From Rhizohabitans arisaemae (lineage in GTDB: Bacteria > Actinomycetota > Actinomycetes > Streptosporangiales > Streptosporangiaceae): 64,000 nt of DNA. Positions 1 through 64,000 of the stretch are shown here, in pieces. The DNA lies in the NCBI RefSeq assembly GCF_025996515.1, contig NZ_BLRH01000014.1:186001-250000 (forward strand), in the 5' to 3' direction. Each line of letters opens with the position of its first letter. Positions within the stretch are counted from its first letter, which is position 1. Below the pieces are notes generated by a model. That model ran no database searches. It saw nothing but the letters and a program-made list of their open reading frames with translations, and was not told the DNA's origin. The position numbers and the translations under genes are program-made.

Positions 1-134
1 TGGAGGCTCGCGCGGGATGTTTGATCGACGGGGCTCGCTGAAGCCGAATTACTATGACTAGTTGGAACTTAGTGGACATTGGGGGAAATCGGTGATCGTT
101 GGGGCGCTCGTGGGGGCTGCGGATTCATAGGGTT

Positions 135-779
135 ATGGGTATGAGTTCACTGAGTTCCGCCATCGCCGACTGGGCGGTCGATCTTATGGAGTCGCTTGGC
201 GGGCCCGGTGCCGGGTTGCTTGTCGCCTTGGAGAACCTGTTTCCTCCGATTCCCAGCGAGGTGATCCTGCCGCTCGCCGGCTTCGCCGTCGGTCAGGGCA
301 AACTCTCCATCGTCTCGGCCATCACATGGACCACATTGGGCTCGCTGATCGGAGCGGTCCTGCTCTACCTGCTCGGGGCGGTCCTCGGACGCGAGCGGAT
401 GTACGCCATCGCCGCCCGCCTCCCCCTGGTCAAAACCGAGGACGTCGCAAGATCCGAGGCGTGGTTCGTCAAGCACGGCTCCAAAGCGGTGTTCTTCGGG
501 CGGATGATCCCCGTCTTTCGGAGCTTCATCTCCATTCCCGCAGGCATCGAACGCATGCCGATCGGCACGTTTCTCCTGCTCACCGGCCTCGGCAGTCTCA
601 CCTGGAACACGATCTTCATCACCGCCGGGTACTTCCTCGGCGAGAACTGGGAGATCGTCGAACAGTACGCCTCCGTCCTCCAGATCGCGGTCATCGCCGG
701 CGTTGTCCTGGCCGTCGCCTACTTCGTCATCACCCGACTCCGGGACCGTACCGAGAAAGATCGAACCGGGGTTCGGTAG
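135..779 (+). CDS. DedA family membrane protein
   Basis: Integral membrane protein of the DedA/SNARE-associated (VTT) family, about 214 aa. Members are linked to membrane homeostasis and lipid flipping. Family hallmarks are visible: ENLFPPIPSE near residue 32, then FGRMIPVFRSFISIPAG near residue 120, followed by a Trp-containing helix (LTWNTIFITAGYF). The hydrophobic stretches fit four to five membrane or re-entrant segments, and the C-terminal tail is basic (RLRDRTEKDR). I chose ATG at 135 (ATG at 141 is equally possible) because the upstream TTG at 99 adds residues unlike the family. It ends 217 bp before tRNA-Glu and shows no operon partner. The exact substrate cannot be read from sequence. 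Confidence 0.9.
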   Translation: MGMSSLSSAIADWAVDLMESLGGPGAGLLVALENLFPPIPSEVILPLAGFAVGQGKLSIVSAITWTTLGSLIGAVLLYLLGAVLGRERMYAIAARLPLVKTEDVARSEAWFVKHGSKAVFFGRMIPVFRSFISIPAGIERMPIGTFLLLTGLGSLTWNTIFITAGYFLGENWEIVEQYASVLQIAVIAGVVLAVAYFVITRLRDRTEKDRTGVR

Positions 780-996
780 GGGCGTTCACCCCTGACCCAA
801 TCGGTTTGTTGGCACTCCGGCGGTGCGGTAGAGTTAGCGCCGTCGCCAAGGAGCAAGGCCCCAAAGCCCTGGACCTCGGCGAACAAGCGCCTCACCAGAA
901 GGTGCAAAGACGTGCCAAGCAGCCGCACAAGCTGCCTGACACAATGGCAAGAACAGTCGCGGGGATCCGATAGAATTCCCAAAGCTAAACAAGCAA

Positions 997-1069
997 GGCC
1001 CCGTCGTCTAGTGGCCTAGGACGCCGCCCTCTCAAGGCGGTAACGCCGGTTCGAATCCGGTCGGGGCTA
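997..1069 (+). tRNA. tRNA-Glu (anticodon CUC)
   Basis: A full cloverleaf can be folded. The acceptor stem GGCCCCG pairs with CGGGGCT and the discriminator is A. The anticodon stem CCGCC/GGCGG carries the loop CTCTCAA, giving anticodon CUC, which reads GAG. The T-arm is GCCGG-TTCGAAT-CCGGT. CCA is not encoded (the next bases are CAG). A strong terminator follows 10 bp downstream. The CRISPR/IS/HNH patch begins about 120 bp after the gene, so this tRNA marks the left edge of the accessory segment. Confidence 0.97.
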
Positions 1070-1078
1070 CAGGTCTTG

Positions 1079-1125
1079 GGCCCGTGTGGTTGAAAGCCTT
1101 GGCTTTCTTTCCATACGGGCCTTTT
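1079..1125 (+). terminator. Rho-independent terminator of tRNA-Glu
   Basis: The left arm GGCCCGTGTGG (1080-1090) pairs with CCATACGGGCC (1111-1121). An inner stem GAAAGCC/GGCTTTC has a two-base TT loop, and TTTT follows directly. This is an unusually long, clean terminator placed immediately after the tRNA. Confidence 0.85.
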
Positions 1126-1190
1126 GCTGTTTCCCCTGAGGCTGCCCTGGAGCCCCACGAGAGTGGAAGTAGGGCATACCGCGCGATGTG

Positions 1191-1680
1191 GGTTCAATTC
1201 CCACCGGCAGGGGGAGCAGCCGGAGGCCAAGGAGCAGATCAAGACTCCGAGGATCCACCCTGCAGGCATTGGTAGCAGGTCCGATACGTTCTCCGCAGAT
1301 GGGGCCGGGGCGTTTTACCTCAACGGGCGTAGGGAAGCAGCGTGGCCGGATTCGTGTAGGCGTTTCGGGTGGGGAGCAGCGAGGCGCGGGCACCAGCGGC
1401 AGGGCGTCGGTTCAGCCCCACGGGTGTGGGGAGCAGCGGCACACGGTGTACGGGGAGAGCCCGGGCACCGGTTCACCCCCACGGGGTGTGGGGAGCAGTC
1501 CGGGTACGGCACGACCACCGGGATCATGCTCGGTTCACCCCCACGGGTGTGGGGAGCAGCTCGTGTACGACTCCGTATCGGGCCGGGCGGTCGGTTCACC
1601 CCCACGGGTGTGGGGAGCAGCTTGACGAACGGCGGCTTGCTCTTCTTCTTGGCGGTTCACCCCCACGGGTGTGGGAGCAG
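1191..1680 (-). CRISPR. CRISPR array 1 (type I-E-like repeat, decaying distal end)
   Basis: Five well-preserved repeats start at 1409, 1470, 1532, 1593 and 1654. On the + strand they begin GGTTCACCCCCACGG and end GTGTGGGGAGCAG (28 nt; one copy has an extra G, the last lacks a G). The spacers are 33 nt. Four decayed copies continue leftward at about 1352-1379, 1313-1340, 1251-1278 (18 of 28 bases match) and 1191-1219, mostly at about 61-nt steps, with one shortened spacer. The repeat class resembles type I-E repeats of actinomycetes. Read in the usual I-E direction (CTGCTCCCC...), the array lies on the minus strand with its leader to the right of 1680. Decay is therefore at the leader-distal end, as expected. 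No cas gene is in the window. Confidence 0.92.
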
Positions 1681-1919
1681 ACTTCCTGAACTGCGGAAAC
1701 GTGAGTGAGCTACGAAAACACAGAGGTCGGGGTTTGCGGGTGATCCGATGGCCCGAACTGGTCGCCTTGGGCAGGTGTCGACGCAAAACCCCGGCTTGGC
1801 GCAGGTCATGCAGATGAAGTCACCTCCCTGCGACAAGTACCTAGCCACCCGCACGCATGCGACAGCAAGCCCAACCCCGGTCGCCATCCTGCCGGATACA
1901 ACAGGTCGCCGAGGTCGGT

Positions 1920-3338
1920 TCAAGCCGCGTGTTTTCGCATCCAGGGCGGCCGGAGAATCCGGTACACCATCCTGCCGTCCGGCCCGCGGGCGATCTCGTA
2001 GGAGCCCGGATGGTCGGCTTTGTGCCGGTTGTGGAACCCGCACACCGGGACCAGGTTCCCGATGTCGGTCGGCCCGCCGAGCTCCCACCCGGTGACGTGG
2101 TCCACCTCGCAGGCACGAGAGGGGATGTCGCACTCGTCCACCACGCAGGCGGTGTACAGGGCGGCCAGGGCCAGCCGCTGGGCGCGGGAGGCGAACCGGA
2201 CCCGGTCACCCAGGCGGATCGGCCTGCCCTCCCCGTCCAGCAGCAGCACCGACATCCCGTGGTTCAACGCGATCCGCTTCGCCTGGGCCGCGCTGATCGG
2301 GGTGCCGTCGGCCAGGTGGGCGCGCTCGATCCCCCACCGGCCCGCCCCCGGGCCGCCGCCGATCGTGGGCGCGTCCCCGGGCGGGGGTCCCGTGCCGTGC
2401 GCGGACGCGCGGCCCGCCCGGATCGAGGGGCGGGGGAAAGAGACTGTGCCCGGCCGGGGCCGGCCGCCGGGAGCCTGCGGCGGGAGCCCGGCGTCCTCAC
2501 CCCGGCCTCCGGCGTCTCCCTCCGGGTCTGCGCTGTTCCGGCTCGGGTCCCCGGTGGTGCGCAGCCTGATCACGGCGACGGCTTCCTGGCCGTGCCCGTC
2601 CCGGGTCAAAAAGGTGCGCAGGGCGGCGGCGGTCCGCCTGTCCCGGGTCCCGGCTGCGGTGCTGCGGGAGGTCAAAGGGTCCAACTTGGACTGCAGCAGC
2701 TGCCCCAGCTCGGGGTCCAACCACCCCTTCACCCACACCCCGCCGTCCAGTGAGCCGGTCACCTCTAGCCAGGATGCGTCGTACCCTTTGCGGGTGTCGC
2801 CGTCGGGTCCGTCGCCCCGTACCGTCTCGACGATGCGCTCCCCGGCTCTGCGGACCTGCTCCACTGTGCCCCCGGACTCGGCAAGCCCCAGCAGGATGCG
2901 CTCCGCCTTCGCGGTGTCGGCGTCGTCCAGGTGCTTGACCGCACGGCAGACCGCCGCCGCGTAGCCTGCGGGGAGCCGGTGATCTTCGAACCGTCCGGCG
3001 ACTTCGGGAAGGCGGCGCAGGGTACGGGCCAGGGCCAGCCGGTCGGCGGCCACCGCCGTGCGGGTCCCAAGCCCGGTGGCCAGCCACGCCCCCGTCCCGG
3101 TGAAGCCGTGCGTCCTTGCCTCGCCGCAGGAGTCGATGCGCTCCACCAGCGGGGCCAGCGCCACCTCCACCGCGTCTGCCACATCCCCCAGCAGCGCCGC
3201 CCGCTCCATGCACGCCGCACCCGAGCCGGGGACCGGAAGCCGGGCGCACGCGGCGGCCAGCCGGAGCGTCGCCTCCAGCACCTGCTGCGGGGTGGCCGTG
3301 GCCGGGTCCACGCTCACCGTCTCCGGTTCCATACGCAC
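1920..3338 (-). CDS. DUF222 domain protein with C-terminal HNH nuclease motif (13E12 repeat family)
   Basis: A 472-aa protein of the actinobacterial DUF222-HNH family, often called 13E12 repeat proteins. The N-terminal two-thirds is the alpha-helical DUF222 region. A Gly/Pro-rich low-complexity linker (about residues 275-340) follows. The C-terminal HNH module shows CEVDHVTGWELGG, then NLVPVCGFHNRHK, carrying the conserved histidines and asparagine. Family members are multi-copy and mobile in actinobacteria; their biological role is not settled, so nuclease activity here is inference. The start is GTG at 3338 or ATG at 3332, and neither has a strong ribosome site. The gene sits between the two CRISPR arrays, which suggests accessory DNA. 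Confidence 0.85.
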   Translation of the reverse strand: MRMEPETVSVDPATATPQQVLEATLRLAAACARLPVPGSGAACMERAALLGDVADAVEVALAPLVERIDSCGEARTHGFTGTGAWLATGLGTRTAVAADRLALARTLRRLPEVAGRFEDHRLPAGYAAAVCRAVKHLDDADTAKAERILLGLAESGGTVEQVRRAGERIVETVRGDGPDGDTRKGYDASWLEVTGSLDGGVWVKGWLDPELGQLLQSKLDPLTSRSTAAGTRDRRTAAALRTFLTRDGHGQEAVAVIRLRTTGDPSRNSADPEGDAGGRGEDAGLPPQAPGGRPRPGTVSFPRPSIRAGRASAHGTGPPPGDAPTIGGGPGAGRWGIERAHLADGTPISAAQAKRIALNHGMSVLLLDGEGRPIRLGDRVRFASRAQRLALAALYTACVVDECDIPSRACEVDHVTGWELGGPTDIGNLVPVCGFHNRHKADHPGSYEIARGPDGRMVYRILRPPWMRKHAA

Positions 3339-3546
3339 AGTGTCTCATCGGCCACCGACAGTTCCCGAAGGGTTCGCCGACGGGAAACCGACCCCGATAT
3401 AGGACGGGCACCTTCCCGGCTCGACCGGGCCCGCCCCACGCCTCGATGACCAGCGCACCAGTCTCCGGAGACCCGACGGGAACGGTCGGCAGTCGGGATC
3501 GGGATCGGTACGGGCGTGCCTGGTCGCCGTCTATGCGAATCCCGCT

Positions 3547-3888
3547 TTGAGCCGCTTGGGGTCGTATCCGCTCATCCCTCGGCCGCGTAGCAGAGAAACG
3601 CACATACTCCTCGCCTTCCAGGGCTCGGAGTTGCTCCGCCCGTGGTTCAAGCGGGAGAAGCCCCGCAAGGGCGAGTCGTCGCTGAAGTCGGTGCGGCAGC
3701 CGATCGTGTCGGTCAACGACACGCTGAATGGTCGGCTCGATCTCGAGCAGCACGGCGGCCGGACCTTCGAACGCGTCGCCCGGCGCATCGTCGCGATGGC
3801 CACGGCCATCCGGCACAACCAGAAAACCGGTGCTTCGGTCCTGCAATCGCCGACCACCGTCCTGTCGGTCGTTGAGGCGCCGGGCTGA
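3547..3888 (+). pseudogene. IS982-like transposase C-terminal remnant
   Basis: Only the last part of a transposase remains. The segment VNDTLNGRLDLEQHGGRTF, followed by a helix ending TAIRHNQKTGA, closely resembles the C-terminal end of IS982-type transposases common in Streptomyces (recalled from family knowledge, not searched). The N-terminal part of the frame (first 30 or so residues) does not look like transposase, and no catalytic DDE region or terminal inverted repeats are visible, so the element is dead. It ends one base before the oppositely oriented acetyltransferase gene. It supports past insertion and deletion activity between the CRISPR arrays. Confidence 0.6.
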
Positions 3889-3889
3889 T

Positions 3890-4465
3890 CTATCCGCGCA
3901 GGTCGAGCCGCATCAGGACTCGGGGATGACCGGCCAGCACCGAGGTGGTGTCGGCGGCGTGGGCGAACCCGGCGCGCTCGAAGTTCTTCCGGATCCCGGC
4001 GTACGCCATCGTCATGTCGACCTTGGCGCCACCGTTGTCGAGCGGGTACGCCTCGATCGCCGGTGCGTCGTGGGCACGAGCGAACTCGACCGCACCGGCG
4101 ATGAGGGCGTGCGAGATCCCCCTCTTGCGATGACCAGGGCGTACGCGGATGCACCACAGCGACCAGACCGGCAGGTCGTCAACGTGCGGGATCCTATGAC
4201 TGCGCGCGAAGGCGGTGTCGGAGCGGGGCGCCACGGCGGCCCAGCCGACAGGCTCGTCGCCGTCGTACGCGAGCACCCCCGGCGGGCGCTCCGCACGGCA
4301 CAGCTCGGCGACGTACTCACCGCGCGCCGGCCCGCGAAGCTCGTTGTTGAGCTTGGACGGGATCCGGTAGCTCAGGCACCAGCAGACGCTGGCCCCAGGT
4401 GATTTTGGGCCGACCAGGGTACGGACATCCTCGAAGGCTGAAGCCGAGCGAACTGCGATAGTCAT
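3890..4465 (-). CDS. GNAT family N-acetyltransferase
   Basis: A 191-aa single-domain acetyltransferase of the GNAT superfamily, which moves an acetyl group from acetyl-CoA to an amine. The acetyl-CoA-binding motif A is visible as CIRVRPGHRKRGISHALI (about residues 104-121), with the R-x-x-G-x-G/A-type pyrophosphate loop reading RKRGIS. Strand beta-4 (VGWAAVAPR) precedes it. The N-terminal part has a Cys/Trp-rich stretch (CWCLSYR) typical of a subgroup annotated only as GNAT. The substrate cannot be inferred. The start ATG is at 4465. Array 2 begins about 200 bp upstream of it in the opposite direction. Confidence 0.85.
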   Translation of the reverse strand: MTIAVRSASAFEDVRTLVGPKSPGASVCWCLSYRIPSKLNNELRGPARGEYVAELCRAERPPGVLAYDGDEPVGWAAVAPRSDTAFARSHRIPHVDDLPVWSLWCIRVRPGHRKRGISHALIAGAVEFARAHDAPAIEAYPLDNGGAKVDMTMAYAGIRKNFERAGFAHAADTTSVLAGHPRVLMRLDLRG

Positions 4466-4673
4466 GGCGCCACGATGTCACGACGTATCTGGTGACATCG
4501 CTCAACCCCCGATGACACAGCACCACCACATCGGAACCACTCGTCTAGATTCTCCTCACATGTTGGAATCCGCCACGTGAGAATGGACCGTCCTGACGAT
4601 GCCGGAAATGTCCAAGTCTTCGAAAGTGAGGAAAAACACCTCCTGCTCGCGACAAACGCCCAGGTCATCCAGT

Positions 4674-5434
4674 CTGCTCCCCGCGCCCGCGGGGATGGTC
4701 CCCCATTCTTTTCCCCTCTCATCCGAACCTGCGTGCTGCTCCCCGCGCCCGCGGGGATGGTCCCTCATTCCCATTCTACTGGCGTTCGCTTTCGTTCTGC
4801 TCCCCGCGCCCGCGGGGATGGTCCCGGGCATGTGGAAGTTCTTCGATCGGGAACTTCCTGCTCCCCGCGCCCGCGGGGATGGTCCCCTGGAGATGCCCAT
4901 GACGCGGTCATGCCATCCCTGCTCCCCGCGCCCGCGGGGATGGTCCCCTGGAGATGCCCATGACGCGGTCATGCCATCCCTGCTCCCCGCGCCCGCGGGG
5001 ATGGTCCCCGGCCGGAGGCGTCCCGCCAGGCTCCGTCTATCTGCTCCCCGCGCCCGCGGGGATGGTCCCCCACATGGGGAACACGTTGGAGGTGTAGTCG
5101 CCTGCTCCCCGCGCCCGCGGGGATGGTCCCTTCTTGGAGTCGAGCCCCAGCTTCACGAGCATCTGCTCCCCGCGCCCGCGGGGATGGTCCCTTGGCGGGC
5201 TACGGCGGACCCAAACAGGACGTCTGCTCCCCGCGCCCGCGGGGATGGTCCAGCGAAGCGAACAGGTTCCCGTCGGTCCCCAACGCCTGCTCCCCGCGCC
5301 CGCGGGACGGTCCGAAGCCCGCAGTGACCTCCACGAGTACCTGCCGCAATGCTCCTGTGCACGTGGGGGTTGCCCCATCCGGCACACACTAAAGATCATC
5401 CTGTCCTGCTCCCCGCACGCGTGGCAGCACTCGT
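4674..5434 (+). CRISPR. CRISPR array 2 (type I-E-like, duplicated spacer)
   Basis: Ten near-identical 29-nt repeats start at 4674, 4736, 4797, 4858, 4919, 4980, 5041, 5102, 5163 and 5224. They begin CTGCTCCCCGCGCCC and end GCGGGGATGGTCCC, with an internal palindrome CCCCGC...GCGGGG. The spacing is 61 nt (32-nt spacers; the first is 33). A partly decayed copy lies at 5287 and strongly decayed ones near 5349 and 5406. Spacers 4887-4918 and 4948-4979 are identical. In the normal I-E orientation the leader is on the left (before 4674), again putting decay at the distal end. The repeat differs from array 1 in the loop and 3' end. No cas genes are nearby. Confidence 0.97.
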
Positions 5435-5556
5435 GATGGACCTGGTCCGGTCACGACGGACGGGCGACAGGGGATCGTTTATGGGTGCGGGACCTGGGCT
5501 CTTGTGATGGGGTGGATAGGACGATTAGCGGAATATTGCTCCAAAGAGGGGGATGC

Positions 5557-6306
5557 GTGGTGGGTAGGGGGTTCGGGTGGATCGCGGGGTTGGGGGTTGG
5601 TGCCGCGGTTGTGCTGGGGGTGCAGGGAGTACTGGTCCGGCGACGGACACCGCGGTTGCCGGAGGCGGGTGGGGACCGGCAGGGGGTGGTCTGGCCTGCG
5701 GGTGAGGCGTCGGCCCGGAGCCCGCTTCGGATCGCGGTACTGGGGGAGTCCACGGCCGCGGGGGTCGGGGTGAACTCGCATGAGGACGGGTTTGCCGGTC
5801 ATCTGGCGAGAAGTCTCGCCGTGCGCACGGGCCGGGCGATCGCCTGGCAGGTCGCGGCGCGGTCCGGGGCGAACACCCGGGTCACGGTGCGGGATCTGGT
5901 GCCGCAGCTGGAGCCCGCCGACGCCGTGGTGGTGCTTCTAGGGGTCAACGAGCTGTTGGAGTTACGGCGTCCGCTGGCTTTTGAGCGGGATCTGGTGACG
6001 TTGGCGGCGGCGGTGCGGCGGCGACTCGGGCCGGTGCCGATCGTGTTGGCGGGGATGGCGCCGGTGGGGCGGTTTCCCGCGTTGCCGCAGCCGCTTCGCG
6101 GGGTCATGGGGGTGTGGGCGGCGGGTCTCGACCGGGCGATGGTACGGGCCGCGTCGGCCGTACGGGATGTCCGTCATGTTCCGGCCGGGGTCCCCGTGGA
6201 GTCGGCGGAGGTCTTCGCCGCCGACGGGTTCCACCCGGGTGCCGTGGGTTACCGGATGTGGGCCGCGGCGATCGCCCCGGCGGTCGCCGGGCTCTGCCGG
6301 GTCTGA
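5557..6306 (+). CDS. SGNH/GDSL-family hydrolase, membrane-anchored or secreted
   Basis: About 249 aa. SGNH blocks are in order: VLGESTAAGVG (block I, catalytic Ser near residue 54), the Gly of SGANTR (block II), LLGVNELLE (block III, Asn), and ADGFHPGAVGY (block V, catalytic Asp/His). An N-terminal hydrophobic helix (GFGWIAGLGVGAAVVLGVQGV) is probably a signal anchor. SGNH enzymes are esterases or lipases acting on acyl or acetyl esters; the substrate is unknown. The start is GTG at 5557 or 5560, chosen for the AGAGGGGG ribosome site just upstream; starting at 5485 would add residues without hydrophobic or family character. It is convergent with the next gene. Confidence 0.85.
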   Translation: MVGRGFGWIAGLGVGAAVVLGVQGVLVRRRTPRLPEAGGDRQGVVWPAGEASARSPLRIAVLGESTAAGVGVNSHEDGFAGHLARSLAVRTGRAIAWQVAARSGANTRVTVRDLVPQLEPADAVVVLLGVNELLELRRPLAFERDLVTLAAAVRRRLGPVPIVLAGMAPVGRFPALPQPLRGVMGVWAAGLDRAMVRAASAVRDVRHVPAGVPVESAEVFAADGFHPGAVGYRMWAAAIAPAVAGLCRV

Positions 6307-6367
6307 CACCTGCCCCGGCCCGTACCGCTCGGGTGCGGCATGGACCGGTGTGGCGGGCGCTCCGGGG

Positions 6368-8059
6368 TCAGGGGGTGGGCGGGGCGGCGGAACGGGTCCG
6401 GAAGACGGCCCTGCGGGCGGCTTTGGCGACCTGCTTGTTCGGGTGGGTCTCCCCGATCTTGTCGAGGATCTCGGCGACGTCGGGGTGCGGGATCTTCCAG
6501 AGGGAGTCGACGAGGGCGATCAGTTCGGCGGGGGGACCCACCTCGTTCACACTTGTCACGAACTCGTGGTCGCCGAGCCCGGTGGCGATGCTCCACATGT
6601 CCAGGAGCATCCAGCGGGTGTCGGCCTGGGTAGGCGCCGGTACGTCGTCGGCGTCGAGCTGGGTGAGCCGGGTGGCGGCGTAGGCGCGGAGCGACGGGAT
6701 GTGCAGCGCGTCCCGCCACGCGGGTTCGGCGTGCTCGCCGAGTCCGTTGACCATGCTCACGGCCTGGACGCGCAGGAGGACATCGTCTTCGGCTTCGGTG
6801 GAGGCGGCGAGGAGCTCCTTGGCGGCCCCCGCGGGGTCGCGGAGACGGAGCCAGGCCGCGTACTCGGCGTCGGCTTCGTGCTCGGGGATCTGCGCCGTGA
6901 TGGCGAGCAGCTCTCCGGCGGTCATCGACTCGACGGCTGGGCGGGCGTCGATGCTGAGGTCGTCGTCGCCGATCAGGTGCACGACGCCGGCGACGCCGAG
7001 CGGCGTCAGCCGTACCGTGTCCGCGTCGACCTCGATCATGCCGTAGTCGCGGAGCCATTCGAGCCCGGAGGCGAGCGGGTCGTCCAGGAACGCGAGGGCG
7101 GCCTCCCAGCTCTCCTCGCCTTCCAGCTCGGCCACCTCCTCGGCGAGGGACTCGCGCAGCTCGGCGAGCGGCATCGCGGCCTCTTCGAACAGGAGGAGCT
7201 GCAGCAGCAGCGCGCGGGTCAGGCCGCCGAGCGCGTCCTCCAGCCCGTCCTCGTCCAGCTGCGGGTCGGCGTACCCGATGGAGTGCAGGCCGAGCAGCCA
7301 GAGGTCCATGACGTCGTCGTCTTCGGGGTACGGCCATTCGGCGACGTCGGGGTCGCCGCTGACGACGCCGTTGTCCACGGCTTCGATGAACTCCAGGTCC
7401 ACGCCGAGGTTCCACAGGTCCCACAGCTGCGGTACGGCCTCGGCGAGGGGTCGCTCGTCGGGGACCGGCAGGCCCACGGCCTTCAGGGCCTGTTCGACGT
7501 CGGAGTCGGAGAGGGGGATCTCGTCGCCGACGATCCGGTGTTCGCCCACCCACAGGACCAGGGAGCGAAGGCGGAGCAGGAGTGCGGCCTGCCGCGCCTT
7601 CTCGGCGAGTTCGGCGACGGGGGCGAGGCGGATGGTCGGGAGAGCCGCGATCTCGTCCTCGTACTGCCGGAAGTCGCCGAGCCGGCCGCCCAGGAGCGCG
7701 GCGGCGAAGTCGACCTGAAGGTCTTCCAATTCTTCGAGGAGTTCGTCGAGGAGGTCGGACTCCTTGCGCAGGCGACCGGTCTCCTCCAGGAACGTCAGGT
7801 ACGCGGCGAGTGCGGGAATCGTCCCTTCGGCTGCCCGGCGTGGGTTCTCCACGGCCTTGGGCATCCGGTCGAGCAGCACCTCCTCCAGGTCCTGGCGCCG
7901 CCAGACGCCGCAGTCGGCGCTGACGGTGAGGCGGTGCACGAGGGCGGCGGTTCCCACCAGGTCGGGGTCGATGTCCGGAGCCTGTGACTCCGCCCAGACG
8001 ACGAAGTCTTCGATGAAGGGACGCAGCTCGGTGGTGGCGGCGTCGATGTGGTCGGTCAC
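6368..8059 (-). CDS. Large acidic conserved hypothetical protein
   Basis: A 563-aa acidic, Leu/Glu/Asp-rich soluble protein with no transmembrane segments and no catalytic motif I recognise. It is almost entirely alpha-helical in character. Helical repeats near the C-terminus (for example HEFVTSVNEVGPPAELIALVDSLWKIPHPDVAEILDKIG) resemble HEAT-like solenoids. It ends in a basic/proline tail (RRAVFRTRSAAPPTP). The ATG at 8059 lies about 230 bp to the right of the ndgR stop on the same strand, although the two genes need not be co-transcribed. Uncharacterised proteins of this type occur in other actinomycetes, to my recollection. No function is proposed. Confidence 0.8.
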   Translation of the reverse strand: MTDHIDAATTELRPFIEDFVVWAESQAPDIDPDLVGTAALVHRLTVSADCGVWRRQDLEEVLLDRMPKAVENPRRAAEGTIPALAAYLTFLEETGRLRKESDLLDELLEELEDLQVDFAAALLGGRLGDFRQYEDEIAALPTIRLAPVAELAEKARQAALLLRLRSLVLWVGEHRIVGDEIPLSDSDVEQALKAVGLPVPDERPLAEAVPQLWDLWNLGVDLEFIEAVDNGVVSGDPDVAEWPYPEDDDVMDLWLLGLHSIGYADPQLDEDGLEDALGGLTRALLLQLLLFEEAAMPLAELRESLAEEVAELEGEESWEAALAFLDDPLASGLEWLRDYGMIEVDADTVRLTPLGVAGVVHLIGDDDLSIDARPAVESMTAGELLAITAQIPEHEADAEYAAWLRLRDPAGAAKELLAASTEAEDDVLLRVQAVSMVNGLGEHAEPAWRDALHIPSLRAYAATRLTQLDADDVPAPTQADTRWMLLDMWSIATGLGDHEFVTSVNEVGPPAELIALVDSLWKIPHPDVAEILDKIGETHPNKQVAKAARRAVFRTRSAAPPTP

Positions 8060-8108
8060 TTACGCAAGACTAGCCCGGCAAGGTCGCCGTGTGAGTGCTC
8101 GCCGATGC

Positions 8109-8825
8109 TCAGACGTTCCGCCGCATCGCCTCGGAGATCCGTTCGGCGGCGCCGACGACGGCCCCCGCGTGCAGCCGGCCCGGGGTGCGGGAGAGGCGCT
8201 CGATCGGCCCGGAGACGGAGACGGCCGCGATGACCTTGCCGCCGGACCCGCGGATGGCGGCGGAGACCGAGGCGACGCCCTGCTCCCGCTCGCCGACGCT
8301 GTGGGCCCAGCCGCGGCGCCGTACGGACGCCAGCGTCGCCGCGGTGAAGCGGGCTCCCCGCAGGCCGCGGTGGAGACGGTCGGGCTCCTCCCAGGCGAGC
8401 AGGATCTGGGCGGCGGATCCGGCGCTCATCGGCAGGGCCGAGCCGACCGGGACGGTGTCCCGGAGCCCCTGTGATCGTTCCGCGGCGGCCACGCAGACGC
8501 GTTCGTCGCCTTGACGCCGGTAGAGCTGGGCGCTTTCGCCGGTAATGTCACGTAAGTGAGTTAACACGGGGGTGGCCACCGCGAGGAGCCGGTCCTCGCC
8601 GGCGGCGGCGGACAGCTCGGCGAGACGGGGTCCGAGGATGAATCTGCCCTGCGTGTCGCGCGAGACGATGCGGTGGTGCTCCAGGGCGACCGCGAGGCGG
8701 TGGGCGGTCGGTCGGGCGAGGCCGGTGGCCTGGACGAGCTGTGCGAGGGAGGAGGGGCCGGCCTCCAGGGCGTTGAGGACCAGAACCGCCTTGTCCAGTA
8801 CGCCGACTCCGCTAGAGTTGTCCAT
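8109..8825 (-). CDS. ndgR: IclR-family transcriptional regulator NdgR
   Basis: A 238-aa IclR-type regulator. The N-terminal winged helix ([18 protein letters not shown] ... [19 protein letters not shown]) lies at about residues 6-50 and the effector domain follows. Divergent placement from leuCD is the standard actinobacterial arrangement of NdgR/LtbR, which controls leucine and other amino-acid genes. The ATG at 8825 was chosen because the frame upstream is merely antisense to leuC. The 105-bp divergent gap contains a perfect 15-bp palindrome (8841-8855) that could be its operator. Confidence 0.92.
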
Positions 8826-8840
8826 ACCCCGATACTGCCG

Positions 8841-8855
8841 TCTCAGAGTCTGAGA
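8841..8855. promoter_or_regulatory. Palindromic operator candidate between ndgR and leuC
   Basis: TCTCAGAGTCTGAGA is a perfect inverted repeat around a central G. It lies 16 bp from the ndgR start and 75 bp from the leuC start, in the shared divergent promoter. IclR proteins typically bind such short palindromes. Assignment to NdgR is inference from position. Confidence 0.5.
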
Positions 8856-8930
8856 AGCAAACGCTATCTGAGGCGCCGATCGGAAATCTGGGAGGCACGC
8901 AAGGATGCGTGCGCACAGGAGGAGAACGAC

Positions 8931-10334
8931 ATGGGCCGCGGTACAGGCAGGACCCTCGCGGAGAAGGTCTGGGAGCAGCACGTCGTGCGGCGTGCCGAAG
9001 GTGAGCCCGACCTGCTCTATATCGACCTGCACCTCGTTCACGAGGTGACGAGCCCGCAGGCCTTCGACGGTCTGCGGATGGCGGGCCGGACCGTGCGGCG
9101 GCCCGATCTCACCATTGCCACCGAGGACCACAACGTCCCGACTGTGAACATCCTCGCGCCGATCGCCGACCCGGTGTCGCGCACCCAGGTGGAGACGCTG
9201 CGCAAGAACGCGGCGGAGTTCGGCGTCAGGCTGCACCCGATGGGTGACGCGGGGCAGGGCATCGTGCACGTGATCGGGCCCCAGCTGGGCCTGACCCAGC
9301 CCGGCATGACCGTGGTGTGTGGCGATTCTCACACCTCCACCCACGGCGCCTTCGGGGCGATCGCCTTCGGGATCGGGACCAGCGAGGTGGAGCACGTCCT
9401 GGCCACCCAGACCCTGCCGCTGTACCGGCCGAAGACGATGGCGATCGAGGTCGACGGCGCGCTGCCGTACGGAGTGACCGCCAAGGACCTGATCCTGGCG
9501 ATCATCGCCAAGATCGGCACCGGTGGCGGTCAGGGCTACATCGTGGAGTATCGCGGCGAGGCGATCCGGGCCCTGTCGATGGAGGGCCGGATGACGGTTT
9601 GCAACATGTCCATCGAGGCGGGGGCGCGAGCCGGGCTGATCGCACCGGACGAGACGACGTTTGAGTATCTGGCCGGCCGTCCGCACGCCCCCAAGGGCGC
9701 CGACTGGGACGCCGCGGTGGAGTACTGGCGTTCGCTCCGCAGCGACGACGACGCCGTCTTCGACGAGGTGGTACGGCTGGACGCCTCCACCCTCTCGCCG
9801 TTCGTCACCTGGGGCACCAACCCGGGCCAGGGGGCGCCGCTCGCCTCGTCCGTGCCCGCCCCCGAGGACTTCGCCGACCCGGCCCAGCGGTCGGCGGCCG
9901 AGCGGGCGCTCACCTACATGGATCTGCGCGCGGGCACGCCGCTGCGCGACGTGGCGATCGACACGGTCTTCGTCGGCTCGTGCACGAACGGGCGGCTGGA
10001 GGACCTGCGGGCGGCGGCGGAGATCCTGTCCGGCCGGAAGGTCGTCACCCGGACTCTGATCGTCCCCGGCTCCATGCAGGTCAAGGCGGCGGCGGAGGCC
10101 GAGGGACTGGACCAGGTGTTCAAGGCCGCCGGCGCGGAGTGGCGTGAGGCGGGCTGCTCCATGTGCCTGGGGATGAACCCCGACCAGCTCGCCCCCGGTG
10201 AGCGGAGCGCGTCCACCTCCAACCGGAACTTCGAGGGCAGGCAGGGCAAGGGTGGCCGAACCCACCTGGTGTCCCCGCAGGTGGCGGCGGCGACCGCGGT
10301 CACCGGCCGTCTCACCGCGCCCGCCGACCTCTGA
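8931..10334 (+). CDS. leuC: 3-isopropylmalate dehydratase large subunit
   Basis: A 467-aa aconitase-family subunit that, with LeuD, isomerises 2-isopropylmalate to 3-isopropylmalate in leucine synthesis. Cysteine ligands of the [4Fe-4S] cluster are visible: GSCTNGR (Cys351) and GCSMCLGMN (Cys409, Cys412). Substrate-loop motifs TEDHNVPT and [14 protein letters not shown] are also present. The length matches the family (about 465-470 aa). The start ATG at 8931 follows AGGAGG with about eight bases of spacing. leuD follows after 64 bp, so the two are very probably co-transcribed. Confidence 0.97.
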
Positions 10335-10398
10335 CCGTCCCGCCCATCCCCACTTCGACCCGGCGACGGGTTCGAGATCTCGCAAAGGCTGAGCACAC

Positions 10399-10986
10399 AT
10401 GGAAGCTTTCACGATCCACACCGGCAGGGCGGTGCCGCTGCGCCGGAGCAACGTCGACACCGACCAGATCATCCCGGCCGTCTGGCTGAAGCAGGTCAGC
10501 AGGACCGGCTTTGAGAAGGGGCTTTTCTCCGCATGGCGGGAGGATCCCGACTTCGTGCTGAACAACCCCGCGTACCAGGGGGCGAGCATCCTCGTCGCGG
10601 GATCCGACTTCGGTACGGGCTCCTCGCGTGAGCACGCGGTCTGGGCGCTGCAGCAGTACGGCTTCCGCGTGGTCATCGCCCCGAAGTTCGCCGATATCTT
10701 CCGTAACAACTCCACCAAGATGGGTCTGCTGCCGGTCATCCTTCCGGCGGAGGTCGTCGAGCGGCTCCAAGATGAGGCGGAGCAGGACCCGACCGCCGAG
10801 ATCACCGTCGACCTGGTGGATCGCGTGGTTCGGGCCGGAGACCTCACCGTCTCCTTTGACATCGACGACTACACCCGCTGGCGTCTGCTCGAAGGGCTGG
10901 ACGACACGGGACTGACCCTGCGTCACGCCGACGACATCGAGGTGTACGAGAATGGGCGGCAGCCATGGCTGCCGACGACTGTCTGA
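10399..10986 (+). CDS. leuD: 3-isopropylmalate dehydratase small subunit
   Basis: A 195-aa swivelling-domain subunit, partner of LeuC. Typical motifs are [18 protein letters not shown] near the N-terminus and [17 protein letters not shown] at about residues 70-86. Length and start are as in the family. It is preceded by leuC in the same direction, and a small frame overlaps its 3' end. Confidence 0.96.
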
Positions 10987-11225
10987 CCAATGCCCAGATC
11001 GGCCCCGGGGAGAGCGCTCTCCGGGCCGACCCGCCCGCCGAGCTTGCCCGGAAGCTGCGTGACGCGCATCACCGCGTCCGGGTGCTCGCCGTACCAGATC
11101 AGGAGCGAACCCGCCTGGCCAGAAGGCTCGTGGTGATCTGCGATTTGGCAAAGCATGACTTGGATCACGCGTGCCTCAGGCTGGATTCGTTTCTCCGTGA
11201 CCTCGATATACGACACACCGAGTAG
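10965..11225 (+). CDS. Small conserved-looking protein between leuD and hup
   Basis: An 86-aa frame whose ATG lies inside the last codons of leuD (22-bp overlap, different frame). After a Pro/Ala-rich beginning it has a regular basic helix pattern ([47 protein letters not shown]). It has no membrane segment or motif with known function. The translational overlap suggests coupling to leuD. I cannot name it; I judge it coding because of its regular helical composition and position in the operon. It may alternatively be a chance frame. Confidence 0.5.
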
Positions 11226-11307
11226 GCGAAACATTGCGTTTGGTGATTGAGTCCCGCGCGTTCGTCCCTTAATTTCATGCGCGTAAGGGAAAACAGGGGG
11301 AGCATGC

Positions 11308-11622
11308 ATGAACAAGCGTGAACTCGTCGACGCGATCTCGGGTCGAGTGGGAGATAAGAAGACTGCGAACGAGGCAGTGAACGCCATCCTCGAAACCATT
11401 CAGCACGAGGTGGCCAAAGGGGAGAAGGTGGCGATCACCGGCTTCGGGGCCTTTGAGAAGGTCCACCGGCCTGCTCGCACCGCCCGCAACCCGGCCAGCG
11501 GAGAGGCCATCAAGGTCGCTGAGAGCTGGGCGCCGAAGTTCCGGGCCGGAGCCGATTTCAAGGCGGCGGTGAACACCGCCCCGAGGAAGGCGGCGCCCAA
11601 GGCGGCGGCGAAGAAGAAATAA
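11308..11622 (+). CDS. hup: HU family nucleoid protein
   Basis: A 104-aa HU protein. MNKRELVDAISGRVGDKK starts the dimerisation helices, GFGAFEKVHRPARTARNPASG forms the DNA-binding arm, and a short Lys/Ala tail (APRKAAPKAAAKKK) ends the protein. It lacks the long histone-like tail of HupS-type proteins, so it fits HupA/HBs. The ATG at 11308 follows AGGGGGAGCATGC. A strong terminator follows at 11640. Nearby leuCD and the order match other actinobacteria. Confidence 0.96.
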   Translation: MNKRELVDAISGRVGDKKTANEAVNAILETIQHEVAKGEKVAITGFGAFEKVHRPARTARNPASGEAIKVAESWAPKFRAGADFKAAVNTAPRKAAPKAAAKKK

Positions 11623-11639
11623 CCGAATACCTCGCCAAC

Positions 11640-11681
11640 GCGCCCGGATTCCGCTCGACGCGGGTCCGGGCGCGAGTTTTT
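11640..11681 (+). terminator. Terminator of hup
   Basis: GCGCCCGGA (11640-11648) pairs with TCCGGGCGC (11665-11673), and GAGTTTTTA follows. The T-run overlaps the stop codon of the converging cold-shock-like gene. Confidence 0.85.
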
Positions 11682-11886
11682 AGCCCTGGGGGAGGGGAAA
11701 GGTCGACAGCGTGATGTAGGTGATGCGCCCCTCGGTCAGCACGATGTTGACCCGCTGGCCGAAGCGGAGCAGCCGCAGGGGACCGGCGTCGAAGGCGTCG
11801 GCGCCGAAGGGGAGCTCGGTCCCGTCGTCGAGGTAGACGCTGCCCGAGCGGGTGGCGTCGTCGAAGGTTTTCACGGTGGCCTGCAC
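11680..11886 (-). CDS. Cold-shock-domain-like small protein
   Basis: A 68-aa single beta-barrel-like domain. MQATVKTFDDATRSGSVYLDDG resembles the first strands of CspA-type proteins (G-x-V-K-x-F...G-x-G-x-I), followed by LPFGADAFDAG and RFGQRVNIVL. The canonical RNP motifs (KGFGFI, VFVHF) are not intact, so it is a divergent actinobacterial relative rather than a true Csp. The start is GTG at 11886. It converges on hup and its stop overlaps the hup terminator. Nucleic-acid binding is likely but inferred. Confidence 0.7.
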   Translation of the reverse strand: MQATVKTFDDATRSGSVYLDDGTELPFGADAFDAGPLRLLRFGQRVNIVLTEGRITYITLSTFPLPQG

Positions 11887-11935
11887 GCCCTGAGCGTAAC
11901 AACTCGCCCGGGGCTTCCCCAGCCGGCCGCGGCCG

Positions 11936-12568
11936 TCAGGCCATCAGGGTCGCGGCGACCTCCGCGGTGCGCGGGCCGAGGCCGAGGGCGAGCGCCGACC
12001 GCAGGTCGGCCTCGGTGTCGACGTCCCGCCGGACCGAGGAGACGCCGGGGAGCAGGAGCTCCTTCGCCCCGGCGTCCAGGTGCCGGTCGCGGGAGGCTCC
12101 GCCGAACCGCGGTTCGAACGGGACCCCGGGGCGGACCGCGTAGAGGGTGGTCCCCGTCCCCGCCGCGTCGGGGAGAAAGGACTCGTCGAACCCGTCGGCC
12201 GCGTCCAGGACCCGGGTGAGTTCGCCGGGGCGCACGGCGGGCAGATCCGCCTGCATGGCGGCGACCCCCGAGCCGGGCGCCAGCCGCAGCGCCTCGGCCG
12301 CCCCGTGGCGGAGCGCGGGGTTGAGGCCGGCGTCGGGCTCGTCCCGGACGACCAGGGCGCCGAGTTCGACGAGCGGCGGCGCGGCCACCGGGTCGTCGGT
12401 GACCACGATCAGCCGTTCGACGCGCGGACAGGCGAGCGCCGCCGCGACCGTGTCCAGCGCGATGGCGAGGGCGAGACGTTCCCGGGCGGGTCCGGCGAAG
12501 ACGGCGAGCCGGGACTTGGCCGCGGGCAGGGTCTTGACGGGGACCACGATCGACCATCGGGTGCTCAC
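11936..12568 (-). CDS. cofC: 2-phospho-L-lactate/phosphoenolpyruvate guanylyltransferase (F420 synthesis)
   Basis: A 210-aa nucleotidyltransferase (CofC/FbiD). It couples GTP to 2-phospholactate or, in actinobacteria, phosphoenolpyruvate to start coenzyme F420 assembly. The N-terminus WSIVVPVKTLPAAKSRLA is the diagnostic nucleotide-binding strand and loop; VAAMQADLPAVRPGEL contains the metal-binding Asp region. The GTG at 12568 gives the family length; the upstream extension of the frame is not family-like. It is divergent from plsC. The other F420 genes are not in the window. Confidence 0.9.
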   Translation of the reverse strand: MSTRWSIVVPVKTLPAAKSRLAVFAGPARERLALAIALDTVAAALACPRVERLIVVTDDPVAAPPLVELGALVVRDEPDAGLNPALRHGAAEALRLAPGSGVAAMQADLPAVRPGELTRVLDAADGFDESFLPDAAGTGTTLYAVRPGVPFEPRFGGASRDRHLDAGAKELLLPGVSSVRRDVDTEADLRSALALGLGPRTAEVAATLMA

Positions 12569-12688
12569 GGCCGGGTCTCCTCGTGGTTCAGCTGGTCTGT
12601 CGCGTGCATACCCTAAGAATCTCGCCTCGACACTGTGCGGCGGTAACCGGGACACTAGCCAGGCAGGCCTGGACAGGAGGATGTTTCG

Positions 12689-13408
12689 ATGAGTCGCCGC
12701 GGACGACCGCCCTTACCGTGGGAAGCCCTAGCCGTAGGGATCTTGAAGCCGTTGCTGCTGGCCTTGGTCAAGCGGGACTGGCGGGGCAGGGGAAATCTCC
12801 CTCGGGAGGAGGGTGTCATCCTGGCGGTCAACCACATCTCGACGATCGACCCGCTGCTCCTCGCCCACTTCGTCTACAAGTCCGGGCGCTGGCCGGTCTA
12901 CCTCGCCAAGGACGGCGTCTTCAAGGTGAAGGGGCTCGGGTACGCGCTCCGCAGGCTCCGGCAGATCCCGGTGTACCGGGGGAGCGGGGACGCGGCGCTC
13001 TCGCTCCGCGAGGCCGAGCAGGGGCTGAAGAACGGCGCGTGCGTCATCGTGTACCCGGAGGGGACCTGTACCCGCGACCCGGACCTGTGGCCGATGACGG
13101 GGAAGACGGGCGTGGCGCGGCTCGCGCTCAAGACCGGCGCCAAGGTGATCCCGATCGCCCAGTGGGGGGCGCAGGATCTGCTCCCGTACCGGAAGAAGAA
13201 GCTGAGCCTGTTCCCGCGGAAGACGTTCCGGGTGCTGGCCGGCCCTCCCGTCGACCTCTCGGCGTACCAGGACAAGCCGCTGCGCGGGTCGACCCTGCGC
13301 GACGCCACCGCCGACATCATGGGCGCCGTCACCGAGCAGCTCGCCGAGCTGCGCCGGGAGAAGGCGCCGGAGCTCCCGTACGACGCCCGCCCGGCGGTCG
13401 ATTCATGA
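12689..13408 (+). CDS. 1-acyl-sn-glycerol-3-phosphate acyltransferase (PlsC-like)
   Basis: A 239-aa membrane-associated acyltransferase that makes phosphatidate or a related acyl ester. The HX4D motif is seen in NHISTIDPL (about residue 50), the substrate-binding FPEGT-like motif as VYPEGTCTRDP (about residue 121), and GKTGVARLALKTGAKVIP follows. ATG at 12689 follows AGGAGG. It lies immediately upstream of gpsA, so phosphatidate synthesis genes are clustered; this order is conserved in actinobacteria. Confidence 0.92.
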   Translation: MSRRGRPPLPWEALAVGILKPLLLALVKRDWRGRGNLPREEGVILAVNHISTIDPLLLAHFVYKSGRWPVYLAKDGVFKVKGLGYALRRLRQIPVYRGSGDAALSLREAEQGLKNGACVIVYPEGTCTRDPDLWPMTGKTGVARLALKTGAKVIPIAQWGAQDLLPYRKKKLSLFPRKTFRVLAGPPVDLSAYQDKPLRGSTLRDATADIMGAVTEQLAELRREKAPELPYDARPAVDS

Positions 13409-13510
13409 CATCAGGTGAAAGTTGCTGGGTAGATCAGTCGAGGTATGGGTGCACATCGTGAGGGGTACGGCGACGATGCCGGAAGAAGCCAAGTCCGCGG
13501 AGCGGCCCCG

Positions 13511-14518
13511 GTGAACACCGCCGCCGTATTCGGAACGGGATCGTGGGGGACGACGTTCGCGATGGTCCTCGCCGACGCGGGGACCCCCACGAGGCTGTGG
13601 GGGCGGCGGCAGGAGGTCGTCGACGCGATCAATCTGCGACGGGAGAACCCCGACTACCTCCCCGGGGTCACCCTGCCGCCGGGGATCGTCGCCACCGTCG
13701 ACCCCGCGGAGGCGCTGGCGGGCGCCGGGTTCGTGGTGCTCGCCGTCCCGTCCCAGACCCTGCGCCGCAATCTCGCCGCGTGGAAGCCCCACATTCCCCG
13801 GGACGCGCTGCTGGTGAGCCTGATGAAGGGCATCGAGCTCGGTACCTGCAAGCGGATGAGCGAGGTCATCTGTGAGGTGGCCGAGGTCCCGCCGGGCCGG
13901 GTCGCGGTGGTCTCCGGCCCGAACCTGGCACCGGAGATCGCCCATCGCCAGCCCGCGGCCACCGTGGTGGCCTGTACCGACCGGGACGCGGCGGAGCGGC
14001 TCCAGGAGGCCTGCCACACCCCGTGGTTCCGCGCGTACACCAACCCCGACGTGGTGGGGGTGGAGCTCGGCGGAGCCGTGAAGAACGTCATCGCGCTCGC
14101 CGTGGGGGTGGCGGTGGGCATGGGTTTGGGGGACAACGCCCGGGCCATGCTGATGACCCGGGGGCTCGCCGAGATCGCCCGGCTCGGCGCGGCGCTCGGC
14201 GCGGATCCGCATACGTTCGCGGGGCTGGCCGGGATGGGCGATCTGATGGCGTCCTGCGCCTCACCGCTTGCACGAAACCGCACGTTTGGGGAGAACCTGG
14301 GTAAGGGCATGACTCTCCGGGAAGTGATCGCGGCAACCAGGCAGACCGCGGAAGGTGTCAAATCCTGCGTGTCCGTACTGGAGCTATCGAAAAAGCACGA
14401 CGTGGAGATGCCCATCACCGAGGTCGTGGTGGGTGTGGTCCACGATGAGATGACACCGCGTGAGGCCGCGGCGTTGCTGATGTCGCGGTCTCCCAAACCG
14501 GAACGGTACGGCGTGTGA
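13511..14518 (+). CDS. gpsA: Glycerol-3-phosphate dehydrogenase [NAD(P)+]
   Basis: A 335-aa cytosolic enzyme reducing dihydroxyacetone phosphate to sn-glycerol-3-phosphate for phospholipids. The N-terminal Rossmann motif is [21 protein letters not shown]. The catalytic Lys lies in [23 protein letters not shown], and [12 protein letters not shown] is the family signature. GTG at 13511 gives the normal length (an in-frame ATG at 13445 would add 22 non-family residues). Its stop overlaps the next gene by 4 bp. Confidence 0.93.
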
Positions 14519-15762
14519 CAAACTCTCGGCGTTTGCGCAGGAGACAGGGCGAGAACACCCGCGCGGTCCACCTGCCACCCCCTCCCCGGCCGACGCAGAC
14601 CCCCGTGGGGCTTCCCATCTGGCGAACCGCGGCCTGGAGTTTCGAGGACTCCCAGGAGTACGCGGACGTCTTGGGCGACAAGGTCCCCGGCTACTCCTAC
14701 AGCAGAGTCGACAATCCGACGGTCGCCGCGTTCGCGAGCGGGGTCGCCTCCCTGGAGGGCGCCGCCGCTCCCGAGGACGTCGCCGGCGAGGCGTTCGCCT
14801 CGGGCATGGCGGCGATCAACGCGGTCTTCACCACCTTCCTGCGGACCGGGACGCACGTGCTCGCCCCGGCGCCGGTCTTCGGGGGGACCTACTCCCTCCT
14901 GGTCAACGTGTTCCGCAGGTTCGGGGTCGAGGTCGACTTCGTGGACTTCACCGACCTGGGCCGCGTCCGGGCCAGCGTGCGGCCCAACACGAAGATCCTG
15001 TTCGCGGAGACCCTCGCCAACCCCACGATGGCCGTCGCCGACCTGCGCGGCCTCTACCGGGTGGCCCGGGAGGCCGGGGCGCTGCTGGTGGTGGACTCCA
15101 CCTTCGCCACCCCGGTGGTCTGCCGTCCGCTGGAGCACGGGGCCGACCTGGTGGTCCACTCGGCTACCAAGTACCTCGGGGGCCATTCCGACTGCACCGG
15201 CGGCGTTGTGGTGGGCCGTCCCGACCTAATGGCAAAAATCCGAAATGTCAGGATCGATACGGGAGGTGTGCTCTCGCCGGACGACGCGTTCCTGCTCCGG
15301 CGCGGGCTGGAGACACTGTCGCTGCGGGTGCGCAGGCACTGCGCCACCGCCATGGTCTTCGCCGCAGCGGTCGCCAAACACCCGGCCGTCCGCCGGGTCG
15401 ACTACCCCGGGCTCCCCGATCACCCCGGGCACCAGCTGGCCCGGCGGCTCTTCGACTCCGGACCCGAGGGGACCCGGTACGGCGCCTGCGTGACGATCAC
15501 TCCGCACGGGGGTTTCGAGGCCGGGGTCGCGCTCGCGGACGCCGTCCGGGTGGCCCGGGTCGCCACCTCCCTGGGCGGTACCCACACCCTGGTCAGCCAT
15601 GTGGCGTCCACCACGCACCGCCAGCTCGACCACGCGGCGCTGACCGCCTCGGGCATCGACGCGGGAGCCGTGCGGTTCTCCATCGGCCTGGAGGACGCCG
15701 AGGACCTCATCGTGGACGTCACCAAAGCCCTCGACGTCGCCCGGGCGCGGGGTAAAGCTTGA
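14515..15762 (+). CDS. PLP-dependent trans-sulfuration family enzyme (Cys/Met metabolism)
   Basis: A 415-aa enzyme of the cystathionine gamma-synthase/gamma-lyase/methionine gamma-lyase fold. The PLP lysine is Lys219 in [32 protein letters not shown] and the ending motif [17 protein letters not shown] are typical. The substrate-binding [12 protein letters not shown] near residue 65 is also present. The exact reaction (cystathionine or methionine gamma-lyase) cannot be settled from motifs. The start GTG overlaps gpsA by 4 bp (GTGTGA), so translational coupling is likely. Confidence 0.9.
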
Positions 15763-15793
15763 TCACCGCACCGGGGCGGTAGATTCGTGCACC

Positions 15794-16900
15794 ATGGAAG
15801 TACAGCGTGAACCAGTTCGAGTGGCCGTGATCTTCGGGGGCCGTAGCTCGGAGCACGCGGTGTCCTGCCTCGGGGCCGGCAGCGTGCTGAAGGTGATCGA
15901 CCGGGCGAAGTACGACGTCGTGCCGATCGGTATCGCCAAGGACGGGCGATGGGTCCTCGCCTCCGAGGGGCAGCGCTACGAGCTGGAGGGGACGGTCCTG
16001 CCGACCGTGGACGAGGCCGGGGCCGAGCTCGCCCTGCCGTCGACGCCGGGCGGGCTGACCGTTCTCACCCCGGGAAGTCCACCGCGCGTCCTCACCAAGG
16101 TCGACGTCGTGTTCCCGGTGATGCACGGGCCGTTCGGCGAGGACGGCACGATTCAGGGCCTGCTGGAGATGGCCGGCATCCGCTATGTCGGCTCAGGGGT
16201 GCTGGCGAGCGCGGTCGGCATGGACAAGGCCTTCATGAAGATGGTCCTGGCGCAGGCGGGGCTGCCGGTCGGCCCGCACCTCGTGGTCTCCGAGCGCGCC
16301 TGGCGGCTGGAGCGCAAACGGGTCGTCGACGACGTCGACGAGCTCGGGTACCCGGTGTTCGTGAAGCCCGCGCGGGCCGGGTCCAGCCAGGGCATCTCCA
16401 AGGCGCGGGACCGCGGCGAGCTGGAGGCCGCCGTCGAGCACGCCAGGGAGCACGACCCCAAGGTGCTCATCGAGAAGGCGATCGTGGGCCGGGAGATCGA
16501 GTGCGCGGTCCTGGAGTCGCTCGGGGACGACCCGCCGGAGACCTCGATCCCCGGTGAGGTGCTGGTCGGCGGGGATCACGAGTTCTACGACTTCGACGCG
16601 AAGTACATCGGCGAGGACATGACCCTGGTGGCCCCCGCGGACATCCCGGCGGAGGTGGCCGAACAGGTCCGGGGGATGGCGGCGCGGGCCTTTGCGGCGC
16701 TTGGCTGCGAAGGCCTGTCCCGGGTGGACTTCTTCTACACCGACTCGGGGGAGCTGATCCTCAACGAGATCAACACCATGCCCGGGTTCACCGACGCCTC
16801 GATCGCGCCGCAGCTGTGGGCGGCCTCCGGCCTGCCGTACCCCGATCTGGTGGATCGGCTGATCCAGCTGGCGCTGGACCGTCCCAGCGGGCTGCGTTAG
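15794..16900 (+). CDS. ddl: D-alanine--D-alanine ligase
   Basis: A 368-aa ATP-grasp ligase that makes D-Ala-D-Ala for peptidoglycan. The N-terminal VAVIFGGRSSEHAVSCLGAGSV, HGPFGEDGTIQGLLEMAGI, ATP-binding VFVKPARAGSSQGISK and the metal-binding end LILNEINTMPGFT are all in place. The length fits the long DdlA type. ATG at 15794. Its stop overlaps the converging DUF3515 stop by 3 bp. I see no signature marking it as a D-Ala-D-Lac ligase. Confidence 0.95.
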   Translation: MEVQREPVRVAVIFGGRSSEHAVSCLGAGSVLKVIDRAKYDVVPIGIAKDGRWVLASEGQRYELEGTVLPTVDEAGAELALPSTPGGLTVLTPGSPPRVLTKVDVVFPVMHGPFGEDGTIQGLLEMAGIRYVGSGVLASAVGMDKAFMKMVLAQAGLPVGPHLVVSERAWRLERKRVVDDVDELGYPVFVKPARAGSSQGISKARDRGELEAAVEHAREHDPKVLIEKAIVGREIECAVLESLGDDPPETSIPGEVLVGGDHEFYDFDAKYIGEDMTLVAPADIPAEVAEQVRGMAARAFAALGCEGLSRVDFFYTDSGELILNEINTMPGFTDASIAPQLWAASGLPYPDLVDRLIQLALDRPSGLR

Positions 16901-17355
16901 GCCGGTGGGGGCACGGCGGCCTTGATCGGCCCCGCGAGGTCGACGAGGATCTCGCCGGCCGGATAGGTCGTCGAGACGGTCAGTTCGACGTAGGCGACCC
17001 GCCCGATCGCGGTGTACAGGGTCGGGCGGTCGCTGAACCAGGAGACCCCGTCGATCTCGGAGACGTGGTCGGTGGGGCGCATGGCGGCCGGGCGGGGCAC
17101 CCCGCAGCGCAGCGCGATGGTGGGGGAGCCCCAGACCGTGACGTACGGCGAGGGCGGGCTGGTCTCGACCCGTGCCTGGCCGAGCAGGGTGCGGGGCAGC
17201 CGGTCGTGCAGGGCCGCGCAGGCCGCCGCGGCCGCACCCTCCGGTACCGGCGGGGCCACCTGGACGGGGCCGCCGCATCCGGCGAGGAGGAGTACGGCCG
17301 CGGCGAACGGCGTGATCGGGAACCGCCGGCGACCGGCTGTTCGTAAAGTGGTCAT
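16897..17355 (-). CDS. DUF3515 lipoprotein
   Basis: A 152-aa actinobacterial DUF3515 protein. The N-terminal signal peptide ends in a lipobox, LLLAGC, with Cys27 the predicted lipidated residue. The mature part has the family pattern: VTVWGSPTIALRCGVPRP, then DGVSWFSDRPTLYTAIGR, and ELTVSTTYPAGEILVDL. Its function is unknown in the family. The ATG at 17355 was chosen over a TTG upstream that would overlap the next gene. The gene is located 3' to 3' against ddl and behind the AsnC-type gene. Confidence 0.88.
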   Translation of the reverse strand: MTTLRTAGRRRFPITPFAAAVLLLAGCGGPVQVAPPVPEGAAAAACAALHDRLPRTLLGQARVETSPPSPYVTVWGSPTIALRCGVPRPAAMRPTDHVSEIDGVSWFSDRPTLYTAIGRVAYVELTVSTTYPAGEILVDLAGPIKAAVPPPA

Positions 17356-17360
17356 AACTC

Positions 17361-17594
17361 TCAAATATGAACAATCGGGCAGGTTAAGGTTCGGGTGATC
17401 CCCGCGACGGACTGGATCTGGGCGACCACGAGTCGGCCGAGTTCGTCCACGTTGAGGGCCTGCGCTCGAACAATGACATCGTAAGGGCCGGTGACGTCCT
17501 CGGCCTGTGTGACGCCCGGGATCGCGGAGATCTCCGTGGCGACGTTGGCCGCCTTACCGACCTCGGTCTGGATGAGGATGTAGGCGTGCACCAT
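17361..17594 (-). CDS. Lrp/AsnC ligand-binding (RAM) domain protein
   Basis: A 77-aa stand-alone RAM/AsnC_trans_reg domain with no DNA-binding helix. MVHAYILIQTEVGKAANVA begins the beta-alpha-beta fold, and GPYDVIVRAQALNVDELGR is typical of the ligand face. Such single-domain proteins are widespread in actinobacteria and may sense amino acids or dimerise with full-length Lrp regulators; the role is inferred. ATG at 17594 follows GGGAGGACACC. It is divergent from thiL, 68 bp away. Confidence 0.88.
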   Translation of the reverse strand: MVHAYILIQTEVGKAANVATEISAIPGVTQAEDVTGPYDVIVRAQALNVDELGRLVVAQIQSVAGITRTLTCPIVHI

Positions 17595-17662
17595 GGTGTC
17601 CTCCCTTTCGTGCCCGTTCGGCTGGTTCACCGTACTCTTGATCGCAAGAAGGAGGTCCTGCC

Positions 17663-18646
17663 ATCACAGCCGGTGAGCTTGGAGAATTCGGTGTCGTCGG
17701 ACGACTGGTCGGCCGACTACCGCAAGGTGGTGCCGTCCTGCTGGGTCCTGGAGACGATGGGGCGGTGTTGTCTGCGCCGGACGGGCGTGTTGTGGTGTCA
17801 ACGGATCTCTTAGTCGAGGGTAGGCACTTTCGCCGGGATTGGTCTACTCCCTATGACATCGGGCGGAAGGCCGCGGCCCAGAATCTCGCCGACGTCGCCG
17901 CCATGGGCGCCACCCCGACCGCGATCTTCACCGGCCTCGGACTGCCCCCGGACGTCTCCGCGGAGTGGCTGGACCGCCTCGCCGACGGGCTGCGCGACGA
18001 GTGCCACCTGGTCGGGGCGAGCGTGGCCGGCGGGGACGTCGTACGGTCGGAGACGGTCATCCTGGGGGTCACCGCGCTCGGCGACCTGGCCGGCCGGCCG
18101 GCGGTCACCCGGGCCGGGGCCCGGCCGGGCCAGATCGTGGCCGTGGCGGGGCGCCTGGGCTGGGCGGCCGCGGGACTGGCGCTCCTGCAGGCGGGCCGAT
18201 CCTCCGGCGACCCCGCGCTGGAGCCCCTGGTGGACGCGCACCGGCGTCCTCGGCCCCCCTACGCCTGCGGCCTGGCCGCCTTCGGGCTCGGGGCCACGGC
18301 CATGCTGGACGTCAGCGACGGCCTCGTCCAGGACCTCGGGCACGTCGCCAAGGCGAGCGGTGTGGGGATCTTTCTCGACTCGACGGCGCTCGCGCCCGCG
18401 TCGCCCCTGGTGGACGCGGCCGCCGTCCTAAACGTCCCGGCTCTGGACTGGGTTCTCACCGGAGGGGACGACCACGCGTTCGCCGCCGTCTTCCCCGCTG
18501 GGCGGGAGTTGCCGTCGGAGTGGCGGATCGTCGGCGAAATCCTTGAAGGATCAGGTGTTCTGGTCGACGGCCGGGTATACCGCACCGGTGGCTGGGATCA
18601 TTTCTCACCAGCCAATACCGATGAAATTGTGACAAGAGAGAAGTAA
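17663..18646 (+). CDS. thiL: Thiamine-monophosphate kinase, apparently initiating at AUC
   Basis: A 327-aa ThiL, phosphorylating thiamine phosphate to thiamine pyrophosphate. GELGEFGVVGRLVGRLP begins the protein, LLGPGDDGAVLSAPDG carries the metal-binding aspartates, and STDLLVEGRHFRRDW follows. No ATG, GTG or TTG exists in frame between the stop at 17639 and GTG 17765, and starting at 17765 would delete the GPGDD site. An ideal Shine-Dalgarno AAGGAGG (17649-17655) stands 7 nt before ATC ACA GCC GGT GAG, exactly where relatives begin Met-Thr-Ala-Gly-Glu. I therefore place the start at ATC 17663. A one-base sequence error (ATG) is the alternative. Confidence 0.85.
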   Translation: MTAGELGEFGVVGRLVGRLPQGGAVLLGPGDDGAVLSAPDGRVVVSTDLLVEGRHFRRDWSTPYDIGRKAAAQNLADVAAMGATPTAIFTGLGLPPDVSAEWLDRLADGLRDECHLVGASVAGGDVVRSETVILGVTALGDLAGRPAVTRAGARPGQIVAVAGRLGWAAAGLALLQAGRSSGDPALEPLVDAHRRPRPPYACGLAAFGLGATAMLDVSDGLVQDLGHVAKASGVGIFLDSTALAPASPLVDAAAVLNVPALDWVLTGGDDHAFAAVFPAGRELPSEWRIVGEILEGSGVLVDGRVYRTGGWDHFSPANTDEIVTREK

Positions 18647-18693
18647 AGATGTTATTCATATCTACGGCCTGGTAGCTCCGTGAGGGGGGAAGC

Positions 18694-19812
18694 ATGGGAC
18701 GACATCGTCCGCCGGACCCGGAAGGGGATGGTTTGCCGGACGATTCCCAGTCAACGGCGAAGTTCGGCCGGTTCGGCTTCAAGGAATCACCCTTCGCGGA
18801 CGTAGACCGCGGGGAGGACACCCAGACGTTCACCCCGGACTTCGACGACCCCCTCCAGACCGGCCCCGACACCCTCTCCTGGCCGCCGGAAGGCGGCAGG
18901 CGGATCCCCGCCTGGGAAGGCGCCGACGACTCCCGGCGCAGGAAATCCCCGAACCCGTCGGCGGGCCGCCCGCGTGAACGGCGACGCCGTACGGCCGAGG
19001 GGCGCCGCCCCGGCAGACGCGGTGGACTCGTCGCGGCCCTGGCCGCGGCCGCCGTGGTGGCGCTCACCGCCGTCACCGTGGTCATCGTCAACTCCGGAGC
19101 CGAAAGCGAGGCCTGCCCGGACGGGAGCGTCTGCGCCGCCGCCCCCCGGCAGCCGAGCGAAGCGCCTCCGCTCACCCTCGACGACCCCGGCGAGTCACCC
19201 ACCGACGAGGACGAACCGGCGACCGAACCCGCCGAGAAGAGTCCCGAACCCGAACGGACCACCACCCCGGACCCGGCTCCGCAACCGCCGTCCAGGCGGC
19301 CGAGCCCTGCGCCCAGCCCCACCAAGAGCGGTAAACCCACCCCGACCACCCGGCCCGCCCCGCCGCCGGTGCCCGAGGTGACCGACCCGAGCCCGGACGT
19401 CACCGACGACGGGAGCGAACCGGAACCCGAACCCACCCTCGACCCGGCACCCGGGCCGAGCCGGCCGACCCTGACGGGGCCGCCGAGCACCGCGCCCGAA
19501 CTACGGGCCGCCACCGACCTCACACTCAGCTACGAACTGGTCGAAACCGCTCGGGCGCGCTACACGGCGCGGCTCGTCGTCTCCAACGACACCGGCGGAG
19601 AACTGAACACCTGGACCGTCAGCCTGCCCGTCGGGGGCACCGTCCAGAGCGCCGAAGGCGCCGAGTGGACCCAGCGGGAGGAGAACCTCGTCCTCACCGG
19701 CACCGTGCTCGGGCCCGGTGAGACGGCCGTCGTCGTCTTCGGAGCGAGAGGAAGACCACACGAGCCCACCGCCTGCACGTACGAAGGCGGTAGCTGCCGG
19801 CTGGCACCATAG
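18694..19812 (+). CDS. Membrane-anchored protein with proline-rich stalk and CBM2-like domain
   Basis: 372 aa. The hydrophilic N-terminal cytoplasmic part (about 1-90) is acidic, then a basic region (RPRERRRRT) precedes a single transmembrane helix near residues 110-133 ([21 protein letters not shown]). Outside follows a Pro/Glu/Thr-rich stalk (about 150-265). The C-terminal domain (about 270-372) looks like a CBM2-type cellulose-binding fold: [53 protein letters not shown]. It resembles an outward-displayed carbohydrate or wall-binding module. It lies between thiL and thiD, which are neighbours in other actinobacteria, so it appears to be an insertion. Confidence 0.75.
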
Positions 19813-19816
19813 GAGC

Positions 19817-20617
19817 ATGACAACGCCGCCCCTTGTGCTCACCGTCGCCGGCTCCGACTCCGGCGGCGGCGCCGGAATCCAGGCCGACCTGAAGACGATG
19901 CTCGCCCTCGGGGTGCACGGCATGAGCGTCATCGCCGCCGTGACCGCGCAGAACTCGCTGGGCGTGCAAGGGTACTGGGAACTCCCCGCCGAGGCCGTCC
20001 AGGCCCAGCTCGACTCGGTTCTCGGCGACATCGGGGTGGACGCCGTCAAGACCGGCATGCTCGCCTCGCCCACCCTGGTGGAGCTCGTGGCCGCCACGCT
20101 CGCGGAGGTCTCGGCCCCCGTCGTCGTCGACCCGGTCGGCGTCTCCAAACACGGCGACTCCCTCCTCGCCCCCGAGGCGGTCGAGACGATCAAATCCCGG
20201 CTGTTCCCGGCGGCGACCGTGGTCACCCCCAACCTGTACGAGGTCCAGCAGCTCACCGGGGTCAAAGTCGAGGACGAGCACGGGATGCGCGCAGCCGCCG
20301 ACGCGATCCTGGAACTCGGTCCCACCTGGGTTCTGATCAAAGGCGGGCACCTGCCCGGGGCCCCCGTCGACCTGCTCACCGACGGCACGACCACCCAGAC
20401 CTTCGGCGCCGAGCGGCACGACAACCGGCACACCCACGGCACCGGCTGCACCCTCGCCTCGGCCGTCGCCTCATACCTGGCCCTCGGCGAGGACGTCGTC
20501 GAAGCCGTCCGCCTCGCCAAGGGATACGTCACCGGCGCCATAGCCCACGGCTTCCCGCTGGGCTCCGGCATCGGCCCCGTGGACCACGCCTGGCGCCTGC
20601 GCCCCGCCGCGCGCTGA
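19817..20617 (+). CDS. thiD: Hydroxymethylpyrimidine/phosphomethylpyrimidine kinase
   Basis: A 266-aa ribokinase-fold kinase that phosphorylates HMP and HMP-P in thiamine synthesis. [21 protein letters not shown] is the diagnostic N-terminus, [13 protein letters not shown] and [14 protein letters not shown] are typical, and [19 protein letters not shown] holds the anion hole and catalytic base. ATG at 19817 is preceded by AGGAG that overlaps the stop of the preceding gene. It works with ThiL a kilobase upstream. Confidence 0.95.
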
Positions 20618-20641
20618 AGGCCCGCCGTCGCAAGTCTCCGG

Positions 20642-21247
20642 CTAGAAGAGCATGTCGACCGGGGCTCCGTGCCAGCGCCAGCCGGCTCCCGGATGCCCGC
20701 GGCCGGGGAGCTCCCGCCGTCCGGTCGCCCACAGGAGGAGATCCCAGGAATCGCCGTCCACGTCGATCTGCGGGAACATGCGCATCAGGACACGCGTGCA
20801 GACGTCCCTTGGCGGGTCCGGGTCGAGACGCAGCCCGGTGGCCACGTCGTGGCCGTGGACGAGGAGCTCGACACATCCCATGGCGGCGAAACCCTCGGGA
20901 TCGGCCATCCCGGACGGGTGGTAGGCCCGGATCCCGGCGGAGGCGTGGTCGACGACCGCGGCCAGCACACCTCCGGCGGCCATGACGAACTCCGCCATCT
21001 GCGCCGGCGAGGAGCCCTCGTCCGCCGTGACGAGAAAGGGTACGTAGTGGTCTGCCGGGCGGACCGCCACCTGACCCGCATAGGAGAACAGGCAGTCGGC
21101 CATGTGCTCCACCGTCCGGTGGCAGCTCCACTCCAGAGTGCCGGCCGGGAGCGACCAATCCCGATCGGCGCCCTCCCGAAGCATGTTGATCACTTCTGTG
21201 GTGCATCGGTGCACGTCGTCGACGCTGACAGGTTGACGCAGGCCCAT
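20642..21247 (-). CDS. Mycothiol-dependent maleylpyruvate isomerase N-terminal (DinB-like) domain protein
   Basis: About 201 aa. It has the actinobacterial MDMPI_N/DinB-like four-helix metal fold: EWSCHRTVEHMADCLFSYAG gives the first His residues and CVELLVHGHDVATGL the second metal site. Members use mycothiol or related thiols, but most are uncharacterised; the substrate here is unknown. ATG at 21247 has GGAG six bases upstream; the frame extends further but without family features. It is convergent with thiD. Confidence 0.75.
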   Translation of the reverse strand: MGLRQPVSVDDVHRCTTEVINMLREGADRDWSLPAGTLEWSCHRTVEHMADCLFSYAGQVAVRPADHYVPFLVTADEGSSPAQMAEFVMAAGGVLAAVVDHASAGIRAYHPSGMADPEGFAAMGCVELLVHGHDVATGLRLDPDPPRDVCTRVLMRMFPQIDVDGDSWDLLLWATGRRELPGRGHPGAGWRWHGAPVDMLF

Positions 21248-21367
21248 CGAAGGCTCCACGAGGTCGTGAAGCACCAAACGCCCGGACCGCGGTCGGGGTG
21301 GCGGGTGCCTCGGTCTGAGCCGGATCACCGGGAGCGGCCGGTGAGCCGAGGGAATGTCAGGCCGGGT

Positions 21368-21402
21368 AAAAAACACAGCCCGCCATCGCGACGATGGCGG
21401 GC
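21368..21402 (-). terminator. Terminator of rpmB
   Basis: GCCCGCCATCG (21378-21388) pairs with CGATGGCGGGC (21392-21402) around a 3-nt loop. On the minus strand it is followed by a run of six T (A at 21368-21373). Confidence 0.88.
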
Positions 21403-21422
21403 TTGAAGCAGGCTTGGAAACC

Positions 21423-21608
21423 CTAGCGGGTGACCTTGCCGGCCTTGATGCAGGAGGTGCAGACGTTCATGCGCTTCGGCGTGCTCCCCACCACGGCGCG
21501 CACAGTCTGGATGTTGGGGTTCCAGCGGCGGCGCGTGCGGCGGTGGGAGTGCGAGATGTTGTTGCCGAACGTCGGCCCCTTGCCGCAAACGTCGCAGACG
21601 GAAGCCAC
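21423..21608 (-). CDS. rpmB: Ribosomal protein bL28 (zinc-binding form)
   Basis: 61 aa. ASVCDVCGKGPTFGNNISHS and TRRRWNPNIQTVR are L28 hallmarks. Two CxxC pairs (CDVC and CTSC) make this the C+ form, which binds Zn. The start is GTG at 21608, with GGAG upstream; the longer frame to 21623 is not needed. Terminator at 21368-21402. Confidence 0.96.
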   Translation of the reverse strand: MASVCDVCGKGPTFGNNISHSHRRTRRRWNPNIQTVRAVVGSTPKRMNVCTSCIKAGKVTR

Positions 21609-21865
21609 GGGAGTCTCCTTCAATCACATTGATGGGCCCGCCCTGCCTCACGCTGCTGCCGAGCGGACGGCGGGCATGCCGGATATCACCATCCGGCGAA
21701 ACGAGGATAGCCGATACCCGCCCCAACAGCGAACCGAACCCCCGACCCCACCCCGCGGAGCGGGCGGACAGGGTTGAGCCGGGCGGGGCTACAGCCGGTA
21801 GGCCAGGGTTCTCCACGTGTTCCCTGGTCCGGATTGTAGGCGCGGCTGGATCCTAGGGATGGTCA

Positions 21866-22040
21866 CGCTACGTCCGCACTTCGCACGTCGCGTCCTTTGC
21901 GACGGGCGAATGCGCGCGGCGGTCCGCGCCGGACGTCTTTTGTCCGGCGTGAACCGACCGCGGTCAATATCAAAAAATACTGTTCTTGTAACGCTGATCG
22001 TGCCTGAGGCGGTCCGCACGTCCGTTGTCGTCACCCGGGC
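21866..22040 (+). repeat. Dispersed palindromic intergenic repeat, copy A
   Basis: Starts GCTACGTCCGCACTT, which also occurs identically (inverted) at the right end of the copy near 38158. It continues with imperfect hairpins (TTCGC.ACGTCGC / GCGACGG.GCGAA; GGCGGTCCGCGCCGGA / TCCGGCGTGAACC) and the core CGGTCAAT. The tail (ACTGTTCTTG ... CCGCACGTCC ... TTGTCGTCACCCGG) is shared with the copy near 46200. Confidence 0.7.
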
Positions 22041-22094
22041 GGCTCTTTCCGGCCCGGCCTATCGTCTAGACCGGGCAAACCGGAGGTCCCATAC

Positions 22095-22180
22095 CTTTTG
22101 TGCCGCGAGAATGCGCGCGGCGGCTCGTGGCGCGCCGCTCTTTGCCCGGCACCGACCGGCCGTGGCCGATGTTGACCGGC
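22095..22180 (+). repeat. Dispersed palindromic intergenic repeat, copy B (partial)
   Basis: GCCGCGAGAATGCGCGCGGCGG, followed by a second arm ending GATGTTGACC, matches the middle of the copy at 38041-38158 (inverted) and copy A. It has no head or tail, and its hairpin arms are degraded. Confidence 0.6.
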
Positions 22181-22210
22181 ACTGTCTGTGGCAACCGGTA
22201 GAACAGGAGG

Positions 22211-24376
22211 GTGACCACCTTCGATGAGCCTCTGACCAAGGTCCTCGGCGCGCCGACGGCGAAGAAGCTGGACGAGTTGCTTGAGCTGCGGACGGTCGGC
22301 GACCTGATGCGGCACTATCCGCGGCGGTACGCCGAAAGGGGCGAGCTCACCGACCTCTCGAAGCTGGAGCGGGGTGAGCACGTCACGGTGGTGGCGGAGG
22401 TGGCGCAGAGCCGGATGCGGGACATGGCGTCGCGCAAGGGGAAGCTGCTGGAGGTGGTGGTCACCGACGGCCGGGACCGGCTGATGCTCACGTTCTTCGG
22501 CAAGGCGGCCCACCATCACGAGAAGGTGCTGGTGCCGGGTAAGCGGGCGATGTTCGCCGGGCAGGTGGGTGAGTTCAACAAGAAGCGCCAGCTCACCCAT
22601 CCGGAGTACGAGCTGCTGGAGGCGGGTTCGGAGTCGGCGGCGGTGGAGGCCTTCGCGGGCGCGCCGGTGCCGGTCTACCCGGCGGCCGGGGGGCTGCCCT
22701 CGTGGACGATCAGGAAGTGTGTACGGCTGGCGCTGGACACGCTGAGCGTGGGGGACGATCCGCTTCCGCCCGGGTTGCGTTCGGGACATTCGCTGATCGG
22801 CCTCGGGGAGGCGCTGGAGCTGGTGCACCGGCCGCGGGACATGCGGGATGTGGGGCGGGCGCAGCGCAGGTTGAAGTGGGATGAGGCGTTCGTGCTGCAG
22901 ACGGTGCTGGCGCAGCGCCGGCTTGCGGCGGAGCGGTGGCCGGCGACGGCCAGGGCGGCTCAGGGGGACGGGATGCTGGCGGCGTTCGAGGAGCGGCTGC
23001 CGTTCACGCTGACCGAGGGGCAGCGCGAGGTGGGCGGGGTGATCGCGGCGGATCTGGCGCTCACCCATCCGATGCACCGGCTTCTGCAGGGGGAGGTCGG
23101 TTCGGGGAAGACGATCGTGGCGCTCCGCGCGATGCTGCAGGTGGTGGATGCCGGGGGTCAGGCGGCCCTGCTGGCGCCGACGGAGGTGCTGGCGCAGCAG
23201 CATCACCGGTCGATCGTGGAGTTGCTGGGGGATCTTGCGCTGGGCGGGATGCTCGGCGGGACCCGGGTGGCGCTGCTGACGGGGTCGGCGAACGCGGCGT
23301 CGCGCCGTTCGGCGCTGCTGGACGCGGCTTCGGGCGCGGCGGGGATCGTGATCGGCACCCATGCCTTGCTGCAGCAGCACGTCCAGTTCGCCGATCTCGG
23401 CCTGGTGGTCATCGACGAGCAGCATCGTTTCGGGGTGGAGCAGCGGGACGCGCTGCGGGAGAAGTCGACGTCGGGGCGGCCGCATGTGCTGGTGATGACG
23501 GCGACTCCGATCCCCCGGACGGTGGCGATGACGGTCTACGGCGATCTGGATGTGGTGACGTTGACGCAGCTGCCGTCGGGGCGGATGCCGATCGCGACCC
23601 ATGTGGTGCCGGCGGCGGAGAAGCCGCGGTTCCTGGATCGGACCTGGTCGCGGGTGCGTGAGGAGGTCGGGGCGGGTCGTCAGGCCTATGTGGTCTGCCC
23701 GCGGATCGGTGACGGCGACGGGGAGGAGGGCGATCCGGCGGCGGGTTCGGATGAGGAGCGCCGCCCGCCGATCGCGGTCTCGGATCTGGTTCCGCTGCTC
23801 GCCGCGGGCCCGCTGGCGGGGTTGCGGATCGAGGCGCTGCACGGCCGGATGCATCCGGAGGAGAAGGACGCGGTGATGCGGGCTTTCACGGAGGGCGCGG
23901 TCGACGTGCTGGTCGCCACGACCGTGATCGAGGTGGGGGTGAACGTGCCGAACGCGTCGGTGATGGTGGTGATGGACGCGGACCGGTTCGGCGTCTCCCA
24001 GCTGCACCAGCTCCGCGGGCGGGTGGGCCGGGGGAGTCTGCCGGGCCTGTGCCTGCTGGTCACGGAGTCGCCCGGGGGGACGGCGGCCCGGGCTCGGCTG
24101 GACGCGGTCGCCGCGACGCTGGACGGTTTCGAGTTGTCCCGGATCGACCTGGAGCAACGCCGGGAGGGCGATGTGCTGGGTGCCGCGCAGTCGGGCCGCA
24201 AGTCGGCGCTGCGGATGCTCCGTCTGCTGCGGGACGAGGATGTGATCGAGGAGGCCCGGGTGGCGGCGAGCACGCTGGTCGCGGAGGATCCGAAGCTGGC
24301 CGCGCATCCGGCGCTCCGGACGGAGCTGGGCCGTCTGGTGAACGAGGAGCGCGCCGAGTACCTGGAGAAGACCTGA
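22211..24376 (+). CDS. recG: ATP-dependent DNA helicase RecG
   Basis: A 721-aa helicase acting on stalled forks and Holliday junctions. An N-terminal OB/wedge region (about 1-200) leads to helicase motif I LLQGEVGSGKTIVALRAML, motif II VVIDEQHRFGVEQRD, motif III VMTATPIPRT, and motif VI HQLRGRVGRG. The TRG region near the C-terminus is present. GTG at 22211 sits 5 bp after AGGAGGG. No downstream partner: a 614-bp structured intergenic region follows. Confidence 0.96.
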   Translation: MTTFDEPLTKVLGAPTAKKLDELLELRTVGDLMRHYPRRYAERGELTDLSKLERGEHVTVVAEVAQSRMRDMASRKGKLLEVVVTDGRDRLMLTFFGKAAHHHEKVLVPGKRAMFAGQVGEFNKKRQLTHPEYELLEAGSESAAVEAFAGAPVPVYPAAGGLPSWTIRKCVRLALDTLSVGDDPLPPGLRSGHSLIGLGEALELVHRPRDMRDVGRAQRRLKWDEAFVLQTVLAQRRLAAERWPATARAAQGDGMLAAFEERLPFTLTEGQREVGGVIAADLALTHPMHRLLQGEVGSGKTIVALRAMLQVVDAGGQAALLAPTEVLAQQHHRSIVELLGDLALGGMLGGTRVALLTGSANAASRRSALLDAASGAAGIVIGTHALLQQHVQFADLGLVVIDEQHRFGVEQRDALREKSTSGRPHVLVMTATPIPRTVAMTVYGDLDVVTLTQLPSGRMPIATHVVPAAEKPRFLDRTWSRVREEVGAGRQAYVVCPRIGDGDGEEGDPAAGSDEERRPPIAVSDLVPLLAAGPLAGLRIEALHGRMHPEEKDAVMRAFTEGAVDVLVATTVIEVGVNVPNASVMVVMDADRFGVSQLHQLRGRVGRGSLPGLCLLVTESPGGTAARARLDAVAATLDGFELSRIDLEQRREGDVLGAAQSGRKSALRMLRLLRDEDVIEEARVAASTLVAEDPKLAAHPALRTELGRLVNEERAEYLEKT

Positions 24377-24990
24377 CGGGCTTGGCCTGGGCCGGGTGCT
24401 CGCCGCGGCCCGCGGCCGCCGTACCGGCTGCGTCCTCGACCGGGGAGCGGGCGCTTCAGGCGTCGTGGGTGGAGACCGGCCGAGACCGGGCGGGCCACGT
24501 CCGGGTCCCCCCGAACCCCGGAGCGGCCTCGCCCGGTCTCGTCCTCCGATAAAGCCTGTTGTGTGGGTACTTGACCCGGGGCGCCTGCGGCCTCCCCCCA
24601 GATGCCGCGGCGGCCCCGGGTCCAGTCCCTGCTCCGCCCGGGGTCTTGCGACCTCGGGCTCACGTGCTGTCCGGCCTCCCCCCGAATGCCGGACAGCTGA
24701 CCCGTGGACCCAGCTTGAGGCGGCCTCCCCCCGAATGCCGCCCCCAGCCGGCCCTGCCCTCGGGTCAGGTGCCGAGGGCACCGGCGTGCGGAAGGGCTCA
24801 CGATCACACCGGTCGGCCTCCTTCTGGGTCACCTGAAGGCCGCACGTACATAATCGACCGTAACAAGGGTGCTGAACATCCCTCTTGCACATTCCTCACC
24901 TGGTCTTGCGCACTCTTGACCTGGGGTAATGGGATATGGCGTACCGATACCGGGGCGATCGCACCATGGGCCGTACGGCAGACTGACGGC
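24377..24990. other. Gene-free 614-bp interval recG-rsmD with clustered large hairpins
   Basis: No supported gene. The interval holds four hairpins whose terminal loops share a C6-centred sequence (see 24481-24742). The last about 150 bp (24840 on) are less GC-rich and probably carry the rsmD promoter. Confidence 0.6.
24481..24742. other. Cluster of four stem-loops with the same C6-containing loop
   Basis: Hairpin 1: CGAGACCGGGCG (24481-24492) pairs with CGCCCGGTCTCG (24530-24541), plus GGCC/GGCC and TCCGGG/CCCGGA around loop TCCCCCCGAAC. Hairpin 2 (24573-24622): GACCCGGGG/CCCCGGGTC outside, GCGGC/GCCGC inside, loop CTCCCCCCAGAT. Hairpin 3: GCTGTCCGGC (24666-24675) with GCCGGACAGC (24688-24697), loop CTCCCCCCGAAT. 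Hairpin 4: GGCGGC/GCCGCC (24719-24742) with the same loop. The stems differ while the loops are kept, as in compensatory evolution of a structured RNA or a protein-binding element. Confidence 0.65.
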
Positions 24991-25560
24991 ATGACGCGTG
25001 TCATCGCCGGGGTTGCCGGTGGCCGACGACTGTCCGTACCGCGGGGGCGGAACACCCGGCCGACCAGTGATCGCGCCCGTGAAGGTCTCTTTTCCTCCGT
25101 CGGGTCCTCGCTTGGTGCGCTGGACGGTGTCCGGGTGCTGGACCTGTACGCCGGGTCGGGCGCGGTCGGGATCGAGGCGCTTTCGCGGGGTGCGGCGCAC
25201 GCGCTGCTGGTGGAGTCGGACCCGCGGGCGGCTCAGGTCATCCGGTCCAATGTGGCCGCGGTGGGGCTCGCGGGCGCGGTCGTGGCGGTCGGCCGGGTGG
25301 AGCGGGTGCTGGCCCAGGGGTGCGCGGAGCCGTACGACCTGGTGTTCGCGGATCCGCCCTATTCGGTGGGGGACGCCGAGGTGGTTCAGGTTCTCGGGGC
25401 GCTGCGCGAGTACGGCTGGCTCGTGGACCACGCCTTGATCGCGGTGGAGCGGGAGTCCCGGGGGGCCGATCTGATCTGGCCCGCCGGGTTCGAAGGGGAG
25501 AGGGTCCGTCGTTACGGTGAGGCGGCGATTTGGTACGGTCGCGCCGCCGGGAGCCACTAA
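24991..25560 (+). CDS. rsmD: 16S rRNA (guanine966-N2)-methyltransferase
   Basis: 189 aa. MTRVIAGVAGGRRLSVPRG and TRPTSDRAREGLFSSV are the RsmD N-terminal signature. DLYAGSGAVGIEALSRGA binds S-adenosylmethionine, and FADPPYSVG is the N6/N2 methyltransferase DPPY motif. ATG at 24991; the frame is open upstream but that part is the hairpin region. coaD follows 22 bp later, the usual pair. Confidence 0.95.
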   Translation: MTRVIAGVAGGRRLSVPRGRNTRPTSDRAREGLFSSVGSSLGALDGVRVLDLYAGSGAVGIEALSRGAAHALLVESDPRAAQVIRSNVAAVGLAGAVVAVGRVERVLAQGCAEPYDLVFADPPYSVGDAEVVQVLGALREYGWLVDHALIAVERESRGADLIWPAGFEGERVRRYGEAAIWYGRAAGSH

Positions 25561-25582
25561 TCGCACCCCTTGGGGGTTCACG

Positions 25583-26059
25583 TTGCATCGTGTCGTCTGT
25601 CCGGGGTCGTATGACCCTGTCACCAACGGTCACCTCGACATCATCAGCCGGGCCGCCCGGCTGCACGACGAGGTGATCGTCGCCGTGCTGATCAACATTG
25701 AGAAGAAGGGCCTGTTCACGGTGGACGAGCGCATCGACATGCTGCGCCGGGTGACCGAGGACCTGCCCAACGTGCGCGTGGACAAGTTCCACGGCCTCCT
25801 GGTGGACTACTGCCGGGAGCATGAGGTCACCGCGATCGTGAAAGGTCTGCGGGCGGTGAGCGACTTCGACTACGAGCTCCAGCAGGCTCAGCTCAACTAT
25901 CGGATGTCGGGTGTCGAAACCCTATTTATGGCGACCAATCCGGAGCACTCCTTCCTGTCGTCAAGCCGGGTGAAGGAGATCGCCAAGTACGGCGGGGATG
26001 TGTCCGGACTCGCCCCAGACCTGATCATTGAGCTGCTCGCCCAGCGTCTCAAGAGCTAG
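25583..26059 (+). CDS. coaD: Phosphopantetheine adenylyltransferase
   Basis: A 158-aa CoA biosynthesis enzyme. VVCPGSYDPVTNGHLDII contains the (T/S)xGH nucleotidyltransferase site; IVKGLRAVSDFDYELQQAQ and FMATNPEHSFLSSSRVKEIA are the C-terminal signatures. The start TTG at 25583 gives the normal length (MHRVVCPGSYDP); TGGGGG serves as a weak ribosome site. It directly follows rsmD. Confidence 0.95.
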   Translation: MHRVVCPGSYDPVTNGHLDIISRAARLHDEVIVAVLINIEKKGLFTVDERIDMLRRVTEDLPNVRVDKFHGLLVDYCREHEVTAIVKGLRAVSDFDYELQQAQLNYRMSGVETLFMATNPEHSFLSSSRVKEIAKYGGDVSGLAPDLIIELLAQRLKS

Positions 26060-26137
26060 AGCCGGGAGCTAAGTACCTGCCAACCCTGGTAGTCTTTCGG
26101 TTCGGCCGTGTACAACGAGCGCGGTCTGTCATGCCTC

Positions 26138-26716
26138 ATGAGAGTAGGAAGTCCTCTGTCTCGCCTTGACCCCCGGGCTCCGTTCGTGTTCAGCACTCAC
26201 GAACTGGGGCGACGACCGGGCTCGATGCGCCGGATGACCTGCACCCTCCCGGCACCGGCAGATCTCGCCGTGGGCATGGTCGGTGTCCCCAAGGACGCCG
26301 ACGTCGAGCTGGAACTCCGGTTCGAGTCGGTGATGGAGGGCGTGCTCGTCACGGGCACGGCGCAGGCACCGCTCATCAGCGAATGCTCGCGTTGCCTGGA
26401 GTCGTCGACCTCGTCGATCGAGGTTGACTTCCAGGAGCTCTTCTTCTACCCCGTCGAGTCTGGGCTGTTCCAGACCGGCGAGGAGGAGTCCGTCCTCAGC
26501 GGCGATCTGCTCGATCTCGAGCCGATACTCCGTGACGCGGTGGTGCTCGCGCTGCCGCTGAGCCCGCTGTGCCGGGACGACTGTCCCGGACTGTGTACGG
26601 AGTGCGGGATCAGACTGGCCGAGGCCGGTCCCGATCACCGGCACGAGAAGCTCGACGCGCGCTGGGCCGACTTGGGGAAACTCATGGAACACAACGACAA
26701 CGATCAGGAGGGCTGA
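26138..26716 (+). CDS. yceD: YceD (DUF177) family protein
   Basis: About 192 aa. The YceD/DUF177 core has SECSRCLE (first CxxC) and a C-terminal [13 protein letters not shown] cluster that may bind metal. It is always just upstream of rpmF, as here (one base between genes), and is linked to 23S rRNA/L32 handling in plants and bacteria. ATG at 26138 is my choice; a CTG near 26156 preceded by AGGAAG also fits relatives beginning [20 protein letters not shown]. Confidence 0.85.
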
Positions 26717-26717
26717 C

Positions 26718-26897
26718 GTGGCCGTCCCAAAGCGGAAGATGTCGCGGAGCAACACCCGCTCCCGCCGCGCGCAGTGGAAGACCGCCGCGCCCGCACTCGT
26801 CAACTGCCAGCAGTGCCGTAACCCCAAGCTGCCGCATATCGCTTGCTCGACCTGCGGCACCTACAACCGCCGTCAGGTGATCGAGCCTTCTGCCTGA
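26718..26897 (+). CDS. rpmF: Ribosomal protein bL32
   Basis: 59 aa, translated directly from the bases: [20 protein letters not shown] begins the protein. Then come two Cys pairs, CQQC and CSTC, for Zn, and it ends in QVIEPSA. GTG at 26718 lies 1 nt after the yceD stop. It is a complete, typical L32 of the zinc-binding type, in the conserved yceD-rpmF-rnc order. Confidence 0.96.
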
Positions 26898-27184
26898 CGC
26901 CGGCAGCCATGGCGCCGGCCGGTCTCGATCGGCCAGCGCCTCCGCGTCGACCGGGCGCTCGCCTGTGACCGGTCGACGCAGACCATGGCTTGGTGGCGGT
27001 ACGCCCGAGGCCGTGGTGGACGCCGGAGCCGACCGGCGCCCACCACGTCTTCGGGGGCTTGCTCCCCTTACGCGACATCGGGTCGACCCGGTGTCGCGTC
27101 GCCGTCACCTCGCCTGAAGGCGCCGGTGCGCACGCGCCGGCACAGGGTTTTCGGGTGGGGCCTCGCAGGCCCCGAGGAGGAGAC

Positions 27185-27946
27185 GTGAGCGTCAACGGTG
27201 GACCGCCCGGTGTCGAGGCGGCTCGTGACGAACTTGAACGCGTTCTGTCGGTGAAGCTGGATCTCAAGCTCCTGGAGCGGGCGCTGACCCACCGGTCGTA
27301 CGCCTATGAGAACGGCGGGCTGCCGACCAACGAGCGGCTGGAGTTCCTCGGGGACTCGGTGCTCGGCCTGGTGGTCACCGACACGCTGTTCCGTGAGCAC
27401 CCGGATCTGCCCGAGGGGCAGCTGGCCAAGCTCCGGGCGGCCGTGGTGAACATGCGCGCGCTCGCGGACGTGGCGCGACGGCTCGGGGCCGGGCGCTACA
27501 TCCGGCTGGGCCGCGGCGAGGAGGGCACCGGGGGCCGCGACAAGTCCTCGATTCTGGCCGACACGCTTGAAGCGATCATCGGTGCGATCTACGTCGACCT
27601 CGGGCTGGAGGAGGCGTCGCGGGTCGTGCACGTGCTCTTCGACCCGGTGATCGACCGCTCGGCCTCGCTCGGCGCGGGACTGGACTGGAAGACCTCGCTG
27701 CAGGAGCTCACGGCCGCCGAGGTGATGGGCGTGCCGGACTACCATGTGGACGAGAGCGGTCCGGACCACGCCAAGTCCTTCACCGCGACGGTGCGGGTGG
27801 GCGGTCAGGTCTACGGCACAGGCGCGGGCCGGAGCAAGAAGGAGGCCGAGCAGCAGGCCGCCGAGGCGGCGTGGCTGGCCATCCGCGCGCTGCGGCAGTC
27901 TCAGGGCGAGGGTGAGTCCTCCGCCGGGGACGGCGCGGGGACCTGA
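27185..27946 (+). CDS. rnc: Ribonuclease III
   Basis: A 253-aa double-strand-specific RNase. The signature [17 protein letters not shown] (catalytic Glu/Asp), [15 protein letters not shown] (second acidic pair), and a C-terminal dsRNA-binding domain with [13 protein letters not shown] are present. GTG at 27185 follows GAGGAGGAGAC; the longer frame upstream is non-coding. mutM begins 16 bp downstream, so co-transcription is likely. Confidence 0.95.
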
Positions 27947-27962
27947 CGACTCAAGGAGGGCC

Positions 27963-28817
27963 ATGCCGGAGCTTCCGGAGGTCGAGGTCGTACGGCGCGG
28001 CGTCGAGCGCTGGGTCGTGGGGCGGACGTTCGCCGGGGCCGAGGTGCTCCATCCGCGCGCGATCCGGCGCCATCCGGCCGGCGCCGAGGATTTCTCGGGC
28101 CGGCTCGCCGGGCGGACGGTGGGCTCGGCGCGGCGCCGGGGCAAGTATCTCTGGCTGCCGTTGGGCGACGAGGAGGCCCTCCTGGCCCATTTGGGGATGA
28201 GCGGCCAGCTGCTCGTCCTGGCCCCGGGGTCGCCGGTGGAGCGGCACCTGCGGGTCCGGCTGGGTTTCACCGACGCCGGGACCGAGCTTCGCTTCGTCGA
28301 TCAGCGGACGTTCGGCCATCTCATGGTGGTTCCGCTCTCGGACGGGGTGCCCGAGGTCATCGCGCACATCGCCCCGGATCCGCTGGAGGACGCGTTCGAC
28401 GAGGAGTGGTTTTTCGCCCGGCTCCGCTCCCGCCGTACCGGGGTCAAACGGGCGCTGCTCGACCAGTCGCTGATCAGCGGGGTGGGCAACATCAACGCCG
28501 ACGAGGCGCTGTGGCGGGCCGGGATGCACTGGGCGTGGCCCACCGAGACGGTGCCGCCGGCGAAGAGCGCGCTACTGCTTGAGTCGATCCGCCAGGTGAT
28601 GCGGGAGGCGTTGGCGGAAGGCGGGACCTCGTTCGACAGCCTGTACGTGAACGTCAACGGGGAAAGCGGCTATTTCGATCGCGCTCTCGCCGTGTACGGC
28701 CGGAGGGACGAGCCCTGTCCCCGCTGCGGCACCCCGGTCCACCGGGATCCGTTCATGAACCGGTCGTCCTATTCCTGTCCGCGGTGCCAGCCGAGGCCGC
28801 GCGGCGCACGTCCGTAG
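27963..28817 (+). CDS. mutM: Formamidopyrimidine-DNA glycosylase
   Basis: A 284-aa base-excision enzyme removing 8-oxoguanine and Fapy lesions. [17 protein letters not shown] begins with the catalytic Pro2-Glu3. The helix-two-turn-helix has [15 protein letters not shown], and the zinc finger is [13 protein letters not shown] then CPRCQ. ATG at 27963 follows GGAGGGCC. acyP follows after 12 bp. Confidence 0.96.
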
Positions 28818-28829
28818 AGGGGTCGGGTC

Positions 28830-29111
28830 ATGTCCGATGGGCCGGTACGGCTGACCGCGTGGGCACGGGGTCGCGTCCAGGGGGTCGGTTTCCGGTGGTG
28901 GGTCCGCGCCCGGGCCTTGGAGCTCGGCCTGGTGGGCTGGGCGAGCAACCTGGCGGACGGCCGGGTCGAGGTGGTGGCCGAGGGGCCTCGCGGGGCGTGT
29001 GAGCAGCTGCTTGAGCTGCTGCGCGGGGGGAGCACCCCGGGCTCGGTGACCGGGGTCGCCGAGTTGTGGAGCGAGGCCAAGCACACCGTGGCCGGCTTTG
29101 AGGAACGCTGA
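28830..29111 (+). CDS. acyP: Acylphosphatase
   Basis: 93 aa. The P-loop and catalytic Arg are in [18 protein letters not shown], and the catalytic Asn in [17 protein letters not shown]. It hydrolyses acyl phosphates. ATG at 28830 follows GAGGGGTCGGGTC. It is the last gene of the rnc-mutM-acyP run. Confidence 0.95.
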
Positions 29112-29437
29112 GCAAGCCTGTACCGGCTCCTGCCGATGGTTACCCAGAGTGATTTTTCTCACCGGGGTGGGCATGGTGGCGGAGAGGTTCGCAGGTCAAC
29201 AGGTATACGGAAGGTATGAGAGGTAAGGATTGCCCCTCTTTAGCCGCCCTCGATGGAATTCAAGGTCCACTATCGGGTATATTTAGTGGTCGATAGTGTT
29301 CATCAGCACATACAGCGGAGCGTTCAACTTGACCGTCCTCCTTGCTGATGCGACTCTTGAAAAGAACCACGCGCACCCCTCCCGCGGCTTAAAGTGCGCG
29401 AACCAATCTGGTCACTCAGCGTGGAGGACCCTTTACC
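29112..29437 (+). promoter_or_regulatory. 326-bp leader region upstream of the small coiled-coil gene and smc
   Basis: No gene is seen. It is noticeably less GC-rich than its surroundings. Two nested inverted repeats overlap: CCACT...AGTGG and CTATCG...CGATAG around 29261-29300 (CCACTATCGGGTATATTTAG...). A promoter for the downstream gene is probable, but no -10/-35 pair is convincing. Confidence 0.35.
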
Positions 29438-29641
29438 ATGGCGAAGGCTCTACTAGGCCACGTCGGCGGTCCTGACCCTAGGATGGTCTCGGAAATGCGC
29501 CGGCTCCAACAGCGTATCCGTGACCTGGAGGCCGAACTCATTCGGCTGCAGGCTCAGAACGACGCCTTGGCATCCACCACTAACGACGATTCGTTCGTGC
29601 GCGGCATCCAGGACCGAGAGCGCGAACCGGCCCTCACCTGA
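29438..29641 (+). CDS. Small coiled-coil protein upstream of smc
   Basis: 67 aa. MAKALLGHVGGPDPRMVSEM leads into a Leu/Gln/Glu heptad helix (RRLQQRIRDLEAELIRLQAQN, residues 21-41) and an acidic/Arg tail. To my recollection similar small proteins lie upstream of smc in other actinomycetes. ATG at 29438 with GGAGG about 10 nt upstream. The function is unknown; a chromosome-related or structural role is possible from position only. Confidence 0.8.
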   Translation: MAKALLGHVGGPDPRMVSEMRRLQQRIRDLEAELIRLQAQNDALASTTNDDSFVRGIQDREREPALT

Positions 29642-29923
29642 GCGTCGGGTCGTCTTTCCCAGCGGGGCGCCTCCACCGAGGCGTCCCTCTCTGTTGGCCG
29701 CCACCGCGGCAAGCCGGTGAGCGGTTTGTTCCGCGTGGTCGTCCGCGCCTTCCGGGCGGCGGGGCCCGCTCGGCGCTAGGCTTGCGCCGTTGACGAGTTC
29801 CCGGCGAGTGCTGCCGTGTGCGAGTGAGAGCCTGGCGCCTGACCGGGTGAGGGCGGCGCCTTCGGCGTACCCGTCGAGCGAGCGTCCGCTGTGAGACGCA
29901 CCCGGAACGGTTAGGACTGCACC

Positions 29924-32900
29924 GTGTACCTCAAGAGTCTCACCCTGCGCGGGTTCAAATCGTTCGCCTCGGCCACCGCCTTGCGGTTCGAGCCGGGGAT
30001 CACCGCGGTGGTGGGTCCGAACGGCTCGGGCAAGTCCAACGTGGTGGACGCGCTCGCCTGGGTGATGGGTGAGCAGGGCGCCAAATCCCTGCGCGGCGGC
30101 AAGATGGAGGACGTCATCTTCGCCGGAACCTCCAGCAGGCCCCCGCTGGGCCGGGCCGAGGTCACCCTCACCATCGACAACTCCGACGGCGCGCTGCCGA
30201 TCGACTACACCGAGGTCACGATCAGCCGGTTGATGTTCCGGTCGGGTCAGAGCGAGTACTCCATCAACGGGGACTCCTGCCGTCTCCTGGACATCCAGGA
30301 ACTGCTGTCGGACTCGGGGATCGGCCGGGAGATGCACGTCATCGTGGGTCAGGGGCAGCTCGACACGGTGCTGCACGCCGGGCCGGAGGAGCGCCGCGCC
30401 CTCGTGGAGGAGGCCGCGGGGGTGCTCAAGCACCGCAAGCGCAAGGAGAAGGCGCTCCGCAAGCTCGACGCGATGCAGGGCAACCTCAACCGGGTCCAGG
30501 ACCTCACCGCCGAGCTCCGGCGTCAGCTGAAGCCGCTCGGCCGGCAGGCGGAGATCGCCCGCCGGGCCGCGGTGATCCAGGCCGATCTGCGGGACGCCCG
30601 GCTCCGGTTGATCGCCGATGATCTGGTACGGCTGCGCGACGCGATCGAGCGGGAGGCGGCCGACGAGGCGAGCATCCTGGCCAGGCGGAGCGCGGTGGGG
30701 CTCGCGCTCGGCGAGGCGCAGGGGGAGGAGGCCGAGCTGGAGGGCGCCGCCGCCCAGGCCCAGCCCCGGCTCGCCGCCGCCCAGGAGACCTTCTTCGGTC
30801 TGTCCGAGCTGCGGGAGCGGCTCAAGGCGGTGGCCGGCCTCGCCGCCGAACGCCATCGGCACGCCGTCGACGTCGCCGCGGTGGAGCGCCGGGGCCGCGA
30901 CCCGGAGGACTACGAGCGGGAGGCCGAGCGGGTCCGCGAGGAGGAGGCAGTGCTCCAGGCCGAGCTGGAGGCCGCCCAGGACATGCTGGAGGAGGCCGTC
31001 AACCGCAGAGCCGAGGCCGAGCAGGCCCTGCGGGAGGAGGAGCGGCGGCTCGCCTTCGAGGCCAGGGCCGCCGCCGAGCGCCGGGAGAACCTGGCCAGGC
31101 TCCGCGGGCTCCTGGCCGCGGCGCAGAGCCGGTCGGGCGCGGCGGCCGAGGAGATCGGCCGTCTCACGGAGGCGAGGGCCGAGGCCGATCAGCGCGCGGC
31201 GCTGGCCCGGGCGGAGTACGAGGCGACGGAGAGCGAGGTGCCCGGCGCCGACCCGGAGATCGGCGCGGCGCTGGCGGCGGCCGAGGCGGCCCTCGCGGGC
31301 GCCAGGGCCGTCGTCGAGGAGGCCAAGGCGTCGGTGGGGCCGTACCGCGAGGCCGTGGCCGCCGCCCGCGCGCAGGTCGCGGACGCCCGTACGGCCGACG
31401 CGCGGGCCCAGCGGGAGATCGCCGCGCTGGACGCCCGCCGGGAGGCGCTTGAGCTCGCCCTCACCCAGGGCGCGGACGCGGGGGAGCGGCTGCTCACCGC
31501 CGACGGCGTGCTGGGCGCGGTCGCCACGGTGACGACGGTGCGGCCCGGTGCCGAGGCGGCGGTCGCCGCGGCTCTCGGCGCGGCGGCCAAGGCCGTCGCG
31601 GTGGAGTCGCCGGAGGCGGCGGGGGACATTCTGGAGCTGCTCCGCGCCGAGGACTCGGGCCGGGCCGGGTTGCTGGTCGGCGGTGCCCCGCCGCCCGTCC
31701 GGACCGGTGCGCCGGACCCGGACGGGGAGCGGGCGGTCGATCTGCTGAGCGTGCCGGAGACGCTGCGCGCCGCCGTACATCACCTGCTGGACGGGGTCGT
31801 CGTCGTGGACGACCTGGCGGCGGCGCGGTCGCTGCTGCGGGCGCGGCCCGAGGCACGCGCGGTGACCCGGGACGGCGATCTGCTCGGGACGCATTGGGCG
31901 GAGGGCGGTACCGATCGGGGGCGGAGTCTCCTGCAGGTCCGGGCGGCGCTGGACGAGGCGGCCGACGGGGTCGAGGCGGCCCGGTCGCGCGCGCAGGAGA
32001 CCGCCGAGACGCTCGCCGCGGCGGTGGAGGAGGAGCGGGAGGCGACCCGCCGGCTGGAGTCGGCCCAGGCCGGGGTGGCCGGCGCCCAGACCGGGGTGGG
32101 CGAGGCGCAGGCCGTACTGGACCGGGTGCGGGAACGACGGCGGGAGGCGGACGCCGAGGCCGCGGCGGCGCAGCGCCGGCTCGCCCAGCTGGGGGCGGCG
32201 GCGCGGGCCGCGGCGGAGGAGAGCGAGCGGCTGGCCAAGCGGGTCGCGGACGCGACGGGGGCCAGGGAGCGGGACGCGGCCGGGGTGGACGATCTGGCGG
32301 AGCGGCTCGCCGAGGCCGAGGAGACACCGGAGTTCGAACCGGACACCACCGAGCGGGACGGGCTGTCGCTGCGGTGCGACACCGTCCGTCAGGTGGAGAT
32401 GGAGTCGCGGCTGGCGGTCCGGACCGCGGAGGAGCGGGTTCGGGCGATCGACGGCAAGGCCGACGGCCTGCTCCGCGCGGCGCGGCGTGAGCGTGAGGAG
32501 CGGGCTCGCGCGGCCGACGAGCGGCGGCGGCTCCGCCGTCAGGCGGCCGTGGCGCAGGCCGTGGTCACGGGGGCGGAGACGGCGTTGCGGGCGCTGGAGT
32601 CCTCGCTCGGCGCGGCCGCCGCCGAGCGGGCCGAGGCGGAGCAGGTCCGCCAGACGGTGGACGCGTCGCTGAAGGCGGTCCGGGTCCGGGTTCGGGAGCT
32701 CTCCAGTGAACTGGACAAACTCATCCATGTCGCGCACGGCAGCGAGGTCGCCCGCACCGAGCAGCGGCTCAAGATGGAGCAGATGGAGACCAGGGCCATG
32801 GAGGAGTTCGGCATCGAGCTTCCCGTGCTGGTGGAGGAGTACGGGCCGGGCGTCCCGGTCCCGGTGCACGAGGGGGACCCGGTCCCCTTCGACCGGGAGG

Positions 32901-33547
32901 AGCAGACCAGGCGGGCCCGGGCCGCGGAGAAGCAGCTCGCCCAGCTGGGCAAGGTCAACCCGCTCGCCTTGGAGGAGTTCTCCGCGCTGGAGGAGCGGCA
33001 CGCCTTCCTCACCTCTCAGCTGGAGGACCTGAAGAACACCCGCAGGGACCTGCTGACCGTGGTCAAGGAGGTCGACGACCGGGTCGAGCAGGTCTTCTCC
33101 GCCGCCTACGAGGATGTGCGGCGCGAGTTTTCGGAGATCTTCGGCCGGGTCTTCCCCGGCGGGGAGGGCAGGCTGCTCCTCACCGACCCCTCCGACATGC
33201 TCACCACCGGGATCGAGGTCGAGGCGCGCCCGCCCGGGAAGAAGGTCAAGCGGCTCTCGCTGCTCTCCGGCGGGGAGCGCTCGCTCACCTCGGTGGCGTT
33301 CCTGGTCGCCATCTTCAAGGCCAGACCCTCTCCGTTCTACGTGATGGACGAGGTCGAGGCCGCGCTGGACGACACCAACCTGCAGCGGCTGCTCACCCTC
33401 TTCGAGGAGCTGCGGCAGAGCTCCCAGCTCATCGTGATCACCCACCAGAAGCGCACCATGGAGATCGCGGACGCGCTGTACGGCGTGTCCATGCGCGGCG
33501 ACGGCGTCACCCAGGTGATCAGCCAGCGCCTCCGGAGCTCCGCCTGA
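29924..33547 (+). CDS. smc: Chromosome segregation SMC protein
   Basis: A 1207-aa SMC ATPase. N-terminal Walker A: VVGPNGSGKSNVVDALAW (about residues 27-44). Two long coiled coils flank a hinge near residues 510-660 (GVLGAVATVTTVRPGAE...). The C-terminal signature LSLLSGGERSLTSVAFLVAI and Walker B FYVMDEVEAALDDTN lie near residue 1130. The coils are extremely Ala/Glu/Arg-rich. GTG at 29924. Long minus-strand frames over it are shadows. It is followed by a cysteine-peptidase-like gene. Confidence 0.97.
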   Translation: MYLKSLTLRGFKSFASATALRFEPGITAVVGPNGSGKSNVVDALAWVMGEQGAKSLRGGKMEDVIFAGTSSRPPLGRAEVTLTIDNSDGALPIDYTEVTISRLMFRSGQSEYSINGDSCRLLDIQELLSDSGIGREMHVIVGQGQLDTVLHAGPEERRALVEEAAGVLKHRKRKEKALRKLDAMQGNLNRVQDLTAELRRQLKPLGRQAEIARRAAVIQADLRDARLRLIADDLVRLRDAIEREAADEASILARRSAVGLALGEAQGEEAELEGAAAQAQPRLAAAQETFFGLSELRERLKAVAGLAAERHRHAVDVAAVERRGRDPEDYEREAERVREEEAVLQAELEAAQDMLEEAVNRRAEAEQALREEERRLAFEARAAAERRENLARLRGLLAAAQSRSGAAAEEIGRLTEARAEADQRAALARAEYEATESEVPGADPEIGAALAAAEAALAGARAVVEEAKASVGPYREAVAAARAQVADARTADARAQREIAALDARREALELALTQGADAGERLLTADGVLGAVATVTTVRPGAEAAVAAALGAAAKAVAVESPEAAGDILELLRAEDSGRAGLLVGGAPPPVRTGAPDPDGERAVDLLSVPETLRAAVHHLLDGVVVVDDLAAARSLLRARPEARAVTRDGDLLGTHWAEGGTDRGRSLLQVRAALDEAADGVEAARSRAQETAETLAAAVEEEREATRRLESAQAGVAGAQTGVGEAQAVLDRVRERRREADAEAAAAQRRLAQLGAAARAAAEESERLAKRVADATGARERDAAGVDDLAERLAEAEETPEFEPDTTERDGLSLRCDTVRQVEMESRLAVRTAEERVRAIDGKADGLLRAARREREERARAADERRRLRRQAAVAQAVVTGAETALRALESSLGAAAAERAEAEQVRQTVDASLKAVRVRVRELSSELDKLIHVAHGSEVARTEQRLKMEQMETRAMEEFGIELPVLVEEYGPGVPVPVHEGDPVPFDREEQTRRARAAEKQLAQLGKVNPLALEEFSALEERHAFLTSQLEDLKNTRRDLLTVVKEVDDRVEQVFSAAYEDVRREFSEIFGRVFPGGEGRLLLTDPSDMLTTGIEVEARPPGKKVKRLSLLSGGERSLTSVAFLVAIFKARPSPFYVMDEVEAALDDTNLQRLLTLFEELRQSSQLIVITHQKRTMEIADALYGVSMRGDGVTQVISQRLRSSA

Positions 33548-33713
33548 CCACACCCCGCGTCGCCGTACGGCCGAAGGGCGGCCTATGCGTGCGGCCGTGT
33601 CCGGCGGCGGTGCCGGGTAACGTCCTTGGTGCCGGGCCGGAGCCGCCGGACGGCCGTACCGGATGGGGGGATCGTTGGGCTGCCGGGCGTGCGCGTCGAC
33701 GGGGGACGGCGCG

Positions 33714-34325
33714 GTGACGCATGAGAACGTCGTCACCTACACCCAGTTCCTCAGCGCGGAGTTGATCGAAGGCATCGTCTACGGGGGCGCGGACGCCGGC
33801 GCGGATCCGCGGTGGGCCGAGTCGGGGGCGGTCAGCCGGGAGGAGTACGCCACATGGTGCGGCCACTGCTGTGGCATGGCCTGTCTGCAGATGGTCCTGC
33901 ACCATCGGGACGGGCGTACCCCGCCGCTTCTGGAGCTGATGCGCGGCTGCCGGTCCTACGGCGGTTATGTGGAGCGGCCGGACGGGGAGATCAAGGGGCT
34001 GTACTACGCCCCGTTCGCCGAGTACGTCGGTGAACGGCACGGGCTTGTGGCCGAGGTACGGCCGGAGCTGACCGTCGCGGAGATCGCCGGGCTGCTGGGC
34101 GCGGGCCGGTTGGTGATGGCCTCGGTCCACCGGGAGATCCGCAGGCCGGAGCGGGCGGCCCCCGGCAGGGGCGGCCACCTGGTGCTGATCACCGGCTGCG
34201 ACGGGGAGACGATCTCCTTCCGCAACCCGTCGGGCCACTCCGCGTCGAGCAGGGCGGCCGTGCTGCCGCAAGCCACATTCGCGGCATTTTTCGCAGGTCG
34301 TGGGATTTCCCTGGCCCTGTCCTAG
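33714..34325 (+). CDS. C39-like (papain-fold) cysteine peptidase family protein
   Basis: About 203 aa. A cysteine-peptidase-like fold of the Peptidase_C39_2 type is suggested by ATWCGHCCGMACLQMVLHH (candidate catalytic Cys, with Gln upstream not obvious), GGHLVLITGCD (His) and SFRNPSGH (Asn/Asp). It has no transporter or transmembrane segment, unlike bacteriocin C39 exporters. The start is GTG at 33714; TTG/GTG sites further upstream are possible. It lies 166 bp after smc and 86 bp before a flavoprotein. The substrate is unknown. Confidence 0.7.
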   Translation: MTHENVVTYTQFLSAELIEGIVYGGADAGADPRWAESGAVSREEYATWCGHCCGMACLQMVLHHRDGRTPPLLELMRGCRSYGGYVERPDGEIKGLYYAPFAEYVGERHGLVAEVRPELTVAEIAGLLGAGRLVMASVHREIRRPERAAPGRGGHLVLITGCDGETISFRNPSGHSASSRAAVLPQATFAAFFAGRGISLALS

Positions 34326-34411
34326 ACATTCCGGTGATTGGAACGGTGCGGGGATGAGTGAGTTCTCATTACCCCTGCCGGGATCGGGTGTGCTCGCTAG
34401 GCTCCTGCCCC

Positions 34412-34957
34412 ATGCGCGACCTCTCCGGCGCACGAGGCGTTCTCTACCTCGTGGTGTGCGCGGCGCCCGCGGCGGCCCGGGTCCATCGGCTGGTGATCGT
34501 CGCCCAGCGGGCCGGATGGCGGGTCCTGGTGATCGCGTCGCCGATGGGCGTGCGGTTCCTGGACGTGGCCGAGATCGAGCGGCTCACCGGGGAACCGGTG
34601 CGGTACGACTACCGGATGCCCGGCGAGGAGGGCGAGCCCGCGCCCGCCGACGCGGTGGTCGTGGCGCCCGCCACCTTCAACACGGTCAACAAGTGGGCCG
34701 CCGGGATCGCCGACACCTTCGCGGTCGGCCTGCTCTGCGAACTGACCGGGGTCGGCCTGCCGATCCTGGCGGTGCCCCTGGTCAAACCGGCCCTCGCCGC
34801 CCACGTCGCGTTCGGCCGGAGCCTGCACGCGCTCCGGGGGATGGGGGTCCGGGTGCTCGTCGACCCGGCCGGCCGGATGCCGCCCTGGGAAGAGGTCCTC
34901 CGGGAACTCCACCGGGCGATCGACGACCGGGAGGGGCCCGGCGATGGACGCCCGTAA
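34412..34957 (+). CDS. Flavoprotein (HFCD family)
   Basis: About 181 aa. LYLVVCAAPAAARVHRLVIV is the FMN-binding start, and VVAPATFNTVNKWAAGIADTF is the PAxxNT-type signature of homo-oligomeric flavin-containing Cys decarboxylases (HFCD), whose members include Dfp/CoaC, EpiD and MrsD. The real substrate is unknown. ATG at 34412 removes a non-family N-terminus. Its 3' end overlaps the next gene by 14 bp, so the two are translationally linked. Confidence 0.85.
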   Translation: MRDLSGARGVLYLVVCAAPAAARVHRLVIVAQRAGWRVLVIASPMGVRFLDVAEIERLTGEPVRYDYRMPGEEGEPAPADAVVVAPATFNTVNKWAAGIADTFAVGLLCELTGVGLPILAVPLVKPALAAHVAFGRSLHALRGMGVRVLVDPAGRMPPWEEVLRELHRAIDDREGPGDGRP

Positions 34958-36161
34958 GGAGATCGGCCAGCGGATCGCCCGCGCCAGGCGCCGCCGCGGC
35001 TGGTCCCAGCACGTGCTGGCCGGGCTCGTGGGCCGGTCGGAGAGCTGGCTGAGTCAGGTCGAACGCGGGAGGCGGTCGGTGGACAGCCATACCGTGCTCG
35101 TCGGCCTCGCCGAACACCTCGGGCTTCCGGTCGAGGAGCTCTCCCTCAGCGGGCCCGCCGACGACCTGCCGAGGTTCGAGCCGGCGATCGGCATCGGCCG
35201 GGCGATGATGGGCTACGAGGGGCTGGAGGCGCTGATCGACCCCAGGTACGCCGACGGGTCGACGCCGAGCCTGCGCCGGCTCCGCCACGAACTGCACGCG
35301 GTGAACAGGCTCTACCAGTCCACCAAGTACCACGAGGCGGCGCGGCGGCTGCCCGCGTTGATCGTGGCGGCCGAGTTCGCCGCCCGGACCGGGGGGCCCG
35401 GCCGGCGCCGGGACGGGCAGACCCTGCGCGCCCTGGTCTACCACGCGACGGCGACGATGCTCTCCCGGGTCGGCGAGTCCAGGCTCGCCTGGACGGCGGG
35501 GGATCGGTCGCTGCACGCCGCCGAGGAGGCCGGGCTGCCCATGCTGGCCGCGGTGAGCGCGTACCGCCTGGGGTACGTCTTCATCCGGCTGGGCGAGGCC
35601 GACCGGGCCAAGGACATCGTGCTGCGCGCCGCCGAGGCGCTGGAGCGCGGCGTCCGGCGGGCCGGGCCGCGGCGGCTGTCGATGTGGGGAGCCCTGCACC
35701 TGGTGGCGGTCACCGCGGCGGCGGCCCGGTTCGACCGCGCGGAGACCGACCGCTTCCTCGGCCGGGCGAGGCAGGCGGCGGAGCGGCTCGGCGCGGACCG
35801 CAACGACTTCTGGACCGCCTTCGGCCCGACCAATGTGGAGATCCACCAGGTGTCGGTGTCGGTCGCCTTCGGGGACGCCCGGTACGCCGTCCGCCGGGCG
35901 GAGGCGATCGACCTCACCCGGCTCGCCCCCGGCCTGCGCGGCCGCCGCGCCCAGATCCACATCGACCTGGCCCGCGCCTACGCGGTCCAGGGCAAGGACG
36001 CGGCCGCGGTGAACATGCTGCTCCAGGCGGAGCGGCTCTCCCCCGAGCTGATCCGGTACGGGGTGAGCACGGGCCGGCTCCTCGCCCAGCTGCTCAAGCG
36101 GGAGCATCGGGTCAGCACACCGGAGCTGCGCGCGCTGGCCCACCGGGCCGGCGTGAGCTGA
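34944..36161 (+). CDS. XRE-family regulator with helical (TPR-like) C-terminal domain
   Basis: 405 aa. An N-terminal helix-turn-helix of the XRE/Cro type (IGQRIARARRRRGWSQHVLA, then SESWLSQVERGRR; about residues 5-60) is followed by a long Ala/Arg/Leu-rich helical domain with TPR-like repeats, a design common in actinomycete regulators that bind small ligands or peptides. ATG at 34944. The overlap with the flavoprotein gene points to one transcription unit. Target and signal unknown. Confidence 0.88.
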   Translation: MDARKEIGQRIARARRRRGWSQHVLAGLVGRSESWLSQVERGRRSVDSHTVLVGLAEHLGLPVEELSLSGPADDLPRFEPAIGIGRAMMGYEGLEALIDPRYADGSTPSLRRLRHELHAVNRLYQSTKYHEAARRLPALIVAAEFAARTGGPGRRRDGQTLRALVYHATATMLSRVGESRLAWTAGDRSLHAAEEAGLPMLAAVSAYRLGYVFIRLGEADRAKDIVLRAAEALERGVRRAGPRRLSMWGALHLVAVTAAAARFDRAETDRFLGRARQAAERLGADRNDFWTAFGPTNVEIHQVSVSVAFGDARYAVRRAEAIDLTRLAPGLRGRRAQIHIDLARAYAVQGKDAAAVNMLLQAERLSPELIRYGVSTGRLLAQLLKREHRVSTPELRALAHRAGVS

Positions 36162-36290
36162 CCCGCACTTTTCTGCGGCCTGTTTACCTTCACGATTGTG
36201 CGAGCTTCCCGGCGGAGGAGCACCTATTCTCACGGCGATGCGAGGTATCGGCCGCGTACTTGTGCGCTCTCCGTGGACGGTAGTGATCGC

Positions 36291-36728
36291 GTGAACCCTT
36301 CTGCGACGGGCGCGCTCCGGCTCCGGGGCTCGTCCCGCTTCGCCGGGGTCCCGCACTCGGCGGGGTCCGCCCGCGCCTACGCGCGGGACCTGCTGGCGGA
36401 CGCGGTTCCGGCCACGACGCTGCACGATGTGACGCTTGCGGTGAGCGAGCTGGTGACCAACGCGGTCGTCCACTCCGACTCCGGGCTCCCCGGCGGGTCG
36501 GTGACGGTCGTGGTGACGCTCGGCGCGGCGATCCGGGTGGAGGTGACGGACGCGGGATGCGCCGGGCACCGGCCGGAGATCGCCCGGGACGTCGAGCCGG
36601 ACGCGACGAGCGGCCGGGGTCTCCGGCTGGTTCAGGCCCTCTCCGCGCGCTGGGGGGTGTTCCCGGTGGATTCGGCGGGCCCGCGCACGGTCTGGTGTGA
36701 GATCCCGGTCGGGGATCGTCCGGCCTGA
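36291..36728 (+). CDS. RsbW/SpoIIAB-like ATP-binding protein (HATPase_c_2)
   Basis: About 145 aa. A single GHKL ATPase domain: N-box TLAVSELVTNAVVHSDSG, then VEVTDAGCAG and SGRGLRLVQALSARWGVFP (G-box). Such stand-alone proteins act as anti-sigma or serine-kinase-like regulators and occur in large numbers beside XRE regulators in Streptomyces. No transmembrane segment. GTG at 36291 was chosen because the upstream frame (from 36198) is Arg-rich and not conserved. Confidence 0.85.
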   Translation: MNPSATGALRLRGSSRFAGVPHSAGSARAYARDLLADAVPATTLHDVTLAVSELVTNAVVHSDSGLPGGSVTVVVTLGAAIRVEVTDAGCAGHRPEIARDVEPDATSGRGLRLVQALSARWGVFPVDSAGPRTVWCEIPVGDRPA

Positions 36729-36869
36729 CGATCTACCACAGTCGTCCGAGTGGTCTGTCCAGAATTAGGCGACAAATCGTGATGGGCCTGAGCTATCCGG
36801 GCGGGAATCTCCCCGGTGTCCGGATTCGCTGGCGCGAGCATCCTGGATGACGTGGAAAACTGACTAACC

Positions 36870-38039
36870 GTGGAAGGTTATCTCTGGCTCATCCTGATCG
36901 TCACGCTCGTCGCCGTCCTCGCCGGGGGCTCCCTGCTGCTCCTGAAGCCGGGACGCAAGGCGAAGCCGCCCGTGGCGCCGCCGGAGGAGCGGCCGATCCC
37001 CGGCGCGGAGCGACCCGCCGCACGCGGCGCGGGTGAGGAGGGGGACGGCGCGGCCACCGCGACGCTCCCGCGGCCGATCGCACCCGCCGAAGCCAGACCC
37101 GAGATAGAGATCCCACCACCGTCCGCCGGCCGGATGGTACGGCTGCGCGCCCGGCTCGCCCGCTCGCAGAGCGCCCTCGGCCGCGGGCTGCTCGACCTGC
37201 TCTCCCGGGACGCGCTCGACGACGAGGTCTGGGACGAGATCGAGGACCTGCTCATCACCGCCGACGTCGGGGTGACCCCGACCCAGGCGATGGTCGAGGA
37301 GCTGCGCACCCGGGTCAAGGTTCTCGGCACCCGGACGCCGGAGCAGGTCCGCTCCCTCCTCCGCGAGCAGCTGCTCGTCCTGATCGGGGCCGACATGGAT
37401 CGGACCCTGCACGTGCAGCCGCACGGCGAGCGCCCCGCGGTCGTCCTGGTCGTCGGGGTCAACGGCACCGGAAAGACCACCACCACCGGCAAGCTCGCCC
37501 GGGTCCTGGTGGGAGACGGCCGCAAGGTGGTGCTCGGCGCGGCCGACACCTTCCGCGCCGCCGCCGCCGACCAGCTGCAGACCTGGGGCGACCGGGTCGG
37601 CGCCGAGGTCGTCCGCGGCCCCGAGGGCGGGGATCCCGCGAGCATCGCCTTCGACGCGGTGAGCAAGGGCATCGCCGGGAAAGCCGACACCGTGATCATC
37701 GACACGGCCGGCCGGCTGCACACCAAGACCGGGCTCATGGACGAGCTGGGCAAGGTGAAGCGGGTCGTGGAGAAGAAGGCCACCGTCGACGAGGTCCTGC
37801 TCGTCCTGGACGCCACGACCGGTCAGAACGGCCTCACCCAGGCGCGGGTCTTCGCCGAGGTGGTCGACGTGACCGGAATCGCGTTGACCAAGATGGACGG
37901 TACGGCCAAGGGCGGGATCGTCATCGCGGTCCAGCGCGAGCTCGGCGTCCCGGTCAAACTGGTCGGCCTCGGCGAAGGACCGGACGACCTGGCCCCGTTC
38001 GACCCCGAGGTCTTCGTCGACGCGATCCTCGGCGACTGA
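36870..38039 (+). CDS. ftsY: Signal recognition particle receptor FtsY
   Basis: 389 aa. An N-terminal hydrophobic helix (YLWLILIVTLVAVLAGGSLLLL) anchors it, a Pro/Glu-rich linker leads to the NG domain. G1 is VVGVNGTGKTTTTGKLA, G2 ADTFRAAAADQLQ, G3 IIDTAGRLHTKTG, G4 TKMDGTAKGG. GTG at 36870. Partner of Ffh, encoded in the same window at 61.4 kb. Confidence 0.96.
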   Translation: MEGYLWLILIVTLVAVLAGGSLLLLKPGRKAKPPVAPPEERPIPGAERPAARGAGEEGDGAATATLPRPIAPAEARPEIEIPPPSAGRMVRLRARLARSQSALGRGLLDLLSRDALDDEVWDEIEDLLITADVGVTPTQAMVEELRTRVKVLGTRTPEQVRSLLREQLLVLIGADMDRTLHVQPHGERPAVVLVVGVNGTGKTTTTGKLARVLVGDGRKVVLGAADTFRAAAADQLQTWGDRVGAEVVRGPEGGDPASIAFDAVSKGIAGKADTVIIDTAGRLHTKTGLMDELGKVKRVVEKKATVDEVLLVLDATTGQNGLTQARVFAEVVDVTGIALTKMDGTAKGGIVIAVQRELGVPVKLVGLGEGPDDLAPFDPEVFVDAILGD

Positions 38040-38040
38040 G

Positions 38041-38158
38041 CAATGTTTTCTCAACATTGACCGTGGCGGTTCGTGCCGCGCAAAAACCAGCGCGGCACGA
38101 ACCGCCACGCGCATTCTCGCGCCGCAAACCACGCGGCGCGAGAAGTGCGGACGTAGCG
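38041..38158 (-). repeat. Dispersed palindromic intergenic repeat, copy C (three perfect hairpins)
   Basis: Hairpin 1: CAATGTT/AACATTG (38041-38059). Hairpin 2: a 19-bp perfect stem, 38063-38081 with 38090-38108, beginning GTGGCGGTTCGTGCC. Hairpin 3: TTCTCGCGCCGC (38114-38125) with GCGGCGCGAGAA (38133-38144). The outer right end GGACGTAGC matches copy A inverted. It is the best-preserved copy and lies directly after the ftsY stop, so it could also end ftsY transcription. Confidence 0.75.
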
Positions 38159-38276
38159 CCTTAGGCACCTAAGATCCAGCCGTACTTCCAACCCTGACCT
38201 GGGAACCCACTGGAAAACCTCGGGCCTACCGGCTGTGGTCTTGCCCGGCTCTCTCTTACGGGTCGGCCATGTGCGC

Positions 38277-38389
38277 GCTCGAAACGCCCCCGCGTCTGGA
38301 CTGACGCGGGCGTCGTCGCGCCGGCGGCGACGACTAGGAGGGAAGACGCGGGTTACCGGCGTTTCGAGCCGGCCGAGCGGAGCTCGGCC
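38277..38389 (+). other. Nested palindrome with alternative pairings upstream of amtB
   Basis: An outer stem GCTCGAAACGCC (38277-38288) pairs with GGCGTTTCGAGC (38358-38369). Next inside, CCCGCGTC (38289-38296) can pair either with GACGCGGG at 38303-38310 (6-nt loop) or with an identical GACGCGGG at 38345-38352. GTCGTCGC/GCGACGAC (38312-38334) forms another hairpin, and GGCCGAG/CTCGGCC (38371-38389) follows. The arrangement permits mutually exclusive folds, like a switch RNA. Confidence 0.5.
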
Positions 38390-38616
38390 AAAAGGTACTG
38401 GTCCTTGACGGCGACCTTGCCTAACACGGTCCCCACGTGCGTTGTTGTCACCCCGACCGTGCTTACGGCTGGGCGCCCCTCGATTCCCGGCTCCGGATGA
38501 GCGGTCGGTCAGGTGGTCCGCGAACAACCTTGGACGCCATCTGATGCGGCGCTTGGCCGCTGATGCCGTACACGCATCGAGTCTTGCCGTAAGCCGGGTG
38601 CTCGCTTGGCGGGGCG

Positions 38617-38663
38617 GAAACATCGGTGAAACACGGGGCACCGGAGTTTCACCGCGGCGAAAC
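38617..38663 (+). promoter_or_regulatory. GlnR-like binding boxes upstream of amtB
   Basis: GAAAC-n6-GAAAC (38617-38632) and GTTTCAC-n6-GAAAC (38646-38663) match the actinobacterial GlnR box pattern gTnAC-n6-GaAAC. They lie 119-165 bp upstream of amtB. amtB-glnB-glnD is a known GlnR regulon in Streptomyces, so this is a strong candidate, but inference without binding data. Confidence 0.6.
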
Positions 38664-38781
38664 ATGACGGGACGGGAGCGGAAACGCTCGCGGCGCACGC
38701 TGAGGCCAAGCGCCGCGAAGACCCCTTGTCCGGGCCGCCGGCGCGTACGGAACCGCCCAGACGAAGGGAGGGTCGCGTCGA

Positions 38782-40430
<1,649 letters not shown>

Positions 40431-40433
40431 CCG

Positions 40434-42680
40434 ATGAGGGGGTACGCGGAGGTCCGCCGGGAACGCACCGCTGAGGTGGACCGCTGGCTGACCGGACTGG
40501 TCCGTACGGCGTGCGCGGCCCCCCACCCGGCCGGGGCGCCGGCCCGGCCGGCGGGTGTCGCGCTGCTGGCGGTCGGCAGCCACGGCCGGGGGGAGCCCGC
40601 GCCGGGCAGCGACCTCGACCTGGTGCTGCTCCACGCGGGCCGGGCGGACATCGCGGCCGTCGCGGACCGGCTGTGGTACCCCGTCTGGGACTCGGGGGTC
40701 GGCCTGGACCATTCGGTCCGTACCGCCGACGAGGTCGTCAAGGTCGCCCGGGAGGACCTGAAGGCGATGCTCGGGCTGATCCAGGCGCGGCATGTGGCCG
40801 GTGACGCGGAGCTGACCAAGTCCGTACGGGAGGTCGTGCTCGCCCACTGGCGGGCCGACGCCCAGCACCGGCTCGCCGAGCTCAGGGAGCTCTCCGCCCG
40901 GCGCGCGGAGTCGTCCGGGGAGCTGGCGTTCCTCCTCGAACCCGATCTCCGGGACGCCCGGGGCGGATTGCGGGACTTCCAGGCGATGCAGGCGGTGGCC
41001 GCGGCCTGGGTGGCCTCCGGGGCCGGTCCCCGGGTACGGGAGGCCCACGAGTTCGTCCTCGACGTACGGCACGCGCTGCACACGGTGACCGCGCGCCGCG
41101 GCGACCGGCTCGTGCTGCAGGAGCAGGACGCGGTCGCCGGTGAACTCGGGTTCCTGGACGCCGAGACGCTCATGCGCCGGGTCGCCGAGGCGGGCCGGAC
41201 CGTCGCGCACGCCCTGGACACCACCTGGCGCACGGTGGAGCGGCTGCGCACGGGGTCGGTCCGGCGGGGGAGGCGGCCGCTCGCCGACGGGGTGGTGGAG
41301 CAGGGCGGGGAGGTGGTGCTGGCCCGGGGCTGCGACCCCGCCGCGGACCCGGTCCTGGTGCTTCGGGCGGCGCTCGCCTCCGCGACGAGCGGGCTTCCGC
41401 TCGCCCCTGCGACGCTGTCCACGCTCGCGGCGCGGTCGGCGCCGATGCCCGTGCCCTGGCCGGATCGGGCCAGGGACACCCTCGTCGCGCTGCTGGGCGC
41501 GGGCCGCGCGGCGGTGCCGGTCTGGGAGGAGCTCGACCAGGCCGGGATCCTGGTGCGGCTCCTCCCGGACTGGGAACGGGTCAGGCACCGCCCGCAGCGC
41601 AATCCGGTCCACCGTTTCACCGTGGACCGGCATCTCATCGAGACCGTGGCGGGCGCCGCGTCCTTCACCCGTGACGTGGCCCGGCCGGATCTGCTGCTCG
41701 TCTCGGCGCTCCTGCACGACGTGGGAAAGGGCTGGCCCGGCGACCACTGTGTGACGGGGGCGCGGATCGCGGGCGACGTCGCGACCCGCCTGGGGTTCTC
41801 CCCGGCCGACGCCGAGGTGGTCGCCGCCGTGGTCCGGCATCATCTGCTTCTGCCGGAGACGGCGACGCGCCGCGACCTGTCCGATCCGGTGACGGTGGAG
41901 AAGGTCACCTCGACGGTCGGCACGCGGCAGGTGCTCGATCTGCTCGCGGCGCTGGCCGTGGCGGACGGGCAGGCGACGGGCCCGGCCGCGTGGAACAGCT
42001 GGAAGGCGGGGCTCGTGGCGGAGCTGGTACGGCGGTCGCGCTCGGTGCTGGCGGGCTCGCCGATCCCCCAGCCGCCGCCGCTCACCCCGGAGCAGGCCGC
42101 GCTCGCCCGGCACGGCGGCGGCCGGGTCCGGGTGAGCGGGGACGCGGTGACGGTGGTCGCGCCGGACCGGCCCGGCCTGCTGTGGAGCGTCGCGGGCGTG
42201 CTCGCCTCGCATCGGCTGGTGGTGCGCTCGGCCTCGGCGGCGTCGGCGGGGGGGACCACGGTGATCGAGTTCGCGGTGACCCCCGAGTTCGGCGGCCCGC
42301 CCGATCCGGCGACGCTCGAGGCCGACCTGCGCCGGGTGCTCGCCGGGCGACTTGACATCGGGGAGCGACTCGCTCGACGGTCTCGGTCAATGCGTCCCGC
42401 CCGCATCCCTGTGGCGCCTCCGCGGGTTACGCTGATTGACGACGCCTCGCAGACCGCGACCGTGGTGGAGGTCCGGGTGCACGACCGGCCCGGGCTGTTG
42501 TGGCGTATAGGGAGGGCATTCGGCGAGTCCGGCCTCGACGTGAGGGCGGCTCGGGTGGAGACATTGGGCGCGGAGGCCGTGGACGTCTTCTATGTGGTGG
42601 ATCGTTCCGGTTTGAAACTCACCGATCCCAGGCAGCGGGATCAGGTACGGGAGCGGGTGCTTGAGGCCCTGCAGAGCTAG
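40434..42680 (+). CDS. glnD: [Protein-PII] nucleotidylyltransferase GlnD
   Basis: A 748-aa PII-modifying enzyme. The nucleotidyltransferase motif VGSHGRGEPAPGSDLDLVLL lies near residue 45, the HD domain near 430-445 (LLHDVGKGWPGDH), and two ACT domains at the C-terminus (RPGLLWSVAGVLASHRLVV and RPGLLWRIGRAFGESGLDV). ATG at 40434, 3 bp after glnB, same operon. Actinobacterial homologues adenylylate rather than uridylylate PII. Directly after the stop comes a 16-bp palindrome. Confidence 0.95.
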   Translation: MRGYAEVRRERTAEVDRWLTGLVRTACAAPHPAGAPARPAGVALLAVGSHGRGEPAPGSDLDLVLLHAGRADIAAVADRLWYPVWDSGVGLDHSVRTADEVVKVAREDLKAMLGLIQARHVAGDAELTKSVREVVLAHWRADAQHRLAELRELSARRAESSGELAFLLEPDLRDARGGLRDFQAMQAVAAAWVASGAGPRVREAHEFVLDVRHALHTVTARRGDRLVLQEQDAVAGELGFLDAETLMRRVAEAGRTVAHALDTTWRTVERLRTGSVRRGRRPLADGVVEQGGEVVLARGCDPAADPVLVLRAALASATSGLPLAPATLSTLAARSAPMPVPWPDRARDTLVALLGAGRAAVPVWEELDQAGILVRLLPDWERVRHRPQRNPVHRFTVDRHLIETVAGAASFTRDVARPDLLLVSALLHDVGKGWPGDHCVTGARIAGDVATRLGFSPADAEVVAAVVRHHLLLPETATRRDLSDPVTVEKVTSTVGTRQVLDLLAALAVADGQATGPAAWNSWKAGLVAELVRRSRSVLAGSPIPQPPPLTPEQAALARHGGGRVRVSGDAVTVVAPDRPGLLWSVAGVLASHRLVVRSASAASAGGTTVIEFAVTPEFGGPPDPATLEADLRRVLAGRLDIGERLARRSRSMRPARIPVAPPRVTLIDDASQTATVVEVRVHDRPGLLWRIGRAFGESGLDVRAARVETLGAEAVDVFYVVDRSGLKLTDPRQRDQVRERVLEALQS

Positions 42681-42681
42681 G

Positions 42682-42697
42682 TTTCGGCATGCCGAAA
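42682..42697. promoter_or_regulatory. Perfect 16-bp palindrome after glnD
   Basis: TTTCGGCATGCCGAAA, one base after the glnD stop codon and 168 bp before cvnA. A perfect operator-like palindrome. A hairpin without loop is unlikely to terminate transcription, so a protein-binding site is the better guess. Confidence 0.35.
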
Positions 42698-42748
42698 TGT
42701 ACTAATTTATCCTAGTTTTGTAGCAAAAAAGCAATCTGCTTATCTTGT

Positions 42749-42859
42749 ACCGACATGGTCGGTTATGTTGAAATGTGGCACGCCCATAGGCCACGTACGC
42801 AACAAATGCCCCCAGCTTCGCGTGCCGTGATCCAAGAGCGTCCGGTGAGAGGTTGCGGA
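42749..42859 (+). promoter_or_regulatory. Leader region of the first conservon
   Basis: ACCGAC-ATG-GTCGGT (42749-42763) is an inverted repeat. GTCCGGTGAGAGGTTGCGGA ends at 42859, just before the cvnA start; the 17-nt core (CGGTGAGAGGTTGCGGA) recurs before the other two cvnA genes in this window. Confidence 0.5.
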
Positions 42860-42864
42860 CTCCT

Positions 42865-45606
42865 GTGAACGAACGCTTTCGCGCCCGATTGGCGGTACGG
42901 CATTGGCGGGTGCGATCCCGCATGATCGCGTTGATTCTCGCACCGACTCTCATCGCCGTGGTCCTGGGCGGATTACGCGTTCTCACCTCCGTCAGCAGCG
43001 CCGCCGAATTTCAACGGGTATGGTCCACCTCCACCCTGGTGCGCACTATGACCGACCTCGCCCATGAGCTGGAGCTGGAGCGGGATCTGTCGATCGGCTA
43101 CGTGGCCGCGGGCCGTCCGGCCCGTGGTTTCGGCTCGGTCGGCCTGCAGCAGGCCCGGGTCGACGAGGTCGCGCTGCGGATACGCGCCGAGATCGCGGGT
43201 GTGGAGGGGGAGCGGCTGCAACCTCGGGCGGGGAAGGTGCGGGACCGGCTCGACCGGCTGCTCTCCCTGCGCAAAGAGGTCTTCGAGGGAGGGTTGGTCC
43301 CCTCGGCCATCGGCGACCGGTACGCCGTGGCGATCAACGATGTGCTCGCGCTGCACGGTGAGGCCGGCCAGGGCAGCACCGACGGTCTCATCGTTGCCGG
43401 TGCCAGGGCTCTGCGCGCGCTCGCCGTCGCCAAGTCGGAGCTGTCGAAACAGCGGGGAATTCTCACCTTCTCCCTGCATGCGGGACGCTTTGTCCCTGAA
43501 GCCTGGAAGAACTTCAACAGCGCTCGAGTGCGACACGAGAGTGAAATCGATACTTTTTATGCTGAAACACCCAATAATATCAGAGAACTCTATATTAAAA
43601 CAGTAAACGGGACAAAAGTTAATTTAGTGGCGATTTACTCGGCTTGGGCGGTGGAGCTCGGCGGACGGAATCTTGCCCTGCTCAGCACAACGCCGGCTCG
43701 CCGGCAAAACGCCGACCGGTGGTTCGACGCCGCCTCGGACACGATCAACCGGATCCGGGTGGTGGAAAAGGAACTGGCGGACTCGCTCGTCTCCCGGAGC
43801 CAGCGCCTCCAGGAAGCCGAGCAGCGCGACGCCTGGCTCACCGCCGGACTCATCCTCGCCCTCCTCATCCTCGTCCTGCTGGTCACCCTCGCGATGGCCC
43901 AGACACTGGTCGGCCCGCTCCGGCGGCTCCGGACCGAGGCCTTGGCGATCGCCGGGGCGCGCCTGCCCGAGATGGTGCAGACCCTGCGCGAGTCCGGCGA
44001 CACCGTCGTCGCACCCAAGGTGCGCCCGATCGGCGTCGACAACCGCGACGAGATCGGCGAGGTCGCCCGGGCCTTCGACGAGGTGCACCGCGAAGCCGTA
44101 CGGCTCGCCGCCGACGAGGCCAAACTGCGCGGCAACGTCAACGCCATGTTCGTCAACCTCTCCCGGCGGTCCCAGACCCTGGTGGAGCGTCAGATCGACC
44201 TCATCGACGACCTGGAGCAGGGCGAACAGGACGACGCCCGTCTCGCCAACCTCTTCAAACTCGACCACCTCGCGACACGTATGCGGCGAAACAGCGAGAA
44301 CCTCCTGGTCCTCGCCGGTCAGGAGGCGTCCCGGCGATGGAGTGGCCCGGTCGAACTGGTCGACGTGGTGCGGGCCTCGCTGGCCGAGATCGAGAACTAC
44401 GAACGGGTGGCCCTGCGCATCCGGCCGGACGTCGCCGTCGTCGGGCAGGCCGTCAACGACGTCATCCACCTCTTCGCCGAACTGGTGGAGAACGCGATCT
44501 ACTTCTCGTCCAAGGACACCGAGGTCGAGGTGGGGAGCAACACCATCGAGAGCGGCGGGGTCGCCCTCACGGTCGACGACCTCGGGATCGGCATGAGCGC
44601 CGAGGAACTCGCCGACGCCAACCGCCGACTGGCCGACCCGCCCGTCGTGGACGTCTCGGTGTCGCGGCGAATGGGGCTGTTCGTGGTCGGCCGGCTGGCG
44701 ATGCGGCACGGCATCGGGGTCCGGCTGCAACGGCGCGGAGACGGGAACGGCCTGCGGGCCGTCGTCCTGCTGCCGCCGACGCTGATCACCCGGTCCGATT
44801 CCGTCTTTCCCGCCGACGCCGGCTGGCATCCGGGTGCGGTTGAGATCAACAGCCCCTGGCCGGACGTGGCGCCGCCGGTGTCGGTGCACTACGGGGCGCC
44901 CCCCGCGTTCTCCGGGTTCCGGCACAACGGAGTACGGGATCCGCTGGGGCCGGTCCGGCCCGAGAGTCCCCGGCACGCGTCGGCGTGGCCCTCCGCCGAC
45001 TCCGCGCCCGGATCCACCACCGGCCCGGTGTCCTGGCCGTCCTCCCACGTCTCCGACACCGGCCCCATCCGTACCGGAACAGGCCCGATCCCGTGGCAGC
45101 GCGCGGAAGACGACAACGGTCCGATCCCCGACTTCCGCTCCGGGCCACTCGGACCGGAGGAGTTTCTTCCGATCTTCGCGGCGCTGGAGTCCGACTGGTT
45201 TCAGCGGGCGGACGAACCCGCCGCCCCGCCGGACCCGCCGGTCGAAGAGGACCTGTCCGCCAAGCCCGCCCCGGGGCCGGCCGAGCCCGTGCCCGAGCCG
45301 CCCGGGCCGGAGAAGGAACCGGCCTGGCGTTCCCCGGGCGACGCCGGCTGGGCCGCCGCGACCGCGGCCGTACAGGACACGGCCTTCGGCGGGCTCACCG
45401 CCGCCGGCCTGCCACGCCGGGTACCCAGAGCCAACCTCGTGCCCGGGGCCGCGCCCGAGCCGGGCCAGGCTCCGCCCGTACTCTCCCCTGAACAGGCACG
45501 TTCCCGGCTTTCCGGCTTGCAGCGAGGGGTACTTCGAGGCCGGGCCGAGATTCGCGGCTGGTCGTCACCGTCGTCCGAGGGAGGGGCTCATGGGCGGGCA
45601 GAGTAG
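42865..45606 (+). CDS. cvnA: Conservon sensor kinase CvnA (first locus)
   Basis: 913 aa. TM1 lies at about residues 18-40 (MIALILAPTLIAVVLGGLRVL), an extracytoplasmic helical sensor region to about 325, then TM2 (LTAGLILALLILVLLVTLAMA), a HAMP-like PLRRLRTEALAIAGARL, and a histidine-kinase-like region: LDHLATRMRRNSENLLVLAG (His468), N-box ELVENAIYFS, G-box DLGIGMSAEEL. The tail is Pro/Ser-rich with EEFLPIFAALESDWF and LPRRVPRANLVPG. Start GTG 42865. An AT-rich patch at 43545-43640 is embedded. Often annotated as nitrate/nitrite sensor-like. Confidence 0.9.
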   Translation: MNERFRARLAVRHWRVRSRMIALILAPTLIAVVLGGLRVLTSVSSAAEFQRVWSTSTLVRTMTDLAHELELERDLSIGYVAAGRPARGFGSVGLQQARVDEVALRIRAEIAGVEGERLQPRAGKVRDRLDRLLSLRKEVFEGGLVPSAIGDRYAVAINDVLALHGEAGQGSTDGLIVAGARALRALAVAKSELSKQRGILTFSLHAGRFVPEAWKNFNSARVRHESEIDTFYAETPNNIRELYIKTVNGTKVNLVAIYSAWAVELGGRNLALLSTTPARRQNADRWFDAASDTINRIRVVEKELADSLVSRSQRLQEAEQRDAWLTAGLILALLILVLLVTLAMAQTLVGPLRRLRTEALAIAGARLPEMVQTLRESGDTVVAPKVRPIGVDNRDEIGEVARAFDEVHREAVRLAADEAKLRGNVNAMFVNLSRRSQTLVERQIDLIDDLEQGEQDDARLANLFKLDHLATRMRRNSENLLVLAGQEASRRWSGPVELVDVVRASLAEIENYERVALRIRPDVAVVGQAVNDVIHLFAELVENAIYFSSKDTEVEVGSNTIESGGVALTVDDLGIGMSAEELADANRRLADPPVVDVSVSRRMGLFVVGRLAMRHGIGVRLQRRGDGNGLRAVVLLPPTLITRSDSVFPADAGWHPGAVEINSPWPDVAPPVSVHYGAPPAFSGFRHNGVRDPLGPVRPESPRHASAWPSADSAPGSTTGPVSWPSSHVSDTGPIRTGTGPIPWQRAEDDNGPIPDFRSGPLGPEEFLPIFAALESDWFQRADEPAAPPDPPVEEDLSAKPAPGPAEPVPEPPGPEKEPAWRSPGDAGWAAATAAVQDTAFGGLTAAGLPRRVPRANLVPGAAPEPGQAPPVLSPEQARSRLSGLQRGVLRGRAEIRGWSSPSSEGGAHGRAE

Positions 45607-45615
45607 CGCCAAGGG

Positions 45616-46032
45616 GTGGCTGTGGTAGGACACACCTGGCCGGAGGGGAGCGGCGCGCCGCCGCCCGGTGAACCCCCCGGCAAAATGCGGACCGGTCGAG
45701 ATCGGGTGGTACGGCCCTACGCCGTCACCCGAGGCCGGACCAAAGGCCGACGCAGGCTCGAACTGGAGGCGCTCGTCTCCTCGGTGGCACCGGGCGGCAA
45801 GCAGCAGCGGGTTCTCACCCCCGAGTACCAGGCGATCGTCACGCTCTGCCGGAGCGTCCGGTCGGTGGCCGAGATCTCCGCCCTGATCAGGATGCCGCTC
45901 GGCGTGGTTCGGGTGCTCGTCGGAGACATGGCTGACGAAGGCCTGGTCAAGGTACACGAGCCGGCACTGGCCGAAGGCCCCTCCGAACTCAACCTCCTGG
46001 AAAGGGTCCTCAGCGGCCTCCGCCGCCTCTGA
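45616..46032 (+). CDS. cvnC: Conservon protein CvnC (DUF742), first locus
   Basis: A 138-aa DUF742 protein. VVRPYAVTRGRTKGRRRLEL, then LTPEYQAIVTLCRSVRSVAEI and PLGVVRVLVGDMADEGLV (winged-helix-like), ending LNLLERVLSGLRRL. GTG at 45616. It follows cvnA after 9 bp. Unlike the complete conservons downstream, no CvnB or CvnD accompanies it, so the locus is partial. Confidence 0.88.
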   Translation: MAVVGHTWPEGSGAPPPGEPPGKMRTGRDRVVRPYAVTRGRTKGRRRLELEALVSSVAPGGKQQRVLTPEYQAIVTLCRSVRSVAEISALIRMPLGVVRVLVGDMADEGLVKVHEPALAEGPSELNLLERVLSGLRRL

Positions 46033-46084
46033 CCGCGGGGCTCCCAGGTCCGTGGTGGTGGGTACGGCTGGATGCCGGGTGCCC

Positions 46085-46240
46085 GAGGCGTCGCGTCCGC
46101 ACGTCCCGTGCCGCGCTCTCGGCGGGAAGGCGCGTGGCGGTTCATACCGTGTGAACCGCCACGGTCAAGGTCGGAGAAGACTGTTCTTGCAGGCCGCATC
46201 GTTCCTGGCGGGGTACCGCACGTCCAAGGTTGTCGTCACC
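46085..46240 (+). repeat. Dispersed palindromic intergenic repeat, copy D
   Basis: CGTGGCGGTTCA (46133-46144) pairs with TGAACCGCCACG (46152-46163), followed by CGGTCAA, ACTGTTCTTGC, CCGCACGTCC and TTGTCGTCACCCGG. These blocks occur in the same order in copy A (21965-22040). Confidence 0.65.
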
Positions 46241-46290
46241 CGGACGATTCCTCCCTGAGGAGCACTCACCGGGATAGATGAGAGCTTATG

Positions 46291-46312
46291 ATAAACCGAG
46301 CAGTCGGTTTAT
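46291..46312. promoter_or_regulatory. TetR-type operator
   Basis: ATAAACCGA-GCAG-TCGGTTTAT, a perfect 9-bp inverted repeat with 4-bp spacer, 28 bp upstream of the TetR gene start. It resembles classic autoregulatory TetR operators with ACCG/CGGT half-sites. Confidence 0.65.
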
Positions 46313-46340
46313 TTTTGCGCTCGCCGTATCGGAGGTCATC

Positions 46341-46970
46341 TTGATCCGAACCCTCGACCCTGAGAAACACGCCGCCAAACGGCGCCGGATTCTGGTGGCG
46401 GCCGGTGAGTGCTTCGCCGAGAAGGGGTTCCACGCGACCCGGACCGCGGACATCTGCGCCAAAGCGGGGATCAGCTCGGGGAGTCTGTTCCACTACTTCC
46501 CCAGCAAGCACGCCGTCGTCGTCGCGCTCCTGGAGCAGGAGGGCCGAGAGACCGCGGAGGAGTTCGCCCGGCTGGCCGAGCTGGAGGACCCGCTGGAGGC
46601 ACTGCTTCTCCTGCTCGACCACATCGTCGCACTGGCGGCCGACCCCGAGTACGCCGCCCTCGCCCTGGAGATCTCCGCCCAGGCCAACCGGGACGAGCCC
46701 ATCGCCGACCTGGTCCGGAGGAACGATCGGGAGCTGCGGGAGAGCCTCGCCGGACTGGTGACCCGAATCCTGGCGCGCGGGCAGGTCGACCCCGGCCTCG
46801 ATCCGGCGACCGTCGCCACCTGGCTCGCCGCCCTGATCGACGGGCTGTTCGCACGGGTCGCGGCGGATCCCGGGTTCCTCCCCCTGACGCATGGGCCGGT
46901 GCTCCGGACGCTGGTCACCCGATTTCTGCGCCCGGTCGGCACCGGGAACCCCGGGGGAGGGCGCGGGTGA
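46341..46970 (+). CDS. TetR-family transcriptional regulator
   Basis: 209 aa. HTH region RRILVAAGECFAEKGFHATRT and GISSGSLFHYFPSKHAVVVALL (about residues 13-60), then an all-helical ligand domain. The TTG at 46341 is preceded by GGAGG at 46331-46335; an ATG upstream lies inside the operator region. The stop overlaps the DUF418 gene by 4 bp (GTGA), and the operator at 46291 suggests it represses its own operon. Confidence 0.88.
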   Translation: MIRTLDPEKHAAKRRRILVAAGECFAEKGFHATRTADICAKAGISSGSLFHYFPSKHAVVVALLEQEGRETAEEFARLAELEDPLEALLLLLDHIVALAADPEYAALALEISAQANRDEPIADLVRRNDRELRESLAGLVTRILARGQVDPGLDPATVATWLAALIDGLFARVAADPGFLPLTHGPVLRTLVTRFLRPVGTGNPGGGRG

Positions 46971-48175
46971 GCGCCGTCGGCAGGGGTCTGGCCGCGGCGC
47001 CGGTCGCGGAGCGGAGGCTCGCCGATGTCGACGCGCTCCGCGGGCTGGCGCTCTTCGGCATCCTCATGGTGAACGTCTGGGCGTTCTCCTCCGGCTACTA
47101 CGGCCTCGGCGTGATCGATCCCGCTTCCGGCTCTCCCCTCGACCAGGGGGTGCGCTGGATTGTCTCGATGTTCTTCGAGACCAAGTTCTACCTGCTCTTC
47201 TCTTTCCTGTTCGGATACAGCTTCACTTTGCAGATGGCGTCCGCGGAACGGGCGGGCGCGGGGTTCCTGCCCCGGATGCTGCGCCGGCAGACCGGGCTGC
47301 TGGCCATCGGGGTCGCCCACGGCGCTCTGTTCTTCCACGGGGACATCCTCGGCGTCTACGCGCTGCTCGGCCTGGCGTTGCTCTGCCTGCGGGGCGTTTC
47401 GGCGCGGGCCGCGGTGCGGACCGCCGTGGTCGTGATCGCCGTCGCCGGGGCGCTGTGGTGTCTGTTCGGTCTGGCGGTGCTGGTGGAACCCCAGGTCCAG
47501 GACGCGGCCGCACTGCACGCCGAGGCCGCCCGGATCGAGGCGGCTTACGACGGGACGGCCCTCGGCGTGCTCGCGGAGCACGCCGGCCGGCTGCCGGGGA
47601 CCTTCGCCCTTCTTCTCCTCCTCCAGGGTCCGAGTGTTCTCGCCATGTTCCTGCTCGGCCTCGCCGCGGGGAGGCGACGGGTTTTCGCGGACTTCGACGC
47701 GCACCGTGCACTCTTCCGCCGTCTCCTTGTCCTCGGGCTGCCGATCGGGCTGGCGGGCGCCCTGGTCTACTCGTTCCTCGCGGTCTTCCGTCCGGGGAGC
47801 GCCGCCGAGGTCCTGGGCTTTGGGATCGGCGTTCTCTCGGCACCGCTGCTGACCGGCGCGTACGTCGCCACGGCAGTGATCTTCTTCCGGACCGGGGCAG
47901 GTGCGGCGGTGGCCCGGGCGCTGGCCGACGCGGGCCGGATCGCGCTCTCCAACTATCTGCTTCAGTCCGTGGTTCTCGGCGTCCTCTTCACTGCGTACGG
48001 GTTCAGGCTCAGCGGGGACCTGCCACCCCTGATGGTTCTGCTCACCGTGTCGGCCGTCTTCGCCGGGCAGCTTGTGGTCAGCGCGTGGTGGCTGCGGCGC
48101 CACGTCTACGGCCCCGGTGAGTGGCTGCTTCGCGCGATCACCGTCGCCTCCCGCCCTCCCTGGCGCAGGTCGTGA
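46967..48175 (+). CDS. DUF418 family membrane protein
   Basis: 402 aa with about nine to ten hydrophobic helices. DVDALRGLALFGILMVNVW is the DUF418 N-terminal signature, and the C-terminal DUF418 part includes ALADAGRIALSNYLLQSVV. A relative of the OPG/acyltransferase-type membrane proteins; substrate unknown. GTG at 46967 is translationally coupled to the TetR gene, a common pairing, implying regulated export or modification of a small molecule. Confidence 0.85.
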   Translation: MSAVGRGLAAAPVAERRLADVDALRGLALFGILMVNVWAFSSGYYGLGVIDPASGSPLDQGVRWIVSMFFETKFYLLFSFLFGYSFTLQMASAERAGAGFLPRMLRRQTGLLAIGVAHGALFFHGDILGVYALLGLALLCLRGVSARAAVRTAVVVIAVAGALWCLFGLAVLVEPQVQDAAALHAEAARIEAAYDGTALGVLAEHAGRLPGTFALLLLLQGPSVLAMFLLGLAAGRRRVFADFDAHRALFRRLLVLGLPIGLAGALVYSFLAVFRPGSAAEVLGFGIGVLSAPLLTGAYVATAVIFFRTGAGAAVARALADAGRIALSNYLLQSVVLGVLFTAYGFRLSGDLPPLMVLLTVSAVFAGQLVVSAWWLRRHVYGPGEWLLRAITVASRPPWRRS

Positions 48176-48527
48176 CGGAGCGGAGGCGATTCCGCGGCCG
48201 CCCGGCGCCTCCGCTTCACCGCGGCCTCGGGTGCCGGTACGGGGATTTTCCGGCAAGCGGGCGGTGGATTTGGTAAAGATCTCAAGCTGAGCGCCGGACC
48301 GCGCCACATGGCCCGGCGGCGGGGTGGGCGCGACGTCCGGCATCCCGTTCCCGCGTTGGGATTCCGGGATCGCGCGGCGGCCTGCGCGGTGGCCGCCGTA
48401 CCGTCAGGGGAGGGCGCGAGGCAGCCTGATCGTTTTGGGGTCACTCTCCAGTGAATGTCCTGTTTAGATAACAAAATGACTCTTTGTCCTATTTGTCGTA
48501 TTAGCCCTGTCTGGCTGGATTGTGGTG
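48176..48527. other. Gene-free upstream part of the 418-bp interval before the second conservon
   Basis: No gene or terminator is convincing. The last part (48440-48527) is AT-rich (GATAACAAAATGACTC) and likely contains the promoter of cvnA. Confidence 0.4.
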
Positions 48528-48588
48528 CAATAACCCTCGCCCGCCCGTAGCGCCGGGTGTCGTAAGCGTTGCGGTGAGAGGTTGCGGA
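48528..48588 (+). promoter_or_regulatory. Shared leader element of the second conservon
   Basis: CAATAACCCTCGCCC at 48528-48542 and CGGTGAGAGGTTGCGGA ending at 48588 are both also present upstream of the third conservon (56618 and 56693). The first is 52 bp upstream of the GTG start here but 83 bp there. Confidence 0.55.
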
Positions 48589-48593
48589 GACCA

Positions 48594-51179
48594 GTGACCA
48601 CGGGATCGTTCCCCCATGACCGGGCTCCCGACGACGGGCGGCCCAGGCACGCGGCCCAGTCCACCGCCCGCAGCCCCTTCAAGATCGGCAATTGGCGGGT
48701 GCGGTCCCGGCTGATCGCGCTCATTCTCATCCCCACCGTGGTCGCCGTCTTCCTCGGCGGGGTCTCGGTGACGAACGCGATCAAGACCGGTGTCGAGTAC
48801 CAGCGGCTCACCGAGATCGCCGAACTCGTCGAGCGGATCAGTCGGCTCACCCACGAGCTGGAGCGGGAACGCGATCTGACCACACTCGCCCTCGCCGAGG
48901 CCGGAACCGCGAACCGCCCGACCCGGGTGGAGGGCCTGCACGCCACGGTCGACCGCCTGTCGGGGGAGGTCCGCGGCCGGCTGGACAAGATCGACCAGAA
49001 TCACGGCACCCGGGAACGTGCCAAGGCCGACCGGGTGGGCCGATGGCTCGACGGGCTCCCCGGGATGCGCGAACTCGCGGCGACCCAGGTGCCTCCCCGT
49101 GCCGCGTTCGACATGTACACCCGGATGATCGAGGACATGTCGGGGCTCCACGACGAGCTCGGCAGGGACGGCGACGACGCGGCGCTCTTTTCCGACGCGC
49201 TCGCGCTGAACGCGTTGACCCAGCTCAAGGAGGCCATCGCCCGGCAGCGAGGCATCCTCTCGGTCGCCCTCGCGGAAAAGAACCTCGGCTACGACGACAT
49301 CGCCGACTTCCTCGGCGCCTGGTCGCAGCAGGAGACGGAGCTGGCGCGCTTCCGGAGCGAAGCCGAACCCGCCGACCTCAGGTTCTTCGACGCCACCGTG
49401 AACGGTCCCCAGGTCAACCAGACCGACGCGATCCGCGCCCTCGTCCTCAACCGGGTGCGGGCGGGCACCCCGGTTCGCGACATCGACCCGCGTCGCACCG
49501 ACGACGTCAAGGTCTGGTTCGACGTCTCCACCGCCACGCTCGACCGGGTGCGCGCCGTCGAAGAACGCCTCACCACCTCGGTCGTCGCGGCCGTCCGGGA
49601 CCTGCAGTCGGGCGAGACCCGGGGGGCGCTGGTGATCGGCGGACTCACCGTCGCCCTCCTGCTCCTCGTGCTGGCGATCACCGTGGGGGTGGCCCGTTCC
49701 CTGGTACGGCCGCTGCGGCGGCTCCGTACCGAGGCGCTGGAGGTCGCCGGGAACCGGCTCCCGGACACCGTGCGCGCCATCCGGGACTCGGGGGACGCCG
49801 GGACCGATCCGCGGATCGAGCCGATCGGGCTCGACTCCGGAGACGAGATCGGCGAGGTGGCGCGGGCGTTCGACGAGGTGCACCGCGAGGCCGTACGTCT
49901 CGCGGCCGACGAGGCGCGGGTCCGGCGGAACGTCAACACGATGTTCGTCAACCTCTCCCGGCGCAGCCAGACGCTGGTCGAGCGGCAGCTCGCCCTCATC
50001 GACGGCCTGGAGCGCGGCGAGGAGGACGAGGATCGGCTGGAGGATCTGTTCCGGCTCGACCACCTCGCCACCCGGATGCGGCGCAACAGCGAGAACCTGC
50101 TGGTGCTGGCCGGGCAGGAGACCGCGCGGCGCTGGAGCAAACCCGTTCAGCTCGTCGACGTGGTCCGTGCCGCGCTGGCCGAGGTGGAGGGGTACGAGCG
50201 GGTGGAGCTGGAGATCGCCTTGGGTACCTCGGTCGCCGGCCAGGCGGTGAACGACACCGTCCACCTCGTCGCGGAGCTGGTGGAGAACGCCCTGTCCTTC
50301 TCATCCGGCGAGACCCACGTCACCGTGTCCAGCCGGGTGACCGACGCCGGTGAGGCCATGGTCGTGGTGGACGACGCCGGCATCGGGATGACCGAGGACG
50401 AACTCGCTCAGGCCAACTGGCGTCTCGCCCATCCCCCCACCGTGGACGTCTCGGTCTCCCGCCGGATGGGCCTGTTCGTGGTGGGCCGGCTCGCGGCCCG
50501 GCACGGCATCGGGGTTCACCTCCGTCCGCGTCCGCAGGGCGGGCTGACCGCGCTGGTACGGCTGCCGCATGCGATCGTCTCGCCCGACGGGCTCGGGGTG
50601 CGGCCCGTCGTCCCGGCCGACCGGGGGCTCCCGCACCCGGCACCGGAGCGTCCCGCGGTCGCCGCCGACCCGGTCACCCCGGTTCGCGAGGCCGCGACGC
50701 CCCCGCATCCGGGTTTCGCCGAGCTCGGCCCGCCGTTGGAGCGTTCCGGAAACGTGGCGGACATCGTGCTGCCGACGGGACGGCCTCCGGCGTGGAGTTC
50801 GGAGGAGTATCTCCCCATCTTCGCGGCGGTGGAGTCCGACTGGTTCCGCTCCGGGGGAGCGGGCGGGGCCGGGCGGCGGCCGGGCGCCGAACCCGCGGCG
50901 GCCGAGAACGCCCCGCCGGCCTGGCGGGCCTCCCGCTCCGACTCGGGCTGGTCGGCCGCCGAAGCGGTGCAGGAGCCCGCCAGCGGCGGTGTCACCTCGG
51001 CCGGCCTGCCCAAACGGGTCCCCAAGGCCAATCTCGTCCCGGGGAGCGCGGATCAGGGTGAGGCGGCGCCCGCTCCGCCGGTTCTGTCAGCTGATCGAGT
51101 ACGCAATAGGCTGTCGAGCTTTCAGCAGGGACTTCGGCAAGGACGCGCAGAGTCGCGTGCGTTGAAGGAGGATTCATGA
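48594..51179 (+). CDS. cvnA: Conservon sensor kinase CvnA (second locus)
   Basis: 861 aa, same architecture as the first: TM1 near 40-60 (LIALILIPTVVAVFLGGVSV), sensor region, TM2 (ALVIGGLTVALLLLVLAITV), HAMP-like SLVRPLRRLRTEALEVAGNRL, then LDHLATRMRRNSENLLVLAG, N-box ELVENALSFS, G-box DDAGIGMTEDEL. The tail has EEYLPIFAAVESDWF, TSAGLPKRVPKANLVPG and NRLSSFQQGLRQGRAE. GTG at 48594 chosen because the upstream frame contains the leader element. Its stop overlaps cvnB (ATGA). Confidence 0.9.
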   Translation: MTTGSFPHDRAPDDGRPRHAAQSTARSPFKIGNWRVRSRLIALILIPTVVAVFLGGVSVTNAIKTGVEYQRLTEIAELVERISRLTHELERERDLTTLALAEAGTANRPTRVEGLHATVDRLSGEVRGRLDKIDQNHGTRERAKADRVGRWLDGLPGMRELAATQVPPRAAFDMYTRMIEDMSGLHDELGRDGDDAALFSDALALNALTQLKEAIARQRGILSVALAEKNLGYDDIADFLGAWSQQETELARFRSEAEPADLRFFDATVNGPQVNQTDAIRALVLNRVRAGTPVRDIDPRRTDDVKVWFDVSTATLDRVRAVEERLTTSVVAAVRDLQSGETRGALVIGGLTVALLLLVLAITVGVARSLVRPLRRLRTEALEVAGNRLPDTVRAIRDSGDAGTDPRIEPIGLDSGDEIGEVARAFDEVHREAVRLAADEARVRRNVNTMFVNLSRRSQTLVERQLALIDGLERGEEDEDRLEDLFRLDHLATRMRRNSENLLVLAGQETARRWSKPVQLVDVVRAALAEVEGYERVELEIALGTSVAGQAVNDTVHLVAELVENALSFSSGETHVTVSSRVTDAGEAMVVVDDAGIGMTEDELAQANWRLAHPPTVDVSVSRRMGLFVVGRLAARHGIGVHLRPRPQGGLTALVRLPHAIVSPDGLGVRPVVPADRGLPHPAPERPAVAADPVTPVREAATPPHPGFAELGPPLERSGNVADIVLPTGRPPAWSSEEYLPIFAAVESDWFRSGGAGGAGRRPGAEPAAAENAPPAWRASRSDSGWSAAEAVQEPASGGVTSAGLPKRVPKANLVPGSADQGEAAPAPPVLSADRVRNRLSSFQQGLRQGRAESRALKEDS

Positions 51180-51601
51180 CAGAGCTCAGCAGGGCCGCCT
51201 CGAGCATGAACTGGTTGATCACCGATTTCGTCCACGGCGTTCCCGGTGTCGCGCACACCGTGGTCGTCTCCGCGGACGGCCTGCCCCTGGCGTACTCCGA
51301 CGGTTTCCCCAAGGACCGCGCCGATCAGCTGGCGGCGGTCGCCGCCGGCCTGATCAGCCTGACCTTGGGTGCGGCCCGGGTCTTCGAGGGCGGGCAGATG
51401 ATGCAGACGATCGTGGAGATGGAGCGGGGTGTCCTGTTGGCCATGTCCATCAGCGACGGGTCGTGCCTGGCGGTCCTCGCCTCGGCGGACTGCGATCTGG
51501 GGTTGGTGGCCTATCAGATGACGATGCTCGTGGAGCGGGCCGGAGAAGTGCTCACGCCGGCGGTGCGAAGCGAATTGCAGGCGGCCCATCCGCGGAGATG
51601 A
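51176..51601 (+). CDS. cvnB: Conservon Roadblock/LC7 protein CvnB (second locus)
   Basis: A 141-aa Roadblock/LC7 domain protein. MNWLITDFVHGVPGVAHTVV, SADGLPLAYSDGFPKDRADQ, LAAVAAGLISL and VLLAMSISDGSCLAVLAS fit the MglB-type fold that acts as a regulator of small GTPases. ATG at 51176 overlaps cvnA by 4 bp. Confidence 0.95.
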   Translation: MTELSRAASSMNWLITDFVHGVPGVAHTVVVSADGLPLAYSDGFPKDRADQLAAVAAGLISLTLGAARVFEGGQMMQTIVEMERGVLLAMSISDGSCLAVLASADCDLGLVAYQMTMLVERAGEVLTPAVRSELQAAHPRR

Positions 51602-51616
51602 CGACAGGAGAAGGTG

Positions 51617-52027
51617 ATGGCGGGAGCGGGGGAACACGGGTTCGGCGGCATGCCGGACCGGCCTGGTGGCGCGGGCTCGGATGCCGCCGACGAGATCCCC
51701 TTGGTCCGGCCGTACGCCTTGACTCGAGGGCGGACCAGAGCGCGGGTCAAGCTGGCGGTCGAGGCCTTGGTCTCCTCTGCGACGTTGGGGAATCGAGACC
51801 TGTCAACCCTTACTCCCGAGTTTCAGGCGATCGTATCTTTGTGTCGGCAAGTACGTTCGGTCGCGGAGATCTCCGCTCTGCTCAGGATTCCGCTCGGCGT
51901 CGTGCGCGTGGTCGTCGCCGACATGGCCGCCGAAGGCTTGGTACATGTGCATCAGCCACAACTTGATGAGGGTCAGCCAGATCTGAACCTGCTGGAAAGG
52001 GTGCTCAGTGGACTTCGCAGGCTCTGA
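51617..52027 (+). CDS. cvnC: Conservon protein CvnC (DUF742), second locus
   Basis: A 136-aa DUF742 protein: LVRPYALTRGRTRARVKLAV, LTPEFQAIVSLCRQVRSVAE, PLGVVRVVVADMAAEGLV, ending LERVLSGLRRL. ATG at 51617 (GTG at 51614 is possible) with AGGAG upstream. Its 3' end is nearly identical in DNA to the third-locus cvnC and overlaps cvnD by 20 bp. Confidence 0.94.
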   Translation: MAGAGEHGFGGMPDRPGGAGSDAADEIPLVRPYALTRGRTRARVKLAVEALVSSATLGNRDLSTLTPEFQAIVSLCRQVRSVAEISALLRIPLGVVRVVVADMAAEGLVHVHQPQLDEGQPDLNLLERVLSGLRRL

Positions 52028-52652
52028 TTCCTTCCGGAGCCGTTCTTTTGGGAACGCCCCGGACCGGTCGAACGGCGGGCCGACGGGCATGGGCTCCGCG
52101 TTGACTTCGACGAAGATAGTGGTCGCGGGTGGGTTCGGCGTGGGGAAGACGACGTTTGTCGGGGCGGTTTCGGAGATTCTGCCGTTGACGACCGAGGCGG
52201 TGATGACCGAGGCGTCGGCGGGGGTGGACGATCTGGCGTTGACGCCGTCGAAGACGACGACGACGGTGGCGATGGACTTCGGGCGGGTGTCCTTGGATCA
52301 GGATCTGATCCTGTACCTGTTCGGGACGCCGGGTCAGCATCGGTTCTGGTTCATGTGGGACGACTTGGTGCGGGGTGCGATCGGGGCCGTGGTGCTGGTG
52401 GACACGCGGCGGCTTGCGGACAGTTTCCCGGCGGTGGACTACTTCGAGGAGGCGCGGCTTCCGTTCGTGGTGGGTGTGAACGGGTTCGGCGGGTCGTTTC
52501 CGCACAGTGAGGCGGAGATTCGTGAGGCGTTGACGTTGTCGCACGGTGTTCCGGTGGTGCAGTGCGACGCGCGGTCGCGGGAGTCGGTGAAGACGACGTT
52601 GATCGCGTTGGTGGAGCACGCGCTCACCGTCCGCTCGTCCACGGCGTTCTAA
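52008..52652 (+). CDS. cvnD: Conservon GTPase CvnD (second locus)
   Basis: A 214-aa Ras-like GTPase (ATP/GTP-binding protein of conservons). P-loop AGGFGVGKTTFVG (Lys47), switch/G3 LFGTPGQHRFWFMW, and VVLVDTRRLADSFPAVD. The usual NKxD motif is replaced by VGVNGFGG. A 31-residue N-terminal extension differs from the third locus, but the next 538 bp (52102-52639) are identical to it in DNA. GTG at 52008; ATG at 52089 is an alternative. Confidence 0.94.
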   Translation: MDFAGSDSFRSRSFGNAPDRSNGGPTGMGSALTSTKIVVAGGFGVGKTTFVGAVSEILPLTTEAVMTEASAGVDDLALTPSKTTTTVAMDFGRVSLDQDLILYLFGTPGQHRFWFMWDDLVRGAIGAVVLVDTRRLADSFPAVDYFEEARLPFVVGVNGFGGSFPHSEAEIREALTLSHGVPVVQCDARSRESVKTTLIALVEHALTVRSSTAF

Positions 52653-52668
52653 GGGCGACCGGCCTGAT

Positions 52669-52717
52669 CGACGACAGGGGCGGTGACCTTTCAGAAAGGT
52701 CACCGCCCCTGTCGTCG
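52669..52717. terminator. Bidirectional terminator between cvnD and the ABC operon
   Basis: A 23-bp perfect stem: 52669-52691 (core GACAGGGGCGGTGACCTTT) pairs with 52695-52717, loop CAG. It sits between convergent genes, so it can serve both. The stem has TTT/AAA at its tip and no long T-run. Confidence 0.75.
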
Positions 52718-52729
52718 GCGGATCCGGCG

Positions 52730-53482
52730 TTACCCGGGCACGCCCCGGACGAGACGGCCCACGTCGGCGCGGAGCCGGACGAACTCGGGGAGCTGCCGGG
52801 TGGCGATCTGGTCCCGGGGGTAGGGCAGCCCGACCGACAGGTCCCCCACGATCCGGGACGGCGCCTTGCTGAGCACGACCACCCGGTCGCCCACGTAGAC
52901 GCTCTCGTCGATGTCGTGGGTGATCAGGACGATCGTCATGCCGTGCACCCCCCTGACCTGGAGGACGAGGTCCTCCAGGTCCTCGCGGGTCTGCGCGTCC
53001 ACCGACCCGAACGGCTCGTCCATGAGCATGAACGCGGGCCGGTAGGCGAGCGCGCGGGCGATCGCCACCCGCTGCTGCATCCCGCCGGAGAGCTGCCAGG
53101 GGTACTTCGCGGCGGCGCCTTCCAAGCCGACCTGCTCCAAGGCCTCCAGCGCGGAGGTACGGCGCCGGGCGCCGCTCATGCCTTTGCGCCGGAGGGGCAG
53201 GGCGACGTTGTCGGCGACCGACATCCAGGGGAAGAGCGACCGGCTGTAGTCCTGGAAGACCACGGCGAGGTTGTCCGGCGTCCCGGCGACGGGGACGCCG
53301 TTGATCAGGATCTCCCCCTGGGTGGGCTTGAGCAGCCCGGCGATGGAACGCAGCAAGGTGGACTTGCCGCAGCCGGACGGGCCGACGATGCACAGGAGCT
53401 GACCCTCGTCGACCTTGAGGTCGATGCCGCCGAGGACCTCGTGCGAGCCGTACGAATGGCGCAGGTGGTTTATCTCCAGCAT
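52730..53482 (-). CDS. ABC transporter ATP-binding protein (SsuB/TauB-like)
   Basis: 250 aa. Walker A IVGPSGCGKSTLL, signature YPWQLSGGMQQRVAIARAL, Walker B AFMLMDEPFGSVD, H-loop ITHDIDES. It is closest to ATPases of nitrate/sulfonate/taurine (NitT/TauT) importers. ATG at 53482; the frame overlaps the permease by 1 nt. It powers the two permeases encoded upstream in the same operon. Confidence 0.92.
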   Translation of the reverse strand: MLEINHLRHSYGSHEVLGGIDLKVDEGQLLCIVGPSGCGKSTLLRSIAGLLKPTQGEILINGVPVAGTPDNLAVVFQDYSRSLFPWMSVADNVALPLRRKGMSGARRRTSALEALEQVGLEGAAAKYPWQLSGGMQQRVAIARALAYRPAFMLMDEPFGSVDAQTREDLEDLVLQVRGVHGMTIVLITHDIDESVYVGDRVVVLSKAPSRIVGDLSVGLPYPRDQIATRQLPEFVRLRADVGRLVRGVPG

Positions 53483-54306
53483 TAGTCCGTCCTTCTCGCA
53501 CCCCGGTGCCAGGCCAGGATGCGGCGCTCCACGAGGAGGAACGTCGTGTTGAGCAGGAACCCCATGAGGCCGAGGAGCACGATCGCCGCCCAGGTCGTCG
53601 GGATGTCGAAGAGGCCCTGCGCCTGCAGCATGCGATGGCCGATCCCGTCGGTGCTGCCGACCAGTTCCGAGATGATCATAAGGATCAGGGAGAGCGAGAC
53701 GCTGATCCGCAGACCCGCGAAGATCTTCGGGGCCGCAGCGGGCAGGATCACCCGCCGCAGCCGATCAAGGCGGGACAGCGAGAACACCTGGGCCGTGTCC
53801 AGATACTGCCGGTCGACGTACCGGGCTCCCTCGATCGCATTGATCATGATCGGCCAAACCACGCCGAAGACGATCGTGGCGACCTGCATGCTCCCGCCGA
53901 ACTGGAAGAGGACGAGGAAGACCGGGACGAGGGTGGGCGGGGGGATCGACCGGCCGAAGTGCACCAGCGGGTCGACGTAGGCGGAAAGACGGGTGGACCG
54001 GCCCAGCGCCACCCCTACCCCGACACCGACGGCGCAGCCGAGCACCCAGCCGATGGCGAGCCGGGTGAAGCTCGGCAGGAAGTTGCCGATCGCGTCGTCG
54101 GTGAGGAAGAAGGTCCGCCACGATCCGGAGAACCAGAGCTCGTGCAGGCGCACCAGGACGGTGGACGGGGGCGGAAAGTAGACGGCCTGGATCCAGCGGG
54201 TGACGACTTCCCAGAGCACCAGGGCCACCGGCATGATCCACAGGGACAGGATCCGGCCGGCCACCCGCCGGGCCACCCCGGGCCTCTGGGCGGAGACGGC
54301 GGTCAC
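53482..54306 (-). CDS. ABC transporter permease (NitT/TauT type), first
   Basis: A 274-aa permease with about six transmembrane helices and the cytoplasmic EAA-like loop in NAIEGARYVDRQYLDTAQVF. GTG at 54306 (RC of CAC at 54304) gives the right length; the longer frame is not real. Its stop overlaps the ATPase start. It pairs with the next permease, and both differ in sequence, so they may form a heterodimer. Confidence 0.9.
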   Translation of the reverse strand: MTAVSAQRPGVARRVAGRILSLWIMPVALVLWEVVTRWIQAVYFPPPSTVLVRLHELWFSGSWRTFFLTDDAIGNFLPSFTRLAIGWVLGCAVGVGVGVALGRSTRLSAYVDPLVHFGRSIPPPTLVPVFLVLFQFGGSMQVATIVFGVVWPIMINAIEGARYVDRQYLDTAQVFSLSRLDRLRRVILPAAAPKIFAGLRISVSLSLILMIISELVGSTDGIGHRMLQAQGLFDIPTTWAAIVLLGLMGFLLNTTFLLVERRILAWHRGARRTD

Positions 54307-55076
54307 GACGTCCCCCCCACCCGCTCCTGGTGCCAGCGGAAGAGCCGGCGTTCGGCACCGGTGAGCAGGAAGTTCGCCACCAGGCCGATCGCACCGGCCC
54401 AGATCGTCCCCGCGAGCACGAAGTCCATGTTCCCGGCCCCGGTGCTCATGTGGGTGAGGAAGGCGCCGATGCCCTCGCCGCCCGCGACGAGTTCGACGCT
54501 CACCGCGACGATCAGTGTCACCGAGGCGGCCAGCCGGATCCCCGTCGCGATGAAGGGCGCGGTGCTCGGCATCGTCACCCGCCACAGTACGGCGAGGGAA
54601 CCGAACCCGAAGCTGCGCAGCGTCTCCTTGGCCAGGGGATCGACGTCGCGCACGCCGTACATCGTGTTGATCAGCAGCGGCCAGGTGCAGGCGTAGACGA
54701 TGAGTGCGATCTTGGCGTTGTGCGTGGGGATGAAGACGAACAGTGCCAGCGGGATCAGGGCCAGGGACGGGATCGGCCGGAGGAACTCCAGCAGGGGACG
54801 GGTCGCCCGTTCGACCTTGGGGAGTGTGCCCAGGGCGACGCCGGCCGGCACCGCGAGGACGATGGCGATGAGGAGTCCGGCGAAGCACGCCAGCAGGGTG
54901 GCGCCGACTTCGCTCAGGAAGTCCCCGTCGGCGGCAAGGCCGATCGTACGGCCGAGAACCGTCGAGGTCAGGGGCAGGATAGTGGGATCGATCAGGCCGA
55001 GGCGCCCCGCGGCCTCGGCGACGAGGAGGAACCCCGCGACGCCAATGGCGCCGCGGAGTACCTTCCGAACGGTCAT
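54303..55076 (-). CDS. ABC transporter permease (NitT/TauT type), second
   Basis: A 257-aa permease. GVAGFLLVAEAAGRLGLIDP begins the first transmembrane helix; SFGFGSLAVLWRVTMPSTAP is the EAA-like loop contacting the ATPase. ATG at 55076. It overlaps the neighbouring permease by 4 bp and the solute-binding gene by 4 bp, so one transcript is clear. Confidence 0.9.
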   Translation of the reverse strand: MTVRKVLRGAIGVAGFLLVAEAAGRLGLIDPTILPLTSTVLGRTIGLAADGDFLSEVGATLLACFAGLLIAIVLAVPAGVALGTLPKVERATRPLLEFLRPIPSLALIPLALFVFIPTHNAKIALIVYACTWPLLINTMYGVRDVDPLAKETLRSFGFGSLAVLWRVTMPSTAPFIATGIRLAASVTLIVAVSVELVAGGEGIGAFLTHMSTGAGNMDFVLAGTIWAGAIGLVANFLLTGAERRLFRWHQERVGGTS

Positions 55077-56059
55077 CCTGTGCTGCTCGCCAGCAGCTTG
55101 GTGACGTCGACGTTCCGCTTGAGGTACTGGAAGCGGAACATCAGGTCGGCGACCCGCTGCACCCGCTGCGGGCTGAGGGAGGTGCTGTAGACCCCCATCC
55201 CCATGGCGGCGGCGGCCTCAGCGGAGATCTTCGTGTAGGTCGGGATGATCCGGTTGATCGCGTTGCGGTCCTCTGCCGCGATCTTCTGGCCCTTGGCCAG
55301 CGCCCGCGTGAAGGCCGCGGCGGTCTTGGGGTGCTTGGTGACCCATTCCTCGGTCGCCGCCCATCCGTCCAGGGGCAGGTCCGCGGTCGGGCCGGCGATG
55401 GTGTCGATGATCGTCCTGACCCCGAGCTTGGTTTGGGCGCCGGAGAGGAAGGGCTCCACCAGCCAGGCCGCGTCGACCTTGCCGGTCTCCAGCGATGCGA
55501 TCTGCTGATCGAACGGCACCGCGACGAAATCCACATCCAGCGGTGTGAGGCCGTGCACCTGCAGCTGGGCCGACATGGTGAGCTCGCCGAGGGCCTTGAG
55601 GGCGTTGACCGCGATGGTCTTGCCCTTGAGGTCCTTGGGCTCCTTGATCGCGGAGTCCTTCAGCACCACGATGTTGTGGATTCCGCTCTTGCCCGCCTGG
55701 GCGTCGGCGAGGAGCCGCAGTTTGGCCTGCTCCGAGTCGTTGATGGAGAGGAAGGAGACATAGCTCGACATGAAGGTGTCGATGCTCCCGTTGAGGATCT
55801 GCGGCATCACCGCTTGGGGGGCCTGGATGGGCAGCGTCTTGATCTTGATGCCTTCTTGGTCGAAGAACCCCTTTTCCATGGCGATGTACAAGGGTGCGGC
55901 GGAGGGAACCGGGACTACACCGATGGTGAGTTCTGTCTTCTCCAACCCGCCGGCGTTTGCAGGCTTGCCCGAATCTGTACCGGAACTGCCGCAGGCGCTG
56001 AGGGTCAATGCGGCAACAAGCCCAATGAGGGAACCGCGGAACGCGAGCCCAAACCTCAT
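55073..56059 (-). CDS. ABC solute-binding lipoprotein (NMT1/SsuA-like)
   Basis: A 328-aa periplasmic-type binding protein with a lipobox LTLSAC (Cys23). TIGVVPVPSAAPLYIAMEKGF is the characteristic NMT1/SsuA start, followed by a bilobed fold. Family members bind sulfonates, nitrate, or thiamine precursors (HMP, FAMP); the ligand here is unknown. First gene of the operon on the minus strand; ATG at 56059. Confidence 0.92.
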   Translation of the reverse strand: MRFGLAFRGSLIGLVAALTLSACGSSGTDSGKPANAGGLEKTELTIGVVPVPSAAPLYIAMEKGFFDQEGIKIKTLPIQAPQAVMPQILNGSIDTFMSSYVSFLSINDSEQAKLRLLADAQAGKSGIHNIVVLKDSAIKEPKDLKGKTIAVNALKALGELTMSAQLQVHGLTPLDVDFVAVPFDQQIASLETGKVDAAWLVEPFLSGAQTKLGVRTIIDTIAGPTADLPLDGWAATEEWVTKHPKTAAAFTRALAKGQKIAAEDRNAINRIIPTYTKISAEAAAAMGMGVYSTSLSPQRVQRVADLMFRFQYLKRNVDVTKLLASSTG

Positions 56060-56617
56060 GGAGTCTCCTTAGCTGGGAAAACGCGCGAATGCGCACCCCT
56101 CAAACAGACCCGGGCGGGCGGGACCCAGTCGGACCCGTCACCGGTAACCTCGAGTTGCGCGAGGGGGCGAGGCGACGGCGGACCAGCGTAGCGGAGGGTA
56201 GATCAGGGCGGCTATGCCGAGTGTCAAATAAATCCGACTATCCCGTAAAAATCTGGATATCTCGGTATGCGCGAGGAAGTCGAATTCTTACATGGTTTGA
56301 TCACCGGCTGTCACGGCTTCTTGTGCATGCCAGGGGCAGGGATATGCCCGTTCTGGCAATGTTTGGGTGGTTTGTCCAGATTTCTGGATGTGGGGCGACA
56401 AGGGGTGACCGTTAATACGGCATCCGAGTCCACCCTTACGGCCTTCAGGCTCTATGCTGCGAGGATCGCATGCGGCCAGACCATCCGATTCCGGTTCATA
56501 ATGCCAAAAGCGTCCTGATGGTTGTCCGTTCGTTATGAAGTAGTGCAAGTGATTGTGGTGGCAATTAGGGATGTTTGGGTCCTGTGGGCTATTGGCCTAT
56601 CTCATCCGGCTATGCTC
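56060..56617. other. Gene-free interval upstream of the ABC operon and third conservon
   Basis: No gene is seen. The sequence is less GC-rich than its surroundings in places. TGGTTTGTCCAGATTTCT near 56368 resembles TGGTCTGTCCAGAATTA at 36752; the meaning is unknown. Confidence 0.4.
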
Positions 56618-56709
56618 CAATAACCCTCGCCCAATGGATTGCGATGGCGGGCCACGCCACACCAAGACGTGATCGCCCTGCACAAGACCGTCCGGTGAGA
56701 GGTTGCGGA
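56618..56709 (+). promoter_or_regulatory. Shared leader element of the third conservon
   Basis: CAATAACCCTCGCCC (56618-56632) and GTCCGGTGAGAGGTTGCGGA (56690-56709) repeat elements upstream of the second (both) and first (the latter) cvnA genes. They lie 83 and 6 bp before the GTG start. Confidence 0.55.
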
Positions 56710-56714
56710 GACCA

Positions 56715-59700
56715 GTGGGGACAGGACCAATCCAGCAGAGCGGTCGTAAGTCAGGCACCGCTGCGGCGACGCCTTCAGGTGGGACCAAGAAGACGAAGAA
56801 CCCGAGGCGTGGCGGAGAGCCGGCCAAGGGAGGGCGGCTGGCCCTGCAGAACTGGCGCGTGCGCTCGCGCCTGGTGGCGCTCATCCTGATCCCGACCATC
56901 GCGGGTGTCTTCCTGGGTGGGCTCCGGGTCGTCGCCTCCATCAACGTGGCCGCGGACTACCGGCTGGTCCGGCAGAACGCCGAGTTCGTCGGAATCCTGG
57001 GTGAGCTGACCCAGGCCCTCGCCATGGAGCGGGACATCTCCGTCCTCTTCGTGGCCCAGGGCCGCCAGGGTGACACGCTGAACGAGGTCAAGGAGCAGCA
57101 GCGCCGCGTCGACAAGGTCGCGACGGAGGTGCGGGCCGTCGCCGCCGAGATCGTGAACGTCCCCGGGCAGGTCGACCGGCAGGAGATCCAGCAGGTCATC
57201 AACCGGATCGGCTCGCTCACCACCCTCCGGCGCGCGGTTCTTGAGACGCGGTTGCTGGTCGGGGACGCCGCCCAGGCGTACTCCCGGACGATCGACGACT
57301 TCCACTCGCTCAACGACAACATCAGCGGCGCGGTGGACGAGGAACTCATCGCCAGCGTGAGCGCGCTCGCCTTCCTCGCCCGGGCGAAGGAGCAGGCCTC
57401 GCGGGAGCGGGCGCTCCTCGCCGCCGCCCTGCACGCCGGGGCGTTCGACCGAACCGGCTACGCCCAGTTCCAGGCCGCGCGGGCGCAGGTCGCCACCGAG
57501 CTCGCCTCCTTCCGGGTCGAGGCGTCCATCGAGCAGCGTCAGTTCTTCGACGACACCCTCGCGGGTGACGACACCGACCGCGCCGCGTTCATGTCCTCCC
57601 GGGCGATCATCCTGGCGGAGCAGGGGCTGAACCTCCGGGGTGTCGTCCCCGCCGGCACGATCGCCTCCAACGACTGGTTCCGGGCGAGCACCGAGTCGAT
57701 CAACCGGATGCGCAACGTCGAGAAGGTGATCGCCGACGAGATCATCTCGCGCAGCCGCACCCTGCAGGAGGACGAGCAGGCCAACGCGCTCGTCGTCGTG
57801 GGACTGGTCGTGGTCCTGCTCGTCGCGGTGCTCGCCGTCACCACGCTCGTCGCCCGGTCGCTGGTACGGCCGCTGCGGCGGCTCCGTACCGAGGCTCTGG
57901 AGATCGCCTCCAACCGGTTGCCCTCGGTGGTCAGCACCCTGCGTGAGTCGGGCGACACCGGGGTGGCGACCGAGATCCGCCCGATCGGTGTGGAGTCGTC
58001 CGACGAGATCGGTGAAGTCGCCCGGGCCTTCGACGAGGTCCACCGCGAGGCGATCCGGCTCGCCGGGGACGAGGCCAAGCTGCGGAGCAACATCAACGCG
58101 ATGTTCGTCAACCTCTCGCGGCGCACCCAGACGCTGGTGGAGCGGCAGATCTCCCTGATCGACGGCCTCGAACAGGGCGAGCAGGACGGCGCCCGGCTGG
58201 CCAACCTGTTCTCGCTCGACCACCTCGCCACCCGTATGCGGCGAAACAGTGAGAACCTGCTCGTTCTCGCGGGTCAGGAGCCCGCACGGCGGTGGAGCCA
58301 GCCGGTTCCCGTCGTGGACGTCGTCCGCGCCGCCCTCTCCGAGGTGGAGAACTACGACCGGGTCAACCTCCAGGTCCAGTCCGGCATCGCGGTCGCCGGT
58401 CAGGCGGTCAACGACGTCGTCCACCTCATCGCCGAGCTGGTGGAGAACGCGATCTCGTTCTCCCCCCGCGACACCCGCGTCGTGGTCTCCAGCAACAGGA
58501 TCGACGGTGGCGGGCTGATGCTCGGCATCAGCGACGCCGGTATCGGAATGACCGCCGAGGAACTCGCGCACACCAACGAGCGGCTGGCCACCCCACCCGT
58601 GGTGGACGTCTCGGTATCCCGCCGGATGGGCCTGTTCGTGGTCGGCCGGCTGGCCGCCAGGCACGGCATCCGGGTGCAGCTCCGCCACCAGGACGTCGGC
58701 GGTCTCACCGCCATGGTGCTCCTGCCGGAGGGCCTCGTCGCGCACGCGGGTTCCCCCGCTCCCGGCGGATTCGGGGCCGGCCCGTCCGCGCCGCTGGTGG
58801 GAGCAGGTGCCGGATCGGCCTCCTCGTACGGCGGGCAGCCGCTCGGCAGCCCCACCCTGTTCGCCGGCAACACGTCCCCGCCGGCGCAGCCGACGCCCGC
58901 CTGGCCGACTCCGCCGGCCCCGCAGCCCGCCCAGAGCGGCTGGTCCGCGGGAAGCCCGAGCGGCGGGTCGGGCTGGTCGTCGCCGCCTTCGGCCACCGAT
59001 CGCCCTTCGGGGGGGCATTCGTTCTTCGACCAGCCTTCGGGTGCCCATTCCTTCACGGACCGCCCTTCAGGTGCCCATTCGTTCACAGATCGCCCTTCGG
59101 GCAGCCACTCGTTCACGGATCGTCCGTCAAGCGGCAGTCTGTTCGCCGACCGCTCCTCCGGGGACAGCCTGTTCTCCGACCGTCCTTCAGGCGCCCACTC
59201 GTTCGGCGGTCCCTCCGGTCAGCAGGACGTCATCAACACCGGCCCGCTCCCCGTCGTCCGCTCCTCTCCGATGGATCAGGCCGAGGAGTTTCTTCCGATC
59301 TTCGCCGCGGTCGAGTCGGACTGGTTCCGGCGGGCCGACCGGCGTGACGGAACCAAGCCCGCCGAGCAGGAGCCGCGGAAGGAGCCGGTCCGGCCGGTGG
59401 TCGAGGACGCTGCGAGCGTCGGCCGGGACACCGGTGGCTGGCGTTCGTCGCCGACCGACGTGGGCTGGCAGGCGGCTCAGGCGGCTCAGGAGCCGACCCT
59501 TGGCGGTACCACGTCCGCGGGGCTGCCCAAGCGGGTGCCGCGGGCGAACCTGGTCCCCGGCACGGCCGACCTGTCCGGTGGTTCCCCGGTCCCCCTGCCC
59601 CAGCCCGTCCTGTCGCCGGAGCGGGTTCGTAATCGTCTGTCGAGCTTCCAGCAGGGAGTCCGGCAGGGTCGTGCGGCGGTCCGTGGCGGGCCGCACGAGG

Positions 59701-59729
59701 AAGACGCCCCTCACGGGGATCAGAGTTAG
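56715..59729 (+). CDS. cvnA: Conservon sensor kinase CvnA (third locus)
   Basis: 1004 aa, the longest of the three. TM1 near 50-75 (LVALILIPTIAGVFLGGLRV), sensor region, TM2 (ALVVVGLVVVLLVAVLAVTT), HAMP-like SLVRPLRRLRTEALEIASNRL, then LDHLATRMRRNSENLLVLAG, N-box ELVENAISFS, G-box SDAGIGMTAEEL. Seven tandem 10-residue repeats (DRPSGAHSFT-like, 58998-59207) precede EEFLPIFAAVESDWF and LPKRVPRANLVPG. GTG at 56715 (TTG at 56703 would place the leader element in the gene). Confidence 0.9.
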   Translation: MGTGPIQQSGRKSGTAAATPSGGTKKTKNPRRGGEPAKGGRLALQNWRVRSRLVALILIPTIAGVFLGGLRVVASINVAADYRLVRQNAEFVGILGELTQALAMERDISVLFVAQGRQGDTLNEVKEQQRRVDKVATEVRAVAAEIVNVPGQVDRQEIQQVINRIGSLTTLRRAVLETRLLVGDAAQAYSRTIDDFHSLNDNISGAVDEELIASVSALAFLARAKEQASRERALLAAALHAGAFDRTGYAQFQAARAQVATELASFRVEASIEQRQFFDDTLAGDDTDRAAFMSSRAIILAEQGLNLRGVVPAGTIASNDWFRASTESINRMRNVEKVIADEIISRSRTLQEDEQANALVVVGLVVVLLVAVLAVTTLVARSLVRPLRRLRTEALEIASNRLPSVVSTLRESGDTGVATEIRPIGVESSDEIGEVARAFDEVHREAIRLAGDEAKLRSNINAMFVNLSRRTQTLVERQISLIDGLEQGEQDGARLANLFSLDHLATRMRRNSENLLVLAGQEPARRWSQPVPVVDVVRAALSEVENYDRVNLQVQSGIAVAGQAVNDVVHLIAELVENAISFSPRDTRVVVSSNRIDGGGLMLGISDAGIGMTAEELAHTNERLATPPVVDVSVSRRMGLFVVGRLAARHGIRVQLRHQDVGGLTAMVLLPEGLVAHAGSPAPGGFGAGPSAPLVGAGAGSASSYGGQPLGSPTLFAGNTSPPAQPTPAWPTPPAPQPAQSGWSAGSPSGGSGWSSPPSATDRPSGGHSFFDQPSGAHSFTDRPSGAHSFTDRPSGSHSFTDRPSSGSLFADRSSGDSLFSDRPSGAHSFGGPSGQQDVINTGPLPVVRSSPMDQAEEFLPIFAAVESDWFRRADRRDGTKPAEQEPRKEPVRPVVEDAASVGRDTGGWRSSPTDVGWQAAQAAQEPTLGGTTSAGLPKRVPRANLVPGTADLSGGSPVPLPQPVLSPERVRNRLSSFQQGVRQGRAAVRGGPHEEDAPHGDQS

Positions 59730-59739
59730 GGAGGCTTGA

Positions 59740-60162
59740 GTGCGGGAGTTGAGCCAGGGCGCTCGCGGCGTGAACTGGTTAATCACCGATTTTGTCACCA
59801 ATGTGCCAGGAGTGGCGCACACGGTGGTTGTCTCCTCGGATGGGCTTCCTCTTGCTTTCTCTGAGGGTTTTCCGAAGGATCGAGCTGACCAACTGGCGGC
59901 GGTCGCCGCCGGGTTGATCAGTTTGACGCAGGGAGCTTCGCGAGTCTTCGAAGGCGGTGCGGTGACGCAGACCGTGGTGGAGATGGAACGAGGCCTTCTG
60001 CTGATCATGTCGGTGAGTGACGGGTCCTGTCTTGCGGTGCTCGCGTCGGCGGATTGTGATATGGGCCTGGTGGCCTATCAGATGACGCTGCTGGTGGAGC
60101 GTGCGGGACAGGTCTTGACGCCTGCGGTGCGGGCTGAATTACAGGCATCGCATCCCCGGTGA
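59740..60162 (+). CDS. cvnB: Conservon Roadblock/LC7 protein CvnB (third locus)
   Basis: 140 aa. NWLITDFVTNVPGVAHTVVV, SSDGLPLAFSEGFPKDRADQ and LIMSVSDGSCLAVLAS match the second-locus CvnB closely. GTG at 59740, after GGGAGGCTTGA. It regulates CvnD as a Roadblock-type GAP or scaffold by analogy to MglB. Confidence 0.95.
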   Translation: MRELSQGARGVNWLITDFVTNVPGVAHTVVVSSDGLPLAFSEGFPKDRADQLAAVAAGLISLTQGASRVFEGGAVTQTVVEMERGLLLIMSVSDGSCLAVLASADCDMGLVAYQMTLLVERAGQVLTPAVRAELQASHPR

Positions 60163-60176
60163 TGAAGGAGGACACC

Positions 60177-60635
60177 GTGGCAGGCCGCGGCTGGAGTGAG
60201 GGAGACCCGCTGGGCGGGTCTTCCTATACCCCTAATCCGGTGGGGTTCGGGGACGACCCTCGACAATTTGGTGCTGGGCACGGCCCGGAGTCACCGGAAC
60301 CCAGCTCCTTGGTCCGGCCCTACGCCGTGACCGGAGGGCGTACCCAACCCCGGCGCGAGTTGGCGATGGAGGCGCTCGTCTCCTCGGCGACCGTGGTGAA
60401 CCGGGACTTCTCTACCCTCATCCCCGAGTATCAGGCGATCAGTACGCTGTGTCGGCAGGTCCGATCGGTTGCCGAGATCTCCGCTCTGCTCCGTATGCCG
60501 CTGGGCGTCACCCGCGTGCTCGTCGGCGACATGGCTGACGAAGGCCTGGTGCAGTTGCATCAGCCGCAACTTGATGAGGGTCAGCCAGATATGAACCTGC
60601 TGGAAAGGGTGCTCAGTGGACTACGCAGGCTCTAA
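60177..60635 (+). CDS. cvnC: Conservon protein CvnC (DUF742), third locus
   Basis: 152 aa. SLVRPYAVTGGRTQPRRELA, LIPEYQAISTLCRQVRSVAE, PLGVTRVLVGDMADEGLV, ending LERVLSGLRRL. GTG at 60177 follows AAGGAGG with 5-nt spacing; ATG at 60162 is an alternative. It overlaps cvnD by 20 bp, exactly as in the second locus. Confidence 0.94.
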   Translation: MAGRGWSEGDPLGGSSYTPNPVGFGDDPRQFGAGHGPESPEPSSLVRPYAVTGGRTQPRRELAMEALVSSATVVNRDFSTLIPEYQAISTLCRQVRSVAEISALLRMPLGVTRVLVGDMADEGLVQLHQPQLDEGQPDMNLLERVLSGLRRL

Positions 60636-61215
60636 CTCGCCCGGGCGATACACCCCGGGTAACCCGCTGACTTCGACGAAGATAGTGGTCGCGGGTGGGT
60701 TCGGCGTGGGGAAGACGACGTTTGTCGGGGCGGTTTCGGAGATTCTGCCGTTGACGACCGAGGCGGTGATGACCGAGGCGTCGGCGGGGGTGGACGATCT
60801 GGCGTTGACGCCGTCGAAGACGACGACGACGGTGGCGATGGACTTCGGGCGGGTGTCCTTGGATCAGGATCTGATCCTGTACCTGTTCGGGACGCCGGGT
60901 CAGCATCGGTTCTGGTTCATGTGGGACGACTTGGTGCGGGGTGCGATCGGGGCCGTGGTGCTGGTGGACACGCGGCGGCTTGCGGACAGTTTCCCGGCGG
61001 TGGACTACTTCGAGGAGGCGCGGCTTCCGTTCGTGGTGGGTGTGAACGGGTTCGGCGGGTCGTTTCCGCACAGTGAGGCGGAGATTCGTGAGGCGTTGAC
61101 GTTGTCGCACGGTGTTCCGGTGGTGCAGTGCGACGCGCGGTCGCGGGAGTCGGTGAAGACGACGTTGATCGCGTTGGTGGAGCACGCGCTCACCGTCCGC
61201 TCGTCGTCGCGGTAG
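60616..61215 (+). CDS. cvnD: Conservon GTPase CvnD (third locus)
   Basis: A 199-aa GTPase. P-loop AGGFGVGKTTFVG (Lys33), G3 LFGTPGQHRFWFMW, NKxD replaced by VGVNGFGG. DNA 60668-61205 is identical to 52102-52639 of the second locus; the N-terminal 17 residues and the last 2-3 residues differ. GTG at 60616. It ends 142 bp before ffh. Confidence 0.95.
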   Translation: MDYAGSNSPGRYTPGNPLTSTKIVVAGGFGVGKTTFVGAVSEILPLTTEAVMTEASAGVDDLALTPSKTTTTVAMDFGRVSLDQDLILYLFGTPGQHRFWFMWDDLVRGAIGAVVLVDTRRLADSFPAVDYFEEARLPFVVGVNGFGGSFPHSEAEIREALTLSHGVPVVQCDARSRESVKTTLIALVEHALTVRSSSR

Positions 61216-61357
61216 GGCAGCCGGAAACCCTGGAGGAGCGGCCCGGCCGATCACCGTCGTCCTCGGTCTGAGCGCGCGGGCCGACCGGGACCGGATAGGC
61301 TGAGAGGTCAATTGTGCTTATGCCGCCCCAGATGACGAGCAGAGACTGGCCAACCAC

Positions 61358-62911
61358 GTGTTCGAGACACTTTCCGACCGTCTGACATCGGTCTTCTCCT
61401 CACTCCGCAGCAAGGGTCGGCTCTCCGAGGCCGACATCGACGCGACCTGCCGCGAGATCCGAATCGCCTTGCTCGAGGCCGACGTCGCGCTGCCTGTGGT
61501 GAAGGAATTCGTCGCCCAGGTCAAGGAGCGGGCGCGCGGCGCCGAGGTCTCCCAGGCGCTCAACCCCGCGCAGCAGGTCGTGCAGATCGTGAACGACGAG
61601 CTGATCGCCATCTTGGGTGGCGAGACGCGCAGGCTGCGATACGCGAAGACCCCCCCTTCGGTTTTCATGCTGGCGGGCCTGCAGGGCTCGGGGAAGACCA
61701 CCCTGGCGGGAAAGCTCGCCCGCTGGCTCCGCGAGCAGGGCCACACGCCGCTGCTCGTCGCCTGTGACCTCCAGCGTCCCAACGCGGTCCAGCAGCTGTC
61801 CGTGCTGGCCGAGCGCGCCGGCGTCGGGATCTACGCCCCCGAGCCCGGCAACGGCACCGGAGACCCCGTCGCGGTCGCCAGGCAGTCGATCGACCACGCC
61901 CGGCGGCAGCAGCACGACATCGTGATCATTGACACCGCCGGCCGTCTCGGCATCGACGTCGAGATGATGCGCCAGGCGGCGGACATCCGGGACGCCGTCG
62001 ACCCCGACGAGATCCTCTTCGTGGTCGACGCCATGATCGGCCAGGACGCCGTCACCACGGCGCAGGCGTTCCTGGACGGCGTCGGGTTCGACGGGGTGGT
62101 CCTGACCAAGCTCGACGGCGACGCCCGCGGCGGCGCCGCGCTCTCGGTCCGGCACATCACCGGGCGTCCCATCGTCTTCGCCTCCACGGGCGAGAAGCTC
62201 GACGACTTCGACGCCTTCCACCCGGACCGGATGGCCTCGCGCATCCTCGACATGGGTGACGTCCTCACCCTGATCGAGCAGGCGCAGCGGACCTTCGACG
62301 AGCAGGAAGCCGCCAAGATGGCGGGCAAGCTCGCGTCCGGGGAGGGCTTCACCCTCGACGACTTCCTCGAGCAGATGATGATGGTCCGGAAGATGGGGCC
62401 GATCAGCAACCTGCTCGGGATGCTCCCCGGCATGGGGCAGATGCGTGATCAGCTGAACCAGGTCGACGACCGCGACCTCGACCGGGTGGCCGCGATCATC
62501 CGCTCCATGACCCCCGGCGAACGGCAGAACCCGAAGATCATCAACGGGTCGCGCCGCGCCCGTATCGCCAACGGTTCCGGCGTGAGCGTGACCGAGGTGA
62601 ACAGCCTCGTCACCCGCTTCTTCGACGCGCAGAAGATGATGAAGCAGATGGCCGGCGGAATGGGCATCCCCGGCATGCCGGGCTTCCGCCGCAAGCAGCA
62701 GAAGACGGCGAAGAAGGCCAAGGGCAAGCGGGTCAGCGGGGACCCCCGCAAGGCCGCGGCGGGACGCCCCGCCCTGGACCCGGCGCCCGCGCCCCAGGCT
62801 CCTTCCCCGGGTATGGGGGGATTGGGGGCGATTCCCGGGCAGCTTCCCCCCGGGCTCAAGCTCCCGCCGGGATTCGACCCCGCCAAGCTCAATCTGCCGA
62901 AGAAGAAGTAG
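61358..62911 (+). CDS. ffh: Signal recognition particle GTPase Ffh
   Basis: 517 aa. N domain, then G domain with GLQGSGKTTLAGKLA (G1), DLQRPNAVQQL (G2), IIDTAGRLGID (G3), TKLDGDARGG (G4). The M domain (about 300-430) is Met-rich and carries QKMMKQMAGGMG, then a basic/Pro-rich tail ending in LPKKK. GTG at 61358. It partners with FtsY. Terminal genes rpsP-khpA-rimM follow. Confidence 0.97.
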   Translation: MFETLSDRLTSVFSSLRSKGRLSEADIDATCREIRIALLEADVALPVVKEFVAQVKERARGAEVSQALNPAQQVVQIVNDELIAILGGETRRLRYAKTPPSVFMLAGLQGSGKTTLAGKLARWLREQGHTPLLVACDLQRPNAVQQLSVLAERAGVGIYAPEPGNGTGDPVAVARQSIDHARRQQHDIVIIDTAGRLGIDVEMMRQAADIRDAVDPDEILFVVDAMIGQDAVTTAQAFLDGVGFDGVVLTKLDGDARGGAALSVRHITGRPIVFASTGEKLDDFDAFHPDRMASRILDMGDVLTLIEQAQRTFDEQEAAKMAGKLASGEGFTLDDFLEQMMMVRKMGPISNLLGMLPGMGQMRDQLNQVDDRDLDRVAAIIRSMTPGERQNPKIINGSRRARIANGSGVSVTEVNSLVTRFFDAQKMMKQMAGGMGIPGMPGFRRKQQKTAKKAKGKRVSGDPRKAAAGRPALDPAPAPQAPSPGMGGLGAIPGQLPPGLKLPPGFDPAKLNLPKKK

Positions 62912-62939
62912 CCCCCTGGGCTCGCCGGTTGATTGGGTC

Positions 62940-62993
62940 ACCTGGGCGATCGTCTGGCACAATAAGACGTTGGAGCATCGTGATCGCCCGGGT
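62940..62993. promoter_or_regulatory. Inverted repeat around the rpsP promoter region
   Basis: ACCTGGGCGATC (62940-62951) and GATCGCCCGGGT (62982-62993) flank a 30-nt AT-richer segment GGCACAATAAGACG that may hold a -10 (CACAAT). Placement 110-160 bp upstream of rpsP suggests promoter or operator function. Confidence 0.3.
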
Positions 62994-63104
62994 GCCCTCT
63001 CAAACTCCGGGGAATTGCGTCTGTCCCTCGGACGGTCTCCGTCGAATCCCCACTCGATGTGATGCCGTTCACCCACGTTTCAGATCCAGGAGTTGACCAC
63101 ACCC

Positions 63105-63599
63105 GTGGCTGTCAAGATCAAGCTCAAGCGGTTGGGAAAGATTCGCAACCCGCAGTACCGCATCGTCGTCGCGGACGCCCGCACCAAGCGGGACGGCCGT
63201 GCGATCGAGGAGATCGGTAAGTACCACCCCAAGGAGCACCCCTCCTACATCGAGGTCGACTCCGAGCGCGCCCAGTACTGGCTCGGCGTGGGCGCCCAGC
63301 CCACCGAACCGGTCCTGCACATTCTCAAGCTCACCGGGGACTGGCAGAAGTTCAAGGGCGAGCCGGCTCCGGCCCCGCTGCTGACGCCCGAGCCGAAGCC
63401 GGACCGCCACGCGATCTACGAGGCCGCGGCGAAGGAGGCCCTGACCGGCGACGCCGGCGGTGCCGCGACCACGCAGCGCAAGCAGACGAAGAAGAGCCCG
63501 AAGAAGGACGAGGCCCCGGCTGAGGCCAAGGCCGCGGAGACCGAAGTGCCGGCCGCGAAGGCCGAGTCGGCTGAGGAGAAGTCGGAAGGCGAGGCCTGA
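63105..63599 (+). CDS. rpsP: Ribosomal protein bS16 with long C-terminal extension
   Basis: A 164-aa S16. [20 protein letters not shown] and [20 protein letters not shown] are the core (about 1-80). The actinobacterial extension (about 100-164) is Ala/Lys/Glu-rich. GTG at 63105 gives the standard start; AGGAG is 12 nt upstream, with TTG 63093 the alternative. khpA begins 1 nt after its stop. Confidence 0.95.
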
Positions 63600-63600
63600 G

Positions 63601-63843
63601 ATGCTCGAAGAGGCCCTTGAACACTTGGTTAAGGGCATCGTTGAGCACCCGGGCGACGTCCGGGTTCACGCCCGGCGCATTCGCAGCGGGCGAGTGCTTG
63701 AGGTTCGGGTGCACCCCGACGACCTCGGGAAGGTCATCGGTCGCGGAGGCAGGACGGCCAAGGCGCTGCGCACCGTGGTCGGTGCGCTGGCCGGAGGCAG
63801 ATATGTCCGGGTAGACCTGCTAGACCTGACCGAGGCTCGATAG
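63601..63843 (+). CDS. khpA: KH-domain RNA-binding protein KhpA
   Basis: An 80-aa KH protein: MLEEALEHLVKGIVEHPGDV, then PDDLGKVIGRGGRTAKALRT with the GxxG loop (GRGG). It lies between rpsP and rimM, the standard place. Its dimerisation and partner KhpB are known in firmicutes. Confidence 0.95.
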   Translation: MLEEALEHLVKGIVEHPGDVRVHARRIRSGRVLEVRVHPDDLGKVIGRGGRTAKALRTVVGALAGGRYVRVDLLDLTEAR

Positions 63844-63886
63844 CCGGACAGCGAGCAGCAGGCTTCAACGCCCTGGCGTGACGGGT

Positions 63887-63915
63887 AGCCCACTCACGGT
63901 ATCGGTGAGTGGGCT
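63887..63915 (+). terminator. Hairpin between khpA and rimM
   Basis: AGCCCACTCAC (63887-63897) pairs with GTGAGTGGGCT (63905-63915), loop GGTATCG. A weak T-run (CGCTCGTTTCC) follows, so it may be an attenuator rather than a full terminator. Confidence 0.55.
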
Positions 63916-63966
63916 CGCTCGTTTCCGGCGCTCGCACGGGCGCGTCGGGGGAATTCGAGGAACGAT

Positions 63967-64000
63967 GTGAAGGGGGTCCGTGACGTGCGCCTTGTCATCG
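63967..64000 (+). CDS. rimM: 16S rRNA processing protein RimM, start only
   Basis: Only the first codons are in the window; from GTG at 63985 they read (V)RLVI, matching the RimM beginning RLVVGRIG. An in-frame GTG at 63967 is another start. Identification rests mainly on the position after khpA. Confidence 0.7.
   Translation, partial: MKGVRDVRLVI

Follow-up and report, generated by a model that had tools for sequence, protein, structure and literature searches.

The cvnD GTPase genes of two neighbouring conservon operons in Rhizohabitans arisaemae are identical over 538 nt, very probably through recurrent gene conversion

Two cvnD genes in a tandem array of conservon operons carry the same 538 nt, and our results indicate that this is very probably the outcome of recurrent ectopic gene conversion, acting mainly in cvnD, between gene copies within conservon arrays. 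The array lies in a stretch of 64,000 nt of the R. arisaemae genome (the window). The initial annotation had claimed that positions 52102-52639 equal 60668-61205 base for base and without a gap. A direct comparison gave 538/538 identical bases, with an extension of 0 and 0 at the two ends since both next bases differ. When the ungapped comparison was continued at the same fixed offset, 50-base blocks lying fully beyond the tract matched at only 5-22 of 50 positions. The features of the array are as follows.

42853..45606, plus strand: cvnA3, the array's third sensor kinase, start codon uncertain (Pfam); no cvnB or cvnD was found at this locus
45616..46032, plus strand: cvnC3, immediately after cvnA3 (Pfam)
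48582..51179, plus strand: cvnA1, NIT-HAMP-HATPase sensor kinase, start codon uncertain (ORF; Pfam)
51176..51601, plus strand: cvnB1, roadblock/LC7 (ORF; Pfam)
51614..52027, plus strand: cvnC1, DUF742 (ORF; Pfam)
51953..52027, plus strand: terminal 75 nt of cvnC1, where a second patch may have been converted, 71/75 identical to 60561-60635
52008..52652, plus strand: cvnD1, 214 aa, extending past the tract with a 5' and a 3' tail of its own; the start codon overlaps the cvnC1 end (ORF; Pfam PF03029)
52102..52639, plus strand: copy 1 of the putatively converted tract, GTPase domain of cvnD1, 538/538 identical to 60668-61205
56703..59729, plus strand: cvnA2, NIT-HAMP-HATPase sensor kinase, start codon uncertain (ORF; Pfam)
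59740..60162, plus strand: cvnB2, roadblock/LC7, 81% aa identity to cvnB1 (ORF; Pfam)
60159..60635, plus strand: cvnC2, DUF742 (ORF; Pfam)
60561..60635, plus strand: terminal 75 nt of cvnC2, where a second patch may have been converted, 71/75 identical to 51953-52027
60616..61215, plus strand: cvnD2, 199 aa, with its own short tails outside the tract (ORF; Pfam PF03029)
60668..61205, plus strand: copy 2 of the putatively converted tract, GTPase domain of cvnD2, 538/538 identical to 52102-52639
61358..62911, plus strand: ffh (SRP54), which adjoins the array in 27/30 genomes with array stretches

Positions 48582-52652 and 56703-61215 each hold an ordered cvnA-B-C-D set encoding a HATPase sensor, a roadblock protein, a DUF742 protein and a small GTPase. 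This agrees with the gene order and the components, including the NIT sensor kinase, given for known conservons in passages of PMC8510531 and PMC13343842. CvnD matched the Pfam family PF03029 ('ATP_bind_1'), a P-loop protein; following the conservon literature it would be a Ras-like GTPase, an activity that homology predicts for the copies described here. GTPase activity has been demonstrated for CvnD9 (as cited in a passage of PMC8510531). According to that paper, the 13 conservons of S. coelicolor are scattered through the genome, whereas the array described here unites two full operons with an A-C pair, and the GTPase domain is identical in two cvnD genes. Adjacent duplicated conservons, one of them without its mglA-type (cvnD) gene after loss, are described in an excerpt of PMC4316618. 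Those conservons are, as here, neighbouring copies of uneven gene content; that case is one of gene loss, and the reduced loci found here retain A and C without B and D.

The linked cvnA genes had been described as clearly diverged, and this was confirmed. The amino acid identity between CvnA1 and CvnA2 was 28.2% in the NIT domain and 71.6% in the HAMP-HATPase region, and that between the partner proteins was 81% for CvnB and 71.5% for CvnC. Searches of the whole genome (98% complete, 63 contigs) gave five CvnA, five CvnC, three CvnB and three CvnD. The CvnA count was made with a 267-aa piece as the query and excludes two weak matches. Very distant copies of any of the four could have escaped these searches. 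A second A-C pair, in which A is directly followed by C, was located on contig C54, with no B or D match within the surrounding 12 kb.

Only two copies of the tract at 100% identity were found in the genome. The third cvnD, on contig C59, had a DNA identity of 67% to the tract (query bases 12-521). The two identical copies lie 8.6 kb apart inside a single contig and have different flanks. The tract encodes the GTPase domain (LTSTKIVVAGG to ALTVRSS), and what remains of cvnD beyond it is a variable 5' tail after the overlapping cvnC end and a few terminal residues; the 5' tails of cvnD1 and cvnD2, from the cvnC end to the tract, are unlike in both length and sequence. The tract comprises 178 full codons, 110 of which are fourfold degenerate, and these were identical in 110/110 cases. 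The chance of such a match is ~6e-32 at the 52% identity observed between genomes, a rough figure as the sites are not independent.

The initial annotation had named two possible causes of the identity: a recent gene conversion, or selection favouring one GTPase that serves two different sensors. Purifying selection for a single common GTPase protein, acting without exchange of DNA, would fit with CvnD being better conserved than any other conservon protein of S. coelicolor (PMC8510531). Selection on the protein alone was rejected, however, because the silent sites are identical as well (110/110 fourfold sites in the tract against 52% between genomes), and its probability as the sole cause is close to nil; selection may nevertheless have acted alongside conversion. 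Conversion, the other of the two, was upheld by the identity of this pair relative to other genomes and by the related genomes, as set out below. A conversion biased towards G+C was rejected, as the G+C content of the tract is 65% compared to 70% for the window.

Identity within and between genomes was compared in a sample of the family comprising 100 genomes, including the window's own (G000), which is the one genome of its genus in the sample; a match to the tract was present in 100/100. Array stretches were taken from 29/99 other genomes, chosen by high similarity to the query, giving 30 genomes with G000, and five extra genomes were added for cvnD alone, giving 35. The stretches were at most 20 kb long and the arrays in them were not always complete. 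As many as four cvnD genes of this class were present in a stretch, with some arrays partly covered, and glnD was found on the far side of the array in 8/30 genomes, most stretches ending short of that point. In the 30-genome set, only HSPs exceeding 1400 nt for A, 350 nt for B, 270 nt for C and 480 nt for D were kept, a cvnD remnant in G012 (37% identical) being among those dropped, and three cvnC HSPs with a stop were trimmed. The distant cvnD of contig C59 was excluded from all homogenisation statistics (the 30- and 35-genome sets, the matched-protein test and the run counts).

The nearest cvnD elsewhere was 83% identical over the tract, among the matches listed, and 81.8% identical over the gene in the fetched stretches; the family may contain additional copies beyond those matches. 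The nearest named matches were from Acrocarpospora, Herbidospora, Sphaerisporangium, Nonomuraea and similar genera, which we take to be members of the Streptosporangiaceae. The initial annotation had proposed that an identity higher within than between genomes would show conversion, and this is what was observed: the pair is 100% identical over 538 nt, compared to 82-83% for the nearest other genome found. The same held in the relatives. The fourfold-site identity of cvnD was 62.3% within and 52.1% between genomes (85 copies in 30 genomes; z 14.2), a difference reached in 0/2000 shuffles. The same statistic gave z 2.3 for cvnB, with 28/2000 shuffles as high, z 2.2 for cvnA (37/2000) and z 0.1 for cvnC (877/2000). 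Homogenisation is thus not confined to cvnD, a nominal excess being present in cvnB and cvnA also. In the enlarged set of 104 cvnD copies from 35 genomes the identities were 62.0% within and 52.1% between genomes (z 16.1; 0/2000 shuffles), and z was 15.5 without G000 and 14.7 without G000 and G051. Likeness of paralogues within a genome, identity at silent sites and diverged flanks, the marks of concerted evolution, are all present.

Long identical runs gave a similar picture. Two short pieces of one copy were dropped in G080, leaving it a single copy, and the run counts therefore cover 34 genomes with two or more copies. Runs of at least 60 nt in cvnD were found in 23/34 of these genomes (17/23 genera), and in 11/34 no within-genome run of this length was present. 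They occurred in 35/114 within-genome pairs compared to 70/5106 between-genus pairs, and runs of at least 100 nt in 16/114 compared to 6/5106. The cvnD genes of G051, which belongs to another genus, share an identical run of 501 nt, with one copy at a contig end, and those of G031, a single-contig genome, share a run of 321 nt. For the other genes, runs of at least 60 nt were found in 6/42 (cvnA), 4/71 (cvnB) and 1/76 (cvnC) within-genome pairs.

Such runs could also arise by assembly collapse, in which a single consensus is written twice and the real copies differ. The genome is in 63 contigs, and assemblers may struggle with cvnD, as draft contigs of four other genomes end at or within the gene (G051 C73, G068 C54, G080 C15 and G096 C25). 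That some draft assemblies break at cvnD calls for caution. In the window, however, the two copies lie within one contig and have unlike flanks. Collapse as a general cause is also countered by the 321-nt run of the single-contig genome and by the five genomes of 1-3 contigs, which alone gave a z of 5.6 for cvnD, with runs of at least 60 nt in 7/16 within-genome compared to 1/89 between-genome pairs. Paralogues usually diverge by ~20%, and differences on that scale would hardly be merged by an assembler unnoticed. We therefore regard collapse as very unlikely to be the cause, although the assembler may have levelled out a small number of single-base differences in this pair.

In the cvnD tree the two copies of the window genome were sisters with an SH-aLRT of 100. 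Genome-specific cvnD groups were also recovered for G051 (SH-aLRT 99), G031 (98), G069 (99), G005 (95) and G063 (82), and for G059 (99), where the whole B-C-D block is duplicated. The minimum number of genome-label changes was 67 for 85 rows in the cvnD tree, 60 for 65 in cvnA, 71 for 80 in cvnB and 71 for 80 in cvnC. The groups in the cvnA tree, judged by eye and uncounted, were mostly per operon across genera, and sisterhood of cvnA1 and cvnA2 was rejected (AU p 0.011). Sisterhood of cvnB1 and cvnB2 was not rejected (AU p 0.64). By tree, the operons are therefore set apart by cvnA only, and the cvnB tree was dropped as proof of an old divergence. A tree test in G051 was left out of account, as the A and B genes that it compared are not those linked to the two converted cvnD copies of that genome.

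These trees bear on a recent operon duplication or unequal crossing-over, followed by rapid divergence outside cvnD. Such events do occur, as the duplicated B-C-D block of G059 shows DNA identities of 96.0% in cvnB and 98.9% in cvnC, and the cvnB tree is compatible with the window copies being sisters. The pair, however, has a protein identity of only 28% in the NIT domain and 81% in CvnB, its cvnB genes have a fourfold-site identity of 44%, slightly under expectation, and the rejected sisterhood of the cvnA genes points the same way. A recent duplication is thus highly improbable. As to which cvnD would have been the donor in a conversion, the cvnD tree gives the shared tract no single array position, and in third-position composition cvnB2 is like the tract and cvnC2 unlike it.

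The ends of the cvnC genes had been reported as nearly identical, and the last 75 nt indeed matched at 71/75 positions compared to 257/338 (76.0%) in the aligned remainder. The best match for this end in another genome was 88.9% among the 59 cvnC ends compared, which were the usable ones of 80 cvnC rows. At least one further within-genome pair was equally alike, and the 99th percentile between genomes was 97.2%, owing to close relatives. In the relatives, the final 20 columns of the cvnC alignment showed no excess, and a general tendency of cvnC ends to be converted was rejected; for this genome the evidence is only suggestive.

Collectively, these results are consistent with the following course of events. 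The two cvnD genes belong to old, diverged conservon operons, placed in a tandem array adjoining ffh, and the GTPase domain of one very probably replaced that of the other in a recent gene conversion, an ectopic homologous recombination presumably effected by RecA-type strand exchange. The tract covers the whole alignable portion of the gene and ends where the tails become dissimilar. Homogenisation of this kind recurs in the conservon arrays of relatives from many genera, most of it affecting cvnD and a smaller share cvnA, cvnB or cvnC, so that the sensors continue to diverge and the GTPase returns to one shared sequence. The identical GTPases would be expected to be functionally interchangeable between operons.

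Whether cvnD is homogenised beyond what its conservation would bring about was addressed at matched protein identity, using the 81/85 cvnD copies with a linked cvnB. The mean fourfold excess was 9.6 points for cvnD and 2.3 points for cvnB (71 operon pairs). The excess was higher for cvnD than for cvnB in 54/71 operon pairs (Wilcoxon p 1.5e-6), pairs within a genome not being independent, and in 23/30 genomes at the safer level of the genome (p 0.0015). It was positive in 22/30 genomes for cvnD and in 17/30 for cvnB, and was not positive for cvnD in 8/30. Along cvnD, the third-position excess was 11-14 points in the region MDFGRVSL...FGTPGQHR and 5-10 points elsewhere in the initial two thirds of the gene, and dropped to 3-4 points over its final quarter.

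The concentration in cvnD may be passive. Similar DNA is longer in cvnD, which would then recombine most, and a common GTPase would result without bringing any benefit. This reading, which is compatible with conversion, seems to us somewhat more probable than not. The median longest identical run between genomes was 29 nt for cvnD compared to 20 nt for cvnB and 20 nt for cvnC, and the excess peaks mid-gene, in the conserved part. On the other hand, cvnD exceeds cvnB even at matched protein identity, and cvnA, which is longer and has a similar baseline (28 nt), has runs of at least 60 nt in 6/42 pairs compared to 35/114 for cvnD. Alternatively, the tandem array of this family may be a system of many sensors and one GTPase, in which selection retains conversion for the sake of a CvnD pool common to the operons, including the A-C pairs without B and D. 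If so, the five CvnA and five CvnC of this genome would have no more than two different CvnD GTPase domains between them. Sharing is favoured, without being proven, by the excess that cvnD shows at matched protein identity and by the A-C loci without a GTPase of their own; we consider a system of this kind possible but rather doubtful.

These findings relate to the question of whether conservons work in isolation or use components in common; cross talk among them is put forward only as a hypothesis in a passage of PMC8510531. Repeated overwriting of the GTPase domain while the sensors diverge implies that this domain is not the bearer of operon identity and that sensor and switch do not evolve together. 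It follows that cvnD trees need not follow the history of the conservon operons.

Concerted evolution through gene conversion is classical for tufA/tufB, encoding EF-Tu (PMC5485169 and PMC6053082). The cvnD genes resemble these as recurrently homogenised duplicate GTPase genes that are alike within a genome, silent sites included, and diverge between genomes. Unlike tufA/tufB, the cvnD genes are separated by 8.6 kb within a tandem array of operons and act in signalling rather than translation; their homogenisation is only episodic, and of the four genes of the operon it is mainly this one that is affected. The process is already known from tuf, and the conservon cvnD family is new to it. One survey names 26 prokaryotic genes that evolve in concert (PMC6053082); conservon, cvn, MglA and GTPase have 0 occurrences in its main text, and 'gene conversion' is absent from the main text of PMC4316618. 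In the open-licence literature we found no report of gene conversion in conservons or cvnD; such a report may exist elsewhere.

G-rich third positions of cvnD were considered as a correlate of homogenisation and rejected (Spearman 0.07, p 0.49, 103 copies). The four cvnD copies with the most skewed third positions are those of G000 and both copies of G051.

In genome G059 (fetched stretch L095, 5583-12003), a cvnB-C-D block is present twice. The cvnC copies of this block are 98.9% identical, whereas the cvnD copies are merely 89.4% identical, as if one cvnD copy had been overwritten from another source. Genomes G098 and G067 carry a directly tandem cvnD pair within one conservon array (L102, 5113-6423, and L103, 12257-13570, respectively). 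In G051 (L091, 3482-9124), a cvnA lies in the opposite orientation to cvnB-cvnD, the locus yielded no match to cvnC, and the contig terminates at a cvnD copy.

Third codon positions were unusually rich in G (55-63%) in the cvnD tract at window 52102-52639 and in the two cvnD copies of L091, compared to 43% in the cvnD set. G-rich third positions of cvnD did not correlate with homogenisation. Codons ending in T or A are numerous in cvnB2 (59740-60162; 21% and 10%, respectively), in a window whose G+C is 70%, unlike in cvnB1 (7% and 4%).

The following additional features were located in the window and on another contig of its genome, C54.

Window 42853-46032: reduced conservon locus, with cvnA and cvnC present and cvnB and cvnD absent
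C54 (L150), 3819-6471: second cvnA-cvnC pair without cvnB and cvnD
Window 52730-56059, minus strand: ABC transporter module between the two conservons
Window ~4670-5340: CRISPR-like array with a period of 61 nt

Loci of cvnA-cvnC or of single cvnC also occur in the arrays of G094, G044, G058 and G015 (L117, L119, L116 and L122), and no matching cvnB or cvnD was found at these loci. The ABC module comprises an NMT1-like binding protein, two permease ORFs and an ATPase. The repeat of the CRISPR-like array presumably resembles type I-E. Its adjacent units 4857-4917 and 4918-4978 are identical, indicating that a spacer was duplicated.
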